A stretch of DNA of 64,000 nucleotides from Microvelia longipes (lineage: Eukaryota; Arthropoda; Insecta; Hemiptera; Veliidae), in the NCBI GenBank assembly GCA_018340805.1, contig JACMZG010001913.1:26912099-26976098 (forward strand), in the 5' to 3' direction. Of this stretch, positions 1 to 64,000 are shown one piece after another. A program made the position numbers and the translations under genes. A model generated the notes under the pieces. That model had not been told where the DNA came from. It was given only the letters and a program-made list of their open reading frames with translations, and did not search any database. Position 1 is the first letter of the stretch. Each line of letters opens with the position of its first letter.

Positions 1-210
1 TCTTGGGCACACTGAGCCGGCCAACTCTCACCTCTTCGAGAGTGTTTTACCTTCACTTAACAGTAAATGTCTATCCCAAACTTCCATTCTAATGGAATAC
101 AAGAATTCTTGGTTAAGACAAGTCCATTTGTCAGAACCAAGAAATCCATCTGTAGCCTTGCATTTGTTATTCAGCTTTAGATTTTGAGTCCTTATTGATA
201 GCAGATCATA

Positions 211-270
<60 letters not shown>

Positions 271-3200
271 CGTATAAGGTTGAGTTAAGATGCAAGCGTT
301 TAGTTTACAAGAAAACTCTCCCTGCTAGCGGACCTCCGCAACAGATGTTTAGTCTTCAAATAACTGATTGTAATGTATTCTTTAGAATATTGCATACTAT
401 ATACAAATGTATTGGTTAATATTATGTTGTCCGAGCAACAAACGTGAGGTTAAAATTGTAATTTATTGTTATAATTTAAAATTAAAATAATTACTATTGA
501 AATAAATTTATATGTTTATAACGGTATTAATGAAGTTAAAATGAAATTTTAACAATATTGTAAAGAACATATCAAAGCTAATAAGGGAGACAAAATTATC
601 AAAAGGGAACTGGGGGGTTTAATTACATCTTCTTGATGCCGGAGAGGGAGGTTGTTCGCTTTGTAATAAAAGCCTTTTAACTATATTACGAAAAATTATT
701 TTTTCTTGACATTTTACGTGTTATGTATTATTTGCTTAATATTCTTTCTTTTCTTGCTTATTATTCTTTATTCTCTTTTGAGAAAATGAGATTATTTGAA
801 GATGTAGGCTAAGCATTAATTAATATAAGAATAAGAAGTGAGAGTAGAGAAGTAGGAGTTCTTCTTAATATAGAAATAACAAGTCTCTCAACATAAGAAT
901 ATGTCACAAAAAGCCATCATTAGTGCTAGCCTAACAAACAAATATATAAACATATCAGATATATATGAGATGGCTTAAAATAAATAGAAAAAATATTAAA
1001 AATTTATAAAAATGAAGATAGTAAAAAAATCAATTAAAAACAAAAAAAGAAAAAAAGAAATAATAGAATAAGAAATAAAAGTAAAAATAAATAAATATAA
1101 ATAAAAACACTGTTAAAACTTGTTAGAGGGTGCTAGATGATTCAACAGATCATAAATCAGAGACAGACTGACTAGTGCTGGTTTGGGTGCTCAGAAAGGG
1201 CTCAGAAGGGGCGCTTTTTTCTTCCTTTCATTAATATAGTTATCTCACTGTGTTTTTTGGCTTAAACTTTCAAGTTTTTCCAAGAACTCAATTTCCTTCC
1301 TTTTAATTACATAGTGGAGGCAACCAGCTTAGTGCGGATCATCCAAAATATTATTTTTCTATAAATGCTGGTAATACATGCTATCTGGTGCTTATACTTC
1401 TTCCAGTCTGGCCTAAATATTTGACATGGCAAGAACCGCACTGAATTTTTTAAATGCCACTACTACTTGCTTAAGGTAGAATAAGGTCTTTAACGCTGCC
1501 TTAAAAATTTCTAAGGGTCTTTTTTTGAAAAACTCTCGGGTCATTAGATTGAAGAATAGAAGTAACACGCTGGGGAAACGCTGCCAATGTACGGTATAAA
1601 GATCCAACATTTATAAATTCTCTGCATCCATTGTTTGAAGAGCTAAACGAAATTTTTTCTTACGTATACATTTTTCATTCAAGTCAATATTACAATCGCT
1701 CACCAAATCTATGCAATGTATCGTGTTTAGTTCCTTATTATATGCTTCTGTGTTGAGGGTTGTTATTAATAAATAGTAGACCAGAATATTAAACGCTGTC
1801 ATTTTATGCATCCAAGGATGTTGGGACACAACTGGAAGAACGTTGTCAGAAGCAGAAGGTTTTCTCTAGATTTCAAATCTAAGACTATTATTTTTCTTTC
1901 AAATAGTTAGATCAAGAAATTTCATCGCATGGTTAGTGAGTAAATTTAATATTCTTGAGACGAGTGTGATGTTCTTGATCAGAGCTTAGAACCAACCCAG
2001 ATTACGAACACATCATGGATGTACCATTTTCCAAAACGTAAGGATTTCGAGTGCTATCTTAAACAAACTCATGATAAAAATAACTCATAAAAATATTCGT
2101 ACCTAAAGCTCATAGAGGGGAGCTTATATATAAGCCTTCTTTGCCTTTATAAAAGTTGCCATCAAAAGAAAAATAATCTTAACTGAGACACATCTCCCAA
2201 ATTTTATTACCGAATGTTCGTCCGAAATTGCTGTAACAACAAAGTTTTAACGCAAGAGAAAAAAAACTACAACATCAAACGAAATTAGAATGTAGGAAGA
2301 TGGAAGGAGAAATAACTCAAAAGATTTGATAAAATTAAAATCTTATTAGCGAAGTCCATGACGAAAGAGCAGAAAGAAAATTCGGAAAGAGGTCGGATTT
2401 TATTTTTTTATACACATTAAAAACCCAAACGAACCTAGGTGGTAAAAAGTTCATTTGCTTCAGAAAATTTTTTCTTTATTGACAAACTTTAAACGAAAAT
2501 ATTTTTAAAACAATCCTCATATAGTATTTCACAGTTATTTAAAATTCCTTTATTCATATGTAAAACATTACAATAGACACAAACTAACAATAATTAAAGA
2601 CAGGAATGAAACCTCCAACTTAAGGACATTCGATGTCCTGTACTTTTGAGGGGGTTTAGACACAAGCCAATTTTGCATGCGTGTAATGTTGAGGAGGTAT
2701 TTTAATAGGATGCTATGCAACATTTTCCTTAAATAAAGAAGATTATTACGTCTTTTAGAAATATGCTGATTAAAAAATAAGATAAAGATAAATTACATTT
2801 TTTCATTTGTACGATTCAATGAGAAATGTTTTGAGATCATTTTTATAAGATGATTCATAAATGATGTATTTTAGTCTGTCTGTTAAAGCTAATTACTTTA
2901 TTTTACCACTGTCGCTGCCCAGTTGTTCTCACAAATGGGGTCTGAAACAATATTTACTTATTATACCTGGTTTAATTTTTTCTAGTTTAATTTCCGAATT
3001 AAGCCTTATAAGAGAGGCTACTAAATACTAAATAATTTATTCAGGTGAAATGTATGCAATGACTTACATAATGGAAGAGATGGTATAAAGCCAAGTTTAT
3101 TCAAAATTATTCTTATGATATGGGTATCTGAGCAATTCTAAGCGAGTTTAGATTGGTACAGAATGCAGATCCAATAATTCAATAATTCCGTTATTAGGAA

Positions 3201-3796
3201 TAGAGTCTGAGAAAGAAAATATTTAAGAATGCAAATGCATAATATAGTGAGAGAAAAAGTCTAAAGATAGGAATTTTCTAGCATGTCTAAGTAGATGAGT
3301 AAGTTGTCTGATTTTAGTAGTTATCTTAGCTATGTGTGGCTTCCAATTAAGGTTATTATCAAGTGTAATGCAATATATATTTTGCCTCACAAGCAGATCT
3401 TGTGCTTGAGCAGTGGTATGGATTAGACGCTTCAGTGCACCCCACTGTCAAGTTTTACCTTGAGTACTACTTAAGGCTAAGCGTTTCGATGCAATTAAAA
3501 TTATATATATTTTGTTTGACCAATGTTTAACATTAGCCTGTTCTCATAATCCAGCCCATTTTTAACTTAGTTGGCTCAGTTTCAGCTACTTAAAAAACTT
3601 ATAAAAAAGTTTTCTTCATCAAATTTTGTAACAACATTTGATTTCGTCACCAGATAAAGGGAGTTCGCAGGCCTCTTAGGAGGCATTTAATTTTATTTGT
3701 ATGTGTGCTGTTTGTGTGAGTTCCAGTGACATGCATTACATTTGCTATGTTTGTAGTATTAACTTATATAAACTTAGACTAAAAGTTTATTATTAT
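1..3796. other. AT-rich intergenic stretch, no gene seen
   Basis: I see no supportable coding region here. Open frames are short, compositionally AT-driven and have no family resemblance. A TA microsatellite lies near 211-270 and A-rich tracts near 1000-1110. Nothing resembles a tRNA, and no convincing transposase was recognised. Confidence 0.5.
211..270. repeat. TA dinucleotide microsatellite
   Basis: An almost pure run of alternating T and A with small interruptions. The Tyr/Ile-rich open frame that runs over it is a translation of the microsatellite, not a gene. Confidence 0.9.
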
Positions 3797-4171
3797 TTTG
3801 CAATTCAATGCTACTTGTGATTATTTGTCAGATTCTTAAGGGTGAATCACATCGCTCAGTTTCTGTTCATTAATACTTCTTGTATTATATTATAGATGAC
3901 AAAACCAACAACCCACAATGGCCTAGAGATGCTGACGGAAACCCACTCCCACAGGGACCAGACGGAAGACCAAAATGGCCAACTGATAATAATGGAAACC
4001 CATGGTCTGTAAGCCCAGATGGCAAACCTAAGAATTCAGATGTACTATTAGGTAAGCTTTTTCAAGTTGTTTAGAATTTTTTGGCAAATTTAATTCCACA
4101 AGTCATCGTTTCGACTTATCATTCATTAGGTGTTACTCTTAGTGAGAGTATAGAATACAGAACGTATTTCA
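3797..4171 (+). pseudogene. Orphan copy of the A-type exon with intron flanks
   Basis: This is one isolated half-unit of the exon array found from 12.8 kb onward. It has the array's upstream intron sequence (from about 3797), an acceptor ending TATTATAG, a full-length 156-bp A exon at 3896-4051, a GTAAGC donor and about 120 bp of the array's downstream intron. The similarity stops abruptly at about 4171. The exon is open in phase 1 and encodes the NNPQWPRDADGNPLPQGPDG type module, with substitutions absent from the array copies (D for K in TDKNG, S for P in NPWPV, S for P in KNPDV, L for P in VPLG). It lies about 3.3 kb upstream of the candidate promoter and 4.8 kb upstream of the start codon of the gene that uses these modules. 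It is therefore probably a displaced relic. It could still be spliced if transcription starts further upstream than I infer, or be a sign of misassembly. Confidence 0.75.
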
Positions 4172-4215
4172 AACTTTATAAAACAAGTTTTAAATTAATA
4201 AAAGAAAAAGTGTCT

Positions 4216-4275
4216 CCACAAAACTAACTTTATTGGCAAAGCGCTTTCAACCTAACTAGAGGCCATCATCAGTGA
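4216..4275 (-). ncRNA. Hammerhead-ribozyme-like motif, isolated copy
   Basis: On the minus strand CTGATGA lies at 4272-4266 and GAAA at 4248-4245. They are separated by 17 nt whose ends can pair (GGCCT with AGGTT). GAAA is followed by AGCGCT-type palindromic pairing that could form a minimal stem III. The order CUGANGA, stem II, GAAA, stem III is that of a type I hammerhead. An extra U next to the core in stem II and a weak stem I make activity uncertain. The core is close to the one in the satellite units at 33.9-38.7 kb. Confidence 0.35.
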
Positions 4276-4310
4276 ATAACCGTTGAGATGTTAATGAAGT
4301 AGAGAAGTGA

Positions 4311-4370
4311 GTCTATGTTTTCTTACTAGGTATTTGAGTCCGACTCATTACCTAGTAAGAAAATATAGAC
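4311..4370. repeat. Inverted repeat (22-bp arms)
   Basis: The arms 4311-4332 and 4349-4370 are complementary at 21 of 22 positions. The loop itself contains the palindrome GAGTC/GACTC. It could be a small MITE core or a template-switch scar. Confidence 0.8.
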
Positions 4371-4596
4371 CCATCCAACATCATTCTCATCAAACATGGA
4401 ATCATCTAATTCAGTTGAAACCAGTCTCAATCGATTAAGATTGTCATCTACCTGAATATGTAATACCTTGTTTTAAGAATATTTTGAGCTTCAAAAATTT
4501 CTTTCCATGACGTCATAACTTGGGATAATGGCATCAGACTTTTTCCAAACAGTTGGCCTCGTAACCTCTACAACATCCTGCGATATGCTACGTTTC

Positions 4597-4657
4597 GTTT
4601 CGATTTGAGAAATCCTTTTCTCAAATCGAACAATAACTCTTTGAGAGTTATTGTTCG
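4597..4657. repeat. Two adjacent hairpins
   Basis: The first inverted repeat spans 4597-4630 (arms of about 15 bp, TTTCGATTTGAGAAA and its complement). The second spans 4627-4657 (14-bp perfect arms, CGAACAATAACTCT). They share four bases, giving back-to-back cruciform potential immediately before a TA microsatellite. Confidence 0.8.
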
Positions 4658-4696
4658 CCATACAAAAAATAGATCTTGTACACACACACACTAAAG

Positions 4697-7305
<2,609 letters not shown>

Positions 7306-7312
7306 TATATAA
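7306..7312 (+). promoter_or_regulatory. Candidate TATA box of gene 1
   Basis: TATATAA is preceded by a G-run. An ATCA initiator-like sequence about 30 bp downstream (7337-7340) would place the start near 7340. A clean splice donor (TCAG/GTAATT) follows at 7375, giving a short non-coding first exon. The link to gene 1 is inferred from position and from the splice acceptor just before its ATG. Confidence 0.45.
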
Positions 7313-7339
7313 TCCTGGGTTTGAGGCGAAATTGACATC

Positions 7340-7374
7340 AATTCCTTCCTCTTCCTTCATTGGGTGGGAATCAG
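7340..7374 (+). other. Candidate 5'UTR exon of gene 1
   Basis: This is a pyrimidine-rich leader between the inferred start site and the donor GTAATT at 7375. It would join the acceptor TTTCAG ending at 8831, leaving a 9-nt leader (GATAGGAAG) before the ATG at 8841. The intron would be 1,457 bp. Only RNA data can confirm it. Confidence 0.4.
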
Positions 7375-8831
7375 GTAATTAATTAATTAGTTATACTTTT
7401 TTGTTCTACTAGTATAAGCGAATTAAATTTTAGTTCTAATTCATATATTTTAATATTTTTCGCGAATTAAAAATTATTACAATTTTACTAACCGAATTTG
7501 TTTTAAAATTGCATTTAACTGCAATACCTATTAATTCCAATTTAAGAAAGGATCGAGTAGAAAGAGAAACATATTCAGGGTGGTATCTCCTCGCATAACT
7601 CTGCTCCTAATCCCCACCCTAACTATGTTGGCTCTTCAAATTTAACCAACTAATTAATTTTTTTCACACGTCTATCTAGCATGAAAATCGGATGCAAGGC
7701 CCTCTAAATTTAGAAATTTAAATTTGTGTATACAATGATATGGAGTGTTTATAAAAACTGCATCAGGTCGAAAACAAATTTGTACCATATACTTCTATAT
7801 GAAGTAACAATATATCATATACCATATACTTCTATATGAAGTAAACAAATATCATATACTTCTAGTATGAGATATTGGATGTACGGATGGATGAATTGGA
7901 TAAATAGACATATTGGATACTAATATCTCATACTTTCAGAATGAGAGCATGCTCTGAAGCGCATTTGCTTCAGAGCATACTTTAGGCACACCAATCATCT
8001 ATTACACATTTCTAAATGGAAATTAATTACATATGCGTTTTGTGCACTAAACAATAGCTTAAAAAATATAGAAAGGTTTGTACCAAATCGTTTTTAATAT
8101 CTTGAAGTCTCTTAATAGATTCCATATCATTATGCATGAATTTATTTTTTTGCACACAGCATGATTACTATACTTGACAGACGATTAAAAAGATTACAAT
8201 TTGAACTTAACTAAGGTACGCGCCAACAAAAATCGGGTACAGGGTACCTTGGAACTTTTACTCACCTACAATGGATTCGCTCTGCTCACCCTCTCTACTC
8301 GACTCGCTTCGCTTTTCCTCAGAATATACAATTCACCAACTTTATTCTGCATCACTTCTTGGAAATCACTTCTTTCGTAATAGAGTAATTATATTAGATT
8401 TATAGCCAGCGATCACCCATCCAGAACTGACCTCGCTCGATGCTGCTTAACTTTTATCATCCAACAAACACCATAGATTTACTTGCTGTATTGAAACGAA
8501 TTAAGTATATTTATTTAACATAAATGAGTATACTTTTACTAAATTTTAACACAGTTACATTATTTTCCGATTTTTTAAAAAGGATTTATAATTTATTTAA
8601 TAAAAATTAATCTAATGTTTTTAATATTATGGAATTTGACAATATGTAGGTCTTATATATATGTCCATATGCGGGCCAATTTCAAACCTATAAACAAATT
8701 ATTCTGCGTTTGATGAATTTTCGGAAGTTTTGCTAAGCCGTTATTAGTGACCTCATAAAAAATATTTTTCTGATAACACATGTAAACCTAAATATTATTT
8801 TTTCCCACATTTCAATCCTAATGTGTTTCAG
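7375..8831 (+). other. Candidate first intron (5'UTR) of gene 1
   Basis: Non-coding. It contains the hairpin 7949-7978 (12-bp arms, ATGCTCTGAAGC) and a 5S-rRNA-related repeat in reverse orientation at 8235-8451. A degenerate duplicated motif around CATATACTTCTATATGAAG lies at about 7785-7865. Confidence 0.4.
8235..8451 (-). repeat. 5S-rRNA-related SINE-like repeat, copy 1
   Basis: On the minus strand, 8451-8405 closely follows the 5S rRNA internal promoter region: GTTAAGCAGC, then a CGAGCG segment, then TGGATGGGTGATCGC. The adjoining body (down to about 8235) shares segments such as TCTGAGGA and AAGTTCC with the copy at 58.37 kb. A 5S head joined to an unrelated body resembles 5S-derived SINEs (SINE3 type). 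A chance pair of 5S pseudogenes is less likely because the bodies also match. Confidence 0.5.
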
Positions 8832-8840
8832 GATAGGAAG

Positions 8841-10431
8841 ATGAAGCCTTTAGTGCTACTTCTGGCATTTGGACTCTTAGCAAGTCATGTCGATGCCGGA
8901 GCAAGAAAACGTATAAAAATACAGTTTGGCGGAAAATTTGGAATTGGACCAGGAAGTGGAGGAAGCGGGGATGAGGAGGTAACAGGATCCGCAGGAGGTC
9001 TTAGTTCTGGGGCTTTTCCGTCTTTAGGCTCTCCCAGCCTAAGCTCGTTGGCACCCTCTATATCCGTAGGTGCAAACGCTAAAGCTGGGGTGAGACTATA
9101 CGATAGTAACGGTCGACCATACTGGCCTTCAGACCCTAATGGATCACCTTTTGGAAGACGGGGTCCTGACGGTACACCAAATTGGCCGCTGGACGATAGG
9201 GATAATCCTTTGCCTGTTTTAGGTAACGATGGTAAAAAGTATTTACCCTCCGCTTCAGACGGAAAGCCATACTGGCCAAAACATACTGACGGATACCGAG
9301 TAAGGCTGATAGGCGATAACGGTATGCCTTATTGGCCCACAGGTCCAGACAACAAACCTTTAGGCTTGATTAAAGAAGATGGAAAGCCTGTTCAACCTTT
9401 GAATTTAGATAACTCACCATATGCTCCTAGTGGACCAGACGGTGTACCGAATTGGCCCATTGGACCTGATGGTAGACCTTATTGGCCAAATGGTAAAAAT
9501 GGCGATCCTAAATGGAGTGTTAGTCCTGATGGCAAACCTCTTGGTCCTACTGAACCAGACGGTACTACCTATTGGCCTAAAGAACCTAGCGGAAAACCTT
9601 TTGGGCTCACATTAGATGACGGAAAACCATATTGGCCAATAGGCAAAGATGGGAAACCTAAACCAGTCACTGGACCAAACGGCAAGCTCTATTGGCCGAC
9701 TGGACCTGATGGATTAGCTTTTTGGCCACTTGACATAAACGGAAAACCTGTAGTACATTTCGACGCAAGCGGAAATCCATTTTGGCCGAGAGGAATAGAT
9801 GGTAATCCTTTGGGGCTAATAGGCGATGATGGTAAACCCTACGTGCCTACCACTCCCAGCGGTAATCCATACGGACCTGTCAATCAAAATGGTAAACTAG
9901 AATGGCCAATCGGGCCTGACGGAAGACCCTACATTCAAAGAAATCCGTCTCAGCCAAACACATACCAAAGTAATAACAAAGCCAACTTAAGAGTCGAAAT
10001 TATTGGATTTGATGGAAAGTCATACTGGCCAAAAGATTCGAATAATAAAAAATTCGGGCAGTTAGGACCTGATGGTAAACCATCTTGGCCTATTGGTTAT
10101 GACGGCAAACCATTAGGATTGCCTGGATCAGATGGAAAAACATACTGGCCTGCAGGACCCGACGGCAAACCATATTGGCCAGTAGATAACAATGGATATC
10201 CTCTTCGCTTTATTGGATCAGACGGTAGACCGTACTGGCCTTCAGGTCCAGATGGCAAACCTCTAGGATTGGTTGGACCTGACGGCCCGTACCAACCGAA
10301 AGACCAATCAGGTAAACCAGCTTCACCCACTGGACCAGACGGAAAACCTTACTGGCCTACAGGACCTGATGGAAGATTATATTGGCCTAATGGGCCAAAT
10401 GGAGGACCACACTGGACCAAAAGACCTGACG
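8841..10431 (+). CDS. Gene 1, first coding exon: signal peptide plus PYWP repeats
   Basis: This exon opens the giant secreted protein. The ATG at 8841 follows the acceptor TTTCAG (ends 8831) and begins a typical signal peptide, MKPLVLLLAFGLLASHVDA, with likely cleavage before GARKR. After a Gly/Ser-rich linker (about residues 25-90) the rest is a degenerate 10-12-residue repeat around GPDGKPYWPTG, rich in Gly, Pro, Asp, Lys and aromatic residues. The exon ends inside a GGT codon at a GTAAGT donor (10432), so the intron is phase 1. Intron retention would add 15 residues and stop at 10478. The composition suggests an extracellular, perhaps structural or adhesive, repetitive protein, but no function is known to me. 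The signal peptide and splicing are clear from the sequence; the role is not. Confidence 0.85.
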
Positions 10432-11121
10432 GTAAGTTTATAGTATTTATGGTTATATTTACGCTTGTTGTTGCATAAACATTTCAGTACATTTTAGTTT
10501 CAATTCACGTAAAAAGTAAAAAGAAATCTGCATCCCTATTTTTAAAAATGATTTTTTGACTTTAACTGAAACTATAGAGTAGAAGACAAACAGACTTTGT
10601 GTAGGGTTTTCTTTTAAGTATTATTATAATTACAATTTGCATATCAAACTAATTTAACATAAAAATATGGACGGTCCAAAAACTACTGCCCTGCTGAACA
10701 CATTACAGAGACATACATTATTACATTAGACATGGTCATAAAACAGAGAGGCTATCCATTTTCATTCCATTTTCAATAGCTATCCATTTTCATAGATAGC
10801 TATTGTGCTCTGTTTCTATTTTAACTTTTAAATTTATTAGCAAATTTTTTTATTATTTTTCCACTTTAAATTATTTCTCATAATTATGGATTAAATTAAT
10901 TTTTAAACTTTCCTTGTTTTCTTTTAAGAATATTATCTCCTGTAAGATAACTCTCTAGTAAAAGTCTTTATAATATATGCGTAAGCTTATCATATTAATA
11001 GATTCTATATCTGTTGATTGTACCCACGTAAAAACTCAATATTATTATTCAAATAAAATGTTGTTCTTTCTTTATTCTCAATGAATGTATTATCATATTT
11101 ATAGCGCTATTACATTTTTAG
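10432..11121 (+). other. Intron of gene 1
   Basis: Phase-1 intron with a GTAAGT donor at 10432 and a TTTTTAG acceptor ending 11121. It includes a partly duplicated TCCATTTTCAT / ATAGCTATC segment near 10750-10805. No gene is seen inside. Confidence 0.85.
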
Positions 11122-12204
11122 GTAAACCTTCTGGACCGGAAGATAGAGATGGAAAGCCATATTGGCCAAGAAAACCTGACGGAACACCATTTGGGAATGT
11201 AGACTATTATGGAAGACCATATTGGCCCATTGGTGTCGATGGAAGTCCCTTGGCTGTTACTGGACTAGACGGGAAACCATATCGTCCTACAGGACCAGAT
11301 GGTAAACCTTATTGGCCAATGGGTGCTGATGGTCAACCTGCATTACTCGTTGATGAAACTGGAACTCCTTACTGGCCACACGGAAACGACGAAAAACTAT
11401 TAGGCCTTTCAGGTCCCAATGGTGAACCGTACATACCTAAAGATAGAGATGGTAAAAATATTGTCCCCACAAATAGAGAAAACAAGCCATACTGGCCCAC
11501 TGGACCTGATGGCAAAACGTACTCCCCTACTAAGCTTCCAACTGATCCGACATGGCCATTAAGGCCTGACGGTTTCCAAGATTGGCCGAGGGATCCATTA
11601 GGTAAACCTCTACCAGCTGATGAAGCCGGTAAACCAAGCTGGCCTAAAGATAAAGATGGCAAACCTTTACCAGTAGGAGTAGATGGGAGACCAATCTGGC
11701 CTGTCGATGATGACGGAGACCAATTACCAGTAGGTCCTAAGGAGACACCTTTGAGCAAGATACTAGATGAACTTGAGAAAGCATTAATGCCAAAGGGACC
11801 TGATGGAGTACCACAATGGCCAACTGACCGTGATGGAAATCCGTTCCCGGAAGCACCAAATGGAAATCCTAGATGGCCTACAGACTCAGCTGGGAATCCC
11901 TTGCCTAAAGGACCTGACGGAAAACCATTTAATCCTAAAGGACCAAACGGTTTTCCAGTGCTAATAGGCCCTGAAGGAAAACCCCAATGGCCAACAGATA
12001 CCGATGGGAACCCACTTCCTCAAGGACCAGACGGCAAACCCAAATGGCCAACAGATGAAAACGGAGTACCGTTCCCAATGGGACCAGATGGAAAACCCTA
12101 TGATCCAAAAAGACTAGACGGGCCACCAAAACCTAAACCAGATGTGGAGGAGCAAAGACCAACTAGCCCAGAAAATATACATACGACTCCAAGTTTACCT
12201 AACG
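11122..12204 (+). CDS. Gene 1, second coding exon: PYWP/PQWP repeats
   Basis: Continues the repeat protein in frame: the split codon gives GKPSGP after joining. The first half keeps the DGKPYWP-type repeat. The second half (from about 11780) shifts to modules such as DGVPQWPTDRDGNP and EGKPQWPTDTDGNP, which are the same style as the A and B exons downstream. This exon therefore looks like the source or nearest relative of the amplified exons. It ends AAC G/GTAGAT at 12205, again phase 1. An insertion, KETPLSKILDELEKALMP (about 11738-11791), is the only stretch here that looks helical rather than repetitive. Confidence 0.85.
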
Positions 12205-12807
12205 GTAGATATTTTAATTATATATTTTTAATAATATGATATTGCCTTGAAACACAAAATAATACAAACTAAATGCTAATAAGCTTAAAAACTATTAGTA
12301 ATAGTCAAGACCAATTTATTAAACATGTACGAGGAAGATTTATTTGCCAAATTTAAGTTTTAGCTTCCTTGTAGTGTATAAATTATTGTTCATACTTCTT
12401 ATACTTAGATAAAAAATAATATTTCAATCTAAAATTATAATCCTTAAGAGTATTAACAACATCTTGTTCTTAACATTAAATTAACGGATGTCTCTATTAC
12501 AAAGTCGCTAAATAGAAAATTTGTTCTAACGAAATAGATGACAGCAAGAGGTATATTCAACCTAAAGAAGAGTTAGGCCATCATCAAATTAAATAATTTA
12601 GTTTCTTTCTACAAGTTTTAAATTGTTTTCTAGACACAATCAATCACAATCACTAAGCGATTCTAAATCTCATCGCTCAGTTTCTGTTCATTTATCCAGA
12701 ATCACCTGAAGGTACCATCTGAGTTCTTTTTTATTTTTTTCAATTTAATGCTACTTGTAATTATTTGTCAGTTTCTGTTCATTAATACTTCTTGTATTAT
12801 ATTATAG
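12205..12807 (+). other. Intron leading into the exon array, with relics
   Basis: It contains a degraded hammerhead-like/repeat copy on the minus strand at about 12548-12590 (GATGATGGCCT ... AGGTTGAAT). At about 12670-12720 there is a chimeric array edge: A-type upstream intron joined directly to the last bases of a B exon (CCAGAATCACCTGAAG) and its donor region, with no acceptor. This marks the left recombination edge of the array. Confidence 0.6.
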
Positions 12808-15800
12808 ATGACAAAACCAACAACCCACAATGGCCAAGAGATGCTGACGGAAACCCACTCCCACAGGGACCAGACGGAAGACCAAAATGGCCAACTGACA
12901 AGAATGGAAACCCATGGCCTGTAAGCCTAGATGGCAAACCTAAGAATCCAGATGTACCATTAGGTAAGCTTTTTCAAGTTGTTTACAATTTTTTGGCAAA
13001 TTTAATTCCACAAGTCATTGTTTTGACTCATTATTCATAAGGGGTAAATCTTAGTGAGAGTATAGAATACAGAACGTATTGACAAAAAAGGGTTCCAATT
13101 AACGACTTAAACCAAGTTTTGGGTATCAAAATTATGCATACTAAAATACTGATAAAATGTTAAATAAATAATTCTTGTATTATTGAATATTATAGGTGAC
13201 AAGACCAACCCACAATGGCCAAGGGATGCTGAAGGAAAACCATTCCCAATGGGACCAGAGGGAAGACCGAAATGGCCAACTGATAGCAATGGTAATCCAT
13301 GGCCTGTAGGCCCAGAAGGCAAACCCAAGGATCCAGAATCACCTAAAGGTACCATCTGAGTTCTTTTTTATTTTTTGCAATTTAATGCTACTTGTGATTA
13401 TTTTGTCAGATTCTTAAGGGTGAATCACATCGCTCAGTTTTCTGTTCATTAATACTTCTTGTATTATATTTATAGATGACAAAACCAACAACCCACAATG
13501 GCCAAGAGATGCTGACGGAAACCCACTCCCACAGGGACCAGACGGAAGACCAAAATGGCCAACTGACAAGAATGGAAACCCATGGCCTGTAAGCCCAGAT
13601 GGCAAACCTAAGAATCCAGATGTACCATTAGGTAAGCTTTTTCAAGTTGTTTACAATTTTTTGGCAAATTTAATTCCACAAGTCATTGTTTTGACTCATT
13701 ATTCATAAGGGGTAAATCTTAGTGAGAGTATAGAATACAGAACGTATGACAAAAAGGGTTCCAATTAACGACTTAAACCAAGTTTTGGGTATCAAAATTA
13801 TGCATACTAAAATACTGATAAAATGTTAAATAAATAATTCTTGTATTATTGAATATTATAGGTGACAAGACCAACCCACAATGGCCAAGGGATGCTGAAG
13901 GAAAACCATTCCCAATGGGACCAGACGGAAACCGAAATGGCCAACTGATAGCAATGGTAATCCATGGCCTGTAGGCCCAGAAGGCAAACCCAAGGATCCA
14001 GAATCACCTAAAGGTACCATCTGAGTTCTTTTTTATTTTTTGCAATTTAATGCTACTTGTGATTATTTGTCAGATTCTTAAGGGTGAATCACATCGCTCA
14101 GTTTCTGTTCATTAATACTTCTTGTATTATATTATAGATGACAAAACCAACAACCCACAATGGCCAAGAGATGCTGACGGAAACCCACTCCCACAGGGAC
14201 CAGACGGAAGACCAAAATGGCCAACTGACAAGAATGGAAACCCATGGCCTGTAAGCCCAGATGGCAAACCTAAGAATCCAGATGTACCATTAGGTAAGCT
14301 TTTTCAAGTTGTTTACAATTTTTTTGGCAAATTTAATTCCACAAGTCATTGTTTTGACTCATTATTCATAAGGGGTAAATCTTAGTGAGAGTATAGAATA
14401 CAGAACGTATGACAAAAAGGGTTCCAATTAACGACTTAAACCAAGTTTTGGGTATCAAAATTATGCATACTAAAATACTGATAAAATGTTAAATAAAAAA
14501 TTCTTGTATTATTGAATATTATAGGTGACAAGACCAACCCACAATGGCCAAGGGATGCTGAAGGAAAACCATTCCCAATGAGACCAGACGGAAGACCGAA
14601 ATGGCCAACTGATAGCAATGGTAATCCATGGCCTGTAGGCCCAGAAGGCAAACCCAAGGATCCAGAATCACCTAAAGGTACCATCTGAGTTCTTTTTTAT
14701 TTTTTGCAATTTAATGCTACTTGTGATTATTTGTCAGATTCTTAAGGGTGAATCACATCGCTCAGTTTCTGTTCATTAATACTTCTTGTATTATATTATA
14801 GATGACAAAACCAACAACCCACAATGGCCAAGAGATGCTGACGGAAACCCACTCCCACAGGGACCAGACGGAAGACCAAAATGGCCAACTGACAAGAATG
14901 GAAACCCATGGCCTGTAAGCCCAGATGGCAAACCTAAGAATCCAGATGTACCATTAGGTAAGCTTTTTCAAGTTGTTTACAATTTTTTGGCAAATTTAAT
15001 TCCACAAGTCATTGTTTTGACTCATTATTCATAAGGGGTAAATCTTAGTGAGAGTATAGAATACAAACGTATGACAAAAAGGGTTCCAATTAACGACTTT
15101 AAACCAAGTTTTGGGTATCAAAATTATGCATACTAAAATACTGATAAAATGTTAAATAAATAATTCTTGTATTATTGAATATTATAGGTGACAAGACCAA
15201 CCCACAATGGCCAAGGATGCTGAAGGAAAACCATTCCCAATGGGACCAGACGGAAGACCGAAATGGCCAACTGATAGCAATGGTAATCCATGGCCTGTAG
15301 GCCCAGAAGGCAAACCCAAGGATCCAGAATCACCTAAAGGTACCATCTGAGTTCTTTTTTATTTTTTGCAATTTAATGCTACTTGTGATTATTTGTCAGA
15401 TTCTTAAGGTGAATCACATCGCTCAGTTTCTGTTCATTAATACTTCTTGTATTATATTATAGATGACAAAACCAACAACCACAATGGCCAAGAGATGCTG
15501 ACGGAAACCCACTCCCACAGGGACCAGACGGAAGACCAAAATGGCCAACTGACAAGAATGGAAACCCATGGCCTGTAAGCCCAGATGGCAAACCTAAGAA
15601 TCCAGATGTACCATTAGGTAAGCTTTTTCAAGTTGTTTACAATTTTTTGGCAAATTTAATTCCACAAGTCATTGTTTTGACTCATTATTCATAAGGGGTA
15701 AATCTTAGTGAGAGTATAGAATACAGAACGTATGACAAAAAGGGTTCCAATTAACGACTTAAACCAAGTTTTGGGTATCAAAATTATGCATACTAAAATA

Positions 15801-18800
15801 CTGATAAAATGTTAAATAAATAATTCTTGTATTATTGAATATTATAGGTGACAAGACCAACCCACAATGGCCAAGGGATGCTGAAGGAAAACCATTCCCA
15901 ATGGGACCAGACGGAAGACCGAAATGGCCAACTGATAGCAATGGTAATCCATGGCCTGTAGCCCAGAAGGCAAACCCAAGGATCCAGAATCACCTAAAGG
16001 TACCATCTGAGTTCTTTTTTATTTTTTGCAATTTAATGCTACTTGTGATTATTTGTCAGATTCTTAAGGGTGAATCACATCGCTCAGTTTCTGTTCATTA
16101 ATACTTCTTGTATTATATTATAGATGACAAAACCAACAACCCACAATGGCCAAGAGATGCTGACGGAAACCCACTCCCACAGGGACCAGACGGAAGACCA
16201 AAATGGCCAACTGACAAGAATGGAAACCCATGGCCTGTAAGCCCAGATGGCAAAACCTAAGAATCCAGATGTACCATTAGGTAAGCTTTTTTCAAGTTGT
16301 TTACAATTTTTTGGCAAATTTAATTCCACAAGTCATTGTTTTGACTCATTATTCATAAGGGGTAAATATCTTAGTGAGAGTTATAGAATACAGAACGTAT
16401 GACAAAAAGGGTTCCAATAAACGACTTAAAACCAAGTTTTGGGTATCAAAATTATGCATACTAAAATACTGATAAAATGTTAAATAAATAATTCTTGTAT
16501 TATTGAATATTATAGGTGACAAGACCAACCCACAATGGCCAAGGGATGCTGAAGGAAAACCATTCCCAATGGGACCAGACGGAAGACCGAAATGGCCAAC
16601 TGATAGCAATGGTAATCCATGGCCTGTAGGCCCAGAAGGCAAACCCAAGGATCCAGAATCACCTAAAGGTACCATCTGAGTTCTTTTTTATTTTTTGCAA
16701 TTTAATGCTACTTGTGATTATTTGTCAGATTCTTAAGGGTGAATCACATCGCTCAGTTTCTGTTCATTAATACTTCTTGTATTATATATAGATGACAAAA
16801 CCAACAACCCACAATGGCCAAGAGATGCTGACGGAAACCCACTCCCACAGGGACCAGACGGAAGACCAAAATGGCCAACTGACAAGAATGGAAACCCATG
16901 GCCTGTAAGCCCAGATGGGCAAACCTAAGAATCCAGATGTACCATTAGGTAAGCTTTTTCAAGTTGTTTACAATTTTTTGGCAAATTTAATTCCACAAGT
17001 CATTGTTTTGACTCATTATTCACAAGGGGTAAATCTTAGTGAGAGTATAGAATACAGAACGTATGACAAAAAGGGTTCCAATAAACGACTTAAACCAAGT
17101 TTTGGGTATCAAAATTATGCATACTCAAATACTGATAAATGTTAAATAAATAATTCTTGTATTATTGAATATTATAGGTGACAAAGACCAACCCACAATG
17201 GCCAAGGGATGGTGAAGGAAAACCATTCCCAATGGGACCAGACGGAAGACCGAAATGGCCAACTGATAGCAATGGTAATCCATGGCCTGTAGGCCCAGAA
17301 GGCAAACCCAAGGATCCAGAATCACCTAAAGGTACCATCTGAGATCTTTTTTTTTTTGCAATTTGATGCTACTTGTGATTATTTGTCAGATTCTTAAGGG
17401 TGAATCACACGCTCAGTTTCTGTTCATTAATACTTCTTGTATTATATTATAGATGACAAAACCAACAACCCACAATGGCCAAGAGATGCTGACGGAAACC
17501 CACTCCCACAGGGACCAGACGGAAGACCAAAATGGCCAACTGACAAGAATGGAAACCCATGGCCTGTAAGCCCAGATGGCAAACCTAAGAATCCAGATGT
17601 ACCATTAGGTAAGCTTTTTCAAGTTTGTTTACAATTTTTTGGGCAAATTTAATTCCACAAGTCATTGTTTTGACTCATTATTCATAAGGGGTAAATCTTA
17701 GTGAGAGTATAGAATACAGAACGTATGACAAAAAGGGTTCCAATTAAACGACTTAAACCAAGTTTTGGGTATCAAAATTATGCATACTAAAAATACTGAT
17801 AAAATGTTAAATAAATAATTCTTGTATTATTGAATATTATAGGTGACAAGACCAACCCACAATGGCCAAGGGATGCTGAAGGAAAACCATTCCCAATGGG
17901 ACCAGACGGAAGACCGAAATGGCCAACTGATAGCAATGGTAATCCATGGCCTGTAGGCCCAGAAGGCAAACCCAAGGATCCAGAATCACCTAAAGGTCCC
18001 ATCTGAGCTCTTTTTTTTTTTTGCAATTTGATGCTACTTGTGATTATTTGTCAGATTCTTAAGGGTGAATCACATCGCTCAGTTTCTGTTCATTAATACT
18101 TCTTGTATTATATTATAGATGACAAAACCAACAACCCACAATGGCCAAGAGATGCTGACGGAAACCCACTCCCACGGACCAGACGGAAGACCAAAATGGC
18201 CAACTGACAAGAATGGAAACCCATGGCCTGTAAGCCCAGATGGCAAACCTAAGAATCCAGATGTACCATTAGGTAAGCTTTTTCAAGTTGTTTGCAATTT
18301 TTTGGCAAATTTAATTCCACAAGTCATTGTTTTGACTCATTATTCACAAGGGGTAAATCATAGTGAGAGTATAGAATACAGAACGTATGACAAAAAGGGT
18401 TCCAATAAACGACTTAAACCAAGTTTTGGGTATCAAAATTATGCATACTAAAATACTGATAAAATGTTGAATAAATAATTCTTGTATTATTGAATATTAT
18501 AGGTGACAAGACCAACCCACAATGGCCAAGGGATGCTGAAGGAAAACCATTCCCAATGGGACCAGACGGAAGACCGAAATGGCCAACTGATAGCAATGGT
18601 AATCCATGGCCTTAGGCCCAGAAGGCAACCCAAGGATCCAGAATCACCTAAAGGTACCATCTGAGTTCTTTTTATTTTTTGCAATTTAATTGCTACTTGT
18701 GATTATTTGTCAGATTCTTAAGGGTGAATCACATCGCTCAGTTTCTGTTCATTAATACTTCTTGTATTATATTATAGATGACAAAAACCAACAACCCACA

Positions 18801-19643
18801 ATGGCCAAGAGATGCTGACGGAAACCCACTCCCACAGGGACCAGACGGAAGACCAAAATGGCCAACTGACAAGAATGGAAACCCATGGCCTGTAAGCCCA
18901 GATGGCAAACCTAAGAATCCAGATGTACCATTAGGTAAGCTTTTTCAAGTTGTTTACAATTTTTTGGCAAATTTAATTCCCACAAGTCATTGTTTGACTC
19001 ATTATTCATAAGGGGTAAATCTTAGTGAGAGTATAGAATACAGAACGTATGACAAAAAGGGTTCCAATTAACGACTTAAACCCAAGTTTTGGGTATCAAA
19101 ATTATGCATACTAAAATACTGATAAAATGTTAAATAAATAATTCTTGTATTATTGAATATTATAGGTGACAAGACCAACCCACAATGGCCAAGGGATGCT
19201 GAAGGAAAACCATTCCAATGGACCAGACGGAAGACCGAAATGGCCAACTGATAGCAATGGTAATCCATGGCCTGTAGGCCCAGAAGGCAAACCCAAGGAT
19301 CCAGAATCACCTAAAGGTACCATCTGAGTTCTTTTTTTATTTTTTGCAATTTAATGCTACTTGTGATTATTTGTCAGATTCTTAAGGGTGAATCACATCG
19401 CTCAGTTTCTGTTTCATTAATACTTCTTGTATTATATTATAGATGACAAAACCAACAACCACAATGGCCAAGAGATGCTGACGGAAACCCACTCCACAGG
19501 GACCAGACGGAAGACCAAAATGGCCAACTGACAAGAAGAAACCCATGGCCTGTAAGCCCAGATGGCAAACCTAAGATCCAGATGTACCATTAGGTAAGCT
19601 TTTTCAAGTTGTTTACAATTTTTTGGCAAATTTAATTCACAAT
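12808..19643 (+). CDS. Gene 1 exon array, left part: 11 A and 10 B mini-exons
   Basis: Alternating mini-exons, each bounded by ATTATAG-type acceptors and GTAAGC (A) or GTACCA (B) donors, all phase 1. A exons (156 bp) encode DDKTNNPQWPRDADGNP...VPLG modules; B exons (153 bp) encode GDKTNPQWPRDAEGKP...ESPKG modules. A starts: 12808, 13476, 14138, 14802, 15463, 16124, 16792, 17453, 18119, 18778, 19443. B starts: 13196, 13862, 14525, 15188, 15848, 16516, 17178, 17843, 18503, 19166. Introns are about 232 bp (A to B) and 127 bp (B to A) and are as similar between copies as the exons, which points to recent tandem amplification. Full-length open copies include A at 12808, 13476, 14138, 14802 and 17453, and B at 13196, 14525, 16516 and 17843. 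The others carry 1-5-nt indels that would break the frame. Because the indels differ in every copy, they may be sequencing errors. Confidence 0.85.
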
Positions 19644-20643
19644 NNNNNNNNNNNNNNNNNNNNNNNNNNNNNNNNNNNNNNNNNNNNNNNNNNNNNNNNN
19701 NNNNNNNNNNNNNNNNNNNNNNNNNNNNNNNNNNNNNNNNNNNNNNNNNNNNNNNNNNNNNNNNNNNNNNNNNNNNNNNNNNNNNNNNNNNNNNNNNNNN
19801 NNNNNNNNNNNNNNNNNNNNNNNNNNNNNNNNNNNNNNNNNNNNNNNNNNNNNNNNNNNNNNNNNNNNNNNNNNNNNNNNNNNNNNNNNNNNNNNNNNNN
19901 NNNNNNNNNNNNNNNNNNNNNNNNNNNNNNNNNNNNNNNNNNNNNNNNNNNNNNNNNNNNNNNNNNNNNNNNNNNNNNNNNNNNNNNNNNNNNNNNNNNN
20001 NNNNNNNNNNNNNNNNNNNNNNNNNNNNNNNNNNNNNNNNNNNNNNNNNNNNNNNNNNNNNNNNNNNNNNNNNNNNNNNNNNNNNNNNNNNNNNNNNNNN
20101 NNNNNNNNNNNNNNNNNNNNNNNNNNNNNNNNNNNNNNNNNNNNNNNNNNNNNNNNNNNNNNNNNNNNNNNNNNNNNNNNNNNNNNNNNNNNNNNNNNNN
20201 NNNNNNNNNNNNNNNNNNNNNNNNNNNNNNNNNNNNNNNNNNNNNNNNNNNNNNNNNNNNNNNNNNNNNNNNNNNNNNNNNNNNNNNNNNNNNNNNNNNN
20301 NNNNNNNNNNNNNNNNNNNNNNNNNNNNNNNNNNNNNNNNNNNNNNNNNNNNNNNNNNNNNNNNNNNNNNNNNNNNNNNNNNNNNNNNNNNNNNNNNNNN
20401 NNNNNNNNNNNNNNNNNNNNNNNNNNNNNNNNNNNNNNNNNNNNNNNNNNNNNNNNNNNNNNNNNNNNNNNNNNNNNNNNNNNNNNNNNNNNNNNNNNNN
20501 NNNNNNNNNNNNNNNNNNNNNNNNNNNNNNNNNNNNNNNNNNNNNNNNNNNNNNNNNNNNNNNNNNNNNNNNNNNNNNNNNNNNNNNNNNNNNNNNNNNN
20601 NNNNNNNNNNNNNNNNNNNNNNNNNNNNNNNNNNNNNNNNNNN
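19644..20643. other. Assembly gap of exactly 1000 N
   Basis: The round length shows a placeholder, not a measured distance. It lies inside the exon array, so the number of missing A/B units is unknown. The open frame that spans it is meaningless. Confidence 0.99.
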
Positions 20644-22200
20644 TACTGAATAATGTTAAATAAATAATTCTTGTATTATTGAATATATAGGTGACAAGAC
20701 AACCTCACATGGCCAGGATGCTGAAGGAAAAACCAATTGCCCAATGGGAACCAGACGGAAGGACCGAAATGGCCAACTGATACAATGGTAACCAATGGCC
20801 TGTAGGCCCAGAAGGCAACCAAGGATCCAGAATCACCTAAAGGTAAACCAATCTGAAGTTCTTTTTTATTTTTGGCATTAATGCTACTTGTGAATTAATT
20901 TGTCAGATTTTACAGGGTGAATCACATCGCTTCAGTTTTCTGTTTCATTAAGTACTCTTGTATTATATTATAGATGACAAAACCAACAACCACAATGCCA
21001 AGAGATGCCTGACGGAACCCACTCCCACTAGGGACCAAAGACGGAAGACCAAAATGGCCAAACTTGACAAGAATGAAAAACCATGGCCTGTAAGCCCAGA
21101 TGGCAATACCTAAGAATCCAGAGTACCATTAGGTAAGCTTTTTCAAGTTGTTACAATTTTGTTTGGCAATTAATTCCACAAGTCATTGTTTTTGAACCCA
21201 TTATTCACAAGGGGTAAAATCTTAGTGAGAGTATATGTATATCTATGAAAATCTGTAATGACAAAAAGGGTTCTCATAAACGACTTAGAACCAAAGTTTT
21301 GGGTTTATCAAAATTGTCATAGCTAAATACTATTAAATGTTAATAAATATATTCTGCATTGAATATTATAGTTATCTTAATGTATCTATACCCACAAGCC
21401 AAGGGATGCTGAAGGAAAACCATTCCCATGGGACCAGACGAAGACCGAAATGGCCAACTGATAGCAATGGTAATCCATGCCTGTAGGCCCAGAAGGCAAA
21501 CCCAAGGCACTCCAGAATCACCTAAGGTATCATCTGAAGTTCTTTTTATTTTTTTGCATTTAATGCTACTTGTGATTATTGGTTCAATTCTTAGGGTTGA
21601 ATCACATCGCTCAGTTTTCTGTTCATTAATACTTCTTGTATTATATTATAGATGAAACAAAACCAACAACCCACAAGGCCAATGAGATCTGACGGCAACC
21701 CACTCCCACCAGGGAACCAGACGGAGACCAAAATTGCAACGGACAATGAAATGGAAACCCATGGCCTGTTAAGCCCAGATGGCAAACCTAAGAATCAGAT
21801 GTACCATTAGGTAAAGCTTTTTCAACGTTGTTTACAATTTTTGGCAAATTTAAATTCCACAAGTCATGTTTTGAACTCATTATTCACAAGGGGTAAATCT
21901 TAGTGAAGAGTATAGAATAACAGAACGTATGACAAAAAGGTTTCCAATTAAACGACTAAACCAAGTTTTGGGTATCAAAATTATGCATACTAAAATACTG
22001 ATAAATTTAAATAAATAATTCTTGTATTATTGAATATTATAGGTGACAAGACCAACCCACAATGGCCAAGGATGCTGAAGGAAAACCATTCCCAATGGGA
22101 CCAGACGGAAGACCGAAATGGCAACTGATAGCAATGGTAATCCATGGCCTGTAGGCCCAGAAGGCAAACCCAAGGATCCAGAATCACCTAAAGGTACCAT
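20644..22200 (+). CDS. Gene 1 exon array, low-quality segment after the gap
   Basis: Exon-like copies: B at 20691-20842, A at 20974-21132, B at about 21371-21526, A at 21652-21810 and B at 22043-22193. Indels occur every few tens of bases in exon and intron alike. At 21371-21400 the start of the B exon is replaced by unrelated sequence. The density falls off away from the gap. This gradient is what a poorly covered, unpolished contig end produces, so I treat these as probable real exons read badly rather than as true pseudo-exons. Confidence 0.55.
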
Positions 22201-25200
22201 CTGAGTTCTTTTTATTTTTGCAATTAATGCTACTTGTGATTATTTGTCAGATTCTTAAGGGTGAATCACATCGCTCAGTTTCTGTCATTAATACTTCTTG
22301 TATTATATTATAGATGACAAAACCAACAACCCACAATGGCAAGAGATGCTGACGGAAACCCACTCCCACAGGGACCAGACGGAAGACCAAAATGGCCAAC
22401 TGACAAGAATGGAAACCCATGGCCTGTAAGCCAGATGGCAAACCTAAGAATCCAGATGTACCATTAGGTAAGCTTTTTCAAGTTGTTTTACAATTTTTTG
22501 GCAAATTTAATTCCACAAGTCATTGTTTTGACTCATTAATTCATAAGGGGTAAATCTTAGTGAGAGTAATAGAATACAGAACGTATGACAAAAAGCGGTT
22601 CAATTAAACGACTTAAACCAAGTTTTGGGTATCAAAATTATGCATACTAAAATACTGATAAAATGTTAAATAAATAATTCTTGTATTATTGAATATTATA
22701 GGTGACAAGACCAAACCCACAATGGCCAAGGATGCTGAAGGAAAACCATTCCCAATGGGGACAAACGGAAGACCGAAATGGCCAACTGATAGCAATGGTA
22801 ATCCATGGCCTGTAGCCAGAAGGCAAACCCAAGGATCCAGAATCACCTAAAGGTACCATCTGAGTTCTTTTTATTTTTTGCAATTTAATGCTACTTGTGA
22901 TTATTTGTCAGATTCTTAAGGGTGAATCACATCGCTCAGTTTCTGTTCATTAATACTTCTTGTATTATATTATAGATGACAAAACCAACAACCCACAATG
23001 GCCAAGAGATGCTACGGAAACCCACTCCCACAGGACCAGACGGAAGACCAAAATGCCAACTGACAAGAATGGAAACCCATGGCCTGTAGCCCAGATGGCA
23101 AACCTAAAGAATCCAGATGTACCATTAGGTAAGCTTTTTCAAGTTGTTTACATTTTTTGGCAAATTTAATTCCACAAGTCATTGTTTTGACTCATTATTC
23201 ATAAGGGGTAAATCTTAGTGAGAGTATAGAATACAGAAACGTATGACAAAAAGGGTTCCAATTAACGACTTAAACCAAGTTTTGGTATCAAAATTATGCA
23301 TACTAAAATACTGATAAAATGTTAAATAAATAATTCTTGTATTATTGAATATTATAGGTGACAAGACCAACCCACAATGGCCAAGGGATGCTGAAGGAAA
23401 ACCATTTCCCAATGGGACCAGACGGAAGACCGAAATGGCCACTGATAGCAATGGTAATCCGTGGCCTGTAGGCCCAGAAGGCAAACCCAAGGATCCAGAA
23501 TCACCTAAAGGTACCATCTGAGTTCTTTTTTATTTTTGCAATTTAATGCTACTTGTGATTATTTGTCAGATTCTTAAGGGTGAATCACATCGCTCAGTTT
23601 CTGTTCATTAATACTTCTTGTATTATATTATAGATGACAAAACAACAACCCACAATGGCCAAGAGATGCTGACGGAAACCCACTCCCACAGGGACCAGAC
23701 GGAAGACAAAATGGCCAACTGACAAGAATGGAAACCCATGGCCTGTAATCCCAGATGGCAAACCTAAGAATCCAGATTACCATTAGGTAAGCTGTTTTTC
23801 AAGTTGTTTACAATTTTTGGCAAATTTAATTCCACAAGTCATTGTTTTGACTCATTATTCATAAAGGGTAAATCTTAGTGAGAGTATAGAATACAGAACG
23901 TATGAACAAAAAGGGTTCCAATTAACGACCTAAACCAAGTTTTTGGTATCAAAAATTATGCATACTAAAATACTGATAAAATGTTAAATAAATAATTCTT
24001 GTATTATTGAATATTATAGGTGACAAGACCAACCCAAATGGCCAAGGGATGCGAAGGAAAACCATTCCAATGGGAACCAGACGGAAGAAACGAAATGGCC
24101 AACTGATAGCAATGGTAATCCATGGCCTGTAGGCCCAGAAGGCAAACCCAAGGATCCAGAATCACCTAAAGGTACCATCTGAGTTCTTTTTTATTTTTTG
24201 CAATTTAATGCTACTTGTGATTATTTGTCAGATTCTTAAGGGTGAATCACATCGCTCAGTTTCTGTTCATTAATACTTCTTGTATTATATTATAGATGAC
24301 AAAACCAACAACCCACAATGGCCAGAGATGCTGACGGAAACCCACTCCCACAGGGACCAGACGGAAGACCAAAATGGCCAACTGACAAGAATGGAAACCC
24401 ATGGCCTGTAAGCCCAGATGGCAAACCTAAGAATCCAGATGTACCATTAGGTAAGCTTTTCAAGTTGTTTACAATTTTTTGGCAAATTTAATTCCACAAG
24501 TCATTGTTTGACTCATTATTCACAAGGGGTAAAATTTAGTGAGAGTATAGAATACAGAACGTATGACAAAAAGGGTCCAATTAACGACTTAAACCAGTTT
24601 TGGGTATCAAAATTATGCATACTAAAATACTGATAAAATGTTGAATAAATAATTCTTGTATTATTGAATATTATAGGTGACAAGACCAACCCACAATGGC
24701 CAAGGGATGCTGAAGGAAAACCATTCCCAATGGGACCAGACGGAAGACCGAAATGGCCAACTGATAGCAATGGTAATCCATGGCCTGTAGGCCCAGAAGG
24801 CAAACCCAAGGATCCAGAATCACCTAAAGGTACCATCTGAGATCTTTTTTTTTTTGCAATTTGATGCTACTTGTGATTATTTGTCAGATTCTTAAGGGTG
24901 AATCACATCGCTCAGTTTCTGTTCATTAATACTTCTTGTATTATATTATAGATGACAAAACAAACAACCCACAATGGCAAGAGATGCTGACGGAAACCAC
25001 TCCACAGGGACCAGACGGAAGACCAAAAATGGCCAACTGACAAGAATGGAAACCCATGCCTGTAAGCCCAGATGGCAAACCTAAGAATCCAGATGTACCA
25101 TTAGGTAAGCTTTTTCAAGTTGTTTACAATTTTTTGGCAAATTTAATTCCACAAGTCATTGTTTTGACTCATTATTCATAAGGGGTAAATCTTAGTGAGA

Positions 25201-28200
25201 GTATAGAATACAGAACGTATGACAAAAAGGGTTCCAATTAACGACTTAAACCAAGTTTGGGTATCAAAATTATGCATACTAAAATACTGATAAAATGTTA
25301 AATAAATAATTCTTGTATTATTGAATATTATAGGTGACAAGACCAACCCACAATGGCCAAGGGATGCTGAAGGAAAACCATTCCCAATGGGACCAGACGG
25401 AAGACCGAAATGGCCAACTGATAGCAATGGTAATCCATGGCCTGTAGGCCCAGAAGGAAACCCAAGGATCCAGAATCACCTAAAGGTACCATCTGAGTTC
25501 TTTTTTATTTTTTGCAATTTAATGCTACTTGTGATTATTTGTCAGATTCTAAGGGTGAATCACATCGCTCAGTTTCTGTTCATTAATACTTCTTGTATTA
25601 TATTATAGATGACAAAACCAACAACCCACAATGGCCAAGAGATGCTGACGGAAACCCACTCCCACAGGGACCAGACGAAGACCAAAATGGCCAACTGACA
25701 AGAATGGAAACCCATGGCCTGTAAGCCCAGATGGCAAACCTAGAATCCAGATGTACCATTAGGTAAGCTTTTTCAAGTTGTTTACAATTTTTTGGCAAAT
25801 TTAATTCCACAAGTCATTGTTTTGACTCATTATTCATAAGGGGTAAATCTTAGTGAGAGTATAGAATACAGAACGTATGACAAAAAGGGTTCCAATTAAC
25901 GACTTAAACCCAAGTTTTGGGTATCAAAATTATGCATACTAAAATACTGATAAAATGTTGAATAAATAATTCTTGTATTATTGAATATTATAGGTGACAA
26001 GACCAACCCACAATGGCCAAGGGATGCTGAAGGAAAACCATTCCCAATGGGACCAGACGGAAGACCGAAATGGGCCAACTGATAGCAATGGTAATCCATG
26101 GCCTGTAGGCCCAGAAGGCAAACCCAAGGATCCAGAATCACCTAAAGGTACCATCTGAGTTTTTTTTATTTTTTGCAATTTAATGCTACTTGTGATTATT
26201 GTCAGATTCTTAAGTGTGAATCACATCGCTCAGTTTCTGTTCATTAATACTTCTTGTATTATATTATAGATGACAAAACCAACAACCCACAATGGCCAAG
26301 AGATGCTGACGGAACCCACTCCACAGGGACCAGACGGAAGACCAAAATGGCCAACTGACAAGAATGGAAACCCATGGCCTGTAAGCCCAGATGGCAAAAC
26401 CTAAGAATCCAGATGTACCATTAGGTAAGCTCTTTCAAGTTGTTTACAATTTTTTGGCAAATTTAATTCCACAAGTCATTGTTTTGACTCATTATTCATA
26501 AGGGTAAATCTTAGTGAGAGTATAGAATACAGAACGTATGACAAAAAGGGTTCCAATTAACGACTTAAACCAAGTTTTGGGTATCAAAATATGCATACTA
26601 AAATACTGATAAAATGTTAAATAAATAATTCTTGTATTATTGAATATTATAGGTGACAAGACCAACCACAATGGCCAAGGGATGAAGGAAAACCATTCCC
26701 AATGGGACCAGACGGAAGACCGAAATGGCCAACTGATAGCAATGGTAATCCATGGCCTGTAGGCCCAGAAGGCAAACCCAAGGATCCAGAATCACCTAAA
26801 GGTACCATCTGAGTTCTTTTATTTTTTGCAATTTAATGCTACTTGTGATATTTGTCAGATTCTTAAGGGTGAATCACATCGCCTCAGTTTCTGTTCATTA
26901 ATACTTCTTGTATTATATATAGATGAAAAACCAACAACCCACAATGGCCAAGAGATGCTGACGGAAACCCACTCCCACAGGGACCAGACGGAAGACCAAA
27001 ATGGCCAACTGACAAGAATGGAACCCATGGCCTGTAAGCCCAGATGGCAAACCTAAGAATCCAGATGTACCATTAGGTAAGCTTTTCAAGTTGTTTACAA
27101 TTTTTTGGCAAATTTAATTCCACAAGTCATTGTTTTGACTCATTATTCATAAGGGGTAAATCTTAGTGAGAGTATAGAATACAGAACGTATGACAAAAAG
27201 GGTTCCAATTAACGACTTAAACCAATTTTGGGTATCAAAATTATGCATACTAAAATACTGATAAAATGTTAAATAATAATTCTTGTATTATTGAATATTA
27301 TAGGTGACAAGACCAACCCACAATGGCCAAGGGATGCTGAAGGAAAACCATTCCCAATGGGAACCAGACGGAAGACCGAAATGGCCAACTGATAGCAATG
27401 GTAATCCATGGCCTGTAGGCCCAGAAGGCAAACCCAAGGATCCAGAATCACCTAAAGGTACCATCTGAGTTCTTTTTTATTTTTGCAATTTAATGCTACT
27501 TGTGATTATTTGTCAGATCTTAAGGGTGAATCACATCGCTCAGTTTCTGTTCATTAATACTTTTGTATTTATATTATAGATGACAAAACCAACAACCCAC
27601 AATGGCCAAGAGATGCTGACGGAAAACCACTCCCACAGGGACCAGAACGGAAGACCAAAATGGCCAACTGACAAGAATGGAAACCCATGGCCTGTAAGCC
27701 CAGATGGCAAACCTAAGAATCCAGATGTACCATTAGGTAAGCTTTTTCAAGTTGTTTACAATTTTTTGGCAAATTTAAATTCCACAAGTCATTGTTTTGA
27801 CTCATTATTCATAAGGGGTAAATCTTAGTGAGAGTATAGAATACAGAAACGTATGACAAAAAGGGTTCCAATTAACGACTTAAACCAAGTTTTGGGTATC
27901 AAAATTATGCATACTAAAATACTGATAAAATGTTGAATAAATAATTCTTGTATTATTGAATATTATAGGTGACAAGACCAAACCACAATGGCCAAGGGAT
28001 GCTGAAGAAAACCATTCCCAATGGACCAGACGGAAGACCGAAATGGCCAACTGATAGCAATGGTAATCCATGGCCTGTAGGCCCAGAAGGCAAACCCAAG
28101 GATCCAGAATCCTAAAGGTACCATCTGAGTTCTTTTTATTTTTTTTGCAATTTAATGCTACTTGTGATTATTTGTCAGATTCTTAAGGTGAATCACATCG

Positions 28201-30371
28201 CTCAGTTTCTGTTCATTAATACTTCTTGTATTATATTATAGATGACAAAACCAACAACCCACAATGGCCAAGAGATGCTGACGGAAACCCACTCCCACAG
28301 GGACCAGACGGAAGACCAAAATGGCCAACTGACAAGAATGGAAACCCATGGCCTGTAAGCCCAGATGGCAAACCTAAGAATCCAGATGTACCATTAGGTA
28401 AGCTCTTTCAAGTTGTTTACAATTTTTTGGCAAATTAATTCCACAAGTCATTGTTTTGACTCATTATTCATAAGGGGTAAATCTTAGTGGAGTATAGAAT
28501 ACAGACGTATGACAAAAAGGTTCCAATTAACGACTTAAACCAAGTTTTGGTATCAAATTATGCATACTAAAATACTGATAAAATGTTAAATAAATAATTC
28601 TTTGTATTATTGAATATTATAGGTGACAAGACCAACCCACAATGGCCAAGGATGCTGAAGGAAAACCATTCCCAATGGGACCAGACGGAAGACCGAAATG
28701 GCCAACTGATAGCAATGGTAATCCATGCCTGTAGGCCCAGAAGGCAAACCAAGGATCCAGAATCACCTAAAGGTACCATCTGAGATCTTTTTTATTTTTT
28801 GCAATTTAATGCTACTTGTGATTATTTGTCAGATTCTTAAGGGTGAATCACATCGCTCAGTTTCTGTTCATTAATACTTCTTGTATTATATTATAGATGA
28901 CAAAACCAACAACCCACAATGGCCAAGAGATGCTGACGGAAACCCACTCCCACAGGGACCAGACGGAAGACCAAAATGGCCAACTGACAAGAATGGAAAC
29001 CCATGGCCTGTAAGCCCAGATGGCAAACCTAAGAATCCAGATGTACCATTAGGTAAGCTTTTTCAAGTTGTTTACAATTTTTTGGCAAATTTAATTCCAC
29101 AAGTCATTGTTTTGACTCATTATTCATAAGGGGTAAATCTTAGTGAGAGTATAGAATACAGAACGTATGACAAAAAGGGTTCCAATTAACGACTTAAACC
29201 AAGTTTTGGGTATCAAAATTATGCATACTAAAATACTGATAAAATGTTGAATAAATAATTCTTGTATTATTGAATATTATAGGTGACAAGACCAACCCAC
29301 AATGGCCAAGGGATGCTGAAGGAAAACCATTCCCAATGGGACCAGACGGAAGACCGAAATGGCCAACTGATAGCAATGGTAATCCATGGCCTGTAGGCCC
29401 AGAAGGCAAACCCAAGGATCCAGATCACCTAAAGGTACCATCTGAGTTCTTTTTTATTTTTGCAATTTAATGCTACTTGTGATTATTTGTCAGATTCTTA
29501 AGGGTGAATCACATCGCTCAGTTTCTGTTCATTAATACTTCTTGTATTATATTATAGATGACAAAACCCACAACCACAATGGCCAAGAGATGCTGACGGA
29601 AACCCACTCCCACAGGGACCAGACGGAAGACCAAAATGGCCAACTGACAAGAATGGAAACCCATGGCCTGTAAGCCCAGATGGCAAACCTAAGAATCCAG
29701 ATGTACCATTAGGTAAGCTTTTTCAAGTTGTTTACAATTTTTTGGCAAATTTAATTCCACAAGTCATTGTTTTGACTCATTATTCATAAGGGGTAAATCT
29801 TAGTGAGAGTATAGAATACAGAACGTATGACAAAAAGGGTTCCAATTAACGACTTAAACCAAGTTTTGGGTATCAAAATTATGCATACTAAATACTGATA
29901 AAATGTTGAATAAATAATTCTTGTATTATTGAATATTATAGGTGACAAGACCAACCCACAATGGCCAAGGGATGCTGAAGGAAAACCATTCCCAATGGGA
30001 CCAGACGGAAGACCGAAATGGCCAACTGATAGCAATGGTAATCCATGGCCTGTAGGCCAGAAGGCAAACCCAAGGATCCAGAATCACCTAAAGGTACCAT
30101 CTGAGTTCTTTTTTATTTTTTGCAATTTAATGCTACTTGTGATTATTTGTCAGATTCTTAAGGGTGAATCACATCGCTCAGTTTCTGTTCATTAATACTT
30201 CTTGTATTATATTATAGATGACAAAAAACAACCCACAATGGCCAAGAGATGCTGACGGAAACCCACTCCCACAGGGACCAGACGGAAGACCAAAATGGCC
30301 AACTGACAAGAATGGAAACCCATGGCCTGTAAGCCCAGATGGCAAACCTAAGAATCCAGATGTACCATTAG
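22201..30371 (+). CDS. Gene 1 exon array, right part: 13 A and 12 B mini-exons
   Basis: Continuation of the A/B alternation. A starts: 22314, 22976, 23634, 24296, 24952, 25609, 26270, 26923, 27580, 28242, 28897, 29558, 30218. B starts: 22702, 23358, 24020, 24677, 25334, 25994, 26653, 27304, 27969, 28623, 29283, 29942. Spacing is 651-665 bp. Full-length open copies include A at 28242 and 28897 and B at 24677; B at 23358 has the right length but two compensating indels. The remaining copies deviate by 1-7 nt. Splice sites are kept in every copy. All exons are symmetric phase 1-1, so skipping or adding any number preserves the frame, which would permit many protein lengths from alternative splicing or allelic copy number. 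Confidence 0.85.
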
Positions 30372-30600
30372 GTAAGCTTTTTCAAGTTGTTTACAATTTT
30401 TGGCAAATTTAATTCCACAAGTCATTGTTTTGACTCATTATTCATAAGGGGTAAATCTTAGTGAGAGTATAGAATACAGAACGTATGACAAAAAGGGTTC
30501 CAATTAACGACTTAAACCAAGTTTTGGGTATCAAAATTATGCATACTAAAATACTGATAAAATGTTAAATAAATAATTCTTGTATTATTGAATATTATAG

Positions 30601-31632
30601 GTGACAAGACCAACCCACAATGGCCAAGGGATGCTGAAGGAAAACCATTCCCAATGGGACCAGACGGAAGACCGAAATGGCCAACTGATAGCAATGGTAA
30701 TCCATGGCCTTTAAACGCTGAAGGAGAACCATTTAGCCCGGCTGGTTTAGGAATACCTCGGCCAACTGATTTAGGACATATTTTGCCAACTGGATTTAGA
30801 GAGCCTCATCCATCTCTTTTTGGACAATCCAAGCCAACTAGTATTGGACAACTTTCGCCTACTGGCTTTGGCCAACCCCAGCCAGCAGGCTTTGTACAAC
30901 CTCAGCGGACTGGATTAGGGCAACCTCAGCCAACTGAGTTTGGACTACCTCAGCCAACTGGATTAGGACAACTCCAGCCAATTAGCTTAGGGCAACCCCA
31001 GCCAATAGGTTTTGGTCAACCGCAGCCCATTGGTTTTAGGCAACCCCAGATAACGGGATTAGGACAACCCCAATCAAGTGGGTTTGGACAACCTCAGCTA
31101 ACTGGTTTAGGAGAACCTCAGCCAACAGGCTTGGGACAATCTCAGCCAACCGGATTAGGACAACCCCAATCAATTGGTTTACGTCAACCTCAGTCAAATG
31201 ATTTAGGTCAACTTCAGCCAACTGGTTCTAGACAAATTCAACCTGTTGGTTTTGGACAAAACTTGCCAAAAACTCCTAACCCATCAGTAGAAGGTTTCGG
31301 TGGAATTCAGCTAAGCATAAAAGGAAACATTCCTCCTGAACTTGCTGCTAAACTAAAAAAGGTCGGGCTTCTAGGTAATCTGCTTGGAGGGGTCAGTAAT
31401 TTAGTCGGAGGCGTTTTAGACACAGTTAATAAAGTTGGTGGTAATGTAGGTCTTGGCAATATTTTAACATCTGTTACTGATTTAGTAAAAACGCCTGTCT
31501 TCTCTTTACTTGGAACACCTCGAGCAGTGCATGGCGTTGTTTTAGACCAAGGAAATATTCTTAGGAGCTATGCTACCGGTACTGGAAATCCAAATCTAAT
31601 GAGAGGCGTTCAAACAATCCTCAACACAAAAG
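30601..31632 (+). CDS. Gene 1, terminal array exon fused to QPQPTG repeat
   Basis: Starts as a normal B exon (acceptor TATTATAG ends 30600) and keeps the B sequence up to the NPWP codons at about 30711. It then reads on into new sequence instead of the VGPEG end of B. Residues after the fusion form about 45 repeats-worth of GLGQPQPTG-like Gln/Pro/Gly sequence (to about 31270). A Gly/Leu/Val-rich, non-repetitive segment follows (about 31290-31632). The last 35 residues (VVLDQGNILRSY ... QTILNTKG) resemble the end of the large exon of gene 2. It ends AAA G/GTAATA, phase 1. It is fully open, with no indel, unlike most array copies. This anchors the right edge of the array in real coding sequence. 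Confidence 0.85.
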
Positions 31633-31923
31633 GTAATAATGATAATTTTTTATTGTAATAATACTTTTTTATCGTAAGAACAATAATTTATTTTAACTGC
31701 GGCAGGAAAGATTATAATTTAATGCCTTAAAATTATTTCCATTTATAGGTGTTATTTTCTGTTACCTTGATGTTATATTGTTTACTTCGCTTTTAAAAGG
31801 GTTGTGGTATTTAGAATAAAATCATGTGTTATTACAATGAGTTTGCTAATTAAGATTTATCTCTTAAGGATTTGTTTACCTTTAGTTATCTCTTTAAATA
31901 AACCGTGTCATTTATTACCACAG

Positions 31924-32037
31924 GCGCTGAAGGCCAATTAGATGGAACCAGCTTCACTAAAGAAGAATCTTGTGAGTGCCAGGGATCAGCTTGCAGCTGC
32001 TGTGTAAACTTTAATCTTAAAGTACTTAATAAAAAAG
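31924..32037 (+). CDS. Gene 1, C-terminal domain exon 1 (DUF4773-like, CxC motif)
   Basis: The acceptor TTACCACAG ends 31923 and the donor GTAAGG starts 32038; 114 bp, phase 1 on both sides. It encodes GAEGQLDGTSF then the cysteine block CECQGSACSCC followed by VNFNLKVLNKKG. The C-x-C-x5-C-x-CC pattern at the start of a domain of about 110 residues fits the DUF4773 family of secreted insect proteins as I remember it; a profile search would settle this. The function of that family is unknown. The matching exon of gene 2 lies at 41778-41897. Confidence 0.75.
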
Positions 32038-33068
32038 GTAAGGAATGAGTGCCGCGTTTATAGCTTTGTGAACAGATTGCAAGCACCTTTACCTTTAGTG
32101 CCCGTAATTATTTGTTGTCACTGTTTTTCAAGAAATTTTAGTTCTCGACTAAGTTTGACCCCCTGATTGGGGGAAAATTTTGAAATCATTCCGCCTGCAG
32201 TGGCGCAAAAAGCCGATGCCAAATGCCAAATTAAATTATATATAAATTAACACTTGCATAAGTTGTATATAAGAAATTTTTTCGACTCTTAAAGTGTAAA
32301 AACGAGTTTTCTATAAGAAAACAATGTATCTATTTTTAACGCATAAACATTGTACAAAAATACATACACAAATCAAAAAGAGAACGCCTATTAGGTGTGC
32401 ACTATTACATAACATGATCAATAAATCTTCTATGTATATTTCCTAAAAACCACCAATACACGAATCCCATTTCCTATGACCACTTCTGTGGGAGCAAACA
32501 GCTGACTTTCAAAGTCTGTATTGAATGTCCTGATAGTGTATAATGTCTTTCATCTTTGTTTTCATTTACTGAATCCCTAGGCGAAATTACAGCTGGTTTA
32601 GGTGGTTCTATTTATACATCTGTAGACTAATATAGGGTGATCCCGCATGTTCCATACCATCATCAACTTGAATTAGAGGTATGACAATCTAAATAGATTG
32701 TCAGGATTTTAAGCTATCCTTCTTATTTCAAAAGTAGTAATCTACAGCTCAATATAAATAATATTAGTCGAGATATAGAGTAAAAGATGACCAAAGGTTT
32801 TGCGAAGCCATATGGCATCTCTGGGCACTTAGGATAATTAGACGTTGTTTATGTTTGATGTTCCTATTTCAAAACTATCAGTTACTTGAGCCTCGAGGAC
32901 ATGATATATAAGGGATATTATTAAATATCCCTTTTATAATTTACTAAATTATTAAAATCGGAAGTAAATGCATTCATATAGTTGATGCATCTTAGTAATA
33001 TATTTATTTCTTTGTCATTATGGCTGCACGTAAATACGCATAGTGTAACATAGAATATTATTTTGCAG
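32038..33068 (+). other. Intron of gene 1
   Basis: Phase-1 intron with no other gene visible. It is moderately AT-rich. Confidence 0.75.
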
Positions 33069-33161
33069 TATGTTTGGAGTCGTCTATGCAATCAGGTAAA
33101 CCCGGACTTCAGTTTACTCTTGCTGTAGACAATCAGAGGCAGCCTCTTGTTTCTGCTGATG
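33069..33161 (+). CDS. Gene 1, C-terminal domain exon 2
   Basis: The acceptor TTTTGCAG ends 33068 and the donor GTAAGT starts 33162; 93 bp, phase 1. It begins with VCLESSMQSGKPGLQFTL and ends PLVSADG. Gene 2 has an exon of exactly the same length and start (VCLE) at 40489-40581, which supports both calls. Confidence 0.75.
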
Positions 33162-33905
33162 GTAAGTATTCATTACTTCTATTAGGTTCCACAACAACTG
33201 TCTTACTTGCTTACTAACATAAGTAACTCTACTATTGTTACTTATAAATTTTGCTATAATCGCTTTTGCTATGAGTCAATGTGATTTACAGAGTACTATC
33301 TAGTCAATCTTAGATTGGTTTTGATAATTGCTAAGTTGCATCTATTAGTTTCATTCTTTTCTTGAACATTGGTTATCTATCTTTATTTTTTCTCTTTACT
33401 TATGAACTCACATATTGTGAGCTTCTTCTGAATTTTCAGCCCTCTTGTAATAATAGTAGATATGACTGACTCACTGAATTATATATATGTTTGATAGAGA
33501 CAATCATAAATTAAGTTTGACAAAGAAAATCATAAAATAATATTGAAAAGGTTACTCATAAAATATAATTTACAAAGATTATTATTTATGCAACACTTGC
33601 TCTATTTTAGCCTGATGTGGTCTTATAAATGCACTTACTTGTACATTGATATTTACCTTCTGTATGGGACTTGTTGTGTCTTGAATACATTTATTGCATG
33701 TGTTTTCTAATACTACATCCTCCAGAACCTCTGGACGTAGCTCACACAGTGAGCTAATTTTCTGGTACGTTTCTTTGATTTATAATATTGTTTAGTTTTT
33801 CGAGAAAGAACTAAACAATTCTATGTTTTCGATTTAAAATACATGTAGACTTGTATTTTAAATAATAAGTGAACTGGGGAAAAAATTAAAAAAGTGTATT
33901 TTAAG

Positions 33906-36900
33906 ATTTAAATTATAAGCGCTAGTGGATTTTTTACCATAAGGAAGTAAATAAAAGTCTATCCACAATAAATTCAACCAATGTAATGATGACAAACCGG
34001 CTTTCAACCTAATACAGGTCATCCTCAGTGCTTGTCTGATCATAAGCGCTGTCCATGGTTCGACACACCGATGTAATATTTAAATTATAAGCGCTAGTGA
34101 TTTTTTACCATAAGGAAGTAAATAAAAGTCTATCCACAAATAAATTTCAACCAATGTAATGATGACAAAAACGGCTTTCAACCTAATACAGGTCATCCTC
34201 AGTGCTTGTCTGATCATAAGCGCTGTCCATGGTTCGACACACCGATGTAATATTTAAATTATAAGCGCTAGTGGATTTTTTACCATAAGGAAGTAAATAA
34301 AAGTCTATCCACAAATAAATTTCAACCAATGTAATGATGACAAAACCGGCTTTCAACCTAATACAGGTCATCCTCAGTGCTTGTCTGATCATAAGCGCTG
34401 TCCATGGTTCGACACACCGATGTAATATTTAAATTATAAGCGCTAGTGGATTTTTTTACCATAAGGAAGTAAATAAAAGTCTATCCACAAATAAATTTCA
34501 ACCAATGTAATGATGACAAAACCGGCTTTCAACCTAATACAGGTCATCCTCAGTGCTTGTCTGATCATAAGCGCTGTCCATGGTTCGACACACCGATGTA
34601 ATATTTAAATTATAAGCGCTAGTGGATTTTTTACCATAAGGAAGTAAATAAAAGTCTATCCACAATAAATTTCAACCAATGTAATGATGACAAAACCGGC
34701 TTTCAACCTAATACAGGTCATCCTCAGTGCTTGTCTGATCATAAGCGCTGTCCATGGTTCGACACACCGATGTAATATTTAAATTATAAGCGCTAGTGGA
34801 TTTTTACCATAAGGAAGTAAATAAAAGTCTATCCACAAATAAAATTTCAACCAATGTAATGATGACAAAACCGGCTTTCAACCTAATACAGGTCATCCTC
34901 AGTGCTTGTCTGATCATAAGCGCTGTCCATGGTTCGACACACCGATGTAATATTTAAATTATAACGCTAGTGGATTTTTACCATAAGGAAGTAAATAAAA
35001 GTCTATCCACAAATAAATTGTGGATAGAATTACGGTTTTGTCATCATTACATTGGTTGAAATTTATTTGTGGATAGACTTTTATTTACTTCTTATGGTAA
35101 AAATCCACTAGCGCTTATAATTTAAATATTACATCGGTGTGTCGAACCATGGACAGCGCTTATGATCAGACAAGCACTGAGATGACCTGTATTAGGTTGA
35201 AAGCCGGTTTGTCATCATTACATTGGTTGAAATTTATTTGTGGATAGACTTTTATTTACTTCCTTATGGTAAAAAATCCACTAGCGCTTATAATTTAAAT
35301 ATTACATCGTGTGTCGAACCATGGACAGCGCTTATGATCAGACAAGCACTGAGGATGACCTGTATTAGGTTGAAAGCCGTTTTGTCATCATTACATTGGT
35401 TGAAATTTATTTGTGGATAGACTTTTATTTACTTCCTTATGGTAAAAAATCCACTAGCGCTTATAATTTAAATATTACATCGGTGTGTCGAACCATGGAC
35501 AGCGCTTATGATCAGACAAGCACTGAGGATGACCTGTATTAGGTTGAAAGCCGGTTTTGTCATCATTACATTGGTTGAAATTTATTTGTGGATAGACTTT
35601 TATTTTACTTCCTTATGGTAAAAAATCCACTAGCGCTTATAATTTAATATTACATCGGTGTGTCGAACCATGGACAGCGCTAATGATCAGACAAGCACTG
35701 AGGATGACCTGTATTAGGTTGAAAGCCGGTTTTGTCATCATTACATTGGTTGAAATTTATTTGTGGATAGACTTTTATTTACTTCCTTATGGTAAAAAAT
35801 CCACTAGCGCTTATAATTTAAATATTACATCGGTGTGTCGAACCATGGACAGCGCTTATGATCAGACAAGCACTGAGGATGACCTGTATTAGGTTGAAAG
35901 CCGGTTTTGTCATCATTACATTGGTTGAAATTTATTTGTGGATAGACTTTTATTTACTTCCTTATGGTAAAAAATCCACTAGCGCTTATAATTTAAAATA
36001 TTACATCGGTGTGTCGAACCATGGACAGCGCTTATGATCAGACAAGCACTGAGGATGACCTGTATTAGGTTGAAAGCCGGTTTTGTCATCATTACATGGT
36101 GAAATTTATTTGATAGACTTTTATTACTTCCTTATGGTAAAAAATCCACTAGCGCTTATAATTTAAATATTACATCGGTGTGTCGAACCATGGACAGCGC
36201 TTATGATCAGACAAGCACTGAGGATGACCTGTATTAGGTTGAAAGCCGGTTTTGTCATCATTACATTGGTTGAAATTTATTTGTGGATAGACTTTTATTT
36301 ACTTCCTTATGGTAAAAAATCCACTAGCGCTTATAATTTAAATATTACATCGGTGTGTCGAACCATGGACAGCGCTTATGATCAGACAAGCACTGAGGAT
36401 GACCTGTATTAGGTTGAAAGCCGGTTTTGTCATCATTACATTGGTTGAAATTATTTGTGGATAGACTTTTATTTACTTCCTTATGGTAAAAAATCCACTA
36501 GCGCTTATAATTTAAATATTACATCGGTGTGTCGAACCATGGACAGCGCTTATGATCAGACAAGCACTGAGGATGACCTGTATTAGGTTGAAAGCCGGTT
36601 TTGTCATCATTACATTGGTTGAAATTTATTTGTGGATAGACTTTTATTTACTTCCTTAGGTAAAAAATCCACTAGCGCTTATAATTTAAATATTACATCG
36701 GTGTGTCGAACCATGGACAGCGCTTATGATCAGACAAGCACTGAGGATGACCTGTATTAGTTGAAAGCCGGTTTTGTCATCATTACATTGGTTGAAATTT
36801 ATTTGTGGAAGACTTTTATTTACTTCCTTATGGTAAAAAATCCACTAGCGCTTATAATTTAAATATTACATCGGTGTGTCGAAACCATGGACAGCGCTTA

Positions 36901-38737
36901 TGATCAGACAAGCACTGAGGATGACCTGTATTAGTTGAAAGCCGGTTTGTATCATTACATTGGTGAAATTTATTGTGGATAGACTTTATTTACTTCCTTA
37001 TGGTAAAAATCCACTAGCGCTTATAATTTAAATATTACATCGGTGTGTCGAACCATGGACAGCGCTTATGATCAGACAAGCACTGAGGATGACCTGTATT
37101 AGGTTGAAAGCCGGTTTTGTCATCATTACATTGGTTGAAATTTATTTGTGGAGACTTTTTTTACTTCCTTATGGTAAAAAATCCACTAGCGCTTATAATT
37201 TAAATATTACATCGGTGTGTCGAACCATGGACAGCGCTTATGATCAGACAAGCACTGAGGATGACCTGTATTAGGTTGAAAGCCGGTTTTGTCATCATTA
37301 CATTGGTTGAAATTATTTGTGGATAGACTTTTATTTACTTCCTTATGGTAAAAAATCCACTAGCGCTTATAATTTAAATATTACATCGGTGTGTCGAACC
37401 ATGGACAGCGCTTATGATCAGACAAGCACTGAGGATGACCTGTATTAGGTTGAAAGCCGGTTTTGTCATCATTACATTGGTTGAAATTTATTTGTGGATA
37501 GACTTTTATTTACTTCCTTATGGTAAAAAATCCACTAGCGCTTATAATTTAAATATTACATCGGTGTGTCGAACCATGGACAGCGCTTATGATCAGACAA
37601 GCACTGAGGATGACCTGTATTAGGTTGAAAGCCGGTTTTGTCATCATTACATTGGTTGAAATTTATTTGTGGATAGACTTTTATTTACTTCCTTATGGTA
37701 AAAAATCCACTAGCGCTTATAATTTAAATATTACATCGGTGTGTCGAACCATGGACAGCGCTTATGATCAGACAAGCACTGAGGATGACCTGTATTAGGT
37801 TGAAAAGCCGTTTTGTCATCATTACATTGGTTGAAATTTATTTGTGGATAGACTTATTTACTTCCTTATGGTAAAAAATCCACTAGCGCTTAAATTTAAA
37901 TATTACATCGGTGTGTCGAACCATGGACAGCGCTTATGATCAGACAAGCACTGAGGATGACCTGTATTAGGTTGAAAGCCGGTTTGTCATCATTACATTG
38001 GTTGAAATTATTTGTGGATAGACTTTTATTTACTTCCTTATGGTAAAAAATCCACTAGCGCTTATAATTTAAATATTACATCGGTGTCGAACCATGGACA
38101 GCGCTATGATCAGACAAGCACTGAGGATGACCTGTATTAGGTTGAAAGCCGGTTTTGTCATCATTACATTGGTTGAAATTTATTTGTGGATAGACTTTTA
38201 TTTACTTCCTTATGGTAAAAAATCACTAGCGCTTATAATTTAAATATTACATCGGGTGTGTCGAACCATGGACAGCGCTTATGATCAGACAAGCACTGAG
38301 GATGACCTGTATTAGGTTTGAAAGCCGGTTTTGTCATCATTACATTGGTTGAAATTTATTTGTGGATAGACTTTATTTACTTCCTTATGGTAAAAATCCA
38401 CTAGCGCTTATAATTTAAATATTACATCGGTGTGTCGAACCATGGACAGCGCTTATGATCAGACAAGCACTGAGGATGACCTGTATTAGGTTGAAAGCCG
38501 GTTTTGTCATCATTACATTGGTTGAAATTTATTTGTGGATAGACTTTTATTTACTTCCTTATGGTAAAAAATCCACTAGCGCTTATAATTTAAATATTAC
38601 ATCGGTGTGTCGAACCATGGACAGCGCTTATGATCAGACAAGCACTGAGGATGACCTGTATTAGGTTGAAAGCCGGTTTTGTCATCATTACATTGGTTGA
38701 AATTTATTTGTGGATAGACTTTTATTTACTTCCTTAT
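33906..38737. repeat. About 28 units of a roughly 175-bp satellite in two inverted arms
   Basis: The left arm (33906 to about 35018) has about 7 units in one orientation. The right arm (about 35030-38737) has about 21 units in the opposite orientation. The arms meet at the palindrome CTATCCACAA...TTGTGGATAG. Units are nearly identical apart from single-base indels. A 10-bp direct repeat, GTATTTTAAG, lies immediately outside both ends (33896-33905 and 38738-38747) and looks like a target-site duplication. The repeated 69-residue open frames are by-products of the repeat: 175 is not a multiple of 3, and each frame runs across unit borders. Confidence 0.9.
37411..37470 (+). ncRNA. Hammerhead-like core in a satellite unit (example)
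   Basis: In this representative unit CTGAGGA (37429-37435) fits CUGANGA and GAAA lies at 37452-37455. The 16 nt between can form GACCT/AGGTT. After GAAA, AGCC/GGTT forms a palindromic minimal stem III, followed by a T at the cleavage position. Stem I is supported by GCA/TGT and an outer helix ATGAT/ATCAT with an internal loop. One unpaired T next to the core in stem II is non-canonical. The same core recurs in most units, in the sense orientation in the right arm and antisense in the left arm. Self-cleavage is inferred, not shown. Confidence 0.45.
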
Positions 38738-38787
38738 GTATTTTAAGGTTACTTTGATTATTAAAAATAAAATTATTTGTATTATAG

Positions 38788-38981
38788 GTTCAGGAAACGC
38801 TGTTTTCAACGTAGGAAACGGACTAGTACAGGGAGTCATCCAGCAATACCAAGACCCTACAGACGCAACAGTTAACTGTGCGGCTGCTAACATTACTGTG
38901 CTGGGTATCAACTTTGCTGCAGTTCCCTTCGGCTGCTTCATGACATCACGCAGCGGTCATCTTATTGGCCACCCCCAGTAA
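38788..38981 (+). CDS. Gene 1, last exon of C-terminal domain
   Basis: The acceptor ATTATAG ends 38787 and the stop TAA is 38979-38981. It encodes GSGNAVFNVGNGLVQGV, then a conserved-looking end VNCAAANITVLGINFAAVPFG and CFMTSRSG. The pattern C-x3-NITVLGINFAAVPFGC matches CGAASLDILGLNFPALPLGC at the end of gene 2, which supports the frame and the domain. A polyadenylation signal AATAAA lies 19 bp after the stop. Confidence 0.8.
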
Positions 38982-38999
38982 AACACTGTATTTTTATTA

Positions 39000-39005
39000 A
39001 ATAAA
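39000..39005 (+). terminator. Polyadenylation signal of gene 1
   Basis: AATAAA is 19 bp after the TAA stop, within an A/T-rich 3' end. This is a typical short insect 3'UTR arrangement. Confidence 0.6.
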
Positions 39006-40026
39006 AATGCTTATTTGAATTGATGTATTGAGTTGTTTTTTAAGCTATGAGACAAAATAAAACAGGGAAAAATCATAATTTATTATATAGTTTTGATATT
39101 ACCACATGAATTCATATCTTGGTAAAAAATCATTACTTGGTAATAAGACAAAGAAAAATTTAGTTCACGAAAGTACTTACATATGAAACGAACTGGGACA
39201 TGTAGAATTTCGCGAAAAAGCACCTCGCTTAGTGCAACTAGACGTTATTCAAACCGTCACGTATACAGAGCTCCTAGTAAAACTCCCCTTCACTACACAT
39301 TATCCTTTAAACGGCTAAGGAGTAAACCAAGCTAAAATGCCCCAGTTAGATTTTCTATTAGACATGATTCTGTCGGTATCTGTTTAAGTAAATTAAAATA
39401 GATCTAATAGTGCTAAGAAAACATTTGTTTTATTTGTTTAGTATGTACAAACAGTAGATAGCTAATTTAAAACTTAAAAAAAAATATAAATTGTTGCAGA
39501 GCTTATCAATTAACAGAACAAGATAACAATTGAAACTGATGGAAACTTTTCTGGTCTATAACTCTAAAAATGCTGATTGCAATATACTTACACAATATTA
39601 TGGTTGCCAATTAGTAAAAAAAACCAAGTTTATGGCTGTTAGGACCTAAAAGTTTAATTAGCATGTGGGGAAAAAAAGCTAGCTACATTTCAGGACTTTC
39701 TTAGAAAGTGGAGGACTCAATCCCCTTTATTCCCTTAACATCGCGCTTCGGATGTCTCTTCCAACAGACCCAAAATTGTAAATGTTTTTTTAATGCAAAA
39801 TTATAACAAGGAAACTATCCGTTTAGTTATTATTCTCCTCGTTGAGAACTCTGTGACTATTTACAACTTAAAATAAAGGCAAAAACCTAATGAGAAACAT
39901 GAAAGTCTACAGTATTAACTGCATTTGATGTATAAAATAAATAAACCGCTAACAATAAACCTTATAGAGTAAAAATAAATTAATGAATAAATTAAATAAA
40001 TATGTACAATTGGTCTAGTATAGATA
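39006..40026. other. Intergenic spacer between convergent genes 1 and 2
   Basis: About 1 kb between the two stop codons. No gene is seen. It should hold both 3'UTR ends; I could not assign the gene 2 polyadenylation signal with confidence. Confidence 0.6.
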
Positions 40027-40238
40027 TTATCTTAAATCTTCCATAAAATGGAGCGTATCGTTAGTGTGAGAGTAGCATCCGAGAGGAAGTGCCGGGAAAT
40101 TCAGCCCCAGAATGTCTAAAGAGGCGGCTCCACAAAACTCTTCCTCCAGGCTGGATTTAGTCGATCCCTCGCGCTTTGATACCTCTAATACACCACTGGC
40201 AAGACCCTCGAAATCAAATTTTACTTTCTCGCCTAGAC
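40027..40238 (-). CDS. Gene 2, last exon of DUF4773-like domain
   Basis: Minus-strand acceptor TTGTTACAG at 40247-40239, stop TAA at 40029-40027. It encodes GLGEKVKFDFEGLASG and ends with SLDILGLNFPALPLGCYSHT, aligning with the last exon of gene 1. The phase is 1, as in gene 1. The open frame upstream of the acceptor (MYQLLVT...) is intron sequence. Confidence 0.8.
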
Positions 40239-40488
40239 CTGTAACAAGAAGTTGATACATTTTCAGAATTTAATAAATAAGCGCCAGAGGAGTTCGTTAT
40301 AATTCCAGTAATAAAATAAGTTTCTCCACTATTGAGAGACTTCAATAAGTCACATTATATCCCTCTATTAACCACTCTAGGCCCATGCTTAACAGGTGCA
40401 TAAACAGTGCCTGGTAACATTATTATTTTTAGAATTGTAAAATGAATGAATGGAGTAATTGATGTCAAGGGATGAAATAAAATTTTAC

Positions 40489-40581
40489 CCTGAGTTTGTG
40501 TGATCTCTTGCCTATTTTTGTCCAAAATTATAGATAATCTAGTTGTGTTGGTTGTCTTGGGTACCGCGGCTTCCAGGCAGA
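40489..40581 (-). CDS. Gene 2, domain exon 2
   Basis: A minus-strand exon of 93 bp with acceptor TTGTTACAG, donor GTAAAA and phase 1. It encodes VCLEAAVPKTTNTTRLSI then ILDKNRQEITQTQG. It has the same length and the same VCLE start as the gene 1 exon at 33069-33161. It is too short to be found as an open frame and is supported only by splice sites and homology. Confidence 0.75.
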
Positions 40582-41777
40582 CTGTAACAAGTACATAAAC
40601 AATTTTTTTTTTTTAAAACAAAATGCCTACTTATAACCGAACTTCTGTGACATGTGGGTGATGTATCTTAGTTTTTTAGAAAAAAAATATCAGAAAATTA
40701 TTTTAAATTTAATAATGTATAATAACATATAATATAAAACAGTAAACATGCTTTATATTTATTCTTTAAAGTATTCATAGCTTTCATGTGTTATTCAAAC
40801 AAGATTAACACCACGGTGAGCATAAAGTTTTCTAATTTTAATTAAATAGTAAACTTAAAATGAGGTTAGTAAAGATTCTACTTACTTAAGGCTTCAGAGT
40901 CAATAACTATTTTATAAATAACTAATACAAATTTAACAGATCCTTTTCTATCTTTGTGATAATTTGGTAATTAGATAAATTTAAATAGATATTGTTTATA
41001 TGAAGTATTATTATAATACAATATAATATGTGATATCGTATATTACAAAACAAGAGGCCTTCGACCTCCCTGTGGCCGCATCTCGGCCACATGGTTGTTG
41101 TACTTTATCAGTTCGTCATGTTACTGGTTTATATAAGTGGCATACTGCCACAGTATAAGCGAATATTTAAATGTATTAGTGAAAACCTTTTATTTTCATT
41201 ATGCCAATTAATGACATTGTTTTGTTGACATATATATTATGTCAATCAATAACCAGAACTAATACTGCAAAAATGTAATTTCGTATGTTTGTGAACCATA
41301 CATAGTTGAATATTTGTAAAAATTTCAGCTCAATATAAACACTTTATGAAGATTTTTTATATGTTTGTGGGGTCATTTTTGTGGGTTAATGACGTCTCAC
41401 ATTTTTCATAAACAATAGGGGTTGGGACATTATTATAGGGACACCAGGTTGATTACGTTTCATTTCGATCTAAGAAAGCGTTCGAAAGTTTTTTTTTGAA
41501 AATTCGCTACAATGTTCGTCTTTGTGTCTAGGAGAACCTGGAGAAATCAGTGTGGTCGTTAAGTTATGTGGAGGTATCTTTCAGTTTGAGGAAAAAATTT
41601 CCAATCTTTTAATGTAAGTATGTATAATATAGTTTCTTAAAAGAACACGCATAAGGTGTAACACACATATACCTTATGTGTGTAATTTAAGAAACTCCAA
41701 TTTGTTAAATTTGAATTATTTTGATTCAGATTGATTCTTTGAACTTAAATTGAATTCCTTTATCGTTCGTTAGTTAC
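40582..41777 (-). other. Intron of gene 2 with dispersed repeat and hairpin
   Basis: A phase-1 intron of 1.2 kb. It contains a repeat at 41051-41164 that recurs at about 57.96 kb. An imperfect hairpin at about 41630-41692 has outer arms AGTTTCTTAA/TTAAGAAACT and inner arms CATAAGGT/ACCTTATG. Confidence 0.6.
41051..41164 (-). repeat. Dispersed repeat family 2, copy 1
   Basis: Read on the minus strand it runs from ATTCGCTTATACTGTGGCA through TATGCCACTT to GGCCACAGGGAGG. The same succession occurs on the plus strand at 57963-58072. It contains the internal palindrome GTGGCCG...CGGCCAC. No coding capacity; class unknown (SINE or MITE fragment). Confidence 0.5.
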
Positions 41778-41897
41778 CTTCCTTGTTGAAAAATTTAAAG
41801 TTTAGTGAAAGGCAGCAGTTGCAGGCAACAATGTCATTACAGCTGCAAAACGGATCCGCTTTAACGAATGAAGTTAAATTTAATCTACCGCTTTCAC
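41778..41897 (-). CDS. Gene 2, domain exon 1 (CxC motif)
   Basis: A minus-strand exon of 120 bp with acceptor TTTTGCAG, donor GTAACT and phase 1. It encodes GESGRLNLTSF then the cysteine block CSCNDIVACNCC and LSLNFKFFNKEG. The block parallels CECQGSACSCC of gene 1 and is the signature used for the DUF4773-like call. Too short to be found as an open frame; supported by splice sites and the paralogous exon. Confidence 0.75.
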
Positions 41898-42262
41898 CTG
41901 CAAAATAAAGAAATATTAACAAGGAGTGCACCAACATAAGGGAATCCAATGCTTAGGTGTAACAAAATTGTCTTCTGACATCATAATATTAGCTTAATAT
42001 GATGCCTTAGCCTTAGGTGTAGCTATAGAAAATAATTTAACCAATAAAGTTTGAACTTTCGACGAAGCCGGGCTAACCTGTACTAGGCTACCTTTTCCTC
42101 TTGAAAAAGAAACCCTGAACAGGTTAAATCAAATAAAATTGAAATTCAGTAATGAGGACATGGACTGAAATGATAGACTACACAAAATTGTATTCTCATT
42201 AAAAAGCCATGGCAGCTATTATTATATAATCAAATATAATAATTTAAAAATATAAAATATAC

Positions 42263-43553
42263 CTTTATTTTTGATCATGGCATCCCATTGAGTAATCGTA
42301 TCCTCAGATGAATTGATCTTCAGAAGGTAATTTTTAAAGATTGTTCCGTCGTCTATGAGCAAAGCAGACTTATCTTGAAGATTTTTTATTGCTGTTGCAA
42401 TGGGTAAACTAGATGGGTTTGCAAGGTTACTTGAAGTTGGATTCGATGCTGATAGATTTTGAGTTAAGTTTGAGCCAACAGCAACAGTAGGATGTAAGGC
42501 CGATAGATTGTATGCAAGGTTATTCTCGTTGGACAAAACAACCAGAGCATTCCCGGGATGATCCACCAAATAAGTGACGTCGATCTTTAAGACTTTGACA
42601 AGATTTCTCATAGCATCGATAATATTGGATCTAAATAATGCTAACATGTTTTCTAATGACTTATCAATTTCATTTTGAGCTTCTTGCATTATTTTTGGAG
42701 TACCGCTTTGAACAAGTTTTATACTATCTTGAGTATTCGCTAAATACTGTTTATAATTGTTGTTGAACTGGATATTGAAAGATTCAATTGATCTTCTAAT
42801 TATATTTGTTAAATAGTCAAGTAAGGGATTTTGATTCAATTTAAAAACGGATAGTCTGTCCTTGAGTACTTCAAATGGATTTATAAAACCGTCGATCATA
42901 GGTGGATTAGAAGTTTCGATTGGTGGAACCTTCTGTAAGGCCAATCCTTGTAAGTTTAGGACTTGAGCAGTATTCGAAACAGGTTGCTGAGGCTTTGTCA
43001 CAACTGTGGGAACGATCTGTGGACGAATCTGCTGCACAATCGGCTGAGCATTATATGTAGGGTTGGGAATTTGATGACTGGCGTAAAATTGATTTTGCTG
43101 AACTAAAGGAATATTGGCATGTTGAGGAACTGCTTGGTTTATATTTTGATTCATCATTGCTTCTCTCTGTCGAGCGATTTCTTGCATTTGCCTAATCAAA
43201 TTTAGCTGCTGATTTTGAACGCTAGGAATAGAATTGCCCATGTTTTGAAACTGATTCTGCATAACACGATGAGCTTGATTTTGCATTTCTAAAACCTGAT
43301 TAGATATTTGATGTTGAACACCGGAGATCTGATTGGCTAGTAATTGTTGCTGTATCGTCAGTTGAGGAGACTGTTGGAAAGCGTTAATTCCTTGCACGAC
43401 TTGGTTGTAACCTTGATTAAAGGCACCGTTAAAATTCGTTTGAGGATTGAATCCTGCATTTATTCCAGCCTGATTGATAGGTACTTGATAAAATTCAAAA
43501 CTCTTTGGCACCCAAATCACCAAAGTAACTGATATAATAATTAATTTACTCAT
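42263..43553 (-). CDS. Gene 2, large first coding exon: secreted Gln/Asn-rich protein
   Basis: The ATG at 43553 lies 7 nt after an acceptor TTTTTCAG (minus strand), so a 5'UTR exon lies further upstream, as in gene 1. It begins with a signal peptide, MSKLIIISVTLVIWVPKS. Residues about 20-220 are Gln/Asn-rich with likely coiled-coil stretches (NQISGVQHQISNQVLEMQNQ). Residues about 240-430 look globular and helical, with several N-glycosylation sequons (NLS, NLT). The end, LLIDDGTIFKNY ... MIKNKG, resembles the end of the gene 1 fusion exon. It ends AAA G/GTATAT at 42262, phase 1. Joined with its three small exons the product is about 571 residues. Tail-to-tail with gene 1; likely an inverted duplication whose N-terminal parts diverged or were exchanged. 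No repeat array is present. Confidence 0.8.
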
Positions 43554-45602
43554 AATTAACCTGAAAAAGTAATAAAAATATATTTTATAGCAATATGCTT
43601 TAGACTCCCTCATAAGACTATAGTGGGTAAATTCTTAAAATACTGAATAGCGAACATTTCCACCGGTAAAACTAATTCTATGCAGAAAACCAGAAGAGCT
43701 AACGATATTAAAGAATCAGCTTATGTCCATATTTAGCGTGGGGCATACGTGTCCCTAGACTGGTTTCCAATAACACACGTGGGGTCACACTCAAGTAGTC
43801 ACACAAAATTATCCTGATTTAATTGTTAGTTAATGAAACCTGGTCCAAAGATATTCTTATCAACTGTTATATCTCCAATAGCTGATTCTACAATCCCTCC
43901 TTACACTTCAGTAAATACATACTCGTAAGTTATAACAGTATTAGCCTGAATAAATATAGCTATCAGTAAAAAAACAGGCGAATTAAATTTGCAAGCCAGT
44001 TGCAATGCGCGCTTTCTTGCTAACCAATTCAATTTTTGCTTAATTTTTCGGTACATATTTGAACCTAAGCAGTAAAATCAATTCTTGTTATTTAATTTTT
44101 TCGAATTTTTCAAAGAATATGCACTAAATTTAGCATAAACATGAGGTGTTGCCTCATGGACTCAATTCGCCGACGCTCCTGTCTTACAAAAATAGCGTAA
44201 CTTTCAAATAAAACTTGCCCTCTCCGCGGCGGAATTTTTATTGTGGAAGTCATTTAATTTTTATGAAGGCTCTTTATTTGAACATTTTAAATAATTTATG
44301 CTTAAAGTTCACCAAAACATGCTCACATCTAAGAGTTCTCACATGATGGTCTTAAACGGGCTTTTCATTGCTGAAAATTTTGCAAGGTTAATTAGAAATG
44401 TTTGAAATTAAATTAAATAAGTTGAAGAGTATAAAGTATAAGAATGATTTGCATAAATGATCGAGTGCTACATCTTGTAGATTCTTAATTAAGGATTGCA
44501 ATCCCTTTTAGAATCCGCCTTAGTCTATAAATTAGAATCGACTTGACAAATCTCATTTCCTTAATGAAACCCCCTCCGCAGGAGTCCCTCCTCCCTCAGA
44601 ACATCGCAGTTACACCGGAAATTAAAATTGATCCACGAGATTTGTAAATTACATTATACCGTTGGTTTAACATTCCCTTCTACTTCTAATAAGTGAAAGA
44701 AAAACTAAGATACCACCTTAAAGAATCTTAAGGTCTAAAAATACCACATAAATACATAATTAAATAAAGTGTTTGAGACATATTAATACTTAAATGATTA
44801 AAAACAAGCTGTAAAAAAATTACGTATTAATTTAAACATTATAGGAGCTTTTAATATTGTCATATAAGCTAAAATGTTTACAAAAAATGTGTTCATCCAT
44901 TCATATAAATACCTACAGAGCAGTGCTAGTCATAGATGTGGTCGAGGACTCTTTGTATTCAAAATTTGCTAAAACATCAAAAATCTTTAGGCTTTTTATC
45001 AAACAAATATTTTATATTATTTTTTAAAACTTAAAAGTGTTGCTATTCGACAAACCGAGCTGGATTATCCCAAAATATATAATTTCTTTCTCACATAGAA
45101 CTTAGTTTTTATGCAAGATTTCTCTAAAATTGAAGCAGCCATTTGAGCCGTTGAGTGTGAACAAGAAATGTGACATACATTGGTATAGCTTGTAAACTGC
45201 GCTAGCGAGAATCTGGTTGAGGTTTCTTTCTATTAAGAAATCTTCACAACACCATTTAAAGCACTTTATATAAAACAAATATATATTTTTTTAAATTGAC
45301 ATGATGCCATCTTGATGCGCCTTGTTGGATTAAACCCAATATCTAATCAGTTATTCCTTTTATACAATTTGATTTTTAAACCCAGTTTCATAAAAATTAC
45401 ATCAGCTTGTGTACCTGTAGCGTGTTTACAAGAAATATGTACACACATATACTCATACATACATACAAACACACATATTTTTTTCAATTTTGGGATCTGG
45501 AGGTGCTGAGAGGTAGATATTTAACAAAAAAGAAGTTGTTGGTTTTTTGCAAATCCAATGCTTCCCTTCCTTCGAAGGGATAAATTGGAGGTATATGCCT
45601 TA
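43554..45602. other. Upstream region of gene 2
   Basis: It should contain the 5'UTR exon and promoter of gene 2, but I could not choose among weak candidates. No other gene is seen. The short frame near 45.3 kb runs over CA/TA-rich repeats and is not supportable. Confidence 0.4.
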
Positions 45603-45607
45603 AAAAT

Positions 45608-45765
45608 TGTAGGCGAATAAACAAACGCACATTATTTATAAAAAGAATAAAACTTTATATTTAGAAGAACGAACATTACACGTTAATTTTTTCTAACCTC
45701 TGAGAAAACAGGTTAGCCATGTCTTATTTTCTTACAACTAAATATAGATTTATAAAATTACAACA
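45608..45765 (-). repeat. 3' LTR of the Copia element
   Basis: 158 bp, flanked outside by the target duplication AAAAT (45603-45607). Just inside it (45766-45778) the minus strand reads TTAGGGAAGGACC, a purine-rich tract in the position of the plus-strand primer. Confidence 0.9.
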
Positions 45766-46071
45766 GGTCCTTCCCTAATTTTATAAAAAACAAAAAATAC
45801 CTGAAAAAATACAAGTTAAATGATAATTAAAACTTTGGAAAAATATAGATCAATATTACCACCGAGTAATTCATGGTAATAGTTCAAAAGTTTTAGTTAA
45901 AATTTTACTCAAAAACAATTTTTTAAACAGTTAATGGTGTACTTATACTAAAGTAACTAAACTTAATTCCTTATAAAATAATAATTTAAAAGTTCTCAAT
46001 AAATTTCAAAATAAATAAAATTAATTCCAAAAAAATCAACTCTTATAAAGATAAGTCTCAATAAAAAATTG

Positions 46072-46641
46072 TCAAGACGTTAATTTTAAAAACAAAAAAA
46101 AATATTCTTTATGAAAAGATTTAATGTGATCTAAACAATTGTTTAACTTGGGTTCAGTGAGTGGCTTTGTTAGAAAATCAGCCCATTGCTGGTCTGTTCT
46201 GACATGAATAAAGCTGTAATTATCAGACTTATATTTTTCATGTAAAAAGGAAACTTGTCTAATTAAATGGTTTGACCTTGAAGAGGTCGACCCATTTAGA
46301 GCCAGCTGAACAGCTGAAATATTGTCACAAAATATTTTAACAGGGCCGATCTTTGATTCAAGTAATTCTTCTAAAAATTCTTTCAAATAAACACTTTGCT
46401 TACAAGCCTCAGCCATGAGCTCTGCATCACATGTAGAAAGACAAATTTTATGCTGAGTTTTAGATGTATATTGTATGAGATTGGGACCTAAAGTATGTAA
46501 GAATCCAGTTGTAGAGCGCTGAGCACCCTTGCCATCGCGCCAGCTAGCGTCTACATGGCACATTAGTTCAAGAGGTCCTTTTTGTTCAAGAGACCATAAT
46601 TTATGGTGGTTTTGACATATCTCAAAACTTTTTAGCTGCAT
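46072..46641 (-). CDS. Copia RNase H domain
   Basis: The C-terminal part of pol, in a separate frame from the reverse transcriptase; the two frames overlap at 46622-46641, so a 1-nt shift separates them. RNase H features are visible: CHVDASWRDGKGAQRSTTGF with the first catalytic Asp, the STCDAELMAEA segment with the Glu, and KIFCDNISAVQLA with a further Asp. It ends at 46072, about 300 bp before the 3' LTR. Confidence 0.88.
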   Translation of the reverse strand: MQLKSFEICQNHHKLWSLEQKGPLELMCHVDASWRDGKGAQRSTTGFLHTLGPNLIQYTSKTQHKICLSTCDAELMAEACKQSVYLKEFLEELLESKIGPVKIFCDNISAVQLALNGSTSSRSNHLIRQVSFLHEKYKSDNYSFIHVRTDQQWADFLTKPLTEPKLNNCLDHIKSFHKEYFFLFLKLTS

Positions 46642-48112
46642 TTAAATGCACTAGTCTAGGATCTTTTATGTACTTAGATAAATGACTAACAGAGAATGAC
46701 AAATCCGGGCGGGTTTGCACCGAGAGGTACATTAAAGACCCTATAATTTCTTGGTATAAGGTAGAGTCTATTTTTTGTGATTCATGATAACAATCTAAGT
46801 CTTGTTTAACATCTATTGGGGTAGTAACTCCATTACAATTTGTCATACCAAAGCGTTGAAGTATGTCTTTGGCATACTGACTCTGTTTTACAATAATACA
46901 ATTAACACTCTGATTTATCTCAAGTCCTAGCATTTTTTCATTTACATTTAGTTTATTTATTTTAATCTTTTTTGAAATTTGGTTTATCATATTATCTAAT
47001 AAACCTTGGTCACTGTAAATTGTTAACAAATCGTCAACATGGCAGCCAATAATTATTTGTTTATTTTCTCTTATGTAAGAGAATATACATTTATCAGTTG
47101 AGTGTTGTTTAAAACCTAATTCTATTAAACTTTCAGAGAGTGTATTATGCCAAATATGGCCGCTTTGTTTGAGACCATAAATGGCCTTATTTAAATTACA
47201 AACTTTTTTCTTAGGACTGTCTACAGTTTTTAGACCTTGGGGTATGCTCATATAAACAGGCTGTTCTAATTTACCATAAAGGTAAGCAGACTGAACATCA
47301 AAATGGTCTACTTTCCAACCCTTTGTTGCAGCCAACGCTAGCAAACTTCTTAAACTAGAAGTTTTTATGACAGGAGCATACGTGGCTTCTACATCTATAC
47401 CTGGGCGTTGTGAGCAGCCTTTGGCTACTAAACGCGCTTTAAATTTTAAATTGTTGTCTGAAGTCTTCTTTGTAAACACCCACTTTGATCCAATGACAGC
47501 AGCGCCAGGAGGTACATCCACAATATCCCACGTTCCATGATCTTTTAACGATGTCAATTCTTGCTGTATAGCTTGCTTCCAATGTTTAGCATTAGGAGAT
47601 TCCATAGCTTCAGTGAAGTTAGTCGGTGTCGGTAAGGCGTTGATACAATCTAGATTAGCAAGTAATATACCTTCGCTTTCATCGCTAGAGGCAGATGAAC
47701 TTATTGCATCACTTGTACATGAGTCATCAGAAGTGGACAGATCTCCAGGAAGAGGCAGGTAAGTTTGATCAAAATCATCATTTTCACTTACTGACGATTC
47801 TTCATAATTTAATTGTTTTCTTGTGCTTCTTATTTTCTTTTTGTTTTTTGTTTCAGGTTCTGGATTGGCATTCAACTTTATCACAACATCTTTTTCTTCT
47901 AAATGATCCTCAGATTCATCATCTAAAGTTTTATGTATATTTTTTAATAAAAAATAACCCATTTTCTTATCACAAAATTTGATATCACGAGTTTCTAATA
48001 TACTATCAGTCTCAGGTTCATAAACTCTGTAAGTGTTTTTATTTCGTGAGTATCCTACAAAAATTCCTGGACACATTTTAGCATCAAGTTTTGACCTTTT
48101 TTGTTTTGGCAC
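46622..48112 (-). CDS. Copia reverse transcriptase
   Basis: Contains the end of the integrase C-terminal region (MCPGIFVGYSRNKNTYRVYE), an acidic linker, then the Copia reverse transcriptase: KWVFTKKTSDNNLKFKARLV, VDHFDVQSAYLYGKL with the first catalytic Asp, and CHVDDLLTIY as the catalytic box (HVDD in place of the usual YVDD). It then runs through SLMYLSVQTRPDLSFSVSHL towards RNase H. Its 5' end overlaps the integrase frame at 48055-48112, so a frameshift lies there. Confidence 0.9.
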   Translation of the reverse strand: MPKQKRSKLDAKMCPGIFVGYSRNKNTYRVYEPETDSILETRDIKFCDKKMGYFLLKNIHKTLDDESEDHLEEKDVVIKLNANPEPETKNKKKIRSTRKQLNYEESSVSENDDFDQTYLPLPGDLSTSDDSCTSDAISSSASSDESEGILLANLDCINALPTPTNFTEAMESPNAKHWKQAIQQELTSLKDHGTWDIVDVPPGAAVIGSKWVFTKKTSDNNLKFKARLVAKGCSQRPGIDVEATYAPVIKTSSLRSLLALAATKGWKVDHFDVQSAYLYGKLEQPVYMSIPQGLKTVDSPKKKVCNLNKAIYGLKQSGHIWHNTLSESLIELGFKQHSTDKCIFSYIRENKQIIIGCHVDDLLTIYSDQGLLDNMINQISKKIKINKLNVNEKMLGLEINQSVNCIIVKQSQYAKDILQRFGMTNCNGVTTPIDVKQDLDCYHESQKIDSTLYQEIIGSLMYLSVQTRPDLSFSVSHLSKYIKDPRLVHLNAAKKF

Positions 48113-48972
48113 CCAATAATAGCATAAAGTGCAAAAATCTTTAAATGTGAAAAACTAGGCTTGTTACCTGTGAATTTTTCATGAGGGGTTTGATTTTCTA
48201 GCGTTCGAGATGGTGTTCTGTTTTTAATATGGGCTATCGTTCCTGCAGCCTCAGCCCAAAACTTGTGTGGTAGGTTAGCATCAATAAGTAACGCTCGGAT
48301 ACCTTCCAGTATTGTACGGTTAGCACGTTCCGCGATCCTGTTACTCTGCGGAGAGTAAGTACACGTATATTCATGAGTAATTCCATTTAGCTTAAACAAT
48401 TTTTTAACATTTAAATTCATAAATTCAGTTCCTTGATCTGTTCTCACACGGGCAATTTTATAATTATAATAGTTAGAAGCCCATTTAATAAAATCTTTTA
48501 GTTTGTCATAGGTTTCAGATTTTTGTGCTAAGAAATGTGGGAACATCTTACGTGTGAAGTCATCCACTATAGTAAGAATATACAAAGATCCACCAATTGA
48601 TTTTGTAGGTAGTGGTCCTACAAGGTCACAATGTATTAACTCCAAAGGACGATTCGACTGCGGTTTAGATACTTCTTTGAATGGTTTTCTAGTATATTTA
48701 GCTTTGTAACAGACAGTGCATGAGTCTTTCATATCGTTATTATTAGTGTAATTGAAGTCATGAACCATATTGTATGATTTTAATTGTTTAATGTAATCAT
48801 AATTTACATGACCTAAAATCCTGTGCCAATCATTCAATGTATAAACTTTACAGACTGAAGCACATTCTTCTGTGTTTTTCTTTTTGATAACATAGAAACC
48901 CCCACTCTTTTCTACGTCTATACATATATTTTTCTCTTTATGACTTATTTGACACATATTTTCTGTGAACAT
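48055..48972 (-). CDS. Copia integrase
   Basis: Begins with the end of the GAG-pre-integrase region. It has the zinc-binding HRILGH ... CTVC pattern and then the DDE core: HCDLVGPLPTKS with the first Asp, RTDQGTEFMN with the second, and SPQSNRIAERANRTILEG with the Glu. All three catalytic residues are present. The frame is lost after KIFALYAI, where the wild-type family continues in the frame of the next open reading frame. Its 5' side is cut by the LINE at about 48998. Confidence 0.9.
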   Translation of the reverse strand: MFTENMCQISHKEKNICIDVEKSGGFYVIKKKNTEECASVCKVYTLNDWHRILGHVNYDYIKQLKSYNMVHDFNYTNNNDMKDSCTVCYKAKYTRKPFKEVSKPQSNRPLELIHCDLVGPLPTKSIGGSLYILTIVDDFTRKMFPHFLAQKSETYDKLKDFIKWASNYYNYKIARVRTDQGTEFMNLNVKKLFKLNGITHEYTCTYSPQSNRIAERANRTILEGIRALLIDANLPHKFWAEAAGTIAHIKNRTPSRTLENQTPHEKFTGNKPSFSHLKIFALYAIIGCQNKKGQNLMLKCVQEFL

Positions 48973-49118
48973 GAGATCATAATCAAAGAAGGTTATCCGA
49001 GGTTATCTGACTAACACGCATTTTTTAATATCTCTCTTATTTTCGTATAAATTTGGTTTTTTGCGAGCTTTTTTTAACTTCAATTTTATTGCTAAACTTT
49101 ATTTATTAGTTTCTTACA

Positions 49119-50117
49119 ATGACAGATAATATCTGTGGGGTTTGTTTAAAGAAAATTGGCAAAAACGCTTGTCAGATAAAATGTGTGGGTGCGTGTGGAA
49201 AATGGATTCATGCTCTTTCCTGTGCAAAATTAGAAAAACAAAAGCTAATTTTTTTACAATCTGATAAAGGTAAAGAAGAGTGTTCAAAATTTCGCTGTCC
49301 AAATTGTATGTTTACAAATGAAATTTTTCAAGAATCACCTCAAAAACAATCCGTCGACGACTCCTTGACATTGCAAGTGTCATCAAATTTTTCCGACTTT
49401 TCTTCTATGGTATTTAAGAAGTTTAATGATCTAAGTTTTTTAATAGAAGAATCAAAAAATTCGAATGCAGATAAAATGAAAAATTTAACAAGTTCTATAA
49501 ATGACAAAATGGATTCTCTTTTAACTCAGGTTAGTTCAATCAATCATTCTATCTTTGAACTCCAGTCTAAAATTACTAAGAATGAATCATCCATTGAAAG
49601 TCTTGAAACTGATGTTAAGCTCCTAAAAACCCACACACATGACAACAATCCTAAGTTCGAAGAAATTCTGAGTGAGTTACGAGATCGTCAAATTCGCGCA
49701 CTCAATGTTATAATCTACGACCTACCTGAATCGTTGGCAAAAGATAGAAATGAACAAATCAAAGAAGATTTAACGGCTCTACTACCTATATTTCAGACTG
49801 CTGCCTTACCAGAAAGTTCTATTCAACAAATCAGACAGTATAGGTTAGGAGAAGTATCAGCTAATAAATCAAGGCCAATAAAGGTCACGTTGCCGACAAC
49901 TGTTGACGTTCATCTTCTATTTAAAACAAGTAAGCAAATTGAATCCAAACACATGGTTAAAGTTAGGAAAGATAAAACTCCGCGAGAAATATGTTTTATT
50001 TCCGCTAAATATGAAGAATGTAGACAAAGAAAACTGAACGGTGAAACTGATATTGAGGTGAAACATATTAAAGGAATCCCAACTATTTGTAAAGTTTCTG
50101 CGGTCTCAAAAAACTGA
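49119..50117 (+). CDS. LINE ORF1: PHD-like zinc finger and nucleic-acid-binding protein
   Basis: 332 residues. The N-terminus has a Cys/His pattern of PHD type: CGVC, CVGACGKW, HALSC and FRCPNC (residues about 5-65). A Ser-rich and coiled-coil-like middle follows (SSINDKMDSLLTQVSSINHS, then SLETDVKLLKTHTH). A basic C-terminal part starting RQIRALNVIIYDLPESLA resembles the RRM-like region of other LINE ORF1 proteins. It probably binds the element RNA. It is intact, and the next frame overlaps its stop codon region. Confidence 0.85.
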   Translation: MTDNICGVCLKKIGKNACQIKCVGACGKWIHALSCAKLEKQKLIFLQSDKGKEECSKFRCPNCMFTNEIFQESPQKQSVDDSLTLQVSSNFSDFSSMVFKKFNDLSFLIEESKNSNADKMKNLTSSINDKMDSLLTQVSSINHSIFELQSKITKNESSIESLETDVKLLKTHTHDNNPKFEEILSELRDRQIRALNVIIYDLPESLAKDRNEQIKEDLTALLPIFQTAALPESSIQQIRQYRLGEVSANKSRPIKVTLPTTVDVHLLFKTSKQIESKHMVKVRKDKTPREICFISAKYEECRQRKLNGETDIEVKHIKGIPTICKVSAVSKN

Positions 50118-50833
50118 GTAGTGTTTCAGTTTATTACCAGAACGTCCGTGGTCTTCGCACTAAACTTACCCAAACAAAACTATTCTTTCAAGACTGTGAG
50201 TATGATATGGTAATATTTACTGAAACATGGCTTCTCTCAGATATCCAAAATACTGAACTAACAGGTCCTAATAGCAAATACTGCATATACCGATGTGATC
50301 GTTCACTTGAAGCTACTAGTAAGAAACGTGGTGGAGGTGTCCTGATAGCAATAAAAAATATTTATTCGAGCTCTTTACTTCTTAAATCAGCTACTGCCAT
50401 TGACCAACTCTTTGTACGTGCTTCTATTGGCAATTTAAAAATATTCGTTAGTGGCTGTTATATTCCGCCCAACTCTTCTCATGAGCTCTACTCTAGTCAC
50501 TGTGAAAATCTAGAAAATTTTGTCACTAATAGTCAGTACAACCATGTTTTACTTTTGGGTGACTATAATGATTCTGCTACCCCGTGGGACACTGACATCC
50601 TGGATGCATATATTGAAGTTTCTACAGCTGCCAAAATTATTTTGAATACTCTATCGTTTCTGAGCTTAAAGCAAGTAAATACTGTGAAAAACTCTCAGAA
50701 TGATCTCTTAGATTTAGCTTTTATTTTTAATTCGGATAGTGTAATAACTAATCTAGTCAATGACCCTATGGTTCCTGCGGATCCATACCATCCTGCGTTG
50801 GATCTTATTTTTATCAGTGAACTCAAGGCTTAA
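50117..50833 (+). CDS. LINE ORF2, apurinic-type endonuclease part
   Basis: The homologous reading begins right at the ORF1 stop (SSVSVYYQNVRGLRTKL); the first in-frame ATG is only at 50207. Visible motifs: YYQNVRGL, IFTETWL with the catalytic Glu, GGGVLIAI, LLLGDYND with the Asp/Asn pair, LLDLAF, and PADPYHPAL with the final His. The frame ends at 50833 while the reverse transcriptase frame starts upstream at 50760, so a 1-nt shift lies at about 50800-50830. How ORF2 starts is unclear: the overlap could allow termination-reinitiation. Confidence 0.85.
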   Translation, partial: SSVSVYYQNVRGLRTKLTQTKLFFQDCEYDMVIFTETWLLSDIQNTELTGPNSKYCIYRCDRSLEATSKKRGGGVLIAIKNIYSSSLLLKSATAIDQLFVRASIGNLKIFVSGCYIPPNSSHELYSSHCENLENFVTNSQYNHVLLLGDYNDSATPWDTDILDAYIEVSTAAKIILNTLSFLSLKQVNTVKNSQNDLLDLAFIFNSDSVITNLVNDPMVPADPYHPALDLIFISELKA

Positions 50834-52952
50834 CTTGTCATCTTATGTAGAATGTAGATATAATTTTAAAAATTGCAATTATGACCTAGTCAAAATGTAT
50901 CTGTCTCAATTCAACTGGTGTACTATTTTTAAGGACTGTGATCCTAACGAAGCTTTTGATCTGTTTTATTCTATATTATATGATGCTATTACTCTTTACA
51001 CTCCTATTATCACAATTAAAAACTCTACTTATCCTCCATGGTATACAAAAGAACTGATCAGCTTAATAGAACTTAAAAAAACCCTCCATTCTTTAAGAAA
51101 TTCTGATAACAATTTCTCAATTTACCAGCAGTTCTCTGAAGCTAGGCGTCAATGTAAATCTCTGTCTAGACTTTGCTATAAAAATTTCATTAAAAAATCA
51201 GAATCATCCATACAAAATGACCCTACTCTATTTTGGAACTTTATGAAGGATCTCAGAAATCAAAAAGGTTATCCTAAAACTATGCACTATCATGGAGTTA
51301 CATCTGAAGACAATGAAACTATTTCAAATTTTTTTGCAGATTATTTTTCTTCTGTATACTCCAATACAGTTCCTAATAATGTTCCGGATGTAAGTAACCT
51401 TTATAAAAATTGTTCTCTTAATTTATCAAATATTCATATCTCTGCTGTGAATATCAATAGAAAACTGAGCTCACTTAACACCAAAAAAGGTTCTGGACCA
51501 GATGGTATTCCTCCCTCCTTTTTAAAAATCTGTAGATCATCTATTGAATTACCTCTTTACATATTATTTAACCTTTCTCTGAAATCTGGAATCTTTCCTA
51601 ATTGTCTCAAGATTAGTTACATTGTTCCGATTCATAAATCTGATGACTCTTTAGATATTAAAAACTATCGTCCAATTACCATTTTGTCTGCTCTTGCCAA
51701 ATTGTTTGAAAGCCTAGTTGTGGATATAATAACACCTCTGTTATCTCCTGTTATTAGTCCTTTTCAACATGGATTCATTAAACAAAGATCTACTGTAACA
51801 AACCTTCTGGATTTTCAAAATTTAATATTTGATTGCTTTTTTAAAAATACTCAGCTTGATACTGTTTATATTGACTTTTGTAAGGCTTTCGACAAGGTGA
51901 TCCATTGTATACTGTGTACTAAGCTTAAAGCAATTGGTTTTCATGGCCCTATCTTAGATTGGTTCATTAGTTATCTCTTAAAAAGACCTATTCAGGTCAA
52001 GTTTAAGTCTGAATTTTCTAGAATTTTTATTGCTTCATCTGGAGTACCGCAAGGGTCTCACCTTGGACCAATTTTGTTCCTTATCTTTATTAATGATTTA
52101 ATTTTTACTTTGAAACTTATAATTATTAGACTTTTTGCTGATGATGCCAGATTATGCTTGCCGATAGCCTCACAAAATGATTGCCTTACTTTACAATCGG
52201 ACCTTAACTTATTAGAAATTTGGTGTAAAGATAATTACATGCAACTGAATGTTAACAAATGTAAAATACTAACTTACCATCGTTTAAAAAATCCAATTTT
52301 GTTTGATTACAAGTTGAACAATATTGTTATCAGTAGAGTAACTGCAATTAAAGACTTAGGAGTTTATCTTACATCTGATTTATCTTTCTCTCACCATATA
52401 GATATTATTGTAAATAAAGCCTTTAAAATTTTAGGATTTTTGAACAGAAATACTAAAGAATTTAGTGACATAAATGTAATTAAATTGCTATATTTTTCAA
52501 TAGTCAGACCTATTCTTGAATATGGTGCATGTGTTTGGTCACCACAGTATTCTGTCCATATAGCTAATATAGAAAGAGTTCAGCATAGATTCTGTAAATT
52601 AATTCATTATAGATATTTTAACTTTTTACCAACATATTCCTGCTCTTTCATACTTTCCCAACTCTCCTTACCTACTTTAGAAAAACGTCGTACCAAATCT
52701 GATCTCATATTCCTTTATAAACTCCTCAATAACCTAATAGACGTCCCTGATCTTCTCTCATTAATTTCTTTTAATGTACCTAAATATAATTCTAAACATA
52801 ACAACATATTTCAAATTCCGTTCTGTCCTAATAATTACCTATACCACAGACCTTTATTCAGAATGATGCGTACAGCTAATACTTCTCTGTCTCATGATTC
52901 TTTCCACAATACTTCCCTTACTAAATTCATTGCAAATCTTGATTCCCTCTAA
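50760..52952 (+). CDS. LINE ORF2, reverse transcriptase part
   Basis: The homologous sequence starts near 50820 (LNLSSYVECRYNFK). Reverse transcriptase blocks are present in order: KKGSGPDGIPPSFLK, NYRPITILSALAKLFESL, FQHGFIKQRSTVTNLLDF, VYIDFCKAFDKVIH with the first Asp, SSGVPQGSHLGPILF, and IRLFADDARLC with the catalytic FADD. A thumb and C-terminal region follows (PILEYGACVWSP). It lacks RNase H, in keeping with Jockey/CR1-type elements, and ends in a TAA at 52950. Confidence 0.9.
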   Translation: MTLWFLRIHTILRWILFLSVNSRLNLSSYVECRYNFKNCNYDLVKMYLSQFNWCTIFKDCDPNEAFDLFYSILYDAITLYTPIITIKNSTYPPWYTKELISLIELKKTLHSLRNSDNNFSIYQQFSEARRQCKSLSRLCYKNFIKKSESSIQNDPTLFWNFMKDLRNQKGYPKTMHYHGVTSEDNETISNFFADYFSSVYSNTVPNNVPDVSNLYKNCSLNLSNIHISAVNINRKLSSLNTKKGSGPDGIPPSFLKICRSSIELPLYILFNLSLKSGIFPNCLKISYIVPIHKSDDSLDIKNYRPITILSALAKLFESLVVDIITPLLSPVISPFQHGFIKQRSTVTNLLDFQNLIFDCFFKNTQLDTVYIDFCKAFDKVIHCILCTKLKAIGFHGPILDWFISYLLKRPIQVKFKSEFSRIFIASSGVPQGSHLGPILFLIFINDLIFTLKLIIIRLFADDARLCLPIASQNDCLTLQSDLNLLEIWCKDNYMQLNVNKCKILTYHRLKNPILFDYKLNNIVISRVTAIKDLGVYLTSDLSFSHHIDIIVNKAFKILGFLNRNTKEFSDINVIKLLYFSIVRPILEYGACVWSPQYSVHIANIERVQHRFCKLIHYRYFNFLPTYSCSFILSQLSLPTLEKRRTKSDLIFLYKLLNNLIDVPDLLSLISFNVPKYNSKHNNIFQIPFCPNNYLYHRPLFRMMRTANTSLSHDSFHNTSLTKFIANLDSL

Positions 52953-53762
52953 TAACTTTCTTTTATTTTTATTTTATAATTACTATTATTTTTATTTTAT
53001 AATTACTATTATTTTCATTTTATAATTACTACTTTTTTTTTTTTTTATTTTTTTCTCTAATACTTTGTTTAACAATTTAAATTTGTATGTAAAACTAAAT
53101 TTTAAATAATTACATAATTTGGTATACTGTAAACACAGTATACCAAATTTATATTTTATCGGTTCAACTTTCTACAAATTTACTTTAACAATTTTAGTTA
53201 CTTTCATTCATTTATTTATTTTTATTAAATTTGATTTTATTTCTTTATTTTATTTTTTTTTATTATATTTATCTATTTCTTTTTAGTTTTTTCTCTCATC
53301 ATTAGTTGCTATTTGTTGGAATGTATGTATGTATTAATGTTAAGCATCTGCTATATTCATAATGATCATTTTTTTTTTTTCTTTTTCTTTTTAGTGTATA
53401 TATTTCTTTTCCTTTACCATTTTAATTATTTCACATTCTTTTTCAAAATTTGTTTAATCTATTTCTTGTAATTTTTATTTAACTTTTAAATTTCTATTAC
53501 AAATATATCTATTAATCAAGTTATTTTATTGGTTAAATCTCTTTCTTTTTTATATCATTACTTACTCTATTCTATCATCATATTTTTCTAAAGTAATTTT
53601 TGTATAATTTTCTTTTTTTCTCTCATGTAGTATTCCTTTTTTAAAGTTTACTTTTTTACGTTTTTTTGTATTGCTAATGTTACCTTTTTGTATTTTTATA
53701 TAATGTTGTAAAGGGCCTGTGCCCGTATATTTGTAAAAATAAAAATAAAATAAAATAAATAA

Positions 53763-54367
53763 TTATCTTCAGTCAGTTGTCTCACTGATAACAAATTGCC
53801 ATTCAGATTAGGCACTAATAAAACAGGATTTAATACTAAAATTTGCTCACCACAATTTAATTTGACTACTCCACTTCCAGTAGATTTGATGGTACGTCCG
53901 TCAGCCAACTTTATACTTCTTATATCATCTTTGTTTACACACTGAAATAAGTTCTTATCAGAGGACATTGATAATGTTGCACCGGAATCAATTATCCAGT
54001 TTTCGTTGTCTACAAATTCACTAGCAGTCCAGGCTGCTTCAGGCGTAGTATCTGCCATCTTAACGGCTGGCTTTTGGGTTTGGTTTTCTTGATTATATCT
54101 CTTCCTATGGTTGTTATTCTGCTTATTAGATGGTTTAAACCAGCATTTATTCTCGTAATGGGTATTTTTCTTACAGTGCCTACAATACTTCTTGTTTCTA
54201 GAGAAAGCATTGAATGCTGCAGTACTTTCTTCTCTTTCATGACCATTTCTTTCATCATTCATTTGTAGGCTTCTTCTTAGATCCTTAATAGATGTATCTT
54301 TTATAGTATCGTATTGCATAGCAACATGATTAAATTTAGCAGGTAAACCCCTAATCACTGATACCAT
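53763..54367 (-). CDS. Copia gag C-terminal part and protease
   Basis: Minus-strand reading. It starts abruptly inside gag (SVIRGLPAKFNHVAMQYDTI), passes the zinc knuckle CRHCKKNTHYENKC (C-x2-C-x4-H-x4-C), then the protease active site WIIDSGATLSM, and ends NLLSVRQLTEDN where the LINE enters. The frame formally runs on into the LINE tail to 53696. The Met at 54367 is a junction accident, not the natural gag start. Confidence 0.85.
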
Positions 54368-54456
54368 GAGCTCTGCATCACATGTAGAAAGACAAATTTT
54401 ATGCTGAGTTTTAGAGGTATATTGTATGAGATTGGGACCTAAAGTATGTAAGAATC
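54364..54456 (-). repeat. 93-bp internal duplicate of the RNase H region
   Basis: This segment matches 46413-46505 of the same element almost base for base and in the same orientation. It now lies between the primer site and the gag fragment, replacing the leader and the start of gag. Best explained by template switching during reverse transcription. Confidence 0.88.
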
Positions 54457-54457
54457 A

Positions 54458-54488
54458 GCGCAGTGGAAGCGTGCTGGGCCCATAACCC
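54458..54488 (+). promoter_or_regulatory. Copia primer-binding site (initiator-Met half tRNA)
   Basis: The plus strand here reads like the 5' half of eukaryotic initiator tRNA-Met (GCGCAGTGGAAGCGTGCTGG, then GCCCATAACCC, ending in the anticodon loop) and stops exactly at the LTR edge at 54489. The element RNA (minus strand) would therefore pair with an internally cut initiator tRNA-Met, the priming mode established for Drosophila copia. Confidence 0.9.
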
Positions 54489-54648
54489 TGTAGGCGAATA
54501 AACAAACGCACATTATTTATAAAAAGAATAAAACTTTATATTTAAGAGAGAACGAACATTACACGTTAATTTTTTCTAACCTCTGAGAAAACAGGTTAGC
54601 CATGTCTTATTTTCTTACAACTAAATATAGATTTATAAAATTACAACA
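54489..54648 (-). repeat. 5' LTR of the Copia element
   Basis: 160 bp, TG...CA ends, followed outside by the target duplication AAAAT (54649-54653). It differs from the 3' LTR only in a 2-nt longer purine stretch. Confidence 0.9.
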
Positions 54649-54653
54649 AAAAT

Positions 54654-56342
54654 CAATTAGTCTAGATGAGTGGAGATAACGTTTACCTCCCAGCTAACAT
54701 TATAAATTTGATACGAATTGATACAATTTTGAAATCAAGATACTTTCTTTGAGGCATAGGATTATTTTGAAAGGAACTTAAATTGTATTTACTTATATTT
54801 GTAAATTTCGCTGTCTGGTTATCAACATCTGTTTATGGTCACTCCGAGTGTCGTATCAAAACCGAACTGAATTTCGATTTTTCATACCAATAAACATTAG
54901 TAAAGATCATTTGCCTGGCAAAAATTTATAACCTTGGATTTTACTATTTTTTGTAAATTTTGACTTAGAAAACCAGAGTAAATTTTTCAAAACAAATTGG
55001 GTCCATGCTCTTCCCAGGACTAACTTTTTTACTAAGTTTTGATTGGAACTTATTTATCAGATAAAAGTTAGAGTGTTTGCAAGAAATGTCTAGAAATACA
55101 CACACTTACTTATACCACTAAACGCACATTTAATTAACGTTTTATTTCAAAAGGAAATTCGTTAAAAGACATATTTTTAGCTTGCAATACATTCAAGACA
55201 TGTTTTAAACAATGATATTTTATTGATCTGGTTTGCTAATAGTTTTAAAATCAAAAAATGCAATCAAACAGATAGATAAATTAAAATGCACATATATACA
55301 AGTCAAACCCCTAGAAAATGTTAAGAATAAAATAATAATTATAAAAATAATATAACTTAATTATGAAAAATATAAAACTAACCTTTATACCATTGAAATC
55401 ACCAGAACTTCACAAATTTGTTTTAAGATTCGCAATCAAAAAATAATAAATTTATAGAATAAAAATAAATATAGATTATTAGAGTCGAGGTAGCAACAGT
55501 GCACGATGTTTCTTTATTGGCTTTTCAAAATAAATTTGATACCAGTATCTCTGATTTCAAACAGTCCCCACTTTATTAAAATTTATAAAACGAATATTAT
55601 TTGAAAATAAAATTAGCGTCAGTCATAATGTACATAGAAACGGATCATGTTTGTGGTATTTTAAAGTAAATATAATTAAAACAAGTCAAATTAAAATGTG
55701 ATATTGCGTCAATTATTAATTTAAGTGGGCAATTTACTATCAGTCGCAGTTAAATTAAATAAACTGAAACCAATACAAAGAATGTCGTTGGAACAGGTAT
55801 AAGTTAAAATCTACGCCCTGTGAAGTGAATTATCAAAAGTCAATTTGAGAAACAGGAGTGCATGTTTAGGAAAAATAATAACAACAAAATAAAATTAAAA
55901 TTGACAAATTAAAAATGGATAGTCTTGCTACAAAAACACAGTAAAAAGATATAACATTTTTTATGTATTTATTATTTATTATTAGAAATTGTCTTTTACC
56001 TCATTGGTTGGCATTTAATCCATAACTTTTTGTGGGATCTTTTATGAATAATAATTTTAATGTACTTGAATTCCTATACCGTTCCAGTTTGTGAGAGTGG
56101 TATCAAGAAACATAATGCCCAATAAATTATTTAGTAAATAATTATATTCATCTTTTTTTAAAAAAAAAAAGAATATTTAGAATAAGCAGTCAGGCTTTGC
56201 ATGAGGGATTTAGCATAATTTACCTGAAACATTTCGCTTAAGGCCGTTCAGATGAGTGAAGTAGACAGTAGGGGGAAAAATAGGTTAAAATTAGCTTCCT
56301 GATTTCTAAAAGTATACATCATTGAGAAGTTTATACACACAC

Positions 56343-56406
<64 letters not shown>

Positions 56407-56994
56407 TTATTTATTTATATACATACATATTTATACTACTCCAAAGCTACAAAGATTAGAGACTTCCCACCCTTCTTCAACCCCTATGGCCGCACAAATT
56501 TATAATACGCCCCCAAAACGGAAGGCATTTTTCAGTGACTTCACATTAAATCACATTATTCAACACGGATTATTAAAGAATATATGCGATATATAAAGTT
56601 AAAACTTAGTTTATATTTATTTAACTTAAATAAATATTTAAGACAAAATCATGAATATTTATGATTTTGTCTTATATTTAAGACAAAATTGTCAAACAAA
56701 TTAAGTAATATTTTATTAAAGAATCAAAAAATGAAGTCCCCGATGTACCGTTATGGTACAAAGCTCTCCTGGCAGTAATAAGCCCTTTTGTTCTCCCCCT
56801 ACTAGCATTAGTCTTTTTCCCTACCACCCAAGTTAGACTGTAACATAATTTGCTCCAAATAAAATACTACAAATAAATTTCAAAAACGTTTACTTTTCTC
56901 TATGTATATACATATAGTATATATGAGGAAGATTTCAAAATAGTAATTGTAAAATTGCAACTTAGTATTGTAAAAGTAAATTACCTGCGTTACC
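54654..56994. other. AT-rich intergenic stretch
   Basis: No gene recognised. Contains a TA microsatellite at about 56345-56401 and a hairpin with 13-bp arms (AAGACAAAATCAT) at 56640-56673. Confidence 0.5.
56345..56401. repeat. TA microsatellite
   Basis: Uninterrupted alternating T and A, followed by a short ATTT run. Confidence 0.9.
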
Positions 56995-57134
56995 TACCAG
57001 CACCTAAATTTAAAATTTATGATTGTAAAAGTGAATTACTTAATTTTTCGTTAGTGTATTTAAGTAATTGCTACTAATAACATAGGTAGCAATAAACAAT
57101 AACATAGGTAATATTGTAAATATAGGTGCTGGTA
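56995..57134. mobile_element. MITE-like element, 140 bp
   Basis: The ends form an 18-bp terminal inverted repeat with one mismatch (left TACCAGCACCTAAATTTA). It has no coding capacity. A third copy of the end motif (CAGCACCTATATTT) follows directly at about 57136, so the outer limit may differ. Family unknown; no clear target duplication was found. Confidence 0.5.
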
Positions 57135-57962
57135 ACAGCACCTATATTTGTATAGCGTAGTAATATTTCATGCCTGTATTCCAGACTCCAGTAATAACCG
57201 CCTTTATGTTCTGCAAATATAAATTTCGACTGGAATAATTATTCTTTTCCTTTGAGGAAAATAAAAATGATGTAGGTTGAGGAAAATGTCTGATTATGAA
57301 AGATGAGAGAAAAAACAAGAAATGCTTCATTATGCAACTAAGCTTCGAGCTTATCGCACCATACCATACCTTATTGTTTATCTTTTGATACGATTTTTCT
57401 CAAGTTGATAAAAATCTAAATTTTCCCTCTAAGCCAGTCTTTTCTGACTCCATTGTTATTCTTAGAAGATGAAAATATAACCCTTTAAGCTTCATATAAT
57501 TAAAAATACTGGCTATTGGAACTGCAATCCCGGCGAATTTCCTTTGGAATGCTACATTTTTCGCTCAATACTTTATTTATTGATCGATTCGCTATATTCT
57601 AAGCCGTTGGAAAAAAGATTAAGGGGCCTAAGGCCTCTTGTTATTCAATTTGATCTTGTTTTCGGCCCGGAGCCAGAAAACCCCTTCTTCTGATTTTCCA
57701 TATTGCTGTCTTGTGATATAAATGATGGATGATGTAAACTATGGTTTTATCCACCAAATTAGTTTTATAAAACCTAAAATAAAAATACCTACAGACAAAA
57801 TATTGCCGGATAAAAAGTACCTGGAAAAAATACCTTCAAAGTATGTTTTTATGTTGAACAATATAAGTAAATTTTATTTGCTAAATACATGTACAACATT
57901 AAATTTTGTGTAAAGGTGATATAAAGAATTTAATAAAAACAAATCATGTTTTTCGACTAATG
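57135..57962. other. Intergenic stretch, no gene seen
   Basis: Short open frames only, with no recognisable domain. Confidence 0.45.
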
Positions 57963-58072
57963 CATTCGCCTAAATTGTGGCATAATGCCACTTTATTACT
58001 GAAGTACCTCAGTATTATTAAAAACTGTAAGATGACAACGATCATGTTTCCATGGGGCCACAGGGAGGCATG
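57963..58072 (+). repeat. Dispersed repeat family 2, copy 2
   Basis: Shares ATTCGCCTAAATTGTGGCAT, TGCCACTTT and GGCCACAGGGAGG, in the same order, with the copy at 41051-41164. The central part is diverged. Confidence 0.5.
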
Positions 58073-58368
58073 GGCGATAATGCGCTCTCAGAGCCGACGC
58101 CGAGTATTAAATAATCGAGCAATTATCTGAGTATAGACAAAAGTATTGAGATTTGGTCAACATGTATGCCATGTTTCATCACATTATCAGCATTAGTTCA
58201 CTTTTTATCAAATGACTATTTTGCCTTTCCTTAAAAAATTGCGAATAATTAGAAAATAATCTAATTGAATTGAAATGTTACAAGTGTATCCTTTTACGTA
58301 ATAAATGACTATACTAAGTTTCGTTTAAATAAGGCAGGTATACCCGTGATTTTTTTTGGATTATAATA

Positions 58369-58505
58369 GTTAAGCAGCATCGAGCGAAGGCAGTGCCTGG
58401 ATAGGTGACAACTAGGAATAAAACTAATGTAAATACTATCTGAGGATGAGTGAGTTAGATGCAATGAGAAAAAGTTCCGAAGGACCCCTTACCTCGGAGA
58501 GTGCA
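58369..58505 (+). repeat. 5S-rRNA-related SINE-like repeat, copy 2
   Basis: 58369-58414 resembles the 5S rRNA internal promoter region (GTTAAGCAGCATCGAGCGA, then TGGATAGGTGACAACTAGG). The following body shares TCTGAGGA, AAAAAGTTCCGAAGGA and CCCCTTACC-like blocks with the copy at 8235-8451. Confidence 0.5.
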
Positions 58506-60575
58506 CTACATTCCAGCAACTTATCCAGCAATCTGATGAGGAAACTTCCAATCGAATTTTAAGATTAAAAATTACTGGAATTTCATGAACTGGTCACTTC
58601 TCTTTATTGGTTAGTTACTATAAAAAAAACTCGTGTTATTTTGTATACTTCTCTCCCTTTATTGAAAAAAAAACACCTGCCACTGCAATTAGCTAACTTC
58701 ATTAGTGCATTTTTCCAGTGAGATTCCGATATAAATGTTCATAACATGAAGCAAAATATTTACTGCGTCATAACTATGTCAATTAGATCGCATTACAATA
58801 ATTGTATTAGTCGTGTATTTCGATTAAATCATTCGATGCTAATTTTATAAAATGACATAAGCAACAGGTACAAAAATAGGACTATGATCACAATTTTTTA
58901 CTCATGGAATGAATTGCAGTAAGAATAGTAATCAGCCCTCATATTTTGCGGGTTTATAATAATAATAATATTTATTGATCTAAATTGAATAGTATTCATT
59001 GCCAAATATTTTGAAGAATACAAAAACACTGGATATGAGTAATATAAAATTAAATCATATAACATAAAAATACAAAATTAAGGTTCAAGGGGGGTTTCAG
59101 GCTATTCACATTGACGGTGTTTAAGCCGTGTCTTTTAATTTTGAGACCGAGTCACTGATACCAAAATTAAGCTTTCACCCGTAATAAGATTACGGGCGAA
59201 GGTCTTATTGTCTAATAAGACAATTTAAAAGCGGAATGTCTCGTAAGCTATAAAAGAATATGAGCTGTAATTTAGAAGTGATATAATTTAAGTATACTCA
59301 TTGTATGAAGCTTTATAGTAAGTGTTTGTGTAAATTAACTCAAAACATACAGGAGAGGAGAAAATGCTTTGGATTGCTTAAAGAAAAGGGGGTTAGACAG
59401 TGCTTACATTTCACTAAATAAAGCAAGACTTGGCTGGGGCACTGCCGTGTCTCCAGACGTTCTATAACATAATTAAATTATAAAAAAATATCTTAAGTCT
59501 TAGTATTTTAGCTATTGCGAGATGTATTTCTTAGTCCATTTTATTCTTATAAAATTTAAATATAAAAATAAATTCGTATTTAAATGTTCATAAAGAAACG
59601 AAGAATGAAAAGCCCTCTTTCAAATTGAGCTTACTTTTAAGCTAGAGTTTTTTTTAAATATATATACCCAACGTGAAAGCGAGAAGGGGTTGAGAAAAAT
59701 ACGGAAGAAATAATTTCTAAAGACAGGTAGAGAATAAAGAGGATAAAATAATGGAAAAAATAGGGTTTTGGGGAAATACAACGCTTCCCCTTCCCGACGA
59801 AATGGGGAAGCAATTGAGGCAACGAAGAAGAGTGGGTTTCCAAGCAACCTGTGCTTTATCCTTTAACTGCCTTTATCCTATAAACTCAATTTTCCTTTAC
59901 TTAAAAAAAAACTAAAAAAATCGGATTCTTAAAAAAGGAAATAATGAAATTCTTGGACTTGAATTGTTTGGAAAATTGAGGTAAATTATTCTTTTAAGAA
60001 CAGGCTCTGTTGTTTAGAAGGATATAGTACCTGATACGAGAGGAAAAATATCCGGTCGAATTGGTTTAACATCATGGATAACAGCTGACCTTCTCCTAGG
60101 TCAATCTCTTCGATTTGGATTTCTTTCAGCCTAAATTAAACTAGCTTTTCCATTTTACGTCATCCTGGAGTTGAGATAAAATTCGGTCTTTTATGTAATA
60201 AGCAACTGTACAATGATTTATTTTAATACTGCTAGTGTATCCACGAATCATTTACTTGTGTCAAGCACCGTCGACCAAGGTTAATTCGTGAGTAGGTGAC
60301 CCCTGCGATAATGAAACAAATTTTATTATAATCAGTCCAATAAAGATTTTTTTATTAAGTCCAAACACTTACTATACAAATTGGACATTTTTTCATCCTA
60401 AAGTCAAGAAAAGCTATAAGATAAAGGGGGAATATCAAGAAGAAAATCCCAGGTTTTGTCCTCCGTGACAGTACAGTATATACCCAAAAAGCTTAATATA
60501 ATTGATGGTCATTGCAATCATGGAGACTAACACTATTTTTTTTTATTTGATTTTATTATTACAACTAGATTATTT
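58506..60575. other. Intergenic stretch, no gene seen
   Basis: AT-rich with small palindromes near 59177-59223 (CGTAAT...ATTACG; TTGTCTAATAAGACAA). No supportable coding region. Confidence 0.45.

Positions 60576-60615
<40 letters not shown>
60576..60615. repeat. Poly(T) tract
   Basis: About 37 consecutive T after 60578. It may be the A-tail of a retroposed copy on the minus strand, but no body was recognised. Confidence 0.7.
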
Positions 60616-60617
<2 letters not shown>

Positions 60618-62118
60618 ATGCTCCATATGAATATTACATGCATATAGGCTGCATTTTTATTTTATTTTCTTAGGACTCTAGGAATTTTGATATATTTATT
60701 AATAAAATACAAATTCACAATACAAAAAATTAAGTATTTTCAATTCTAAAGTTGTTCGTATTTTACATATATTTCCTTTATAGGAAATCACAGCTATGTA
60801 AAATTCTGTTCATGAATTCTTCTTATCAGTTTCATCAAAACCCATTTCAGCAGTTTATTTTATCGTAGTATTATTTTAAATGAAGGGATCTTCAGCGTCT
60901 CAGGATGAGTTTCCAAGATTTCAGTTTTTATTTTTGCCAGATATTAATAGTCATACTTACATTCCTTGAAAGGGATAGGAAACTAAATAAGATGAAAATA
61001 GAAAATACTAATAATAATATTGTAGATAATTATATAAGTAATAATGTTATAGATAATTAGAAATTTAGGAAGTCTATAAGTATACTCTTATACTTTCTCT
61101 TTTTTTTTTTCTATTATTATTATTTTTATTTTATTCATTATCTACTTTGATATTCATTAGATATTATGTTAGATATTCATTTATTTTTATAAAATTATTA
61201 TTTGTTATCATAGATAGATACATAATATGTTTTTAAAATTTAACTTATTATTATTTTATACATTATATTACAATGATACAATTATTATACATTTACATTA
61301 TATACATTTACAATTATTATATTCATTTTTACATTAATATATATTTATTATTACACTATATAATACATAGAAATATTATTATACACACTACACACATTGT
61401 AATACATTAAATTTTATATTATTACATTTTACATTATTATATATATATATTTTTTTTTATTATTTTATTATATATTTTTATTTTATTTATTTTTATTTTT
61501 TTTTATTATAAATATATTACATTATATTATATTTATTATTACACTGATAGTATAGTATACATTTATAATTACATTAGATAGAAATATTATTTTACATATA
61601 TCATAACATGACATTCAAGTTTTATTATACATACTTAAGAATTAATAATCTACAATTTTAGGATTTTAGTATCGATTATTTATTTTTATTTATTTATTTT
61701 ATTATTTATTTTATTATTATTTTTATTTTATTTATTTTTTTAATTGTATTCATTATAATTATCAATATATGTAATTTTTATTTATTTTGTTTTGATTATT
61801 ATTATTATTATTTTTATTTTTATTAATTTATTTTTTTTACATCTAAATGTTTACATTATAAAAGAAATTATGTTTTAATATATTACAATTTATTTATGAT
61901 TTTTATTTATCCGTTTATTTAGAGGCATTTTGCATTAATATTCATTTACAAGGACACGTAACTTATTTATCTTGTAATTTTTAATTTCTATAAAACTGTA
62001 ATAATAAATTATACTATTGATATATAACTATGTTTAGAAATTTTTATTCTATATTAAGTACTTTTATTTTGGTAACTTATGATTATAATTAAACTTTTTA
62101 TAAAAAGTATTAAGTGAG
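60616..62118. other. Low-complexity A/T sequence after the right-edge LINE
   Basis: Runs of TTA/TTTTA-type sequence, densest at 61080-61850. It includes the 3'UTR of the minus-strand LINE at 62119, but I could not see where that element ends. Confidence 0.5.
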
Positions 62119-63711
62119 TTATTTCTTTGGTTTTATTATTTTTTCATTTATGCTTTTTGCAAATTTTAAAAAGTAAACATAATTTTTCTTATTTACTAAT
62201 AATTTCTTTTCAACAGGCCATTGTTGACCACCAGCCTCCAAATCCAACTTTAATATTCTTCGGTCCAATTCTAGGATTTCACAGTCGTAAATTAGATGAT
62301 CTATTCCTTGAGGTACTCCAGGAGAGCAAACACAGTCAGGTTCGTCGAGCAGTTGAAATCTGTGAAAATATGTTCCGAATCGTCCATGTTCTGTAAATAT
62401 TTGTGATAAAAGATAATTAACTTTTATGTGATCATAATTAATCCTGTCTTGAATTGTTGGAAAAAATTCTTTGGTTTTTAATCCTTTCTGCGAAGCCTGC
62501 CATCTAACATTCCACATTTCTATTTCTTTCTGTCGACAAATAGCTCGAAAGTAGCTTTTTGGAGCGTTCTTGTACTCTACATGCTGATTTTTATCTGTGG
62601 CCGCTTCTCCTGCCAATCTATCTGCTTCTTCGTTCCCTCGTGTTCCAACGTGAGCTTTTGTCCATCCAACGTATATCTGTGTATTGTGTACTTGAACCAG
62701 ATGATCAGCCTTGCTTCTTATTTGTTCAATTATTGAAGAATGCTTTCTTCTGTTCTGAATTGCTAGCTCAGTTACTTTGCTATCTGTTAATATTGCTGCT
62801 CTTCTAATCCTATCTTTTCCATTAACTTCTATCCATTCCAAAGCTCTTAAAATTGCAAATGCCTCGGCTTGATTGTTTGAGCATGCATTACTCAAGCGAT
62901 ACTTTTTAGAGTCCACTTCATTTTGGTGACAATCATAAACTACATATGCACTTCCCACAGAATCATCTTCTTTCTTGCTTCCGTCTGTATAGATTATAAC
63001 GTCATAAGCAATATCTTCTGTGTAATTCCATATTGGCATATCAGTAGCAGGGTGCATCCATTCATCACAAGGTGTTGGCTTATCATAATCAGGAGGGTTG
63101 TCACCAAAAATTCTTTCCATTACTTCGTACTTATAACCTTTTTCCAGGTAGTACTCGGCTGCTGTTGAAGTTGCTTTAATACAGATCGGAATGACATTGG
63201 CTACAACACAAACCGCATCATACGATACAGTGCGAAAAGCGTGAGCAACTCTAATTGCCATTAGTCTCTGAGTTCTTTCCAACTGTTTGGCGTTGTCTTT
63301 CCTTCGAAGAGCACAAAACCATGCTGGAATAGCGTATAATAACGATGGAATGAATGCACCATTATAGATTATACTAAGAGCTTCACCACTGATCCCCCAG
63401 TAAATCTTTGCTGAACGAGCCAAACTATTTACCATTTGCATTGCTCTTGCACAAACTGTGTCAATGTGCTCTCTAAAGGTGAACCTCTCATCAAAAATCA
63501 CTCCGAGATACTTCATTTTATTTGTAGGGGACAGTTTCTGCCCCCTAATGTAGACGTTAATGTAGTTGATCACTCCTCTTCTTTGTATTTGCAGCATGTG
63601 AGATTTATTTGAGTTGAACTGTAAATGATTTTCTTTAGCCCATATTTCTATCTTATTAATAGTTTCCATGACCAATGCTTCCAATTCCAAGAGGCTTCTA
63701 GCAGAACACAC
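62119..63711 (-). CDS. LINE ORF2: end of reverse transcriptase, RNase H, C-terminal region
   Basis: Just upstream of the Met the other frame supplies the YADD box (about 63735); this frame continues LLLVCSARSLLELEALV. Thumb and connection residues follow (KMKYLGVIFDERFTFREHI). RNase H: IIYTDGSKKEDD with the first Asp, NNQAEAFAILRALEW with the Glu, ILTDSKVTELA with the second Asp, and AHVGTRGNEEADRLA with the His and last Asp. All catalytic residues are present. A CVC...DHLIYDCE zinc-like motif is near the C-terminus. Stop at 62119. Confidence 0.85.
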   Translation of the reverse strand: MCSARSLLELEALVMETINKIEIWAKENHLQFNSNKSHMLQIQRRGVINYINVYIRGQKLSPTNKMKYLGVIFDERFTFREHIDTVCARAMQMVNSLARSAKIYWGISGEALSIIYNGAFIPSLLYAIPAWFCALRRKDNAKQLERTQRLMAIRVAHAFRTVSYDAVCVVANVIPICIKATSTAAEYYLEKGYKYEVMERIFGDNPPDYDKPTPCDEWMHPATDMPIWNYTEDIAYDVIIYTDGSKKEDDSVGSAYVVYDCHQNEVDSKKYRLSNACSNNQAEAFAILRALEWIEVNGKDRIRRAAILTDSKVTELAIQNRRKHSSIIEQIRSKADHLVQVHNTQIYVGWTKAHVGTRGNEEADRLAGEAATDKNQHVEYKNAPKSYFRAICRQKEIEMWNVRWQASQKGLKTKEFFPTIQDRINYDHIKVNYLLSQIFTEHGRFGTYFHRFQLLDEPDCVCSPGVPQGIDHLIYDCEILELDRRILKLDLEAGGQQWPVEKKLLVNKKNYVYFLKFAKSINEKIIKPKK

Positions 63712-63737
63712 AAGAAGAAGGTCATCGGCGTAGGCAG

Positions 63738-64000
63738 TTATAAAACATCCTTACTAAACACCAATTTTAACAGTGAATCATAAATGATGTTCCACAAACC
63801 TGGTCCACAGCAAGATCCCTGAGGACAACCTTGATACATTTTTCTAATGCGAGATATTGAATTTAATACTATTTTAGCAGTTCTGTTTGAGAAAAAACTT
63901 TTAATTAAGTTGAATAAGTTCTTAGGGCATTTGAGTTTCATGAGCTGAGCCAGTATTGTTGGCCACCAGGCGCTGTCAAAAGCTCCTTTGACATCTAAAG
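63738..64000 (-). CDS. LINE ORF2 upstream piece: reverse transcriptase palm, incomplete
   Basis: Contains FNLIKSFFSNRTAKIVLNS and the GCPQGSCCGPGLWNIIYDSL block that precedes the catalytic box. The frame leaves the conserved reading near 63745, and the YADD box is read in the frame of the neighbouring piece, so a 1-nt shift separates them. The 5' remainder is outside the window. Confidence 0.8.
   Translation of the reverse strand, partial: LDVKGAFDSAWWPTILAQLMKLKCPKNLFNLIKSFFSNRTAKIVLNSISRIRKMYQGCPQGSCCGPGLWNIIYDSLLKLVFSKDVL

Follow-up and report, generated by a model that had tools for sequence, protein, structure and literature searches.

In the Argiope silk genes MaSp2.1a and MaSp2.2a, the core unit has exons of two types alternating with introns of two types, and the introns are homogenized, with a mean of 97.6% over the genes; in the available text, the authors state that, to their knowledge, no other gene of a eukaryote has two alternating homogenized introns, and they propose that repeated introns aid the homogenization of the coding repeats of silk genes (PMC9779670). 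A highly repetitive exon-intron layout is also described for Flag of Nephila, where successive introns are nearly identical, which was read as intragenic recombination (PMC1885213). Our searches of the literature on homogenized or alternating introns and on tandem or repeated exons revealed nothing closer than these spider silk genes, and within the literature searched the alternating homogenized layout is otherwise found only in some silk genes of orb spiders. The locus described here, situated in a stretch of 64,000 nucleotides of Microvelia longipes (the window), had been put forward as an undescribed system; for its architecture this is too strong, since iterated and even alternating homogenized units are known from spider silk genes (PMC9779670, PMC1885213). 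Judged from its sequence, the 26-unit middle of the gene probably owes both its growth and its uniformity to unequal crossing-over and gene conversion, and the gene probably encodes a giant secreted structural protein of silk-, glue- or cuticle-like kind.

The array (Table 1) consists of units with a consensus length of 663 bp (exon A 156 bp, intron a 230 bp, exon B 153 bp, intron b 124 bp). The more than 50 near-identical alternating mini-exons of the original prediction are present: 26 A and 26 B starts follow each other in strict alternation from 12,808 to 30,601, the 26th B forming the 5' portion of an exon of 1,032 bp (two starts, at 21,372 and 21,652, which adjoin the assembly gap, were placed by eye). 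AG precedes all 52 exon starts, and the 50 fully seen introns all have GT–AG boundaries; the donor pattern is matched in 49 of them, whereas the 50th donor (B at 17,843) reads GTCCCA, still with GT. The symmetric phase-1 junctions that had been predicted hold for the consensus, in which every exon junction is in phase 1, such that gain, loss or skipping of whole exons preserves the frame. A displaced A copy upstream of the predicted gene differs by four nonsynonymous and two synonymous changes, and its frame is open. Concerning its carriage by a mobile element via the 175-bp satellite of the last intron, a single 32-bp match (4,243-4,274, E 1e-4) is too little. Among the 65 matches listed for the unit in a genome-wide protein search, all lie at this locus, and no second array was found among them elsewhere in the genome.

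Table 1. Positions of the array, of the parts of the predicted gene, and of neighbouring features in the window
Feature	Position	Strand	Remarks
Displaced partial unit	3786..4168	+	End of intron b, one A exon and start of intron a; upstream of, and outside, the predicted gene
Predicted coding exon 1	8841..10431	+	Open frame; hydrophobic N-terminus (by eye); DGKPYWPxGP-like decapeptide repeats; donor GTAAGT
Predicted coding exon 2	11122..12204	+	Open frame, joined in frame to exon 1; further decapeptide repeats
Eroded 5' array edge	12666..12807	+	Scrambled intron b pieces (Ib 75-105, 1-66, 91-127) and last B-exon bases (blastn)
Alternating array (A exon, intron a, B exon, intron b)	12808..30600	+	26 A and 25 full-length B; interrupted by gap
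First A exon (156 bp), example	12808..12963	+
First intron a, example	12964..13195	+
First B exon (153 bp), example	13196..13348	+
First intron b, example	13349..13475	+
Assembly gap in array	19644..20643	.	Exactly 1,000 N
Four error-rich array segments adjoining gap	20691..22042	+	92 indels per kb
Terminal B exon	30601..31632	+	1,032 bp; B start, then GLGQPQPT octapeptide repeats (24-bp repeats) and unique region
DUF4773 exon 1	31924..32037	+	CECQGSACSCC; open frame, Pfam match
DUF4773 exon 2	33069..33161	+	Open frame, Pfam match
175-bp satellite in last intron	33902..38738	.	Two blocks in opposite orientation
DUF4773 exon 3	38788..38981	+	Carries the stop codon; open frame, Pfam match

Together with its flanking exons, the array forms one predicted gene in phase 1 (8,841–38,981, plus strand), in which a 5' decapeptide block is followed by the array, a block of GLGQPQPT octapeptides and the DUF4773 cysteine domain. 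The single gene with a signal peptide and a cysteine domain stands as a prediction: the putative signal peptide at 8,841 is a hydrophobic N-terminus judged by eye, and the cysteine domain matches DUF4773 (PF15998) at 36.1 bits (Pfam gathering cut-off 27) over residues 16-125 of the last three exons joined. Weak matches to the Pfam models NigD_N, DUF4988, DUF1720, DUF7159 and Sec10_N, each under its own cut-off, were set aside. The 3' end of exon 2 codes for diverged relatives of the array unit, and the terminal exon matches the consensus B exactly for 36 codons and is unique beyond about 30,710. The motif spacing is exactly 10 residues in 36 of 55 cases in exons 1 and 2, and in the array spacings of 9 and 10 residues are commonest. 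Cysteine is absent from exons 1 and 2 and from A and B, the latter two consisting of 25% Pro, 13% Asp, 12% Gly and 6% Trp (example of an array peptide: WPTDSNGNPWPVGPEGK). The product is predicted to be secreted, structural and of giant size, with a high content of proline, glycine and tryptophan, and the secreted PxWP-repeat protein originally proposed is borne out at the level of a sequence-based prediction.

This protein has no match in the searches made. No homologue of the 1,368-residue non-array protein was found at E 0.001 among the 7,992 scored candidates sharing most words with it, and none of the 244-residue C-terminal part at E 0.01 among 612 candidates, both being weak nulls given the uncertain eukaryote coverage of the database. 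The 132-residue DUF4773 end matches no solved structure at E 1, and no mention of the repeat peptides (DGKPYWP and others) was found in the literature searched. Elsewhere in the genome there are at least seven DUF4773 matches, in a search that misses split domains and lacks the gene's own domain (split over three exons) among its matches; those loci hold none of the 65 matches listed for the unit. The insect origin of the genome agrees with its at least 43 matches to PF02949, the odorant receptor family, which is not known outside insects. For the secreting pleuropodia of locusts, a DUF4773 transcript is among the most abundant of the up-regulated ones in the published table (PMC6966819).

The gap of 1,000 N lies within the array, whose true copy number and length may thus differ from those assembled. 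Of the 50 fully seen exons, only 12 are free of indels, all of them with an open frame, whereas 38 contain an indel; the net length change is divisible by three in 19 of the 50, and the reading frame is lost in the majority of assembled copies. These indels look like assembly errors for the most part, because their rates in exons and introns are alike (10.1 versus 11.3 per kb, p = 0.47) and because they peak beside the gap (the array's 5' end has 3.9 per kb and its 3' end 7.6, compared with the value at the gap in Table 1). The same is suggested by the satellite of the last intron, with 12.4 deletions, 1.6 insertions and 0.27 substitutions per kb, and by the coding sequence outside the array, whose 4,107 bp are fully open although about 41 indels would be expected there at the rate of the array exons. 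The length of about 4,000 residues that had been predicted is weakened accordingly, as the assembly is broken within the array and the figure presumes the indels to be false.

The same indels, with their like rates in exons and introns, might instead mark a decaying or non-coding intragenic satellite of dead exon copies, which the working protein skips; exon 2 is compatible in phase with the terminal exon, such that the array could be skipped in transcripts, and the displaced copy is relic-like, though its frame is open. We consider this unlikely. Away from the gap, 45 segments contain 160 indels versus 43 substitutions, unlike ordinary decay, and in the unrelated satellite of the last intron deletions are similarly frequent and substitutions nearly absent. 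Furthermore, the indels track the gap, the indel-free exons are without exception open, and the 50 introns have kept GT and AG. Substitutions are also fewer in exons (12 in 6,954 bp) than in introns (31 in 7,962 bp; Fisher p = 0.014; 45 of the 50 segments compared, the five starting between 19,000 and 22,040 being omitted).

The uniform phase, by which the frame survives any skipping, would equally suit exons that are alternatives, i.e., mutually exclusive or strongly skipped, and that yield many short isoforms and no single giant protein; however, a constitutive repeat likewise needs phase 1, and among nearly identical copies of the same type a choice yields almost no diversity, which makes this reading very improbable. 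The alternative exons of Dscam are diverged, unlike the copies of the array. Given the gap and the noisy edges, the array may be partly mis-assembled, but that it is mostly an artefact, in which wrongly joined long reads around the gap multiplied a few real units, is likewise very improbable, as recurring substitutions are common to non-neighbouring copies, distinct units stand first and last, the array meets a unique exon at either edge, clean units lie on both flanks, and assemblies break where an array cannot be bridged, which would rather imply more units than assembled.

The preferred reading, an amplified and homogenized coding array, is consistent with the similarity among its units. 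Outside the gap edge, mean pairwise identity without gaps is 99.7% for exon A (n = 23), 99.6% for exon B (n = 22), 99.3% for intron a (n = 23) and 99.5% for intron b (n = 22); with gaps counted, the introns reach 97.3% and 97.2%, or 95.9% and 95.9% if the gap edge is included. Introns had been claimed to be as similar as exons: both are near-identical indeed, but the substitution counts given above show the introns to be slightly less alike. Six sites with recurring substitutions divide the units into subtypes (e.g., an A>G change shared by six units at A-segment position 353, which falls in intron a), which argues that the array copies are not a single read repeated. These data support the recent spread of a 660-bp unit as genomic DNA proposed originally, with a unit of 663 bp and recent homogenization.

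Concerning older relationships, exons A and B differ by dS 0.29 and dN 0.15, and a dN/dS of about 0.5 indicates only mild constraint. Both ends of intron a are homologous to those of intron b, as none of 2,000 dinucleotide shuffles matches the whole, the 5' or the 3' score, the 3' part barely passing (31 versus a best shuffle of 30). The nearest copy in exon 2 differs from A by dS 1.51 and dN 0.20 and from B by dS 1.24 and dN 0.27, a second one by dS 2.01 and dN 0.33 (A) and by dS 1.25 and dN 0.37 (B). Compared with the nearest copy, dN/dS is about 0.13–0.22, with dS close to saturation, which suggests that the unit evolved largely as protein; this constraint may reflect mostly the exon-2 side or the time before amplification. 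The history would have begun with the duplication of an exon, related to the end of exon 2, along with its intron, giving A and B, and the A-B pair would then have been amplified as a genomic unit of two exons and two introns. Unequal crossing-over and gene conversion would homogenize the units, the introns serving as long matched stretches in which recombination spares the coding sequence, and the array exons would be spliced into a secreted, structural product. At its edges the array is eroded or stops abruptly, which unequal exchange would predict.

An introner is an intron that is copied alone into many genes, and studies of Micromonas algae concern repeated introns, one of them intron invasion. 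Such a spread of the intron alone was rejected here: a 701-bp DNA query with both introns gave at least 13 matches, all at this locus and always with exon sequence of the unit. Mussel foot protein 1 is a secreted structural protein of decapeptide repeats and shares this build, whereas the decapeptide itself differs. Pfam gave no collagen match for exon 1, exon 2, the terminal exon or the C-terminus, and a spacing of 10, or of 9 and 10, residues is not Gly-X-Y. The exons of schistosome micro-exon genes are symmetric. These genes contain many small exons of 3-81 bp, with introns of up to 5 kb, and have secreted products (PMC10526429). Many small exons and a (here predicted) secreted product are common to them and the present gene; according to the available description, however, the exons of 156 and 153 bp lie above that size range, the introns are shorter, and the copies are nearly identical. 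With DUF4773 (PF15998) proteins, the gene shares the domain, above the Pfam cut-off, and a secreted-looking product.

Whether the architecture of two alternating homogenized introns arose here a second time, independently, in an insect and outside the spidroins, is evenly balanced in our judgement; it would then constitute a general route to uniform, giant and length-variable secreted materials, and the DUF4773-ended PxWP protein a new material differing in length between individuals. If the product is as predicted, it offers a lead to a secreted material so far unstudied. As a caution, long-read assemblies can garble such genes, and annotation would then overlook them.

Similarity is greatest to the spider silk genes. 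Repetitive exon-intron units with near-identical introns are shared with Nephila Flag, as far as its available description goes, whereas Flag is a spidroin with ensemble repeats of about 440 residues. It reportedly possesses one intron type. Pfam contains spidroin models, none of which was among the hits at E 0.1 when exon 1, exon 2, the terminal exon and the C-terminus were scanned; poly-Ala or GPGXX/GGX repeats are absent, the repeats being DGKPYWPxGP-like, and kinship with spidroins is not shown by the domain scan. An unrelated gene with an Argiope-like layout makes the idea of homogenization through introns testable outside spiders. Despite the general similarity to Argiope MaSp2 in the two alternating exon and intron types, the homogenized introns and the large repeat protein with unique ends (splicing into mRNA being predicted here from GT..AG and phase), there are differences between them: Argiope MaSp2 is a spider spidroin with poly-Ala/GPGXX repeats, whereas the gene described here belongs to an insect, ends in DUF4773 and carries decapeptide PxWP repeats. 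Furthermore, its introns a and b are detectably related, a kinship of which no discussion was found in the available text on Argiope.

The array alternates strictly between two exon types, A and B, from 12,808 to 30,601, with 26 A-exon and 26 B-exon starts (blastn and inspection; the two starts adjoining a gap in the array were placed by eye), each directly preceded by AG, and the alternating mini-exons of the original prediction are real. Majority consensus lengths are 156 bp for exon A, 230 bp for the intron following it (intron a), 153 bp for exon B and 124 bp for the intron following B (intron b), and GT and AG are retained in all 50 fully seen introns. The last B is the 5' portion of a 1,032-bp exon, identical to the consensus over its first 36 codons and unique beyond. 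At the left edge (12,666-12,807), scrambled pieces of intron b and the tail of a B exon make up an eroded unit. A displaced partial copy (3,786-4,168) is situated about 5 kb before the gene and comprises one A exon flanked on both sides by parts of introns; the frame of this exon is open, and 4 of its changes are nonsynonymous and 2 synonymous. Just after it, at 4,243-4,274, lies a 32-bp match to a 175-bp satellite. Concerning the genome (664.6 Mb in 1,470 contigs, the window lying in a contig of 42.9 Mb), the A+B peptide gave at least 65 matches and a one-unit DNA query at least 13; all matches listed are at this locus, those of the peptide including the displaced copy and exons 1 and 2. The same genome contains at least 43 matches to PF02949, the odorant-receptor family, which is not known outside insects, and this suggests an insect source.

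Features of the predicted gene and its surroundings
Feature	Position	Strand	Remarks
Non-array exon 1	8,841-10,431		open frame, phase 1
Non-array exon 2	11,122-12,204		open frame, phase 1
Terminal B exon	30,601-31,632		open frame, phase 1
DUF4773 exon 1	31,924-32,037		open frame, phase 1
DUF4773 exon 2	33,069-33,161		open frame, phase 1
DUF4773 exon 3	38,788-38,981		open frame, phase 1
Asn/Gln-rich open frame	42,222-43,634	minus	hydrophobic start; neighbour of gene
Copia-like fragments	46,072-49,002 and 53,696-54,454	minus	by eye from open frames
LINE between Copia-like fragments	49,110-52,952	plus	by eye from open frames
Partial R1-like LINE, reverse transcriptase and RNase H	62,119-63,750	minus	by eye from open frames

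The six non-array exons join in one frame (1,368 residues in total). The first opens with a run of hydrophobic residues that, by eye, resembles a signal peptide; exons 1 and 2 consist of decapeptide repeats (DG.P-like motifs spaced by exactly 10 in 36 of 55 cases), the terminal exon contains GLGQPQPT-type 24-bp repeats, and a DUF4773 domain spans the last three exons (Pfam score 36.1 bits, cut-off 27). A possible alternative last exon lies between the first two DUF4773 exons, at 32,581-32,630, where sequence preceded by AG reads GEITAGLGGSIYTSVD plus a stop in phase 1. The 175-bp satellite occupies most of the last intron (33,902-38,738), with about 6.4 copies in one orientation and then, beyond a head-to-head junction near 35,020, about 21 in reverse; single-base deletions are many and substitutions almost absent in the larger block. 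In the Asn/Gln-rich frame, about 430 residues scanned gave no Pfam match above cut-off. The LINE between the Copia-like fragments (46,072-54,454 overall) is apparently a nested insertion.

DUF4773 proteins are little known. In the tables and lists of the respective studies, a DUF4773 transcript is found among those that are up-regulated and most abundant when the pleuropodia of locusts secrete (PMC6966819), a protein among those of octopus skin mucus, and a gene among those of an oyster haemocyte cluster; the locust and octopus occurrences fit a secreted product. At least seven other DUF4773 exon matches exist in the genome (L009-L015), five of them on one contig (C542); L011 and L012, about 3 kb apart, may be one gene.

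Evidence for coding of the unit comes from the retained GT and AG and from substitutions. Compared with the closest of the copies in the 3' end of exon 2, exon A exhibits a dS of 1.51 and a dN of 0.20 (ratio 0.13) and exon B 1.24 and 0.27 (0.22), and compared with a second exon-2 copy the values are 2.01 and 0.33 (0.16) for A and 1.25 and 0.37 (0.30) for B, each over 44 codons and with dS near saturation; the ratio between A and B is milder (dS 0.29, dN 0.15, ratio 0.50). Within the array, 12 substitutions in 6,954 bp of exons stand against 31 in 7,962 bp of introns, a modest difference (p = 0.014, uncorrected for common descent among the units).

Introns a and b share homology at both their ends (in none of three tests was the observed score attained by any of 2,000 dinucleotide shuffles, although the 3' test was close, with 31 observed against a best shuffle of 30), which suggests that one exon was duplicated together with its intron, giving rise to A and B; these would then have diverged, and the A-B pair would have been amplified and held uniform. 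Mean pairwise identity, ignoring gaps and excluding the gap edge, is 99.7% for A, 99.3% for intron a, 99.6% for B and 99.5% for intron b (23 A and 22 B segments, the B at 17,843 being absent). Substitutions recur at six sites, each shared by 2 to 6 units, and the resulting unit subtypes are scattered along the array, as would be expected from repeated exchange.

Two features of the array had been overlooked in the original prediction. Firstly, it is broken by exactly 1,000 consecutive N (19,644-20,643), taken for a placeholder that does not give the real size of the gap. Secondly, only 12 of the 50 fully seen exons are free of indels, and the net length change is divisible by three in 19 of 50; taken literally, the array as assembled would encode no long protein. 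The predicted length of about 4,000 residues agrees with the sum of about 3,995 obtained if every array exon seen is in frame. We think, however, that these indels are false and follow a pattern as in long-read repeats that cannot be polished, since their rate is similar in exons and introns (10.1 vs 11.3 per kb, Fisher p = 0.47; 45 of 50 segments, excluding five starting between 19,000 and 22,040), they outnumber substitutions across these segments (160 vs 43), and their density follows position around the gap (3.9 and 9.2 per kb to its left, then 91.7, 18.2, 14.1 and 7.6; 49 segments, the B at 19,166 lying outside all bins). Furthermore, the unrelated satellite is similarly affected (per kb of its larger block, 12.4 deletions and 1.6 insertions against 0.27 substitutions), whereas the frame is uninterrupted throughout the 4,107 bp of non-array coding sequence, with about 41 indels expected at the array exon rate. 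The assembly inside the array is unreliable. A parallel is described for nanopore contigs of silk genes, in which frameshifts were corrected with short reads (PMC9779670).

The organization of the array is similar to that described for the spider dragline silk genes MaSp2.1a and MaSp2.2a of Argiope, in which exons and introns, each of two types, likewise alternate and the introns are homogenized (PMC9779670). With gaps counted, identity is 97.3% for intron a and 97.2% for intron b when the gap edge is excluded, and 95.9% for both when it is included. An earlier case of iterated introns is Nephila Flag (PMC1885213). Since a Pfam scan of the exons tested here found no spidroin domain, the likeness would be one of layout, not of descent. 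On its sequence, the gene architecture is real and striking; spider silk offers a good parallel to it, and it belongs here to an unrelated, predicted protein of what is likely an insect.
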